Positions 1 to 36,488 of a stretch of 36,488 nucleotides of DNA are shown piece after piece (position 1 is the first letter of the stretch; each line of letters starts with the position of its first letter). A model generated the notes under the pieces. It did no database searches, was not told the origin of the DNA, and was given only the letters and a program-made list of their open reading frames with translations. Made by a program: the position numbers and the translations under genes. This stretch comes from Candidatus Hydrogenedentota bacterium (lineage in GTDB: Bacteria > Hydrogenedentota > Hydrogenedentia > Hydrogenedentales > JAGMZX01): contig JAKQEQ010000053.1 of assembly GCA_029556545.1 (NCBI GenBank), positions 1 to 36,488 on the forward strand, read 5' to 3'.

Positions 1-642
1 CGTCAGGTCGCCGCGCTTGTACCGCCCATACGCCCCGCTCTCATACCAGTCCGCGCACCATTCCCACACGTTCCCCGACATCTGATGCAAACCCCACGGG
101 CTGCACCCCGCCGGATACGACCACACGCCACACGTCGTCTCGTTGCCCTTGTTCGTGTCGTTTCGGCACTTGCTCGCGTCCCAATCGTTGCCCCACGGGT
201 ACTCCCGCCCATCCACGCCCCGCGCGCCCTTCTCCCATTCCAACTCCGACGGAAGCCGCAACCCCGCCCAGTCACAGTACGCCTGCGCATCCTCCCAACT
301 CACGCACACCACCGGGTGGTCTGCCTTCTCCGCCGCAAACTCGTTTCCCTTCCACACGGGGCCAACGCCCAATGAGTAGTCCGACGTGTCCGGGGGGCGG
401 TGCCCCGTCGCGTCCGCGAAGCGCTTGTACTGGGCATTCGTCACTGGGTGCAGCGCGAGATAGTAAGCGGGCAAGCGAACCTTGAACTTCTCTCCACCCG
501 CCAGGAACTCGCCCTCCGGGATCAGCACCAGCAGCGTGCCATCCACCGGGTTCTCGATGATCAGATCGCATTCACCGGAAATCTGCTGCTGAACCGGCCC
601 ACCTTTAGCCGCAGTTCCGTTTGCGATCCGCTCGTTTTCCAT
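1..642 (-). CDS. F1: FGE-sulfatase-fold (C-type-lectin-like) protein, C-terminus off the window
   Basis: The frame is open from ATG at 642 to the left edge (214 codons), so the C-terminal variable part is not visible. What is visible is the FGE/SUMF1-type lectin fold: [19 protein letters not shown] near the start, then [57 protein letters not shown] and [19 protein letters not shown]. The start is chosen because AAGGG lies about 5 nt upstream, overlapping the end of the kinase-AAA gene, which stops 12 nt away. Translation is therefore probably coupled to that gene. The DNA is nearly identical to F3 and F9 over long stretches. Whether this copy carries the hypervariable tail seen in F3, F5 and F6 cannot be judged here. 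Confidence 0.93.
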
Positions 643-654
643 GTCTACCCTTGA

Positions 655-2985
655 TCAGCCCGCCAGTTTCGCGTTCGTCTCGGCCCAGCGGGTTAACGCC
701 GCGATTTCCCGCGCGCGCGACCGCGAGAGGGGGTACGTCTCGCGCAGCGCGGTCAGAACATCGCCTGTTTCGAGGTCGCGGTCCTTTTCGAAGGCGCCGA
801 ACAGGCCGGAGATGACCGCCTGCTCGATTTCCGCGCCGGAGAAGTCCTTGCTCGCGTCCACGAGCGCGGCGAGCTCGAACTTCGCCGGGTCACGGCGGCG
901 TTTCGCCAGATGAATACGAAGTATTGCGTCCCGTTCCGGCTCGCCGGGCAGCCCGACGAAGAAGATGTCGTCAAAGCGGCCCTGGCGCAGGAACTCGGGC
1001 GGGATGCCGGAAAGGTCGTTCGCCGTAGCCACGACGAAGACCGGGCTGCGCTTGTCCTGCAGCCAGGACAGGAACATGCCGAACACGCGCGCCGCCACGC
1101 CGCCGCCGCCTTGGCCCTGCACACCCGCGAAACCTTTCTCGACCTCGTCTATCCAGAGGATGCACGGGCTGACGGCCTCGGCGGTCTGGATCGCCCGGCG
1201 CAGGTTGGCTTCGGAATTGCCGACATAGGGACCAAAGACCCGGCCCACGTCCAGGCGCAGCAGCGGCACGCCCCAAGTCCCGGCCAGGGCGCGCGCGGTC
1301 AGGCTCTTGCCGCAGCCCGGCACGCCCACGAGCAGCACGCCCTTCGGCTGGGGCAATCCGGCATACCGGGCAAGCCCGGCCAGCACGGGCAAGCGCGCCT
1401 GGAACCAGTCGAGCAGGCGGCGCAGCCCCCCGACGTCCTTGAACGAGTCCGACGCATGGTAGTACTCGAGTATCCCGGACTTGCGGATTACCTGCGTCTT
1501 TTCCTCGACGACGCGCCGCTCCACGCCCGGGACCAGCCCCCCGCACTGCAGCACGGCGCAGCGCAGCGCGCGTTCGGCTTCTTTCAGGGTCAGCCCGCCA
1601 ACCGCGCGGACCAACGCCGAGCGTTCATCGTCATTCAGTGTCACGGGAAGGCCCGTTTCCCGCGCCTCCTCGGCGACGGCGTCGATGACCGGCTCCAAAT
1701 GCTGCCGGTCCGGAAGCTGGAACACGGCCAGCGAGATGTCTTTCTGCAGTTCCTCGGGCGCCTGGAAGAACGGGGACAGGAACAGCATGGACTTGTGCGA
1801 CATGCGCACCACCCGTGCGGCGTCGCGGATGAGACGCGTCGTCACCGGCGTGTAGTGGTGGTGAATGTCCTGGAACAGGTAAATCGCTTCCTCGGTGTTA
1901 TCGATGCAATGCATGAGCGCCGCGGTCGGGTCTTTGAACGAGTTCCGGGCCACGAGCTTGTCCTGGTCATCGCGGAGGCCGCGCGACGCGCTCCATATGT
2001 AGAGGCGGCGCTGGTTTCCGCGGTCTTCCGAGAGCCGCTGGGCGATACCGCGCACCGCCGTGATGACGCGATCTTCCTCGAAGGAATACACGCAGACCAG
2101 CGGGTAGCCGGCGCGGATGAGGATTTCCAGTCGGCTTTCATCGTCATCGACCATGCGCGCGCGGCGCGCGACGGTCTCGAGGTCGCGGCTGAGTTCCTCC
2201 GCGTTCTGGTAGCGGAGTTCGGCGTCCTTGTGCAGCATCTTGCGAATGACCCGAATGATCCGATTGTCCACCCGTCGTTCGCGCAGCGGGGTCTCGTCGT
2301 ACTGGGCGGACATAATCTTCTGGATCATCTCGCCGAACTCGCCCGAGAAGGGCCGGCCGCCAGTCAGCAATTCGTACAACGTAATCCCCAACGCCCAGAG
2401 GTCGGCGTTGGTGCCCGAAGCTCCTTGCAGGGCCTCGGGCGCCATGTACTCGACCGTGCCGATGCGCGTGCTGGCCTTGTCGCTCGTCCGCGCCAATACC
2501 CGGGCCACGCCGAAATCCAGCAGTTTCGGCGTATTGTCCGCCGTGATGAACACGTTCTCGGGCTTCACGTCCCGGTGGAACACGTGCGCGTTGTGGGCAT
2601 ACGCCAGCGCCTCGGAGATCAGGCCCACGTACCGCACCGCCTCCGGCGCGGCGAAACAGAGTGCCTCTCGCAGCCGCGCGCGAAGCGTGGCGCCTTCCAG
2701 GTACTCCATCACGAGGAACGACACGCCTTCATGGCTCTCCAGCGCGAAGACGCGCAGGATATTCGGGTGGGACAGCCGGCTGGTGACGGCGAATTCCTTT
2801 TCCAGTTCCGCCAGCCCTTCCCGGTCCTGCTGGTGCGGGAAGCCCAGGGCCACGACCGGTTCCGGCTTCGCGGCATCCTCATTCCGGGCGCGATACACGC
2901 TCTTGAACGCGCCCGCGCCCAGGTACGCTTCCAGCACATACGGGCCGAACCGTTGGCCAATCTTGTAGGGACCACCGGATGACAT
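655..2985 (-). CDS. Protein-kinase-like domain fused to a Ycf46-type AAA+ ATPase
   Basis: A 776-residue two-part protein. Residues about 16-270 are a Ser/Thr (Hanks-type) kinase fold: glycine loop GAGAFKSV at 23-30, HRDVKPEN at 137-144, DFG at 157-159 and an APE-like MAPEAL at 181-186. The beta-3 lysine is missing: the VALK position reads VALG, with Gly at about 48. It may thus be a pseudokinase or use a displaced lysine. Residues about 285-500 match the N-terminal region of the two other Ycf46-like proteins here (RAGYPL, EEDR, YIWSASRGL). Residues about 515-730 are the AAA+ module: Walker A GVPGCGKS at 554-561, Walker B ILWIDE at 609-614, sensor ATAND, arginine finger in RQGRFDD. The start has AGGA 8 nt upstream. 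I infer a nucleotide-driven remodeler with a signalling input domain. No transmembrane segment is seen. Confidence 0.93.
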   Translation of the reverse strand: MSSGGPYKIGQRFGPYVLEAYLGAGAFKSVYRARNEDAAKPEPVVALGFPHQQDREGLAELEKEFAVTSRLSHPNILRVFALESHEGVSFLVMEYLEGATLRARLREALCFAAPEAVRYVGLISEALAYAHNAHVFHRDVKPENVFITADNTPKLLDFGVARVLARTSDKASTRIGTVEYMAPEALQGASGTNADLWALGITLYELLTGGRPFSGEFGEMIQKIMSAQYDETPLRERRVDNRIIRVIRKMLHKDAELRYQNAEELSRDLETVARRARMVDDDESRLEILIRAGYPLVCVYSFEEDRVITAVRGIAQRLSEDRGNQRRLYIWSASRGLRDDQDKLVARNSFKDPTAALMHCIDNTEEAIYLFQDIHHHYTPVTTRLIRDAARVVRMSHKSMLFLSPFFQAPEELQKDISLAVFQLPDRQHLEPVIDAVAEEARETGLPVTLNDDERSALVRAVGGLTLKEAERALRCAVLQCGGLVPGVERRVVEEKTQVIRKSGILEYYHASDSFKDVGGLRRLLDWFQARLPVLAGLARYAGLPQPKGVLLVGVPGCGKSLTARALAGTWGVPLLRLDVGRVFGPYVGNSEANLRRAIQTAEAVSPCILWIDEVEKGFAGVQGQGGGGVAARVFGMFLSWLQDKRSPVFVVATANDLSGIPPEFLRQGRFDDIFFVGLPGEPERDAILRIHLAKRRRDPAKFELAALVDASKDFSGAEIEQAVISGLFGAFEKDRDLETGDVLTALRETYPLSRSRAREIAALTRWAETNAKLAG

Positions 2986-3162
2986 GTTATCGTCCTTTCC
3001 GTCAGTAGGTCAGAGACCCATACTCAATAAACACATCCGCTCGCTCGAGCTTGCCGAATCTCCATCTTGCCGTATCGATCACTTACTTCTTCGACTCGAT
3101 GTGTTTGTGCCATGAATATCTCGGTATTCGGACTAGGGAATTTCTGTCTCCTCAGTGTCTAT

Positions 3163-3951
3163 TTACATAGCGCAACGGAAGCCATAGTTATCTCTACGCA
3201 GGGTGGGATCGTCGCATTCACGCCCAGCGCATCTAAAGTCGCCTACACCTCGACGGATGGCATGTCTTGTCGAATCACGCCACGATCCACCCCGCAAGAC
3301 CCGAAAACAATCGTTGGTATGTGCCAACTTCAGCTTGCCTTGCTTATACCGTTCGTATGCCCTCGGTTCATAGCAGTCTGCGCACCACTCCCAAATGTTC
3401 CCTGACATTTGATACACCCCCCACGGGCTGCAACCTGCTGGATAGCCCCAAACATCACACGTTGTTTCGCGGCCTTTGTTCGCGCTGTTCCGGCATTTGT
3501 TTTCGTCCCAGGTATTGCCCCACGGATACCGGAAGCCGGTCATGCCCCTGGCGCCTTTCTCCCACTCAAGCTCTGTAGGCAGCCGCAGTCCTGCCCACGT
3601 GCAATACGCCTGCGCGTCGTCCCAATTCACGAATACCACCGGATGGTTTGCCTTCGCAAGCGAGAAAGAGCTCTTCAGCCACACTCTATTGTGGCCGGGC
3701 TTGTCCAGCGGCCGATGATTGGTTGCCTCCACGAATCGCCTGTATTGCGCGTTTGTAACTGGGTGAAGCGCGAGATAGTATGCGGGTAGCCGCACCGGAA
3801 ATGCTTCATCGCCTGCCAAGAACTCGCCCTCAGGGATCAAGACCAGAAGGGTTCCGTCTTTCGGATTCTTGACGGGCAAATACACGCGCACAAGGTCAAT
3901 ATTCTGCAAAACAGATACGAGCGTGTGCTCGCTATCATCTTCGTACATCAT
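3163..3951 (-). CDS. F2: FGE-sulfatase-fold protein, diverged copy
   Basis: A 262-residue copy starting [10 protein letters not shown] (ATG at 3951, or 3948). Its start lies 4 nt after the stop of the upstream AAA ATPase, so translational coupling is likely. The core fold is complete ([62 protein letters not shown]) and ends RVLRGGSW...GFRCAM. Unlike F3, F5 and F6, the tail is longer, its codons vary at third positions, and the downstream hairpin is absent. The DNA is also visibly less GC-rich. It looks like an older or non-diversified member. The paired active-site cysteines of true FGE are not evident, so a binding role is more likely than sulfatase maturation. Confidence 0.92.
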
Positions 3952-3955
3952 CAGA

Positions 3956-5602
3956 TCAGAACTCGAAAACCCGCTTGGGCTGTTTGGGCGCGGGCGGCGG
4001 TTCCGAGACCGCGTCCGCGCCGGCAGCCGCGCCGGCAACGCCTTCACTGCTCGCCCGGCGCCATTTCCTCCGGGCTTCGTCCCACAGCACGCGGACCTTC
4101 GGGTCCACAGACCGGGACAACGGCACGGTCGTAGTAATGGCCTGTTCGAGATGGCGGTCTTCGAGTTTCGCTTTCTCTCCTTCGGCAAAGGCCAGATACA
4201 GGGACGAAATAACCGCCTGCTCGATTTCCGCGCCCGAGAACCCGTCACACGCGGCGACATGCCGCTCCAGGGCGAAATCGTTGTAGTCGCGATGATGTTT
4301 CGCGAGGTGAATGGCGAGCACGTTGGCTCGTTCCTGAGGCGTGGGCAGGTCGATGAAGAACACGTCGTCGAAACGGCCCTTGCGCAGCAGTTCCGGAGGC
4401 AGGCCCTCGATGTCGTTGGCCGTGGCGATAGTGAACACCGCCTTGGTCTTCTCCTCCATCCAGGTCAGCAGCGTGCCGAAGACGCGCGCCGTCACCCCGC
4501 TGTCGCCCTGGGGGCCGCGCGTGCCCGCCAGGCCCTTCTCGATTTCGTCAATCCAGAGCACGCAGGGCGCCACCGCCTCGGCCATCTTGATCGCGCGCCG
4601 CATGTTGTCCTCGGCCTGACCCACCAGCGGCGCAAACACCTTGCCCAGATCGAATTTGAGCAACGGCATCTGCCATTCCGCCGCGACCGCCTTGGCCGTC
4701 AGGCTCTTGCCGCAGCCGGGCACGCCCACCAGCAGCAGCCCCTTCGGGCTTGGCAGGCCGAAGGCGCGCGCCGCATCCGAAAACGCCTTGCCCCGCTGTT
4801 GCAGCCACGCCTTGAGCAGGTCCAGCCCGCCCACGGTGCCGAACCGTTCCGGCGTCGAATAGAACTCCAGCATGGCGGACTTGCGAATGATCTGCTCCTT
4901 TTCCGCGAGGAGCAGGTCCACGTCGCGTGCGTCGATGCGACGGTTGGTCACGATGACCTTCGCCAGCGCGTTCTCGGCTTCCATCAGCGTCAGGCCGTTC
5001 AGCGCCTTCACGATGCGCTCGCGATCGCCCTCGCCCAGGTTCGTCTCGACCTTGGGGTCGTCCCGGAACTGCTCGATGTTGTCTTCCAGAATGGCGAGCA
5101 GCTCCGCCTCGTCCGGCAGTTCGAGATCGATAACCGTCACGTCTTTTTCCAGTTCCGGCGGAATCTTGAGCACCGACGACAGGATCACAATCGTCTTGTA
5201 GGAACCTTTGAACGGACCTATCACGTCGCGTAACTGGCGGATGATCAGCGGGGACGTGGGCGCGCGCTCGTCGAGGAAGAAATGGAAGTCTTCGAGGATG
5301 AAGATGCCCGGGTCCTCCCGTTCGAGCAGGAACGGGAGAATCAGTTCCGGGTTCTTGGGCGCGGCCGCGGCCACGGGCCGGAGGTCCACCGTGCAGAGCC
5401 CCCGCGACACGGACCAGACATAGGGCTTTCGCCGCGGCGCTTCGCCTTCTTTAAGGATGCCCGCGATGAGCTTGATGGCCCGGTCCTCTTCCGCGGTCAC
5501 CAGGTACAGGATCGGATAGCCCGCGCGGATATACGTCCGCAGTTTCTCCTGAAACGGAGAAAGCGGCGCGGCTGGGGATGTGGAGGCGGTTTGCTGTGTC
5601 AT
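3956..5602 (-). CDS. Ycf46-like AAA+ ATPase
   Basis: A 548-residue protein related to the plastid/cyanobacterial Ycf46 AAA family. Residues 20-240 form the family N-terminal region ([37 protein letters not shown]). Residues about 250-480 are the AAA+ core: Walker A GVPGCGKS at 293-300, Walker [11 protein letters not shown] at about 348-357, ATAND at 393-397, arginine finger in RKGRFDD. A short charged and Ala/Pro-rich tail ends VFEF. I chose ATG 5602 because it overlaps the DUF2997 stop as ATGA. A longer open frame to 5722 only reads through that gene. It is very similar to the AAA half of the neighbouring kinase fusion, so the two may form mixed rings. Confidence 0.93.
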
Positions 5603-5796
5603 TGGCCGCGCTCCCGGACGCGTTCTTCCTCGCAAACCTGCTCGAAGCATTCCGGCTTCAGCGTCCGCTCGCCCACGGGCGACCCGAGCCGCTGCTCCAA
5701 CTCCCGCGTGAACTCGATACACTCCTCGCCCGTAGCACCCAGCGCTTCGATGTGCTGCGTCCCGTCCTTGTGCAACGTCACCTTAATCTTTCTCAT
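5599..5796 (-). CDS. DUF2997-family small protein
   Basis: A 65-residue protein (MRKIKVTLHKDGTQHIEALG...) matching the DUF2997 pattern: a short beta-rich N-terminus, then GEECIEFTRELEQRLG. In cyanobacteria and other bacteria, DUF2997 genes sit beside DUF1257 (Ycf35) and Ycf46-like AAA genes, which is the neighbourhood seen here. The function is unknown. GGAGG lies 9 nt before the ATG. The stop overlaps the AAA start by ATGA, which points to coupled synthesis. The C-terminus is charged and carries two cysteines. Confidence 0.85.
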   Translation of the reverse strand: MRKIKVTLHKDGTQHIEALGATGEECIEFTRELEQRLGSPVGERTLKPECFEQVCEEERVRERGQ

Positions 5797-5870
5797 GACC
5801 CGGTTCCTCCAATCTTCTTGCTCTCATGTGCTATTCAATGATTTGCCGTATGAACACCCCACCCGCCACC

Positions 5871-5930
5871 CGCTGACCGCTGACCGCTGACTGCTGATAG
5901 CTGACCGCTGACTGCTGACCGCTGACCGCT
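5871..5930. repeat. Tandem repeat of a 7-nt unit, GCTGACC-like
   Basis: About eight imperfect copies of GCTGACC/GCTGACT, with GCTGATA interspersed. The same unit recurs in short runs at about 16557-16585 (after F6) and, in reverse orientation, at about 8590-8615 (before DUF1257). It is a dispersed minisatellite in the spacers of this cluster. Confidence 0.75.
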
Positions 5931-5962
5931 TCCCCAAAATCGCGACCGCGCCTCCGGCGCGG

Positions 5963-5987
5963 CCAGAGGGGGGAACCCCCCCTCTGG
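5963..5987. repeat. 11-3-11 hairpin downstream of F3
   Basis: A perfect inverted repeat: CCAGAGGGGGG, three-base loop, CCCCCCTCTGG. It lies 45 bp beyond the F3 stop codon. The same stem lies 44 bp beyond the F5 stop. In characterised DGRs a stem-loop just downstream of the variable region helps retrohoming, so this is a candidate of that kind. It lacks a run of T on either side, so it is not a typical intrinsic terminator. Confidence 0.7.
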
Positions 5988-6032
5988 ACTCCCCCCCGGC
6001 AAAGGGTAAAAGGAACAAAGTGCAAAGGGTAA

Positions 6033-6848
6033 TCATAAAACCGTCCTGCAGCAACGAAACCCGCGGCGGACGCTGCGCATCGCCGGGCCGCGGTGGTGGC
6101 GGTTGCGGTACGCGCAGCGGAAGGCGTCCGCGTCGCTGAAGCACCACGACCCGCCCCGCAACAGCCGAGCGCCGCCGTTCGCGGGCGCCGTCAGGTCGCC
6201 GCGCTTGTACCGCCCATACGCCCCGCTCTCGTACCAGTCCGCGCACCATTCCAACACGTTGCCTGACATCTGGTACAGCCCCCACGGGCCGCACCCCGCC
6301 GAATACGACCACACGCCGCACGTGGTCTCGCGGCCCTTGTTCGTGTCGTTCCGGCACTTGCTCGCGTCCCAGTCGTTGCCCCACGGGTATTCCCGCCCGT
6401 CCACGCCGCACGCGCCTTTCTCCCATTCCAACTCGGACGGCAGCCGCATCCCCGCCCAGTCGCAGTACGCCTGCGCATCCTCCCAACTCACGCACACCAC
6501 CGGGTGGTCCGCCTTCTTCGCCGGAAACCGCTTGCCTTTCCATACCGGCGTGCCCCAATCCGCCGTGTCCGGCGGCTGATGCCCCGTCGCGTCCACAAAC
6601 CGCTGGTACTGCGCGTTCGTAACCGGATGCAGGGCCAGGTAGTACGCGGGCAGACGCACAGGAAATGGCCCGCCGCCTTCATCGCTTCCCTTGCCGCCCG
6701 CGAGGAACTCGCCCTCGGGGATCAGCACCAGCGGCGTTCCGTCTTTTTCATTCTCGATGATCGGCGCAACGCCCAGCACCGCCGCAAGACCGAAGTCCGC
6801 CGGGGTCAACGGCCACGTGATGGGCGTTTCTTGTATTTCTTCAATCAT
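6033..6848 (-). CDS. F3: FGE-fold protein with a hypervariable C-terminus
   Basis: A 271-residue protein. The N-terminus ([20 protein letters not shown]...) shares the stretch [21 protein letters not shown] with F4, so these two adjacent genes are recent duplicates at the 5' end. The lectin-type core runs from about residue 45 to the end. The ATG at 6848 has AAGG about 11 nt upstream. An upstream ATG (6881) is possible but has no Shine-Dalgarno sequence. The last part, after RGGSW and before GFRC, consists largely of NNC codons and differs from F5 and F6 only at codon positions 1 and 2. The sequence after the stop is also shared with F5. This is one of the likely active variable proteins. Confidence 0.93.
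6063..6143 (-). other. Variable region (VR-like) of F3
   Basis: Twenty-seven codons between the constant TCGTGG (Ser-Trp) and the constant GGGTTTCGTTGCTGCAGGAC. Compared with F5 and F6, all differences fall on positions that could be adenine in a common template. Constant islands inside are TTC CGC TGC GCG and GGC CCG. Confidence 0.75.
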
Positions 6849-6911
6849 TCGTCTGTGGCCTTCAGTCCACGAATGCGGCAATGCTCAAACTTACTGCTTG
6901 TCATCTTGGCG

Positions 6912-7733
6912 CTATCCCAGTTCCACCGTCTTGGCGCAACGAAAGCCAACCTCGGCTCTCTTTTCTGTCGGGGTGCCGCTGCGGCGGTATGCGCAACCGA
7001 AGTAGTCCGGGCCGTAGGCCTGGCTGTAAAACGACCCGCCCCGCAACACCTTATATTGTCCGCCAGCGGGCGAAGCCAGGTTTCCGCGCTTGTAACGCTC
7101 ATATACCTCCCCTTCATACCAGTCCGCACACCATTCCAGCACGTTCCCCGACATCTGGTAACCACCCCATGGGCTACACCCTTGGGGGTACATCCATACG
7201 CCGCATGTATAGCCTCTGCCTTGGTTCGTGTGGTTGCGGCACTTGCTCGTGTCCCAAGTGTTGCCCCACGGGTACTCCCGCCCGTCTACGCCCCGCGCGC
7301 CTTTCTCCCATTCCAATTCCGAAGGCAGTCGCAGCCCCGCCCACTCACAGTATGCTTGCGCATCCTCCCAACTCACACACTCCACCGGATGGTCCGATCT
7401 TTCGGCAGGAAAACGATCACCCTTCCACACAGATTTGCCCCTTACTGTCGTAGGGGGTGAGTGGTGCCCCGTCAGTTTCATGAAGCGTTTGTACTGCGCG
7501 TATGTCACCGGATGCAGGGCCAGATAATACTTGGACAACCGAACCGGGAACCTGTAATCACTCGCTAGGAACTCGCCCTCGGGGATTAACACGAGCAACG
7601 TCCCGTCCTTTTCGTTCTCGATGATCGGCGCAATGCCCAAGACCGCCGAAAGACCGAAGTCCGCCGGGGTCAGGAGCTTGGTCGCTTCCATATCTTCAGT
7701 CGTTACCATTTTCTTCGTGCTTCCTGTCGCCAT
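6912..7733 (-). CDS. F4: FGE-sulfatase-fold protein
   Basis: A 273-residue protein starting MATGSTKKMV. The ATG at 7733 follows GGAGGG very closely, so ATG 7709 (MVTTED) is an alternative. It shares its N-terminal linker with F3 and then the common core ([55 protein letters not shown]). The C-terminus reads RGGSF, a 35-residue variable-looking stretch, GFRCAKTVELG. It uses third-position changes and lacks the downstream hairpin, so it is outside the hypervariable subgroup. It starts 19 nt after the DUF1257 stop. Confidence 0.92.
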   Translation of the reverse strand: MATGSTKKMVTTEDMEATKLLTPADFGLSAVLGIAPIIENEKDGTLLVLIPEGEFLASDYRFPVRLSKYYLALHPVTYAQYKRFMKLTGHHSPPTTVRGKSVWKGDRFPAERSDHPVECVSWEDAQAYCEWAGLRLPSELEWEKGARGVDGREYPWGNTWDTSKCRNHTNQGRGYTCGVWMYPQGCSPWGGYQMSGNVLEWCADWYEGEVYERYKRGNLASPAGGQYKVLRGGSFYSQAYGPDYFGCAYRRSGTPTEKRAEVGFRCAKTVELG

Positions 7734-7752
7734 TACCCTCCGCCGCCATCTT

Positions 7753-8163
7753 TCAGCCCCGCTCCGAGTAGAGGAGGATGATGTCGCCATTCTCTAACAC
7801 TTCCTCCGACTCAAGAACCCGGTCTTCGAGACGCATTTGTTCCTTCACCAAATGGTAGCCGTATCGTTGGTTCAGTTCCTGAAGCCATGCTGTATTGCAG
7901 CGGTTTCGGCGGTCGAACTCGGAGATGATCGCCTCGAACTCGCCGGAGTCCTGCCGCTTGAAACCCACGTCGTTGGCCGCCGCGCCGATGTACTTGCGGC
8001 GGATGATGACTTCCGCGGTCTGCGGCCGCAGGTCGCCCCGGTAGCCGAACAGGTGTTGCGCTTCTTCATGGACCTCGACATCCGCGAAGCCCATTTCGTG
8101 CAGGGCTTCGACCAGGAACGGAACCTCGCGGATTTGCGTTCGAATGCACGTGTAGTGAGACAT
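7753..8163 (-). CDS. DUF1257 (Ycf35-like) protein, copy A
   Basis: A 136-residue protein starting MSHYTCIRTQIRE, the standard DUF1257/Ycf35 opening, and ending LENGDIILLYSERG. Ycf35 is a conserved plastid and cyanobacterial protein of unknown biochemical role that neighbours Ycf46-type AAA ATPases. The start has AAGGGG about 8 nt upstream. It lies 15 nt after copy B and shares the same first and last residues with it, so the pair arose by tandem duplication. The middle of the two copies is quite different, suggesting distinct partners. Confidence 0.88.
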   Translation of the reverse strand: MSHYTCIRTQIREVPFLVEALHEMGFADVEVHEEAQHLFGYRGDLRPQTAEVIIRRKYIGAAANDVGFKRQDSGEFEAIISEFDRRNRCNTAWLQELNQRYGYHLVKEQMRLEDRVLESEEVLENGDIILLYSERG

Positions 8164-8178
8164 CGCATGCCCCTTTCT

Positions 8179-8571
8179 TCAGCCCCGCTCCGAGAGCAGG
8201 ATGACCAGGTCGCCGTTCTCCAAGGTCTGTTCTTCCTCGACGATGAGGTTCTGCTCAACCGCCTGGTTGCGGACGAGGTTGTACGCGTACTGGCGGTTGA
8301 CCTGCTGCACGAACGTCTCCTGCCGGATGGGCGAGTTGCCTTGGACGCCCCACCAATCGGCGACGATGTCGTACTCCTGCGCCTTGCGTTGGAATCCGAT
8401 GTCATAGGCGCAGCCGGTGTTCACCACCACCTCCGCCGTTTCGCGGTTGCTCGCATACCCGCGCACGACGAGGTTCTGGCCCTCCTGAAACTGGTAGTGC
8501 AGGTCGCGCAGGGCCTGCACCAGGTGCTCCCGCTCGCGAATTTGCGTCCGAATGCGTAAGAAGTGTGACAT
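8179..8571 (-). CDS. DUF1257 (Ycf35-like) protein, copy B
   Basis: A 130-residue paralog of the next gene (MSHFLRIRTQIRER..., NRQYAYNLVRNQAVEQ, LENGDLVILLSERG). AGGA lies about 9 nt before the ATG. No membrane segment or signal peptide is seen. Together with DUF2997 and the Ycf46-like ATPases it reproduces a module known in cyanobacteria, but here embedded among FGE-fold genes and an Hsp70/GrpE pair. Confidence 0.88.
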   Translation of the reverse strand: MSHFLRIRTQIREREHLVQALRDLHYQFQEGQNLVVRGYASNRETAEVVVNTGCAYDIGFQRKAQEYDIVADWWGVQGNSPIRQETFVQQVNRQYAYNLVRNQAVEQNLIVEEEQTLENGDLVILLSERG

Positions 8572-8665
8572 AACGTGTTCCTTTCGTATTAGCGGTCAGC
8601 GGTCAGCCGTCAGCTGTGCTCGGATACCGGCAGATCCCTGCGTTGAATCCCTTTTTCCGGCACGT

Positions 8666-9082
8666 TTACGTTCTCCGACTTTCGGCGAGCTTCCGGATGA
8701 GGCTCGCCAGCATTTGTTTCACCTCCGTTACCGCCGCGGAAAGACGGTCGTGATCCGCACGTGGAATGTATCCCAGGTCGCGGGCCAAGAAGAGATGATA
8801 CTCGACCTCGCTTGCCGAACCCATAGCCGCGGTGAATATTGGACCGCCTTCGGCGGGGATTCGCGTAAGGAAGCGGGCCGGGGACTGCCACAAGCGACCG
8901 CGCGTTTCGCGCGGGAGACGTGGCTGTCCCCGAGTGTCCAGGCTGATGGCTGTGAGCTTGGGGACAGGCACGTCGCGCTCGAAGACTCGCGCGCTTGTGC
9001 CAGTCCCCGATCTTGGGTCATGATCGCCGGCGCGGAACGATAGCGGCCTGCGCCCGCTCTCTGTCTCCACCGTCTCACTCAT
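8666..9082 (-). pseudogene. Four-helix-bundle (23S rRNA intervening-sequence type) protein, N-terminus replaced by palindromic repeats
   Basis: The C-terminal 50 residues (GSASEVEYHLFLARDLGYI ... MLASLIRKLAES) are typical of the four-helix-bundle IVP/S23 family. The family's N-terminal helices (the FRDLxVW type) are missing. The 138-residue open frame upstream of this instead reads through two GGGGAC/GTCCCC palindromes at 8879-8932 and 8960-9008. A good AAGGAG precedes the ATG at 9082, so some chimeric product may still be made. I read it as a gene broken by REP-like insertions. Role in the cluster unknown. Confidence 0.55.
8879..9008. repeat. Two tandem REP-like palindromes
   Basis: Palindrome 1 (8879-8932) has CGGGGAC and GTCCCCG arms around a CGCGCG/CGCGCG core. 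Palindrome 2 (8960-9008) has GGGGAC-A-GGCAC against GTGCC-A-GTCCCC. The arm sequences match the GGGGAC-type repetitive extragenic palindromes that RAYT (REP-associated) transposases mobilise in many GC-rich genomes. No RAYT gene is in this window. Confidence 0.65.
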
Positions 9083-9143
9083 TCATCCCGTCTCCTTTCC
9101 TCAAGTTTTCACCACCTCGATTTCCGCCGTCCCTTCCTTACGG

Positions 9144-10697
9144 TCATCCCTCCTTCGAAAGCACGAGTTTCCGCTTGTCATCCGCCACAGGCGGCGGTTC
9201 CTCGCTCGATGCCGGGAATGCGCGGCCCTCGGTCAGCCATTTGCGTAATGCCTCGATGATCTCCGCGTGCGACTTGCTCAAGGGCACCACCTCGGCCATC
9301 GCATCGAGCAGGTCGCGCATTTCGATTTCACGGTTGTGGTCGGCGAAGGCAGTGAACTGCGCCTCGTGCACCACGCGCTCGATTTCCCGACCGACGAAAC
9401 CTTTGCTCTTCGCCACGAGTTCGTCCGTACGGAAGAAACTCCGCTCCGGAAAGGTCACGCCCGCGCGCTCCAGGTGAATCAGGAAGATAGCCTTGCGCTC
9501 CTGACTGTTGGGCAGGTCCAGGAAGAAGGTGCGGTCGAAGCGGTTCATCAATTCCGGCCGCAACGCCTCCACTTCGTTCGCCGTGGCGATCACGAACACC
9601 TGCGACTGATGTTCCTGCATCCAGGTCAGGAAGCTGCCGAACACGCGCGTGGCCGCGCCCGAATTCAAGCCGCCCGCCGCCGATCCCGCGAACGCCTTCT
9701 CCATCTCATCGATCCACAGGATGCACGGGCTGACCGTTTCCGCCAGCATGATGGCGTGGCGCATGTGCTTTTCCGATTCGCCGAGCAGCGACTCGAAGAC
9801 CGCGCCGATGTCCAGCCGCAAGAGCGGCATCTTCCACAGGCCCGAGGCCATTTTCGCGGACAAGCTCTTGCCCGTGCCCGGAATGCCGATGAGCGCCATG
9901 CCATGCGGGAACGGCACTCCCGCCTGTTGCGCTTCATCGGAAAAGGCCAGTTCGCGCTTCTTGACCCAGCCCTTCATGAGGTCGAGACCGCCTACCGACG
10001 ATTCGCCCTCTTCTGCGGGCCAGAACTCGAGCGCGCCGCTTTCCTTCACCACTTCGCGCTTGACCGATGTAATCAAGTCGATCGCTTTTTCGTCGAACTT
10101 CTCATATTTCGCGTAGACCCGCGAGAAGGCGCGCAGCGCCTGGTTCGTGGTCAGCCCGAGGGCCGACGACACGATCTTTCCGCGCACCTGCGGGTTCGGC
10201 AACTGCGACCCCTTCAAGTCGCGCGTCTGTTCCGTGAAAAGCGCGGCCATGGCCAAGCCGTCCGGCAGCGGCGCGTGTACCACCAGCACGTCGTCCTTGA
10301 GTTCCGCCGGCAGTTCGAGCATCGGCGTGATGAATACCAGAAACTGGTTCTTCTCGCGCAGGGCCGGCGCCATGTTGCGCAATTTGCGGGTGATGTATCC
10401 CTTCTTCTGGTTCCACGCATGGTGAAAGTCCTTGAGAATGACCACCGTCTTCGGCGGCATCTGCTGCGCCAGATGCGGTAGGACCGTGTCGGTCGTCATC
10501 TCCTTGCGTGGCAGCGGGGGCTGACCCTCGCGCACCGCCGTAAAACCGTCCGCCAGGTCCCACGTGTACACGCCGAAGCCCGCCTTGTTCGTGGCTTCCG
10601 CGATCACGCGCGTCATCCGCTCCTCCTCGTAGGTCACGAGATTGATCAGCGGCACATTCGCCGCAAACAACGAAGTCAGTTCTTCCTTCAGGTCCAT
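9144..10697 (-). CDS. Ycf46-like AAA+ ATPase, second copy
   Basis: A 517-residue protein. Residues 1-225 are the family N-terminal region (FAANVPLINLVTYEEERM, VVILKDFHHAW). Residues about 233-480 are the AAA+ core: Walker A GIPGTGKS at 271-278, Walker B ILWIDEMEK at 326-334, ATANEVE at 371-377, arginine finger in NRFDR. I favour ATG 10697 over 10703 because AGGAGG is 9 nt from it and only 3 nt from the other. It is more diverged from the other two Ycf46-like proteins than they are from each other. The last 30 residues are a flexible Pro/Glu/Lys tail. Confidence 0.92.
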   Translation of the reverse strand: MDLKEELTSLFAANVPLINLVTYEEERMTRVIAEATNKAGFGVYTWDLADGFTAVREGQPPLPRKEMTTDTVLPHLAQQMPPKTVVILKDFHHAWNQKKGYITRKLRNMAPALREKNQFLVFITPMLELPAELKDDVLVVHAPLPDGLAMAALFTEQTRDLKGSQLPNPQVRGKIVSSALGLTTNQALRAFSRVYAKYEKFDEKAIDLITSVKREVVKESGALEFWPAEEGESSVGGLDLMKGWVKKRELAFSDEAQQAGVPFPHGMALIGIPGTGKSLSAKMASGLWKMPLLRLDIGAVFESLLGESEKHMRHAIMLAETVSPCILWIDEMEKAFAGSAAGGLNSGAATRVFGSFLTWMQEHQSQVFVIATANEVEALRPELMNRFDRTFFLDLPNSQERKAIFLIHLERAGVTFPERSFFRTDELVAKSKGFVGREIERVVHEAQFTAFADHNREIEMRDLLDAMAEVVPLSKSHAEIIEALRKWLTEGRAFPASSEEPPPVADDKRKLVLSKEG

Positions 10698-10749
10698 AAC
10701 CATGTTCCTCCTGTCGTTCCGGCCAGGTTCCTTGTCCCCGCGAACGCTG

Positions 10750-11973
10750 TCAAAGCAGGCCGACGGGAATGGCCGAGGCCTTTTCAGTCAAAGGTATAGG
10801 CTCCTTGCACATGCAGACGACGCCGCCCTCACCCACAGGTTTTCCGAGCCGATCGAGCGCGCCGAACGCGCGAACCCACTCTCGGCTTGGGGTGGCCCCC
10901 CGCTTGATTTCGAGGGGGAAAAGCCTCTGGTCCCGCGCGAACAGCAAATCAATCTCCCTGCCGTCCTTATCGCGGTAGTAGTACAAATTGGGCGTGCGCA
11001 TGCGGTGCCACCAACTCTTGATCACTTCCCCAAACACATACGTCTCGAACAAGGCCCCGCTCATGGCGCCCGCCGCCAGGGTCTCCGGCGTCGTCCACTC
11101 GGTAAGATAGGCGCACAGGCCCGTGTCCAGGAAGTAGAGCTTCGGGGTTTTCACGAGCCGCTTGGTCACGTTCGTGTGATACGGCTGCACCAACATCGCC
11201 TGATAACTGGCCATGAGAATGGAAAGCCATGCCTTGGCCGTTTTCACGGTCACGTCCACGTCGCGCGCCAGTTCGGACAGATTCAGCATCTGCGCCGTGC
11301 GCGCCGCGCAGGCCTTCACGAATCGCAGGAAGGCCCGCTGATCACCCACCTGCGTCAAGTCGCGCACGTCGCGCTCGAGGTACGTCTGGAGGTAGGAACT
11401 GTAGAACAGGTCGCGGTCCCGCACGTCCCCGGCGTGCAGCGCCGGGAACGAACCCAGCCAGATACGCTTGAACACCGATTCCAGGCTGGACGGGGCCGCC
11501 GTGGCCGCGCGCGACGCGATTTGGTCCTGCGTCGGCAGGAACGGGTCCAGGTCGTGTTTGCGCCGTTCGAGTTCGCGGCGGGAGAAGCCCAGCAGGTTGA
11601 TGACCGCCACACGCCCGGCAAGGCTTTCCGAGATTCCCTTCATCATGTGGAACTGCTGGGACCCCGTGAGCCAGAACGCGCCGCAGGTCCGCGAGGCGTC
11701 TACCTCCATCTTGATATACGGCAGCAGATTCGGCGCGTACTGCACCTCGTCAATCAGCACCGGCGCCCGATACCGCTGCAGGAACAAGGCCGGGTCTTCA
11801 TTGGCCAATGCCCGCGTCGTAAGGTCGTCCAGCGTAACGTACCGCCGATCCTTCCCGCGGAGATGCCGGAGCAGGGTCGTCTTGCCCACCTGGCGCGGCC
11901 CGGTCAGCAGCAGCACGGGAAACTGGGTCGCGGCATCCAGGAACGCCGCCTCAAGGGTGCGCGATACGTACAT
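10750..11973 (-). CDS. AAA_14 / DUF4143 ATPase
   Basis: A 407-residue protein of the widespread AAA_14-DUF4143 family. The N-terminal ATPase domain has Walker A TGPRQVGKTT within the first 40 residues, Walker B VLIDEVQYAP and the sensor WLTGSQQF. The C-terminal DUF4143 part contains YLERDVRDL, LYFLDTGLCAYL and the restriction-nuclease-like motif DKDGREIDLLFA...PLEIKRG. The start at MYVSRTLEAAFL is placed by homology: the longer frame to 12078 runs through an AT-rich region with an inverted repeat (11992-12011) that looks regulatory. These proteins are abundant and often mobile. The function in this cluster is not clear. Confidence 0.88.
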   Translation of the reverse strand: MYVSRTLEAAFLDAATQFPVLLLTGPRQVGKTTLLRHLRGKDRRYVTLDDLTTRALANEDPALFLQRYRAPVLIDEVQYAPNLLPYIKMEVDASRTCGAFWLTGSQQFHMMKGISESLAGRVAVINLLGFSRRELERRKHDLDPFLPTQDQIASRAATAAPSSLESVFKRIWLGSFPALHAGDVRDRDLFYSSYLQTYLERDVRDLTQVGDQRAFLRFVKACAARTAQMLNLSELARDVDVTVKTAKAWLSILMASYQAMLVQPYHTNVTKRLVKTPKLYFLDTGLCAYLTEWTTPETLAAGAMSGALFETYVFGEVIKSWWHRMRTPNLYYYRDKDGREIDLLFARDQRLFPLEIKRGATPSREWVRAFGALDRLGKPVGEGGVVCMCKEPIPLTEKASAIPVGLL

Positions 11974-11991
11974 GGCTGTGTCCGTCCAATT

Positions 11992-12011
11992 TATATTGTG
12001 ACTCCAATATA
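11992..12011. promoter_or_regulatory. AT-rich inverted repeat before the AAA_14 gene
   Basis: TATATTG, 6 nt, CAATATA: a perfect 7-bp inverted repeat about 19 nt upstream of the ATG in otherwise GC-rich DNA. It could be an operator. No convincing -35/-10 pair could be assigned. Confidence 0.4.
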
Positions 12012-12117
12012 GCCGATCCATGCCCCCGAGATAAACCGCCTCCGGCGCGGCGCTGTATCTGATGCGTTGCGGTTGCATTTCCCGAAGAAAAAACGCGATC
12101 GCGCCCTTCGGGCGCGG

Positions 12118-12142
12118 CCAGAGGGGGGAAGCCCCCCTCTGG
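12118..12142. repeat. 11-3-11 hairpin downstream of F5
   Basis: The same perfect stem as at 5963-5987 (CCAGAGGGGGG against CCCCCCTCTGG, loop AAG). It lies 44 bp after the F5 stop, preceded by the same pyrimidine-rich CCCTTTG tract. The loop differs by one base. Confidence 0.7.
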
Positions 12143-12186
12143 ACTCCCCCCGGAAAAGGGCAAAAGGGATAAAGAACAAAGGGTAA

Positions 12187-12900
12187 TCATAAAACCGTCC
12201 TGCAGCAACGAAACCCGCCGAGGGCGCGGCGCCGCGACGGGCCGTCGTAGGAGCCGCGGCGCGCGCAGCGGAAGGCGACCGAGTCGAGGAGGGCCCACGA
12301 CCCGCCCCGCAACAGCCGATACTGCCCGCTCGCGGGCGCTGTCAGGTCGCCCCGCTTGTACCGCCCATACGCCCCACTTTCGTACCAGTCCGCACACCAT
12401 TCCCACACGTTCCCCGACATCTGATGCAAACCCCACGGGCTGCACCCCGCCGGATACGACCACACGCCGCACGTCGTCTCGCCGCGCTTGTTCGTGTCGT
12501 TTCGACACTTGCCCACGTCCCAATCGTTGCCCCACGGGTATTCGCGCCCATCCGTCCCCCGTGCGCCCTTCTCCCATTCCAACTCCGAAGGCAGGCGCAA
12601 CCCCGCCCAGTCGCAATACGCCCGCGCATCCTCCCAACTCACGCAGACCACCGGGTGGTCCGCCTTTTCCGGAGGAAAGCTTTTGCCCTGCCACACGGGC
12701 GTGCCGTAGTCCGCCTTCTTCGGCGGCCGGTGGCCCGTCGCGTCCACGAAGCGTTTGTACTGCGCGTTCGTTACCGGGTGCAGCGCGAGATAGTAAGCGG
12801 GCAAGCGAACCTTGAACTTGTCATCGCCCGCCAAAAACTCGCCCTCGGGGACCAGCACCAGCAGGGTGCCGTCCTTCGGGTTCTCGACCAGCCACTCCAC
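12187..12900 (-). CDS. F5: short FGE-fold protein with a hypervariable C-terminus
   Basis: A 237-residue copy, the shortest here, with almost no N-terminal extension before [16 protein letters not shown]. It starts with GTG at 12900, with AAGGA 7 nt upstream. The core is nearly identical to F1 and F3. The tail after LLRGGSW is made largely of NNC codons, then GFRCCRTVL. The stop and next 45 bp are shared with F3. It follows the Hsp70 gene after an 84-bp spacer holding an 8-nt tandem repeat. It is probably a minimal ligand-binding domain delivered to the chaperone module. Confidence 0.93.
12217..12294 (-). other. Variable region (VR-like) of F5
   Basis: Twenty-six codons, one fewer than F3, between the same constant flanks. 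Variable codons include GCC CTC CTC and GGC TCC TAC GAC, all with unchanged third-position C. Confidence 0.75.
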
Positions 12901-12925
12901 AGGCTATTCCTTCTCTCGTTCCGCA

Positions 12926-12981
12926 CTTCTCAACTTCTCAACTTCTCAACTTCTCAATTTCTCAACTTCTCAACTTCTCAC
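12926..12981. repeat. Tandem repeat, seven copies of an 8-nt unit
   Basis: CTTCTCAA repeated six times with one T variant, then a final CTTCTCAC. It fills most of the spacer between the Hsp70 stop and the F5 start. The minus strand reads TTGAGAAG. Such a repeat can change copy number by slippage and alter spacing ahead of F5. Confidence 0.85.
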
Positions 12982-12984
12982 TTC

Positions 12985-14616
12985 CTACAGCCTCACGACC
13001 GGGTGATCTTCCAAGAGGACAACGCCCCTGAGATTATCGAGCGCCGTCACCAGCAGTCGGCGGTTGCCGTCCACGCGGAACGAGCAGAGAAAGCGCTGCT
13101 GGTCCCGTTCGCGATTGATGGGCGGGTCCGCGATGATGAACGTGGGGTTGTCCTCGTTCAGGTACACATGCTGGTTCTGGGTGGCCACGCCGACGCCGAC
13201 GCGCAGCACGCCGCCCGGCCCCACAACGCCGTCGCCGAGATCCCGCCGCTTTAATTGCGAGACCTCGAAGATTTTCAGGCCGAGCCGCGTTTCGCCGTTG
13301 TGCGTTCCCTTGACCCAACGCCGGACCGCCTCGGGCGGCGTGGGGTATTCCGTGCCTTTCTCAAACAGCAGTCTGAACTCGTTCTGCTTCGTCTCGCGGT
13401 TGTAGACAAGAATGGAATAGTCGTGGCATAAGTGGGGGGTCACCACGCCCTGGCACGCGCCGCGCACGACGGCCTCGAATGGCCGGTCCTGAAAGACGCG
13501 CTCACCGAACATCTCGACGAGTAATCGGCGGACCGGCGGCGCCAGGCTGGTCCCGCCCGTGACCAGCACGCGCGTGACGTCCGCCCTACGCATTTGCGTC
13601 CTGACCGCCGCATTCTCCAGCGCCCGGTCCACCGTCTCGCGCACGCGCTGCGCGAAACCCTGCCGCAGCAGGATGCAGCCGAGGCAGGCGTCGCCGGTGT
13701 CCTTGCGCGGCCGCGCGGTCCCCGGTGCGCATGCGGGGCAGCGGGCCGTGTACGCCGTCGAGTGCACCCGCGGCGCGGCCCCATACTTGTTCACGACGCT
13801 GATGGTCGCATCCTCTTCCGACGGGTTGGACAACCTGATCTTCGCCTCTTCGGCCTGCCGCAGGATGTACGTCTCCAGTTCCTGCCGGGCGGTCCCGTTC
13901 AGACGGTGTCGCTCGCAGAAGTCCTCCAGCAGCCAACGGTCAATGTCCACGCCGCCCAGTTCCTCGCCCGCCGCGCCAAGTTGTACGGCCTTCGGGTCCT
14001 GGCCCGGCTCGAGTTCCAGGCGCACGGCGGACACATCGAGCGTGCCGCCGCCGAAATCGAAGACCACGAAGCGGTCGTTCCGCCGCGCCATGCCCATGTA
14101 CCCGAACACGCAGGCTGTCGGTTCGTCCTGCAGCCGCACCCGCCTAATGCCGAGGGACTCCGTTACGCGCAGCAGCCAGTCCTGGAAGTCCTCGAAGGCC
14201 TCGACCGGCGCCGTGAACGTGAATTCGTCGTGCTCGAACGAGATGCGGTCCCCGGCCCACTTCAGCAGCGTCGAGAGGAAATCGTCTCCGGCCTGCGCCG
14301 CGTTCTTGAAACCGTACGGAGTATTCCGAACCCTCGTGTTGTGTTGCGCGATGGCCCGCTTCATCCAGCGGAAAGTATCGGGGTGCTCCGCCAGGCCCCG
14401 GGCCGATACCTGATTGCCGATCAGGGTGGCGGTGGGGGAGTAGTGGATGAGCGAAGGCGTCACGTGGACCACGTGTTTCGTGTCGCCGGGACGGCCCTGC
14501 CACACGTAGGGCCTCGTGATCTCCGGTATCTCGATGGTTTCCGCCTGCTGCGTCGCCTCGTTGAACCGGGCAATCACGGTGTTGCAGGTCCCGAAATCAA
14601 CGGCCACCTGTCCCAT
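12985..14616 (-). CDS. Diverged Hsp70 (DnaK-like) with an inserted four-cysteine zinc knuckle
   Basis: A 543-residue Hsp70 homolog. The ATPase domain shows phosphate-1 VAVDFGTCNTVIA at 4-16, EPTACVFGY at 165-173, phosphate-2 VVFDFGGGTLDVS at about 184-196 and the adenosine motif VLVTGGTSLAP at 350-360. At 293-314 an insertion carries CPAC and CLGC 14 residues apart, a likely zinc site not found in housekeeping DnaK. After residue 400 comes a beta-sandwich-like substrate domain, but the C-terminal helical lid is missing (DnaK is about 640 residues). The gene starts 3 nt after the GrpE stop. No J-domain protein is in the window. This suggests a dedicated chaperone for the cluster's own proteins rather than general folding. 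Confidence 0.93.
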   Translation of the reverse strand: MGQVAVDFGTCNTVIARFNEATQQAETIEIPEITRPYVWQGRPGDTKHVVHVTPSLIHYSPTATLIGNQVSARGLAEHPDTFRWMKRAIAQHNTRVRNTPYGFKNAAQAGDDFLSTLLKWAGDRISFEHDEFTFTAPVEAFEDFQDWLLRVTESLGIRRVRLQDEPTACVFGYMGMARRNDRFVVFDFGGGTLDVSAVRLELEPGQDPKAVQLGAAGEELGGVDIDRWLLEDFCERHRLNGTARQELETYILRQAEEAKIRLSNPSEEDATISVVNKYGAAPRVHSTAYTARCPACAPGTARPRKDTGDACLGCILLRQGFAQRVRETVDRALENAAVRTQMRRADVTRVLVTGGTSLAPPVRRLLVEMFGERVFQDRPFEAVVRGACQGVVTPHLCHDYSILVYNRETKQNEFRLLFEKGTEYPTPPEAVRRWVKGTHNGETRLGLKIFEVSQLKRRDLGDGVVGPGGVLRVGVGVATQNQHVYLNEDNPTFIIADPPINRERDQQRFLCSFRVDGNRRLLVTALDNLRGVVLLEDHPVVRL

Positions 14617-14619
14617 GCC

Positions 14620-15168
14620 TTATTCCTCCTTCGACCGCACCATGGCCTTGAGGATCACCGTCTCGCCGAGCCGGTAGCCGGGCATCTCGACGACGACCGG
14701 CGTGCCCGGATGGACGCCGCCGCCGCTCATCCGCTGGTGCGCCGCCGCGTCGAAGCCCGCTTCCTCGCCTACATCGCCAATCTGTTCGAGCCCGGCCTTC
14801 CGGAGTTCCTTCATGAGGCCCTCGAACAGCGACAGCAGGTCCCCGGCCTCGACCGGCCGCCCCGACCGGTCCAGCGCCTCCAGCGTAGCCAGGTTCGACA
14901 GCGACCCCGCCAACCGCTTGAACAGCCGCGCCAACTCATCCGCGCCCGCCTCCGTTTCCGCCCGCTGGCGTGCGGCCTCGATATGGCCGTACTCGGCCTG
15001 CATCTTCCGGATACGCTCATCCCGCTCGCGCAGGTCCATCTCAAGCGTTGCAACCCGCGCGCGCCAGCCCGCCTCGGTCTCGGGCATCGGCCCCGTACCC
15101 GCCTTGCGCCGCAACAGCGCCGCCGCGCACCGCTCCAGAAAGCCGCCTGTTCGCTCTCGCTTGCTCAT
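14620..15168 (-). CDS. GrpE-like nucleotide exchange factor
   Basis: A 182-residue protein. Residues about 30-75 are a predicted coiled coil (ARVATLEMDLRERDERIRKM). The C-terminal beta domain has the GrpE signature: LEQIGDVGEEAGFDAAAHQR, then VVVEMPGYRLGETVILKA and MVRSKEE. It would release ADP from the adjacent Hsp70. The pair is probably co-translated. The alpha-helical N-terminus is Arg-rich with a pair of Leu-Arg blocks, unlike housekeeping GrpE. I leave the symbol empty because this is a specialised paralog. Confidence 0.87.
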   Translation of the reverse strand: MSKRERTGGFLERCAAALLRRKAGTGPMPETEAGWRARVATLEMDLRERDERIRKMQAEYGHIEAARQRAETEAGADELARLFKRLAGSLSNLATLEALDRSGRPVEAGDLLSLFEGLMKELRKAGLEQIGDVGEEAGFDAAAHQRMSGGGVHPGTPVVVEMPGYRLGETVILKAMVRSKEE

Positions 15169-15199
15169 AACGCTTCTCCCCCGGCGTCGCGCCGGCTTG

Positions 15200-16411
15200 T
15201 TACGCCTCTTCCACTTCGACCGCGCCCTCGTACGCCTCGACCACCACGTCCTCGATGTCCACCGCGTCCATGCGGTGCCCGATCAGCCCGCGCAATACCT
15301 TGCGCACCGCGCCAAACTGGCCGACCCACGCCTCGCGCGGGGCCGACTCCAATTCCTCCAAGTGCGCCGGTGTCGCGCGAAGGGGCCACAAATCGAGCAG
15401 CGCGCCCGCCTCATGCAGCGCGCAAATCCAATAGTTGTCGTCCTTGACGCCGTCCTGCGCCAGGCTGCCCCGGCACAAGCCCGTCGCGTAGCCCGCCATC
15501 CGGACCAGCCAGTGCGGATGCGTGCGCACCGTGTTCGACGCCGCGCTGTCCGGGCGGCACTGGCGCGCCAGCGCCGCGACAATCCCGACGCCCTCCGGCG
15601 GCGTCGCGGTCTTCAGCTTCTCGATCAGCGTATCCACGGTGCCTTCCGGCGCGGCGGCGAGCCAGCGTTCGAAGACGGAACTCGTGGTGTCCGCCGCCTT
15701 GCGTTTGGGCGGCGCGTATCCCGCGGCGTCTTCCAGCACCTGGGCGAACATGCTGCGATCCCGCGGGTCTTCCGGCTGCCAGCCTGATTTCCGGAAATGC
15801 TCGATGAGCGGGTAGCCGTGCTTCATCGGAAGCTGCAGGAACGCCTTGAACAGCCACGGCCAGTTCCGCCGGCGCAGCGCGGCCTCGAGCGCCCCCTGGA
15901 TTTGCGCGTCCGTGCACTTGTGCAAGTGGCGCCCGACGCCCAGGAAATCCTGGCAGCGCCGGTCGCCCGTGCGGATCACGGCCATCACATGCTCGCGCAC
16001 CGTTTCATCCGCCTGGTCGTATTCCATGCGCAGGTTCTGGAACTCGTAGTCCTCCCGGAAATACGCGTCCAGTTGTTTCGTGACAAACAGAAACAGGCTT
16101 GCCCGCTCCGTGCGCGTCGGGCGCCTCCCCGTCTGAATGCACAAACGCGCGGCATGGCCCGCGGGGTCGCGGATCGCCGCCTCGCACAGCGCGTCCACCG
16201 CGTCCGGGCGGCGTAGTTGCCGCAGTCCCGTGTCGGCGATGGCGCGGACCTGCGGGTCCTCCGACGCCAGCGCGCCCAGGAGCAGCGGCACCGCCTCCGG
16301 GCCGCCGTCCGCCGCCAACGCCTCACAGGCCTTGCGCCGCCGCTGCCGCCCAAACAAGGGCATCCGGCTTTGCAGACGTCTTGCGTAACGATCAATCAGT
16401 CGCTGTTCCAT
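15200..16411 (-). CDS. HEAT-repeat-like protein
   Basis: A 403-residue protein with no signal peptide. Residues about 25-110 form HEAT-like helices (ACEALAADGGPEAVPLLLGALASEDPQV...). The rest is helical with a cysteine near each of several repeats and no recognised catalytic motif. It precedes GrpE and Hsp70 by 31 nt, so it is likely an adaptor or scaffold in the same complex. The start MEQRLIDRYARRL has AGGAGG about 9 nt upstream. Related proteins with eroded HEAT repeats are found beside AAA and chaperone genes in other predicted conflict systems; the assignment here is from pattern only. Confidence 0.82.
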   Translation of the reverse strand: MEQRLIDRYARRLQSRMPLFGRQRRRKACEALAADGGPEAVPLLLGALASEDPQVRAIADTGLRQLRRPDAVDALCEAAIRDPAGHAARLCIQTGRRPTRTERASLFLFVTKQLDAYFREDYEFQNLRMEYDQADETVREHVMAVIRTGDRRCQDFLGVGRHLHKCTDAQIQGALEAALRRRNWPWLFKAFLQLPMKHGYPLIEHFRKSGWQPEDPRDRSMFAQVLEDAAGYAPPKRKAADTTSSVFERWLAAAPEGTVDTLIEKLKTATPPEGVGIVAALARQCRPDSAASNTVRTHPHWLVRMAGYATGLCRGSLAQDGVKDDNYWICALHEAGALLDLWPLRATPAHLEELESAPREAWVGQFGAVRKVLRGLIGHRMDAVDIEDVVVEAYEGAVEVEEA

Positions 16412-16691
16412 GGTTCTGACCTCCTATGCGCCGCAACGGCGCAGATACACCATAACATGACGCTTTTCTCGCGGCACTTGATTCGCCGCTGTTACAAAGC
16501 TCTCGAAGGAGCAGACCTCCTCGAACAGATTCCCATAGCGTTTCATCGCATCACCTCACCGCTGATAGCTGACCGCTGATAGCTGATTGTCTGTAGCCCC
16601 CGAACGGCGCGCCGCCGGCGCGCGAAAAAAATTCGGCCGCTCGCTTCGCTCGCGGCGCAAAGGATAAAAGGAATAAAGAACAAAGGGTTAT
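16412..16691. other. Spacer between F6 and the HEAT-repeat gene
   Basis: A 280-bp region without a supported gene. It contains the CCCTTTG tract shared with the F3 and F5 3' ends, an arm-rich element GGCCGCTCGCTTCGCTCGCGGC at 16635-16656 that recurs behind F8 at 21516-21537, and a short run of the GCTGATA/GCTGACC repeat. Confidence 0.65.
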
Positions 16692-17489
16692 TCATAATAG
16701 AGTCCTGCAGCAACGAAACCCGCGGTAGACGTCGCGCCGCGCCGGGCCGTAGCTGCTGCGGCGCGCGCAGCGGAAGTAGTCCGAGCCGCTGAAGTACCAC
16801 GACCCGCCCCGCAACAGCCGAGCGCCGCCACCCGTTGGCACCGTCAGGTCGCCGCGCTTGTAGCGCTCATACGCCCCACTGTCCCACCAGTCCGCGCACC
16901 ATTCCCACACGTTTCCCGACATCTGGTAGCAGCCCCACGGACTGCATCCTGCCGGATACGACCACACGCCGCACGTCGTCTCGCTGCCCTTGTTCGTGTC
17001 GTTTCGACACTTGCCCGCGTCCCAATCGTTGCCCCACGGATACTCGCGCCCGTCCGCACCCCGCGCGCCCTTCTCCCATTCCAACTCGGACGGCAGGCGC
17101 AGCCCCGCCCATTGACAATACGCCTGCGCATCCTCCCAACTCACGCACACCACCGGATGGTCCGCCTTCTCCGCGGGAAATCCTTTGCCCTTCCACACGG
17201 GTCCGCGGCCCCATGAGTAGTCCGCTTGGTCCGGGGCGCGATGCCCCGTCGCGTCCACGAAGCGCTTGTATTGCCCGTTCGTCACCGGGTGCAGCGCGAG
17301 ATAGTAAGCGGGCAAACGCACCGGAAACGGCCCGCCGCCTTCATTACCTCCCTTACCGCCCGCCAGGAACTCGCCCTTGGGGATCAAAACCAGCAACGTG
17401 CCGTCCTTCTCGTTCTCGATGATCCGCAGCGCGCCCCAGCGCTCGCGCGCCAAGTCCGGCGGTTCCATCATGCCCGAGAATGCGTCCAT
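16692..17489 (-). CDS. F6: FGE-fold protein with a hypervariable C-terminus
   Basis: A 265-residue protein starting [21 protein letters not shown] 17489 is chosen because GGAGGGG lies 5 nt upstream. The longer frame to 17660 only overlaps F7. The core carries a Gly/Glu-rich insert after EFLAGGKG, also seen in F3 and F9. The tail after LLRGGSW is another version of the F3/F5 variable region, two codons shorter than F3, followed by GFRCCRTLL. The 3' flank diverges from F3/F5 soon after the stop and carries the element shared with F8 instead of the 11-3-11 hairpin. Confidence 0.93.
16722..16796 (-). other. Variable region (VR-like) of F6
   Basis: Twenty-five codons between constant TCGTGG and constant GGGTTTCGTTGCTGCAGGAC. 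Variable codons include TAC TTC AGC GGC TCG GAC TAC. All differences from F3 and F5 are at codon positions 1 and 2. Confidence 0.75.
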
Positions 17490-17562
17490 GAACACCCCTC
17501 CATCGCGTGGTCCCCAAGCCTCACACGATAGGCCATGGCCGCGCCCAGCATCAAGCCCGTTT

Positions 17563-18417
17563 TCAGGCTGCAGACAGGGCGCATCGGAACCCAAGGTCAG
17601 CGGCGCGCGTGTGCGGCGCGTCGTTGCCCCGGGCCGCGCATGCAAACAGGTCTTCGTCATTGTGCCAGCACCCTCCGCGTAGGACCCGATAGATTCCGCC
17701 CACGGGCGGCGTCAGGTCGCCCTTGCGGTAGCGGCCATACGCCCCGTCCTCGTACCAGTCCGCGCACCACTCCCAGACGTTCCCCGCCATCTGACACAAC
17801 CCCCACGGGCTGCGCCCTTCGCAAAACGAGAACACGCCGCACGTCGTGTCGTTGCCGCAGTTCTCATCGTTCCGGCACAGCTTCATGTCCCATTCGCCGC
17901 CCCAGGGGAAGCGCCGTCCATCGCGGCCCCGCGCGCCCTGCTCCCACTCCAGTTCGGAAGGCAGCCGCAGCCCGGCCCATGTGCAGTAGGCTTGCGCATC
18001 TTCCCAACTCACGCACACCACCGGATGGCCGGCCTTCTCGGGCGGGAAGGTCCGGCCCTGCCAAACGGGCGTGCCCCAGTCCGATTGCTCCGGCGGCGGA
18101 TAGCCCGTTGCGTCCACGAATTGCTTGTACTGCGCATTCGTCACCGGGTGCACTGCGAGGTAGTACGCCGGCAGCCGCACCGGAAACCGTTCCGCGCCCG
18201 CCAGAAACACGCCCGCATCAATGCGCACGAGCCACGTCCCGTCTTTGGGGTACTGCGTCGCATCCCCCAGGCCGCACGTATTGCCGCCCCGCTCTTCTCC
18301 GCCGTTCTCTCTTGACGTGTGTTCCAGATGCATCGCGTTCACCATCCGCGCCGTAGAGGCGCGCTCCCTGGCCGCCCCGGTGCGCGGCCCTCGTCCCACC
18401 ACCCGGTCATTGCTCAT
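17563..18417 (-). CDS. F7: FGE-sulfatase-fold protein, first gene of the main operon
   Basis: A 284-residue protein with a long basic N-terminal extension (about 55 residues) before [16 protein letters not shown]. The core is complete ([48 protein letters not shown]) and ends RGGCW...GFRCALSAA. The tail has ordinary third-position variation, so this copy is not in the hypervariable group. The ATG at 18417 lies only about 13 nt from the -10 box of the promoter, and no Shine-Dalgarno is visible. Either the transcript is nearly leaderless or translation starts later, at 18345 or 18333. Confidence 0.88.
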
Positions 18418-18429
18418 TCATCTGGGATT

Positions 18430-18458
18430 ATTATACATCATAGATTGTCTTTTGTCAA
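18430..18458 (-). promoter_or_regulatory. Perfect-consensus sigma70 promoter for the main cluster
   Basis: On the minus strand: TTGACA (18458-18453), 17-nt spacer, TATAAT (18435-18430), in an AT-rich island. It reads into F7 and the 18-gene array. The spacer ends CAATCTATGATG, almost the same as in the promoter at 23456-23484, which suggests a shared operator. Confidence 0.85.
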
Positions 18459-18657
18459 TGACTATTTTACACGAATATGCCCGGAAACGCCGCAAGGGAC
18501 AACGGGGTTTTGCATTGCGGGTCAGGGGGTGCCGACCACTTGCAGGTCCGTGCATTGGACCGGCTTTGGGCGAAGGTATATCCTTCTGGCTACGCACGCC
18601 CTGTGCGTCAAGTCCCGTGTTTGGGGGCAGGCAACGCGCATGAGAAAGGTAAGGGGT

Positions 18658-20067
18658 ATGGACCTGCAATCGTTTACCAAACATCTGCGAGCGGTCGTAT
18701 TCGCCGACCCGGCATTGGATCGGCGTCCTTTGGAAGACCTTCTCGATGCGATACCGGGGGTGGCCGATCTCACGGATATGCCTGCGGGGACCGCCGTCCT
18801 GGTGCGCGCTGACCTCGATACCTCCGTCAAAGACGGCAAGGTGAAGGACACAGCCCGGATTGAGGCCTGCGCGCCAACGATAGCATTTTGCTGTGAAATG
18901 GGGTGGAAGCCGGTCGTATTCGGCCATATTGGCCGTGATCGTGCAAACTCGACCCGGCCGATTCGGGATGCGATGCAGAAGCAGATCGAACGCAAGGTGG
19001 TCTTTATTGAAGACTGGCTCGACGAAGAGGGGGGCCGTCTGAACGGTGCGTTTGTCGCCAAGGTTGCGGCAGCGGAAGCGGGCACGCCTTTCCTGTTGGA
19101 GAACACCCGCAAGTATGCGATTGAAACCGCGCTGTGGGGCATCGATGAGGCCGGGCTTGCGGGCGTTGCGCCGCGGCTGTACGCAATTGCGAGAGACATG
19201 CGTCACAGACTGACAGCGGTGGAAATCAACGAAGCCATCGCCGCATCAAACACGGATTTCTCATCGTCAGTCGTACCGTTGTTCATGGACCGCACGGCAT
19301 TCGGTTCTTACATCGCCGAAGAGCTGAAGACCTCTGTCCGCGAGGTCCGCAAGGCCGATTGCGTGGTTTTCAGCGGGTTGAAGATTGACAAGCTGGATGC
19401 GCTCGAGGGCATCGTGGAGCGGGGCGCGGTCAAGATGATCATCGCGGGCGGGTCCATCGCGATGGCACTCATCAAGGCGCGGGCGCAACTTGAGGGGAGA
19501 GACTTCTTCCTGGGTTTGGCGGAAACCGACCCTGCGCAGAAGGCGTATATCCCTGCAAAGAGAACGGAACAGGCACAGCGGCTCATCACGAGATGTCGCG
19601 ACAGCGGCATCGCGGTCGTGCTGCCCGCGGACTTTGTCCTGGAAAACGGCGTCGTCAGCGGATTGATCCCTGAAGGACACGCCCAGATGGACATCGGACC
19701 TGAAACTCGGTCCCTATTCGCCGAGACATTGAAGGCGTACGCCCGGAAACGCCGACAAGCGTCTGAACCCTGCATCCTCTTCTACAACGGCGTGCTGGGC
19801 AAGTTTGAGGAGCCTGCCTTTGCCGAAGGGACGAAAGCCTTTGTAGGACTGCTGAAGGAACTGAAAGACGCCGGTGTTGCGGTGTATGTTGGTGGCGGCG
19901 AGGGGCGGAAGGCCCTGGAAACCTATGGCAGGATTGAAGACGTGACCCACGCGTTCACCTGCGGGGGGACCATTCTGAAATCGCTGACCAACAGGCATAT
20001 AGCGTTCCTCAAGGCCATGTACTTGCAGAACAGGGGATTGATTGACGGTTCTGATGATGACCGGTAG
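18658..20067 (+). CDS. pgk: Phosphoglycerate kinase homolog, diverged
   Basis: A 469-residue protein, longer than the usual 390-415. PGK landmarks are present in order: VLVRADLDTSVKDGKVKDTARI (residues about 47-68), VFGHIGR, LLENTRKY, VVFSGLKIDKLDALEG, IIAGGSIAMALI, LDIGPxT-like MDIGPETRSLF, ILFYNGVLGKFEEPAFAEGT and CGGTILKSLTN. It transfers phosphate between 1,3-bisphosphoglycerate and ADP in glycolysis. The VDFN and GGAKV motifs are altered (RADLD, SGLKI), so substrate handling may differ. The start has AAAGG 8 nt upstream. It is divergent from F7 and followed by pfp after 141 bp. Whether it is the cell's main PGK cannot be told. Confidence 0.82.
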   Translation: MDLQSFTKHLRAVVFADPALDRRPLEDLLDAIPGVADLTDMPAGTAVLVRADLDTSVKDGKVKDTARIEACAPTIAFCCEMGWKPVVFGHIGRDRANSTRPIRDAMQKQIERKVVFIEDWLDEEGGRLNGAFVAKVAAAEAGTPFLLENTRKYAIETALWGIDEAGLAGVAPRLYAIARDMRHRLTAVEINEAIAASNTDFSSSVVPLFMDRTAFGSYIAEELKTSVREVRKADCVVFSGLKIDKLDALEGIVERGAVKMIIAGGSIAMALIKARAQLEGRDFFLGLAETDPAQKAYIPAKRTEQAQRLITRCRDSGIAVVLPADFVLENGVVSGLIPEGHAQMDIGPETRSLFAETLKAYARKRRQASEPCILFYNGVLGKFEEPAFAEGTKAFVGLLKELKDAGVAVYVGGGEGRKALETYGRIEDVTHAFTCGGTILKSLTNRHIAFLKAMYLQNRGLIDGSDDDR

Positions 20068-20208
20068 GACGCGATGGCAATCTGTGATTCGCGGGCGCGC
20101 GCCGGGTTCGCGAGCTTTTCCATTGGATTACCCAGGGCAAAAGAATATGCTCGGCTGGGGGGCAGGAGCGGTGGCGGTTAACACAAGCATTCCGGAAAGG
20201 AAAGGATC

Positions 20209-21444
20209 ATGCGCAAAATCATTTCTGGCAACGTTCTGGTCGCTCAAGGCGGTGGACCGACCGCCGTCATCAATCAGAGTCTGGCGGGAGTGGTCGTGGA
20301 ATCCCGCAAGTTCCCGCAGATTGGCCACGTGTACGGCGCCTTGCAGGGCGTACAGGGCATCGTCAACGAGAAACTCATCGACCTGACGGAGACGACCGAA
20401 CACAACCTCGAAGCGGTGGCCCAAACGCCCGGCGCGGCGCTGCTGTCCACACGCGACAAACCGGACAAGGAATATTGCGGCAAGATACTCAAAGTGCTTT
20501 GGAAACACGGTGTCCGGTATTTCTTCTACATCGGCGGCAACGACAGCGCGGAGACCTGCCTCATTATCAAGAAGCAAGCCGCGAAAGCCCGGCACAAACT
20601 GCGTGTCGTTCACATCCCCAAGACAATCGACAACGACCTGCTGGTTACGGACCATTGTCCTGGATACGGCTCGGCCGCCCGCTTTGTTGCGCTGGCTTTT
20701 GCGGGCGCCAATCTCGACAACCAGGCCTTGCCCGGCGTGTACATCGGCGTGGTCATGGGGCGCGACGCCGGATTCCTGACGGCGGCGTCCTGCCTTGCCA
20801 GGACATACCCGGACGACGGGCCGCACCTGATCTACCTGCCGGAGCGGACCTTTGACGAAGCCCGCTTCGTCGCCGATGTAAAGACCGTTCTCGCCAGGCA
20901 CAAGCGTTGTGTCGTGGCCGTGGCCGAGGGCATCAAGGACGCAAAGGGTAACCGAATCGGCGCGGACTGGGAACACGTGGACAAGTTCGGCAACCCCTTG
21001 CTTTCCGGCGCGTTGGTGGCGAAACGGCTGACGGACGCGCTCGAGCGCGACAAGAGCATCGAGCGGATTCGCGCGGACGTGTTCGGTTATCTGCAGCGGA
21101 GTCTTCCCGGCTGCGTGAGCGAAGTGGACCGGTTCGAGGCGCGCGAAGTCGCGGAGAAGGCCGTCCAGTACGCCATCCGGCATGACTTAGACGGTTCCGT
21201 GGCGATCCGGCGCATCGGCGACTATGCGGTCGAGTATGCACTGAAGTCTTTGGAGAGCGTCGCCAAGAAAACCCGCCACATGGAGGATGAATACATCGCC
21301 GCCTCAGGTACGGATGTCACGGAAGCTTTTCGGGCATACGTGAAACCGCTGGCAGGTCCTTTGCCCTGCATCGAGCGCATTGCCGCGCCCGCCGTTCCCT
21401 CCAAACCACAGGGACGCCGCGCCGGTGGAATGCGTGTGCGCTGA
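20209..21444 (+). CDS. pfp: 6-phosphofructokinase, PPi-dependent type
   Basis: A 411-residue PFK. The substrate loop reads PKTIDND at 137-143: lysine in place of the glycine of ATP-dependent PGTIDND, a mark of PPi-type enzymes. The nucleotide-loop position reads IGGNDS at 108-113, close to the GGDDS of PPi enzymes. It would phosphorylate fructose 6-phosphate with pyrophosphate, reversibly. GQGGG-type start VAQGGGPTAVINQS is at 11-24, and MGRDAG follows later. AAGGAT precedes the ATG. It follows pgk on the same strand and converges with F8, 111 bp away. The combination with pgk suggests a small glycolytic unit. Confidence 0.87.
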   Translation: MRKIISGNVLVAQGGGPTAVINQSLAGVVVESRKFPQIGHVYGALQGVQGIVNEKLIDLTETTEHNLEAVAQTPGAALLSTRDKPDKEYCGKILKVLWKHGVRYFFYIGGNDSAETCLIIKKQAAKARHKLRVVHIPKTIDNDLLVTDHCPGYGSAARFVALAFAGANLDNQALPGVYIGVVMGRDAGFLTAASCLARTYPDDGPHLIYLPERTFDEARFVADVKTVLARHKRCVVAVAEGIKDAKGNRIGADWEHVDKFGNPLLSGALVAKRLTDALERDKSIERIRADVFGYLQRSLPGCVSEVDRFEAREVAEKAVQYAIRHDLDGSVAIRRIGDYAVEYALKSLESVAKKTRHMEDEYIAASGTDVTEAFRAYVKPLAGPLPCIERIAAPAVPSKPQGRRAGGMRVR

Positions 21445-21555
21445 AGGTAAGCGTGTAGTAGCCACAGACCGCTAACAGGTGACGGATCGAAGCCATCACA
21501 CACGTCCCAAGAATCGGCCGCTCGCTTTGCTCGCGGCAGAAAGGGCAAAGGACAA

Positions 21556-22335
21556 TCACAAGACCGTCCTGGCGCAGCGGAAGCCGAAGCGGTCGTAGCG
21601 CCCCGCCGGAACGAGGCGGTTGTCGCGGTACGCGCAACGGAAGTAGACCACATCGTTGAAACGCCAAGACCCGCCCCGTAACACCCGAGCGTCGCCGGTC
21701 GCGGGCGGCGTCAGGACGCCCCGCCTGTAGCGCGTGTACGCGTTGCCTTCCCACCAGTCCGCACACCATTCCCAAACATTACCCGACATCTGATACAGAC
21801 CCCACGGGCTGCATCCCGCCGGATACGACCACACCCCGCATGTCCTCTCGCTGCCCTTGTTCGTGTTGTTCCGGCACTTGCCTGCGTGCCAGTCATTGCC
21901 CCACGGGTACTCCCGCCCGTCTGTTCCGCGTGCGCCCTTTTCCCATTCCAGCTCCGATGGCAGACGCAGCCCCGCCCACGCGCAATACGCCTGCGCATCC
22001 TCCCAACTCACGCACACCACCGGATGGTCCGACTTCTCGACAGGGAAGGTTGTCCTATGCCACACCGGCGTCCCCAAGTTCGCCTTGTCCGGCGGGCGGT
22101 GGCCCGTAGCGTCTACGAAGCGCTTGTACTGCGCGTTCGTTACCGGGTGCAGCGCCAGGAAATATGCTGGCAGCGGCACCGGGCACCTCCTCTCGCCCGC
22201 CAGGAACTCGCCCTCGGGGATCAACACCAGCAGCGTGCCGTCCACCGCATTTTCGATGATCAAGTCATGCTTGCCCGCGCCAGGAGATTGCATAGACGGA
22301 CGCACGTCAATCTTCGGGTCCGCGCGCATGCTCAT
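21556..22335 (-). CDS. F8: FGE-sulfatase-fold protein
   Basis: A 259-residue protein starting [15 protein letters not shown], with AAGGA 8 nt upstream of ATG 22335. The core resembles F9 in DNA sequence but the tail ([19 protein letters not shown]...GFRCARTVL) has third-position changes relative to the F3/F5/F6 group, so it was diversified separately or by ordinary mutation. It follows F9 by 75 bp in the small regulator unit. The 3' flank carries the GGCCGCTCGCTTTGCTCGCGGC element shared with F6. Confidence 0.92.
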
Positions 22336-22410
22336 CTACCGGTTCCTTGACCACCCTGTCAGCGTCTCAAACGCCGGAATGCCTGCATTCCCATGTTCTC
22401 GGGTCCTCAC

Positions 22411-23211
22411 TTAGACAGTCCTGCAGCAACGAAACCCGACGCCGACGCTGGGCAACCGCCGGGCCATTGATGCGGCGCGGGCCGCGCAGCGGAAGCTGAC
22501 CGCGCCGTCGCTGACCCACGACCTGCCCCGCAACGGCCGAGCGCCGCCGGCCGCTGGTGGCGTCAAGTCGCCGCGCTTGTACCGCCCATACGCCCCGCTC
22601 TCGTACCAGTCAGCGCACCACTCCCACACGTTCCCTGACATCTGATACAGCCCCCAGGGGCTGCACCCCGCCGGATACGACCACACCCCGCACGTGGTCT
22701 CGCTACCCGTGTTCGTGATATTCCGGCACTTGCCCGCCTCCCAGTCATTGCCCCACGGGTATTCCCGCCCGTCTGTTCCGCGTGCGCCCTTTTCCCATTC
22801 CAGCTCCGATGGCAGACGCAGCCCCGCCCACGCGCAATACGCCCGCGCATCCTCCCAACTCACGCACACCACGGGGTGGTCCGCTTTCTCGGGCGGAAGA
22901 CGCTTCCCCTTCCACACCGGTGTGCCCCAATCCGCCTTATCCGGAGACCGGTGGCCCGTCGCGTCTACGAACCGCTTGTACTGCGCGTTCGTCACCGGGT
23001 GCAGAGCCAGGTAGTACGCCGGCAAACGCACCGGAAACGGCCCGCCACCTTCATCAGGATACTTGCTGCCGCCGGCCAGGAACTCGCCCTCGGGGATCAA
23101 AACCAGCAACGTGCCGTCCTTCGCGTTCTCGATCAACCACTCGGGACGGAGCCCATCCACCCCCTTGCTGACGCTTCCTTCCAGGGAAGGACCTTTCAAC
23201 CAACGTAGCAT
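22411..23211 (-). CDS. F9: FGE-fold protein with a partly rearranged variable tail
   Basis: A 266-residue protein starting [14 protein letters not shown], with AGGAGGGG just before ATG 23211 and 18 nt after the regulator stop. The core includes the Gly/Glu insert also seen in F3 and F6. RGGSW has become RGRSW. The first eleven variable codons (22515-22483) fit the same inferred template as F3/F5/F6, but the second half has small indels that shift the frame and then restore it before GFRCCRTV. The constant 3' block GGGTTTCGTTGCTGCAGGAC is intact. Confidence 0.92.
22438..22515 (-). other. Variable region (VR-like) of F9, with indels
   Basis: Codons 1-11 after TCGTGG (GTC AGC GAC GGC GCG GTC AGC TTC CGC TGC GCG) agree with the template inferred from F3, F5 and F6. 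Then +2 and +1 nt changes flank the constant GGCCCGGCG. Confidence 0.65.
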
Positions 23212-23229
23212 GCCCCCTCCTGTCCGCCT

Positions 23230-23394
23230 CTACCCGCGCTTTATCCCCAACTCCCGCTCGATGAGCGCCTCGACCCATTTCTGGATCGAAGTATCCTCCT
23301 CCGCCACCCGAATCCGCAACGCTTTGTGCGTATCCACGGACAGTCGCACGATAATGGTTCGGCTCGATTCCGTGTCCCGTGTCTCACTTGTCAA
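23230..23394 (-). CDS. Small ribbon-helix-helix (Arc/CopG-like) regulator
   Basis: A 54-residue protein that uses a TTG start at 23394. The start is fixed by a strong GGAGGA 8 nt upstream and because no ATG fits the frame. The sequence TIIVRLSVDTHKALRIRVAE followed by EDTSIQKWVEALIERELG has the beta strand-helix-helix pattern of RHH DNA-binding proteins, such as HicB C-terminal domains and CopG. It is the first gene after the promoter at 23456-23484 and F9 follows at 18 nt. It may be an autorepressor that also binds the related promoter of the main cluster. It could instead be an orphan antitoxin: no toxin gene is adjacent. Confidence 0.8.
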   Translation of the reverse strand: MTSETRDTESSRTIIVRLSVDTHKALRIRVAEEDTSIQKWVEALIERELGIKRG

Positions 23395-23455
23395 TGCTCA
23401 AGTCCTCCTTCAGGCTGCCTGGACGCAAATCTCCGATTGAAGCCACTCTTGGAAT

Positions 23456-23484
23456 CTTATATATCATAGATTGAGGTTTGTCAA
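23456..23484 (-). promoter_or_regulatory. Near-consensus sigma70 promoter of the regulator-F9-F8 unit
   Basis: On the minus strand: TTGACA (23484-23479), 17-nt spacer, TATAAG (23461-23456). The spacer contains CAATCTATGATA, eleven of whose bases match the spacer of the promoter at 18430-18458 at the same distance from the -10 box. Confidence 0.82.
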
Positions 23485-23741
23485 GATTCGCGCCTGCCGC
23501 TATCGGGAAAGTAGCTACGGCTAGTCCCAACGCGCGAGCGCAGGCGCTCCCGCAGTCCGCGACAAACACCCCGTCCGTTGTCCAAGACGCCCGAATGGCG
23601 TGACACGGAAACTACCTCGCGAATGTTGATGAAGTTGCGGAACTTCTTGATGACCGCATTTTTCGGGCCTGTGCCGTCGAAATGCTCGCCGTCTTCTGCA
23701 TAGTAGAGGTGGTGTCTGCGGCGGTCGAGAAGTGGTTAACT
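23485..23741. other. Spacer with a possible gene remnant
   Basis: No start codon is supported. On the minus strand one frame is open from about 23735 (HHLYYAEDGEHF, then NAVIKKFRNFINIREVV), which looks protein-like but has no ATG and merges into low-complexity Arg-rich sequence. Probably the remains of a gene I cannot identify. Confidence 0.35.
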
Positions 23742-24455
23742 TCAATCATAGCCGACAATCGCGCCAGCAATGGTGCCGATTACTGCGCCGACGAGGACGC
23801 CCACGGCAGCTCCAGTAGACCCGTTGCCACCGGCGTGTAAGTCCAGGAGAGAACCAATCACGGCGGCTATGCCCCCGAACAATCCGGCCGCCTGTGGGGT
23901 TACCTTCAAACTCACGGGCTGCTTCAATGTTACCATTATCAGCGCGGCAAGGACGACGCCCAAAATGCAACCCGCAACGCCCCCCCCAATGAACACCGCG
24001 CTGAGCGTCAGGATGGCGTTATCTGCTAGTTGCCCATTCGCAGGCACACCCGCCGATTGAGGCGAAGCAGCTGACTGCTCTGAGGCGGCCCCGCCCTGCG
24101 CACCGGGAACGGCTGCTTGCGTACTTGCCGCACCTTCTTGGGCTTTGTAAACAGAACCTCGTCCTTCTTCCGTACCATGCCGAGCGGCCAGAGCGACTTC
24201 CTGCTCTTTGACCGAATCATGCGTGCCTGGGGTTTCAGCGTTGCCTCCAGCGGGCGTGGTCGGCGACATATCAGCCGCTGATTCCACCATTGCCAATTCA
24301 GCACTACTTGGCTTCTCAGCCGGCAGTACTGTCTCGCGCGCCTTTTCTCCGTTTCCCTCCTCTTCAATCAAACTGCCCAGATACCATCCTACCGGTAGCG
24401 TTATTGAAGATACAATCGTCAGGCCTAAGATTATGAATAGCAGGTCTTTCTTCAT
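23742..24455 (-). CDS. Membrane protein with a glycine-zipper C-terminus
   Basis: A 237-residue protein not recognised by family. Residues 4-27 form an N-terminal transmembrane segment (LLFIILGLTIVSSITLPVGW). Residues 30-140 are a polar Ala/Glu/Gln-rich linker. Residues about 145-172 form a second membrane segment, and 185-237 are a Gly/Ala-rich zipper (GGIAAVIGSLL, then GAAVGVLVGAVIGTIAGAIVG). AGGAG lies 9 nt before ATG 24455. The base composition is less GC-rich than its neighbours. It reads toward the regulator unit but is separated by 257 bp. Confidence 0.72.
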   Translation of the reverse strand: MKKDLLFIILGLTIVSSITLPVGWYLGSLIEEEGNGEKARETVLPAEKPSSAELAMVESAADMSPTTPAGGNAETPGTHDSVKEQEVALAARHGTEEGRGSVYKAQEGAASTQAAVPGAQGGAASEQSAASPQSAGVPANGQLADNAILTLSAVFIGGGVAGCILGVVLAALIMVTLKQPVSLKVTPQAAGLFGGIAAVIGSLLDLHAGGNGSTGAAVGVLVGAVIGTIAGAIVGYD

Positions 24456-25068
24456 TACTGGTCTCTCCTGCTACTGTGCCGGTTCAGCGGGAATTGGACA
24501 CCGGCCGACTTTCGCAAGCGGCTACAGTCGGTCGTAGCCGTGCGTCTCCTTTTCCGTTTTTTGAGGCATAGGAGGGCTATCAATCCGATGGGGCTTGGTG
24601 AGGGACGGGACATCAATTGCGCGTCCTGTCCCTCCGCCCATCGTCTTGATGATGAGCCCTGCCGGGCTATCCCTTGGCACGGTTGCTCGCCAACAGACCC
24701 GGCCTTTATCTCACGCGGCAGGGTTAGTTTACAATAACGCGCCGTAATACGCAAGGGATTTATTTGAAATTGTGTTTGTTTTGAATCCTCTAGAGCACCT
24801 TGGCGGCATTGCTTACGTTCGGCCTGGATTTGCTGGTTGCCTCCTTCGAGTATGTCTTTGGGGAGCACGACCGTTTCTGGTTTTCCTTGTTTTGGTTCAG
24901 GTTGTAGGGCGCACGGTCCCATGACCTGAACCGTGGCCTCCGTCCCCGGCAGGCTTGTTGTTCGCATGAGTGGACAAGTTCGCGATCCTCGGCAAACTAC
25001 GATATCCGGTCCGCTTTTCACCATTCCAGGCGAACAAGGTCACCCTTGCCGGGGTCCCTCGACCTTTC
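24456..25068. other. Low-coding stretch before the AAA remnant
   Basis: A 189-codon minus-strand frame (24455-25024) overlaps the next start as TAATG, but it has mixed third-position composition and no recognisable domain. I do not call it. A palindrome with arms GAGGGAC and GTCCCTC at about 24600-24635 is of the REP-like type. Part of the region (24720-24800) is AT-richer. Confidence 0.4.
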
Positions 25069-25413
25069 TCACTTGCCACCATGGCCGTCCCGCTGGGCGT
25101 CCCCATTCAAGAGCCGTTCCAGCAGCCGCAGCCGGTCGTCGGGAGCCAGCGTGTCCACCTCGTCGAAAAAATCACGCTGGGCGTTCGCCTGCGGGCCTCG
25201 AAGAACAGCGCGGAAACAAGCTTCGAGGATTCGCCGAAGTACTTGGACAGGAGACTGCTCACTTTGACGTTGAAAAACGTGGCGGTCAGCCCGTTGGGCG
25301 CCGCCGCGGCGAGTAACGTCTTGCCCGTGCCGGGCGGCCCGTAGACGGCCCGATCATCGATGACGATCAACCGCGCCGCCGCCCGCAAAGAGATGTCCGT
25401 GCCTTCCTCTATG
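25069..25413 (-). pseudogene. AAA ATPase remnant (Vps4/katanin-like) with a frameshift
   Basis: The minus strand encodes VYGPPGTGKTLLAAAA (Walker A), TFFNVKVSSLLSKYFGES and ARRRTPSVIF, then the frame breaks in a run of six T (25166-25171). One added T restores FFDEVDTLAP (Walker B), then a short tail to a stop at 25069. N- and C-terminal parts of a normal AAA protein are missing. The type (SKYxGESxKLVxALF) is that of the Vps4/spastin group, unlike the Ycf46-like proteins of the main cluster. A short in-frame relic LAALAAAIDGLDPAQRERL lies just upstream (about 25450-25560). Confidence 0.65.
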
Positions 25414-25606
25414 TCATTTGCCTTCTTGTTTCCCCCCCGGACCATCCCGGGGGGTGTTCTTGCCTTCGAGCAGTCTCGCGAGCCGTTCCCGTTGCGCAGG
25501 GTCCAGGCCGTCAATCGCCGCTGCCAGCGCCGCCAGAGGGTCATTTTCAGAAATAGTGCAAGGGAAACCTTCGCGGGTCTGTAAGTCCTTGTCGCCGCAG
25601 CAGTTA

Positions 25607-25670
25607 TCAGTGGTAGAGCATCGGACTTTTAATCCGGTGGCCGCGGGTTCGAGTCCCGCCCCGCTCACCA
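25607..25670 (+). tRNA. 3' part of tRNA-Lys(TTT), probable integration site remnant
   Basis: From the D-loop onward this is a good tRNA: AGTGGTAGAGC, anticodon arm TCGGA-CTTTTAA-TCCGG with anticodon TTT (25628-25630), variable loop, T-arm GCGGG-TTCGAGT-CCCGC, acceptor strand CCCGCTC, then A and CCA. The 5' acceptor strand and first D-stem strand are absent: the upstream bases do not pair with CCCGCTC. So it is not an intact gene. Tyrosine recombinases often integrate at tRNA 3' ends and leave such a fragment. Confidence 0.75.
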
Positions 25671-25679
25671 GACTTTTTC

Positions 25680-25961
25680 CTATGAGAGATGTTGCCGGAG
25701 CGCGCCCCCCTCGTCTTTATTGTCGATTCCTGCGCACCGTACAGGAGCACTATACAAGCCTGAATCTGCTACAGTCTTGCTAGGCTTTGCGGGATTCTGA
25801 TGTGTAGAGACAGGAGTTGGTGCAAGGGAAACCGCCGCCGATTCCGTCTTGAACGCGTTCAGAGGTGGCAGAGCCGATACCGCGGCGCCCATATCGCCAA
25901 GGTCAAGGCGCATGTAGTGCTGCATCGTCAACGCCGGGCTGCTTTGCGTTCTTCTTGTTGA
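25680..25961 (-). pseudogene. C-terminal remnant of a tyrosine recombinase
   Basis: The frame is open from a stop at 25962 to a stop at 25680. It starts with SSPALTMQHYMRLDLGDM and then AAVSALPPL, which matches the end of phage-type integrases, where the Tyr of the T-M-x-x-Y pattern is the nucleophile. The R-H-R part of the active site is missing. The remainder is Pro/Thr-rich. It lies 10 nt from the tRNA-Lys fragment and faces it, the usual tRNA/integrase arrangement. Confidence 0.5.
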
Positions 25962-26171
25962 TTAGCGGCTTCCGATACGGCGTCGAATTGCCGGTGGACT
26001 TGTACTTGGCAATCTGGTCGTCGACAAGGGCGTGGTGTTCGCGCGTTTGGCGGGGGGGCCGCGGAAGAACTGCCGCGGTATGGTATGCTCAGGCTGTTGC
26101 CGGTGACCGGAGGCGCGATTGCGGCGGTCCGTGCATCGTGTGGCGCGTGTGACGAGGCAGGGGAAGTCGTC
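25962..26171. other. Spacer, no gene supported
   Basis: Short frames on both strands look like shadows or Arg-rich noise. On the minus strand the region just above 25962 may contain further broken integrase sequence, but no motif is clear. Confidence 0.4.
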
Positions 26172-26660
26172 ATGGCTCAGGACGAGGGTCTGCCAGGCAC
26201 GTTTGTGTGCCCCGTGTGTGGCGCGAAACAGCGGGTGGGCGCGGGCGGGGGAGAGGAGGATGTCGCTTGTTCGGTTTGCGGGATGTACATCACCAATGCC
26301 GTCGCGTCGCCGTCGCCGCCGGGGAACGCGTTTGCGGTGCGTGTCGCGACAAAGGCGGATCTTCTGAGGTTGCGCGCGAAGTGGGGGGCGCTTCTCGCCG
26401 GGATAGTGGCGCCGCTGCTTATCTTGGCGCCGATGTCTCTCTTGGTCGGTGCTTCGGGCAGCGCACAGAGCTTGCGCCTCTGCACGGTGAACCTGTTGCT
26501 TGCGGCGCTTCACGGCTATGCGCTTATGGTCGGCAGCTACAGTCCCGAGATCATTTCGAGAATTGTCCGGGTTGATATGGATCGCCGCCTGCTTCTTGCG
26601 CTGTTTCTTCCTGCTTTTCTGGTCGCGCTCTTTCTCGGGTACTACACGTACAGTCCTTGA
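26172..26660 (+). CDS. Zinc-ribbon membrane protein
   Basis: A 162-residue protein. Residues about 8-40 hold two C-x2-C pairs (CPVC and CSVC) of a zinc-ribbon. Three hydrophobic segments follow (ALLAGIVAPLLILAPMSLLV, VNLLLAALHGYALMVGS, LLLALFLPAFLVALFLGYY). I chose ATG 26172 (MAQDEGLPGTF) because GGGGAAG is 5 nt upstream and the ribbon then sits at the N-terminus. A longer frame reaches 26085. The function is unknown. Confidence 0.7.
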   Translation: MAQDEGLPGTFVCPVCGAKQRVGAGGGEEDVACSVCGMYITNAVASPSPPGNAFAVRVATKADLLRLRAKWGALLAGIVAPLLILAPMSLLVGASGSAQSLRLCTVNLLLAALHGYALMVGSYSPEIISRIVRVDMDRRLLLALFLPAFLVALFLGYYTYSP

Positions 26661-26758
26661 AGCCGTCCAAGGTGGGAGGCATGCCGAGCCGTTAGCGGCA
26701 GTGCCCGGGACGGGCCGGAAAGCGCGCTGGGCGTGCCCTGTGGTAGAATGCCCGCGCC

Positions 26759-27373
26759 ATGAATCTTCCGAACAAATTGACGGTAAGCCGGTGCCTGCTG
26801 ACGATTATCTTCGTGGGCTTCATGTCGTTCGACCACGTGGCGGCGTATCTGCTGGGGTTGGTCACGTTTATCATCGCGGCGATCACGGACTACTACGACG
26901 GAAAGATCGCTCGGGAGCGCAACCTCATCACCAATTTCGGGAAACTGCTCGACCCCGTGGCGGATAAAGTGCTCATGGTCTCGGCGTTCGTCATGCTGAT
27001 GCAGGTGCCCGAACTGCACGTGCCGGGCTGGACGATCGTCGTCATCCTCGCCCGCGAGTTCCTGGTTACGGGCGCGCGGTCGCTGGCGGCGGTCGAAGGC
27101 TCGGTTATCGCGGCGAGCATCTACGGCAAGCGGAAGACGGTGTTCCAGATGACTTACGTGATCACGTTTCTTTCGGTGGTGGTCGCGCTGCGGCTCGCGG
27201 CGTTGCTGCCGCCGGTTGCGGCGCTGTTGCCGGGCGGGATCGACGCCTGGCGCGGCGCGCTCGCGCCGGTGTCGCTCGTGACCATCGTGCTAATTGCCGT
27301 CTACACCCTCTACTCGGGAGCGCGCTTCGCCTGGCAGAACTGGAAGGCGCTCCGGCTCGATTCCGCGGTATGA
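26759..27373 (+). CDS. pgsA: CDP-alcohol phosphatidyltransferase, probably phosphatidylglycerophosphate synthase
   Basis: A 204-residue inner-membrane enzyme that joins CDP-diacylglycerol and glycerol 3-phosphate, the first step to phosphatidylglycerol. The family motif D-x2-D-G-x2-A-R-x8-G-x3-D-x3-D is complete (Asp 44, 47, 65, 69). About five to six hydrophobic segments are visible. The stop overlaps the alr start by ATGA. The choice of glycerol 3-phosphate rather than another alcohol rests on overall resemblance. Confidence 0.88.
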   Translation: MNLPNKLTVSRCLLTIIFVGFMSFDHVAAYLLGLVTFIIAAITDYYDGKIARERNLITNFGKLLDPVADKVLMVSAFVMLMQVPELHVPGWTIVVILAREFLVTGARSLAAVEGSVIAASIYGKRKTVFQMTYVITFLSVVVALRLAALLPPVAALLPGGIDAWRGALAPVSLVTIVLIAVYTLYSGARFAWQNWKALRLDSAV

Positions 27374-28491
27374 ACCCGACCGCCCCATCGCGCGCCATCG
27401 TTGACCTGCGTTGCTACGCGCACAACCTCGGCGTCGTGCGCAAGCTCGTGGGCGATAACGTCGCCATCGCGGCGGTCGTGAAGGCGGACGCCTACGGGCA
27501 CGGCCTGCTGCCCCTCGCGCAGAAGGCGCTCGAGACGCACGTCGCCATGCTCGGCGTCGCCACCGTGGACGAAGGCCTCCAACTGCGCAAGGCGGGCATT
27601 CGCGCGCCGATCCTCGTGCTCTTCCAGCCGAACCGCGAGGCGCTGGCCGTGGCCGTCGCGCACCGGCTGACGCTCATGGTCTGCGACGTCGAGACCGCGC
27701 GCGCGCTGGACGAGGCCGCGCTCAAGGCGAACAAGGTCATGCCCATCCACTGCATGATCGACACCGGCATGGGCCGCCAAGGCTTCCACCTGGAGACCGC
27801 GCCCGAGCAGCTCCAGTTCTTGACCCGCGTGCCGCGCATCGACATCGAGGGCCTCGCCACGCATTTCCCCGTGGCCGACAAGGCCGAGGACCCCTTTACG
27901 GAGAATCAGATCAGGACCTTTAAGCAGTTCCTCAAGCTCGCCGCCAAGACCGGCATCCCCTTCGAAACGGCCCACGCTGCCAACAGCGCCGCCATACTCA
28001 ACTATCCCGCCGCGCACTTCGACCTCGTCCGGCCCGGTCTCATGACCTACGGCGTCTGGCCCGTCGAGGGCCCGCCCAAGCCGGGCCTGATCCTGCCCGT
28101 GATCCGGTGGGAGACCCGCGTCACTCAGGTCAAGACTCTCGAAGCGGGATCGAGCGTCAGCTATGGCCGCACCTACACCACCCCCGACCGGATGCGCGCC
28201 GCCGTGCTGCCCATCGGTTACGCCGACGGCTATAAGCACAGCCTCTCGAACAAGGCCGACGTCCTCATCCGCGGCGTCCGCTGCCCCGTCCGCGGCGCCG
28301 TATGCATGGACCAGACCGTCGTCGAAGTCACCCGCGTCCCCGACGTCGCCGAAGGCGACATCGCTACCCTTATCGGCAACGACGGCGACGAAACCGTCAC
28401 CGTCGAGGAACTTGCCCGCCACGCCGGCACCATCCCCTACGACATTCTCACCGGCATCGGCAACCGCGTGCCAAGGGAGTATGTAGCGTAG
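27370..28491 (+). CDS. alr: Alanine racemase
   Basis: A 373-residue PLP enzyme that makes D-alanine for peptidoglycan. The PLP lysine is Lys38 in VVKADAYGHG. The second catalytic base is Tyr265 in SYGRTY. GYADGY and the late CMDQTVVEV motif are present. The length is typical. Its ATG overlaps the pgsA stop, so the two are one operon. The gene ends in a nested palindrome that separates it from the convergent pncB. Confidence 0.95.
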   Translation: MNPTAPSRAIVDLRCYAHNLGVVRKLVGDNVAIAAVVKADAYGHGLLPLAQKALETHVAMLGVATVDEGLQLRKAGIRAPILVLFQPNREALAVAVAHRLTLMVCDVETARALDEAALKANKVMPIHCMIDTGMGRQGFHLETAPEQLQFLTRVPRIDIEGLATHFPVADKAEDPFTENQIRTFKQFLKLAAKTGIPFETAHAANSAAILNYPAAHFDLVRPGLMTYGVWPVEGPPKPGLILPVIRWETRVTQVKTLEAGSSVSYGRTYTTPDRMRAAVLPIGYADGYKHSLSNKADVLIRGVRCPVRGAVCMDQTVVEVTRVPDVAEGDIATLIGNDGDETVTVEELARHAGTIPYDILTGIGNRVPREYVA

Positions 28492-28541
28492 CACGGGCGT
28501 CCCGCCCGTGATTGAAGACATGGGCAAGATGCCCATGCTAC
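28488..28541. repeat. Nested palindrome between convergent alr and pncB
   Basis: Outer arms GTAGC/GCTAC enclose two hairpins: CACGGGCG-TCC-CGCCCGTG (28492-28510) and ATGGGCA-AGA-TGCCCAT (28520-28536). This is a REP-like element in the position of a shared terminator. It begins within the alr stop. Confidence 0.7.
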
Positions 28542-28545
28542 GGGG

Positions 28546-30015
28546 TCACGCGAGGTCGGGGTTGTCGAGCATGGCGTCTTTCATGGCGCCGATGTCGGTG
28601 GAGAGGAGGACGTGGTAGATTTCGGGGTTGCGCAGGCGCTTGAATTCGTCGGGCAATGCGGCGATTTGCGCTTGGGCGCGGGCGCGGATTTCCTGGATGG
28701 GCGGCGGGTCGCCGATGCGGCGTCCGTCTCGGAAGGCGGGCTGCAAGAGGGCTTCGGCGCGGGCGGCGGGCTCGGGCAGGTGCGCCTCGTGGTGGGGGCG
28801 CACGCGGTGGCGTCCGGTGATGACGCCGGATTCGGCCCAAGGCTCGCCGGCGCGGTAGATGATGTCGCCGATGGGTTCGCCGTCGGCGTTGTGATAGCGC
28901 ACGAGTTCCTTGCGCGCGGGGTCGGTGGCCTTGTCGAGGTTGGAGGAGATCTTCATGCGCGGGGCCCAGACGCCGTTTTCCTTCACGGCGACGAGTTTGT
29001 AGACGCCGTTGAGGGAGGGGCAGTCGAAGGAGGTGATGAGGTGGGTGCCGACGCCCCAGGCGTTGATCTTCGCGCCTTGGCGCTTGAGGTCGGCGATGAT
29101 GTCTTCCTCGAGGTCGTTCGAGGCGACGATGAGCGGGTCGTCGAGTCCGGCGTCGCGCATCATGCGGTAAGCGATCTTGCTGAGTTTGGCGAGGTCGCCG
29201 GAATCGAGGCGGATAGCGGGCCGCACGGGGACGCCCAGCGCGCGCATCTCCTGGAAGGCTTTGATGGCGTTGGGCACGCCGCTTTTTACGGTGTCGTAGG
29301 TGTCGACCAGGAGCACGCAGCGCTCGGGGTAGAGCCGGGCGAAGGCGCGGAAGGCGTCGAGTTCGTTGGGGTAGCTCATGACCCAGCTATGGGCGTGGGT
29401 ACCGGTGACGGGGATGCCGTAGGTCTTGCCGGCCAGCACGTTCGAGGTGGCGGTGCATCCGCCGATGTAGGCGGCGCGCGAACCGCTCACGCCGCCGTCC
29501 GGGCCGTGGGCGCGGCGGAGTCCGAACTCGATGACGGGTTCGCCGTTGGCGGCGAGGCAGATGCGGGCGGCTTTCGTGGCGATCAGGGTCTGGTAGTTGA
29601 GGAAATTGAGGAGGGCGGTCTCGATGAGTTGCGTCTCGAAGAGGGTGCCGTCGACCTGAAGTATGGGTTCGAAGGGGAATACGAGCGACCCCTCGGGCAC
29701 GGCGTGGACCTCGCACGTGGGCCGGAACTCGCGGAGGAAATCGAGGAACGCCGGCTCGAACATGTTGAGGGACGCGACGTAGGCGAGGTCGTCGTCGTTG
29801 AAGCGAAGGTGTTCGAGGTATTCGAGGAACGGGCCGAGCCCCGCCATGACGCTGAAGCCGGCGTGGGGGGGGAGACTGCGGAAGAAGTAGTTGAAGCAGG
29901 CTTGCTGCTTGATGCGGCCCTCCTTCCAGTAGCCGGCCATCATGGTCAGTTCGTAGAAGTCCGTCAGCAGCGCGAGCCCCTTGCGTGCAAACCACGGGTC
30001 GATAGGGCCGCTCAT
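28546..30015 (-). CDS. pncB: Nicotinate phosphoribosyltransferase
   Basis: A 489-residue enzyme of NAD salvage (nicotinate plus PRPP, with ATP). Recognised by the N-terminal ALLTDFYELTMMAGYWKEG, FNYFFRSLPPHAGFSVMAGL, NFLNYQTLIATKAARI, the catalytic-histidine segment GTHAHSWVMSYPNE and RLDSGDLAKLS. The start overlaps the pncA stop as ATGA. The C-terminus extends with an Arg-rich tail. It completes the Nudix-pncA-pncB operon. Confidence 0.94.
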   Translation of the reverse strand: MSGPIDPWFARKGLALLTDFYELTMMAGYWKEGRIKQQACFNYFFRSLPPHAGFSVMAGLGPFLEYLEHLRFNDDDLAYVASLNMFEPAFLDFLREFRPTCEVHAVPEGSLVFPFEPILQVDGTLFETQLIETALLNFLNYQTLIATKAARICLAANGEPVIEFGLRRAHGPDGGVSGSRAAYIGGCTATSNVLAGKTYGIPVTGTHAHSWVMSYPNELDAFRAFARLYPERCVLLVDTYDTVKSGVPNAIKAFQEMRALGVPVRPAIRLDSGDLAKLSKIAYRMMRDAGLDDPLIVASNDLEEDIIADLKRQGAKINAWGVGTHLITSFDCPSLNGVYKLVAVKENGVWAPRMKISSNLDKATDPARKELVRYHNADGEPIGDIIYRAGEPWAESGVITGRHRVRPHHEAHLPEPAARAEALLQPAFRDGRRIGDPPPIQEIRARAQAQIAALPDEFKRLRNPEIYHVLLSTDIGAMKDAMLDNPDLA

Positions 30016-30584
30016 TCGAAGTCTCCGGAACGCACCATGTGTACGCCGGCGGCGCGCATCTCCTCGATCGCCGCCTCCTCCGTTTCGCGGGCGACGCCCC
30101 GGCAGCCATCGGCGACGAGATAGGTGTCAAAGCCGTGGCCGAGGGCATCGAGCGCCGTCGCGCGCACGCAATAATCCGTCGCGAGACCCGTTACAAACAG
30201 CCGCTGGATGCCCCAGCCCTGCAGCTTCTCGACGAGGTCGGGTTCGCCGTCGAAGGCGCTGTACGCCTCCTTGTCCCGGTTCATGCCTTTGCTAACGACG
30301 AGGGCGTCCATGGGCACGATGAGGTCTCCGTGAAACTCCGCGCCCGGCGAGTCCTCGACACAGTGTTCCGGCCAACTGCCGTCGCGGTAGTCCGGCGGCT
30401 CGTGGAAGCTGCAATGGTCGCGCGGGTGCCAGTCCCGCGAGTATACGGCCCGGTGGAACTTCGGGATAATATGGTTAATCGCCGCCACGACGAGGTGCCC
30501 GTCGGTCACGGGCAGCGCGCCGCCGGGGCAGAAATCATTCTGGACGTCGACAACGATGATCGCGTCCGTATCCTGCACGACCAT
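30012..30584 (-). CDS. pncA: Nicotinamidase
   Basis: A 190-residue enzyme that deamidates nicotinamide to nicotinate, the substrate of the next gene. The catalytic triad is visible: Asp in IIVVDVQNDF, Lys in VVSKGMN and Cys in ATDYCV. The metal-binding D-x-H-x3-H is SRDWHPRDH. Three in-frame starts exist (GTG 30593, ATG 30590, ATG 30584). I prefer 30584 because AAGGAG is 8 nt from it. Confidence 0.93.
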   Translation of the reverse strand: MVVQDTDAIIVVDVQNDFCPGGALPVTDGHLVVAAINHIIPKFHRAVYSRDWHPRDHCSFHEPPDYRDGSWPEHCVEDSPGAEFHGDLIVPMDALVVSKGMNRDKEAYSAFDGEPDLVEKLQGWGIQRLFVTGLATDYCVRATALDALGHGFDTYLVADGCRGVARETEEAAIEEMRAAGVHMVRSGDFE

Positions 30585-30589
30585 GCCCA

Positions 30590-31042
30590 TCACTCCTTAC
30601 ACACACATCGTAGAGCGTACTCCAGTATTCGCGCATGGTCAAATGCGAGGGGCGGCGGCGCATCCGCCGGAAACCACCGCGCGGCCCGCGCGTCATCGGC
30701 GGCCTGCGGCGAGACCTTGCGCCAGTCCGCCTCGCCGACGTAGGCGACGGCAATCGAGCGGCCCCGCGGGTCGCGGCCCGGATCGCCGAAGGCGTGGAAC
30801 TGCCGCAGCGGAATCCCCGTCAGCCCGGTCTCTTCATCGAGTTCCCGGGCGGCCGCCGCATCGAGCGTCTCGTCCATTTCGACGAAGCCGCCGGGGAACG
30901 CCCAACTTCCCGCGAACGGCGCGTGCTTGCGCTCGATGAGCAGCACTTCCCTTCGCCCGTCGCGGACCGTGAAGACCACGGCGTCGACGGTGACCATCGG
31001 CCTCGGGTAGGGGTAGACGAATTGCGATCGCGAAGCGGCCAT
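30590..31042 (-). CDS. Nudix hydrolase
   Basis: A 150-residue Nudix protein. The box G-x5-E-x7-R-E-L-x-E-E-x-G-L is intact (GFVEMDETLDAAAARELDEE, then TGL). It would hydrolyse a nucleoside diphosphate derivative. Its place before pncA and pncB suggests ADP-ribose or an NAD breakdown product. ATG 31042 is chosen because GGGAG is about 9 nt upstream. The longer frame to 31165 has no support. The stop is adjacent to or overlaps the pncA start region. Confidence 0.9.
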   Translation of the reverse strand: MAASRSQFVYPYPRPMVTVDAVVFTVRDGRREVLLIERKHAPFAGSWAFPGGFVEMDETLDAAAARELDEETGLTGIPLRQFHAFGDPGRDPRGRSIAVAYVGEADWRKVSPQAADDARAARWFPADAPPPLAFDHARILEYALRCVCKE

Positions 31043-31276
31043 GATCTGTGCTCCCGCTTGGTGATGGACGACATGGACTCTGAATGGGTTGGATGGACCC
31101 CGCGCCGCGCACAGCGGACCAAGTGAACCAGCAGAGCAAGGTTCGCCGGGCCAACCCCCGCCCACTTCAAGTTCTGTTCATCTTCACCCTTCACCCTATC
31201 CTACCGAACCGGCCCGCTTTACCCCAAGGCGGCGCCTTCGCTATGCTTCCGCCCGACAGTGTGGAGGGAACAAACG

Positions 31277-32329
31277 ATGCGCGCGCCCATCGGGATTGGG
31301 GTCCTGAGTTTCGCCCACGGCCACGTGCAACTCTATGTCGACGTGATGAAGCATTTCCCCGATGTGCGGCTCGTGGCCGCCTACGACGACAACGAGGCGC
31401 GCGGCCAGGCGGTCTGCGACGCGGCGGGCATGCGCTTCACGCCGCACATCGAGGACGTGCTCGACAATCCCGAGGTGCAGGCCGTCATGATCGGCGGCGA
31501 GACCAGCCGCCACGAGGAACTGGCCGTCGCGGCCGCGCGCGCGGGCAAGCACATCCTGCTGCAAAAGCCGATGGCGTTCACGCTCGAGGCCTGTGACGCC
31601 ATCATCACGGCGGCGGCGCGGGCCGGCATTCACTTCTCGATGGCGTTCCAGATGCGGCACGACCCCGCGAACCAGCGCATTCGCGAGATCGTGCGATCGG
31701 GCGAGATCGGGCGGATCGCGGTCGTGCGGCGCCGCCACTGCATCGGCTGCCTGCTCGATCCCCAGTTCGCGACGGGGTGGACCAAGTGGCACACCGAGGC
31801 CGACAAGAACAAGGGCATGTTCATGGACGACGCGGTCCACGCCGCGGACTGGTTCCACTGGACCGTCGGCAAGCCCGTAAGCGTCATCGCCGAGATCGAC
31901 AATGTCATCACGCAAATCGCGCCGGACGATAACGGCGTCGCCGTGTATCGTTTCGAGCACGGGGAAATGGGCATCCTGCTCAACAGTTCGACGGTGATGG
32001 CGGCGGAGAACACGACGGAAATCTACGGGGAGCGGGGCTGCCTCATCCAGAATTACGGCGACGCGCCCTCCTGCGGCGTGCCCCGCCGCCCGGACGGCCC
32101 CGCCGTCAAGGTGTTCCATTACGGCCAGGCGGAATGGGAGGCGCTCGACGTGCCCATCCCCGCGAGCCACGGCGACCGCATCCGCGCCGTGCCGCGCCCC
32201 TGGGTGGACAGCCTCCTGGACGAGACGGCGCCCGCCGCGGACGCCCACGACGGGCGCGTCGCGACGGAGATGATTCTCGGGGCGTATCAGGCGGCCGCCG
32301 CGGGCCGCCGCGTGCGCTTTCCCCTGTAA
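31277..32329 (+). CDS. Gfo/Idh/MocA-family oxidoreductase
   Basis: A 350-residue NAD(P)-dependent dehydrogenase of sugars or inositols. The Rossmann N-terminus reads IGIGVLSFAHGHVQLY, so the usual G-x-G-x2-G is replaced. The EKP motif is QKPMA. The substrate side has DDAVHAADWFHW. GGAGGG precedes ATG 31277 by 8 nt. The substrate cannot be deduced. It lies alone between divergent and convergent neighbours. Confidence 0.88.
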   Translation: MRAPIGIGVLSFAHGHVQLYVDVMKHFPDVRLVAAYDDNEARGQAVCDAAGMRFTPHIEDVLDNPEVQAVMIGGETSRHEELAVAAARAGKHILLQKPMAFTLEACDAIITAAARAGIHFSMAFQMRHDPANQRIREIVRSGEIGRIAVVRRRHCIGCLLDPQFATGWTKWHTEADKNKGMFMDDAVHAADWFHWTVGKPVSVIAEIDNVITQIAPDDNGVAVYRFEHGEMGILLNSSTVMAAENTTEIYGERGCLIQNYGDAPSCGVPRRPDGPAVKVFHYGQAEWEALDVPIPASHGDRIRAVPRPWVDSLLDETAPAADAHDGRVATEMILGAYQAAAAGRRVRFPL

Positions 32330-32334
32330 CGCCG

Positions 32335-32862
32335 CTACGGCGCCGCCAAGCGTGCCGCCGTAAACTCACCCTCGACCAGCACCGGGATCGAACCCGTGGA
32401 TATGGTGAAGTACCACGTGCCCTCGAGCGTGTCCATAAAGCCGTCCTCGTCCTCGTCGGCGGTTATGGCCTCGAATACGGCGACGCTCGTGAAGCCCTCG
32501 ACGTTGTCCGAAGCCACGATGTTCAACGAGCCGTCGGGCTTCATCGAGCCGATCACGATGTCGTAAGATATCTGTTGGGGCAGGCCGAGGAGCACCGTAA
32601 GCACCATCACCTCCGGGCAATTGAAATCGAACGATATCTTGCCGGTCACGCTATGGTTCAGCGGATACACGTTCAACAGCGTTTCCTGCTTGAAGTCGAA
32701 GTGCAGCACGCATCCTACAGGCTCCTCGCCGAGAATGGGGATGTATGAACTCCATTCGCCCTGATACTTTCCCGTCGCATTGTACGGGGGCACCGGATAG
32801 AGCGGGCAGCCCGCCAGCGCGCCCGCAGCCACGCCTACGAGAATCGCTTCACGCCATCGCAT
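32335..32862 (-). CDS. Lipoprotein, paralog of the upstream gene
   Basis: A 175-residue lipoprotein. ATG 32862 gives a short signal peptide with lipobox LAGC. The body is beta-rich with GKYQGEWSS and a calcium-loop-like segment DEDEDGFMDTLEGTW. It shares this layout with the gene at 32903-33427, 40 nt upstream. Function unknown. Signal and paralogy are clear. Confidence 0.83.
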   Translation of the reverse strand: MRWREAILVGVAAGALAGCPLYPVPPYNATGKYQGEWSSYIPILGEEPVGCVLHFDFKQETLLNVYPLNHSVTGKISFDFNCPEVMVLTVLLGLPQQISYDIVIGSMKPDGSLNIVASDNVEGFTSVAVFEAITADEDEDGFMDTLEGTWYFTISTGSIPVLVEGEFTAARLAAP

Positions 32863-32902
32863 CGCTTCGTCCCCCTTTTTTTCGGGGTTTGTTCCTGCGG
32901 CG

Positions 32903-33427
32903 CTATCCCGCACTCGCGACGGCGGTCAAGCCGCCGCGCAACGTAATGATATTAGACCCGATTAACGCGCCAAAACTCCAATCGCCCTCGATTACGTCCA
33001 TCCTCCCGTCGTCGTCGGCGTCCTGGCCCCGCGCCGAAACGAACACGCCCTGACAGGTCAACTCCTCACACGCTCCGGACACGAAATACAGGCTACCGTC
33101 CGGCAGTTGCGCGCCCGTGAGGCTCAAATGGACGATGGCTGGGAAACCCAGTCGGCCGAGCTCGCGCAGCGCACCGGGGCAGGTCATGTTGAGCGTGATC
33201 GTGCCGCGCACGAGGTGGTCTTCCGGGAAACCCGCTTCCACGTCCTGTTCAAGCGCGACCGTGACCACGCATGAGATAACCTCGGAGGAACCTTCGAGCG
33301 TCGCCTCCCAGGTCCCCGAGTAGACGCCCGAACTGTCGAACGGCACAATCACGTACCCGATCGGACAACCGCAAAGCAGCAGCAGCGGCAAGGCCGCCCA
33401 CATCGACAACGCACGGTGCTTCTTCAT
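32903..33427 (-). CDS. Lipoprotein with a calcium-loop-like segment
   Basis: A 174-residue lipoprotein beginning MKKHRALSMWAALPLLLLCGC; the lipobox is LCGC. GVYSGTWEA and DADDDGRMDVIEGDW are the parts shared with its paralog. ATG 33427 is preferred because AGGA lies 8 nt upstream; 33436 is possible. Four further cysteines could form disulfides. Confidence 0.83.
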   Translation of the reverse strand: MKKHRALSMWAALPLLLLCGCPIGYVIVPFDSSGVYSGTWEATLEGSSEVISCVVTVALEQDVEAGFPEDHLVRGTITLNMTCPGALRELGRLGFPAIVHLSLTGAQLPDGSLYFVSGACEELTCQGVFVSARGQDADDDGRMDVIEGDWSFGALIGSNIITLRGGLTAVASAG

Positions 33428-33466
33428 GACGTTCATCCTATACCGTCCCTTGCCGTCTAAACGCAA

Positions 33467-33499
33467 GCGGGTTACCGGTCGCGGAGGCCGGTAACCCGC
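33467..33499 (-). terminator. 12-bp hairpin after the large surface protein gene
   Basis: GCGGGTTACCGG and CCGGTAACCCGC form a perfect 12-bp stem with a 9-nt loop, downstream of the stop at 33533 on the minus strand. It is followed there by TTGCGTTT, a weak T-rich tail, so factor-assisted termination is possible. Confidence 0.6.
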
Positions 33500-33532
33500 G
33501 CTCGACTTAAACTTATACGCGGCGGTCGCTCG

Positions 33533-36488
33533 TTACTTCCGCCGCCGCAGCGCCAGTGCGCCGCCCAAGGCGCTCATCGCGCTCAATAGCGCCAGGCTGA
33601 TCGCGCCCGCCGCTGGCAGACCCAGCGTGCCCGTCAATGTCGCCAGAGACGACGGCAATGTCTCGTAGTTGTCGCTGATCAACAACTGATACGCGCCTTC
33701 GTCCTCGACGGCAAAGCTCGGGAACGACAGGGTGGGCGTGTCCGAGCCGACCCACAGCTTCTCGATGTCCACGATCTGATCGCCGTCCTTGTACCACTGA
33801 TACTGCAACACGCCCAGACCGCCCGCGACGGTCACGGACAACTCGTGCGGGTCGCCGTACTTGATCGTGGCGCTCTCGATATCGTCGGTGATGCTCATGT
33901 GCGTCCCGATCACGACCGTCGCCGATTCCGACGCGGTCTGGCCTCCAACATCCGTGATCTCGACGTGATAGGTGTGTTGGCCCACGCCGACCGAGGCCGG
34001 GTTGATTGTGAGGGTCACCGTGTCGCCGACAACCGGACCGGTCGCGACGCTGCCCACGCCCGCCTTGAACCACGTATAGGTGGTTACGTCCTGGCCGCCG
34101 GAGAACGTCGCGCTCAGGTCGAACGGGGCCGCGTCCACGTACACTTCGGCGCCCTGCGGCTGCTCGGTGAAGTTCAGCAGTTCGGCGATCACGTAAATCA
34201 CGCGTGTCTCGATACCCGCCGAGTTGCCTTGGCCGTCCGCGACGCTATACATCACCACGTAGATGCCCAGCGTGTTCGTATCCACCGTGTCGCCGCCGAT
34301 GATCACCGGCAGCGGGCCGTCGCAATCGTCAACTGCGGTCGCGCCTTGCTCGACGTACGTATCGCCGAGTTGGATTGTCATTATCGCGGGGCCGATGCGC
34401 GTGAGAACAGGCGGCTTCGTGTCCACCACGTCCACCCGCCGCTGTTCGGTCGTCGTCGAGTAGACGTCCGAGACCTCGTAGGTCACGAAATACACGCCCA
34501 CGACTTGCGTGTCGATGGGCAGGCCCGTCGTGATGATCTGGTCGCTCACGTCCACGCCGTCGTCGTCCGCGGTTGCGCCCGCGTCATTGTACGCATCGCC
34601 GCACTCGACCGTTATCTGACTCGCGCCCAGGATGGTGATGGTCGGCGGCGGGTCCGCCACGATCAGCATCGTGCTCGCCGAGTCCACGGCCACGTTGCCG
34701 TTTCCGTCGTCCGCGAAGTAGTACAGCGTGTACGTCGTCGGGTACACGCCCGGATCCAGCAGCGGGAACGGGACCACCGCGTTCAGCGCGTCCCGCGCCT
34801 CGACCGAAACCGGCACCTCGCCGACGCACACGTCGCTCGCCGACACGCCGTCGAGGGCCTGCGCCTCCGTGAACGGCATGTCGAAGCTCAGCACCAGCAG
34901 GTCCTTCGGCAGGCCGAAGAAGACCGGCAGGGTCGTGTCCTCGACCTGCACCGTGCGCGTCTGCGGCACGGCCGCAAAGCCGTCGCTGTCCGTCACCGTG
35001 TACGTGAGCACCACCGTGAGGCCGTCCGTAGCGGGGAACGGGAACGACGCGCCGCTCACCTCGACGTCGACCGTGATGTCGCCGTCGTCGGGGTCCGTCG
35101 CCGCCACGCCCGCCATAGCGTCGGCCAGCGTGTAGACGTCGCCGCACTCGATGGTGACCGCCGCGGGGTCCACCGTGGTGGTCGGCGACGCGACCAACTC
35201 GACCAGCGCGCCGTCGGGGACGGTCGTGGTCCAGGTCTGGCCCGCCGCGAGCGTGCCGGCGGCGTAGCCCTCGCCTTCAAGCAGCCGCGCCACGCCGTCC
35301 ACGCGCAGGCCGAGGCCGGTGAGCACACCGGCGGCATTCGTGTTGCGGATCATGACCTGATCGAATCCGTCGAAGACCGACGTGCCCGCCGCCACGGTGA
35401 ATACGTGCATCTCCGCGCCGTTGTCCGTCCCGAAGGTGTGCTCACCGACGTTCCAGTAGGTCGGTTTCAGCCAGCCGTTCGTGTCCGCCGGGCCGAATTC
35501 CATTTCGCCGATGACCGGCGTGCTCGAATCCGTATACGGGTTATTGCCCTTCAATACGACGTCGTTGTTGGTCGATCCCGCGACCACCGCGCCGTTGAGC
35601 GACGGCGATCCCGCCGAGACGGCCAGCGGCGTCATGTTTGAAATCATTGTGAAGCGGCCATTGTGCTCGGGCGCGCCGCTCGCGGCGTTGAGCCCGCGCA
35701 CCGTCGCGGCGTTGGCGATAACCACGGTACCTTGGAGTTTCACCATGCCTGGAGTGCCGTGACCCGCGCCGCCGCCCGCGCCGCCGCCCCCGCCGTCGCC
35801 CCCGCGACCGCCTTGGCCACCCGCGCCGCCTTGGCCGCCCGCGCCGCCCGCGTAACCGGTTAGTCCGCTACCGGAGCCGCCGGCACCACCGCTCTGGCCG
35901 GCAAGCGCCGCGCCGCCAGTCTGCCCGGCGCGCGCGCTCTGACCTGTGCGACCGCCTGCGGGCGCCTCGGCATCCACGGCCAATGTCGGGCTGCTGGTGA
36001 CACGCAAGAGCCCCTTTGCTCCCAACACTACCGCGCCGCCGCCGCTGGCGCCTATCGAGCCGCCACCGCCACCACCACCCGCACCGCCCGCGCCGCCGGT
36101 GCCGCCCGCGCCACCACCGCCGTTTGCGGTAGCGTTATTGCCGTCCGTATTCTCGTTCGTCTGTCGCGCGCCTCGGTTTGCGCCACCACCCGCACCGCCG
36201 TTGGGGCGGACGGGGGTGTTGCCATTCTCCGGCGCGGGAAGGCTGTAAGCGCCCGCATTATTCACGCCGGGCAGACCACCCAACACGCCAATCGTTCCCA
36301 AGATACTGCCTGAGGAGCCGCCGGATCCGCCGGACCCGCCCGCGCCGCCGCGCCCCGCGCCACCGCCGCCGCCTTGGCCACCGCCGCCGCCGCCGCCGGA
36401 CGTTCCTCCAAGAATCCCGCGCCGCCCCGCGCCGCCGCCGCCGCCGCCGCCACCACCACCACCACCACCACCGCCACCACCGCCGCCA
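33533..36488 (-). CDS. Large glycine-rich surface protein with HYR/Ig-like domains and LPAAG anchor, N-terminus off the window
   Basis: The frame is open to the right edge, so over 980 residues are visible without a start (a TTG at 36301 is not a convincing one). The visible N-terminal third is nearly pure Gly with Ala/Ser (GGAGGT and GGGGG tracts). Next come a beta-rich region and several HYR/DUF5011-like repeats, each with ECGD or QLGD, then AxDDD and a YxVTYxVSD strand. An Ig-like domain (YQWYKDG, DEGAYQLLISDNY) follows. The C-terminus LPAAGAISLALL, hydrophobic run, RRRK is a sorting signal. It is likely an exported adhesin or matrix protein. Confidence 0.88.
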   Translation of the reverse strand, partial: GGGGGGGGGGGGGGGGGGGAGRRGILGGTSGGGGGGGQGGGGGAGRGGAGGSGGSGGSSGSILGTIGVLGGLPGVNNAGAYSLPAPENGNTPVRPNGGAGGGANRGARQTNENTDGNNATANGGGGAGGTGGAGGAGGGGGGGSIGASGGGAVVLGAKGLLRVTSSPTLAVDAEAPAGGRTGQSARAGQTGGAALAGQSGGAGGSGSGLTGYAGGAGGQGGAGGQGGRGGDGGGGGAGGGAGHGTPGMVKLQGTVVIANAATVRGLNAASGAPEHNGRFTMISNMTPLAVSAGSPSLNGAVVAGSTNNDVVLKGNNPYTDSSTPVIGEMEFGPADTNGWLKPTYWNVGEHTFGTDNGAEMHVFTVAAGTSVFDGFDQVMIRNTNAAGVLTGLGLRVDGVARLLEGEGYAAGTLAAGQTWTTTVPDGALVELVASPTTTVDPAAVTIECGDVYTLADAMAGVAATDPDDGDITVDVEVSGASFPFPATDGLTVVLTYTVTDSDGFAAVPQTRTVQVEDTTLPVFFGLPKDLLVLSFDMPFTEAQALDGVSASDVCVGEVPVSVEARDALNAVVPFPLLDPGVYPTTYTLYYFADDGNGNVAVDSASTMLIVADPPPTITILGASQITVECGDAYNDAGATADDDGVDVSDQIITTGLPIDTQVVGVYFVTYEVSDVYSTTTEQRRVDVVDTKPPVLTRIGPAIMTIQLGDTYVEQGATAVDDCDGPLPVIIGGDTVDTNTLGIYVVMYSVADGQGNSAGIETRVIYVIAELLNFTEQPQGAEVYVDAAPFDLSATFSGGQDVTTYTWFKAGVGSVATGPVVGDTVTLTINPASVGVGQHTYHVEITDVGGQTASESATVVIGTHMSITDDIESATIKYGDPHELSVTVAGGLGVLQYQWYKDGDQIVDIEKLWVGSDTPTLSFPSFAVEDEGAYQLLISDNYETLPSSLATLTGTLGLPAAGAISLALLSAMSALGGALALRRRK

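Follow-up and report, generated by a model that had tools for sequence, protein, structure and literature searches.

FGE-domain proteins that are targets of diversity-generating retroelements (DGRs) have been proposed as antigen sensors in conflict systems (PMC10907252, PMC7159879). DGRs with FGE or C-type lectin targets, of the BPP-1 and TvpA type, combine an AAC-rich template logic and an initiation of mutagenic homing (IMH) block 3' of the variable region (VR) with a reverse transcriptase (RT), a template and Avd. In the MoxR-vWA-VMAP systems (Kaur 2020, PMC7159879), NTPase and chaperone genes adjoin DGR-diversified FGE proteins, and HSP70 and GrpE occur in some analogous conflict systems (PMC7159879). 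Degenerate DGR loci are known from Thiohalocapsa PB-PSB1 (PMC10907252), where targets have been kept after deletion or interruption of the RT or template and recent diversification is visible. The losses there are tied to transposons or MITE-like arrays, and other complete DGRs, able to act in trans, have been kept.

The window analyzed here, a stretch of 36,488 nucleotides, is contig C102 of a 6.1 Mb Hydrogenedentota MAG (195 contigs, 96% complete). It holds nine genes with a PF03781 (FGE) domain, all on the minus strand and referred to in the following as F1 to F9 (Table 1). Like the BPP-1 and TvpA-type DGRs, the window has an AAC-rich template logic, FGE targets and an IMH-like 3' block, and its intact homologues carry an RT, a template and, in one case, Avd. 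Unlike them, it has nine targets, its genome yielded no RT or template, and the DNA checked for Avd contained none. We consider it quite probable that this is a DGR-written FGE array, in a locus with AAA, Hsp70, GrpE, HEAT and radical-SAM genes, from which the engine was recently deleted in cis. No description of this locus type or of its repeated engine loss was found in the literature searched.

Table 1. Features of the FGE array and neighboring genes (window coordinates).
Feature	Position	Strand	Remarks
F1, FGE-sulfatase gene running off the contig	1-642	-	VR on contig C101, about 187-270
Protein kinase-AAA fusion gene	655-2985	-	70% identical to L156 counterpart
F2, FGE-domain ORF	3163-4260	-	Decayed VR
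AAA ATPase gene	3956-5722	-	71% identical to L156 counterpart
F3, FGE-sulfatase (C-type lectin fold family) target gene	6033-6881	-	PF03781, E 3e-52
20-nt block 3' of F3 VR	6043-6062	-	IMH-like
F3 VR, 27 codons	6063-6143	-	No third-position differences to F1, F5, F6
F4, FGE-domain gene	6912-7790	-	Decayed VR
Two DUF1257 genes	7753-8571	-	Inside the array
AAA ATPase gene	9144-10703	-	63% identical to L157 counterpart
AAA_14/DUF4143 ATPase gene	10750-12078	-	None seen in L156 and L157 loci
F5, FGE-domain target gene	12187-12900	-	
F5 VR, 26 codons	12217-12294	-	
Hsp70-like gene	12985-14616	-	
GrpE-like gene	14620-15168	-	
HEAT-repeat gene	15200-16411	-	Counterpart directly downstream of intact DGR RT in L156 and L157
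DGR RT remnant, first ~30 residues	16457-16549	-	MKRYGNLFEEVCSFESFVTAANQVPREKRH; stop at 16427-16429
F6, FGE-domain target gene	16692-17660	-	Real start probably nearer 17423
F6 VR, 25 codons	16722-16796	-	Equal in length to L156 and L157 template repeats
F7, FGE-domain gene	17563-18417	-	Decayed VR
F8, FGE-domain gene	21556-22335	-	
F8 VR, older	21586-21663	-	4 third-position changes against each fresh copy
F9, FGE-domain gene	22411-23211	-	
F9 VR, 26 codons	22438-22515	-	2-3 third-position changes against each fresh copy
Further copies of the 20-nt block	12197-12216, 16702-16721, 22418-22437		

A C-type lectin/FGE-type domain with a C-terminal VR, as found in DGR targets, was recognized by sequence matches to FGE and to Treponema TvpA (F5 against 2y3c, E 7e-10). 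An AlphaFold model of F5 had pLDDT values below 50 over residues 120–227 and was too poor to serve as evidence of fold, and the predicted family membership does not by itself imply catalysis. The 3' end of F1 was located at the start of contig C101, which shares with the window an exact 141-nt overlap that occurs once in the window. Contigs break inside FGE genes near the VR both here (1–642/C101) and in a congener, G001 (C264/C245), so that assemblies can lose the diagnostic segment.

The preliminary description had placed three VRs, in F3, F5 and F6, between identical flanks; its coordinates were exact, all three VRs being on the minus strand, and the flanks were as described. Codon alignment of the three genes gave 28 variable columns rather than the 27 reported (15 at first and 13 at second codon positions), but the observation that none falls on a third position held. 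When F1, completed from C101, was included, the four copies, referred to here as fresh, had 34 variable columns, 16 first, 18 second and no third positions. The differences between their VRs numbered 64, 65 and 0 at first, second and third positions (154 codon comparisons), whereas those upstream in the same four genes numbered 131, 87 and 312 (1186 codon comparisons). Third-position changes made up 0 of the 129 differences in the VRs versus 312 of 530 upstream (Fisher p = 1e-42). Divergence of paralogues under diversifying selection in a high-GC3 genome, with no retrohoming, could draw on the GC3 of the array genes, which is near 0.8 and makes C and G common at third positions. However, third positions vary freely just upstream and never in the VR, whether a codon reads NNC or NNG is fixed for each column, and an RT scar and intact homologous DGRs, described below, would be left unexplained; we regard this explanation as extremely improbable.

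Adenine was absent from all 45 constant columns of the four fresh VRs, in agreement with the A-free constant islands pointed out earlier, but was present in 77 of 434 constant columns upstream (p = 4e-4). One proposed island, GGC CCG, is probably not constant: the GGC reads GCC in F1 and may well be a mutated GAC. Changes confined to the first two codon positions and constant columns free of A are what is expected of a DGR target. In ten-codon bins, third-position changes were missing over a tract that starts ~7 codons ahead of the VR and reaches at least about 5 codons past it, similar in extent to the template–VR homology in the homologous locus L156. A conserved block 3' of the VR, another mark of DGR targets, is the 20-nt GGGTTTCGTTGCTGCAGGAC, which is IMH-like and identical in F3, F5, F6, F9 and C101. 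When up to 3 mismatches were allowed, it was found in one further place in the genome, as a 3-mismatch match. The length of the fresh VRs varies in steps of whole codons (25, 26, 27 and 28), the extra codons being all NNC. The better-preserved VRs of the window range from 25 to 28 codons, a spread that sets them apart from the BPP-1 and TvpA type. In L156, template and VRs all have 25 codons, as do the listed template and VR of a second homologous locus, L157. Since DGRs have already been proposed to slip on AAC repeats in multiples of three (cited in PMC12875486), this length variation is not new in kind.

The two homologous loci came from public genomes, searched with a profile made from the FGE alignment: L156 in an Acidobacteriia MAG (CAIVVT010000160.1) and L157 in a Deltaproteobacteria MAG (JACQEL010000759.1), with FGEs 71% identical to those of the window. 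Together they hold the window's families (AAA, kinase-AAA, HEAT, GrpE, Hsp70, radical-SAM activase and FGE). They differ from the window in that both have an intact DGR RT, directly upstream of the HEAT gene, and an FRCA-type template repeat, with a bAvd/Avd gene in L156. The RTs of L156 and L157 are 50.7% and 51.1% identical, respectively, to the RT of G001. The L156 template reads RGGSW NNDNTDN FRCANR NNNKPDNR NNNN GFRC, and that of L157 reads NNDNPGN FRCAYR NNNRPDNR NDNN; the adenine template protein deduced in the preliminary description from the VRs alone nearly matches the former, a real template repeat in the same gene family. As a positive control, the L156 template was compared with its four VRs, and 76 of 77 differences fell at template adenines. 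The L156 VRs differed from each other at 74 first, 63 second and 3 third positions, a pattern like that of the window VRs; L157 was left out of this comparison because of a wrong alignment frame. L156 thus provides a complete DGR in a homologous locus, with template–VR differences that are adenine-specific, and it is through such homologous templates that the window VRs, whose own template was not found, would be read as adenine-specific. At the second position of AAC, the base spectrum of the window was not that of L156/L157 (G-rich; p = 4e-4), but the sites are few and no conclusion is drawn from this. The template repeat of L157 is contained in an open FGE-like reading frame (2–898), which looks as though a copy of a target gene had turned into the template.

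Gene conversion among paralogues or from silent cassettes, of the pilin or vls kind, would account for flanks and third positions that are homogenized across copies. It is nevertheless very unlikely: almost all first and second positions of the variable codons differ between the VRs, the copies showed no donor haplotypes in common, and the genome yielded no silent cassettes. The variation in the VRs very likely originated from a DGR, and mutagenic retrohoming, the process named in the preliminary description, is supported as that origin by the codon pattern and by the templates beside intact RTs.

Several candidates were set aside. The templates of the other DGRs of the phylum (CRSA type, always 24 codons) differ in length and islands from what a donor would need. 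A "template" in L117, from the first adenine-mismatch scan, was an A-rich coding stretch that disappeared once non-A bases had to match, and a 23-nt blast match on contig C33, inside the VR, was taken as a likely GC-rich chance match.

A genome search for a DGR-type RT and a template repeat, which the preliminary description had offered as a check, yielded neither, and only an N-terminal remnant of an RT. There was no RVT_1 match in the 96% complete MAG, and the remnant was its only match to phrog_1423, a sensitive DGR-RT profile that had matches in 27 of 60 relatives. No template was found in the genome with the 20-nt 3' block or the TTCCGCTGCGCG island; TTCCGCTGCGCGAACCGC is the island by which a missing template could be found beside an RT. 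The search with avd156 covered the window and the first 20 kb of C101 and had no match there. Two components of a functional DGR, an RT and a template matching the array's VRs at all non-adenine sites, were not found in the genome and loci scanned.

The remnant lies in the slot where synteny would place the RT (16412–16691), with F6 on one side and the HEAT gene on the other. By tblastn it aligned from residue 1 of RT156 onward; identity was 50% over 30 residues, and the remnant leaves homology after MKRYGNLFEEVCSFESFVTAANQVPREKRH, the remainder of the RT being missing. Its best PHROGs family was the DGR RT, at N-terminal positions, which was also the sole family matched by the 40-residue scar peptide alone (E 0.027). 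An HMM was built from four RT N-termini, two of which came from a single G001 gene; among 2223 ORFs from five loci it had matches in this slot and in its counterpart in a Ca. Hydrogenedens locus (E about 3e-7 for each), and nowhere else. The scar lends good support to loss of the engine in cis; unlike the transposon-associated losses of PB-PSB1, it is a plain truncation, in a genome where no RT was found. Because neither RT nor template was found and the slot holds a deletion scar, the evidence supports a DGR as the origin of the diversity and does not extend to ongoing diversification.

Possibly, but in our judgment rather less probably, diversification of the array continues, driven by an RT and a template that act in trans or belong to DNA missing from the assembly, or else the RT has been lost in some strains only. 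A contig with the RT or template may be missing, since the MAG is 96% complete in 195 contigs. The complete lack of third-position decay in four VRs would fit this explanation. So would the DGR RT in G001 and the precedent of Thiohalocapsa PB-PSB1 (PMC10907252), for which activity in trans is documented, as is the coexistence of variants with an intact and with a deleted RT. However, the assembly, 96% complete as it is, holds no RT of any kind and no template; the G001 template, which is of the CRSA type and has 24 codons, cannot have been the source of FRCA-type VRs; and the FRCA-NR-N pattern was found in one of 68 genomes of the phylum, in a single match not tied to a DGR. This FRCANRN-type match (L154, G012:C55:5458–5478) was inspected within 600 bases. 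The G001 DGR (L073:1019–5246) is a canonical one, with an RT, a CRSA template and two caspase/CHAT-like FGE targets, and is unrelated to the array. A local assembly error at 16.4–16.6 kb may be present, and RT-intact strains may exist.

Under the preferred explanation, deletion of the engine in cis, the RT would once have stood between F6 and the HEAT gene, as it stands upstream of HEAT in L156 and L157. It would have copied an AAC-rich template repeat, misincorporating at adenines, and the cDNA would have replaced a segment that begins ~7 codons ahead of the VR and extends to the IMH-like block that follows it. The whole-codon length steps may have come about by slippage on runs of AAC, either as the template was copied or within the template itself. 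Later, deletion in cis would have removed the template and all of the RT except its N-terminus. The VRs form an order of decay: those of F1, F3, F5 and F6 are undecayed, decay has gone further in F9 and F8, and F2, F4 and F7 look most diverged. Since the homing signature of the first four is intact, we infer that the deletion, or at least the last homing, was recent; unless it was, zero third-position decay would sit slightly oddly with a lost engine. In the F9 VR, two compensating frame shifts cause part of it to be read in another frame. The F8 orthologue in G001 (contig C245), next to the same phosphofructokinase gene, has a very different VR.

The neighboring genes resemble those of the MoxR-vWA-VMAP systems in that NTPase and chaperone genes adjoin FGE proteins. 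They differ in that the window ATPases match PF00004 (FtsH/Cdc48-like), alongside a kinase-AAA fusion, and are not MoxR, and there was no vWA, VMAP or MoxR-type match among the genes tested. The ternary combination of MoxR ATPase, vWA and VMAP proteins did not occur among the genes scanned, and we have not filed the locus as such a system because its ATPases are not MoxR and no vWA domain was found. The AAA_14/DUF4143 ATPase gene is probably a later insertion, and the radical-SAM activase gene of this genome is on C101. A phosphofructokinase gene on the opposite strand (20209–21444) splits the array between F7 and F8, and also adjoins the F8 orthologue in G001. The FGE proteins may act as receptors or sensors, coupled to an AAA/Hsp70/GrpE/HEAT chaperone-like machine.

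Deletion scars were also observed in two other loci. In a Ca. Hydrogenedens locus (L155), an RT N-terminal remnant of ~24 residues (766–840) lies upstream of the HEAT gene and ends at a different residue from the window scar. The VRs of this locus are old and decayed, with 21 third-position differences in 75 codon comparisons versus 138 in 407 upstream, which are close rates. In a Polyangiaceae contig (L161:1–230), the N-terminus of Avd and the C-terminus of a DGR RT are joined in a single ORF, which suggests a deletion that removed most of the RT and any intervening template. The three scars look like separate deletions, but three cases do not prove independence. With three different scars in view, one may speculate, though we think it rather unlikely, that in loci of this AAA/Hsp70/GrpE/FGE type bacteria repeatedly enlarge a set of receptors written by a DGR and afterwards shed its RT and template, fixing a useful repertoire by deletion of the mutator.

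The locus links an AAA/Hsp70/GrpE/HEAT/radical-SAM gene set to DGR targets, a link that we did not find described in the papers searchable. Surveys of DGRs start from the RT, so that arrays without one are invisible to them; codon-position statistics can detect such RT-less arrays. The intact engine of L156 and L157, the recently silent VRs of the window and the decayed VRs of the Hydrogenedens locus form a natural contrast, by which the lifespan and fate of DGR-made diversity become testable.
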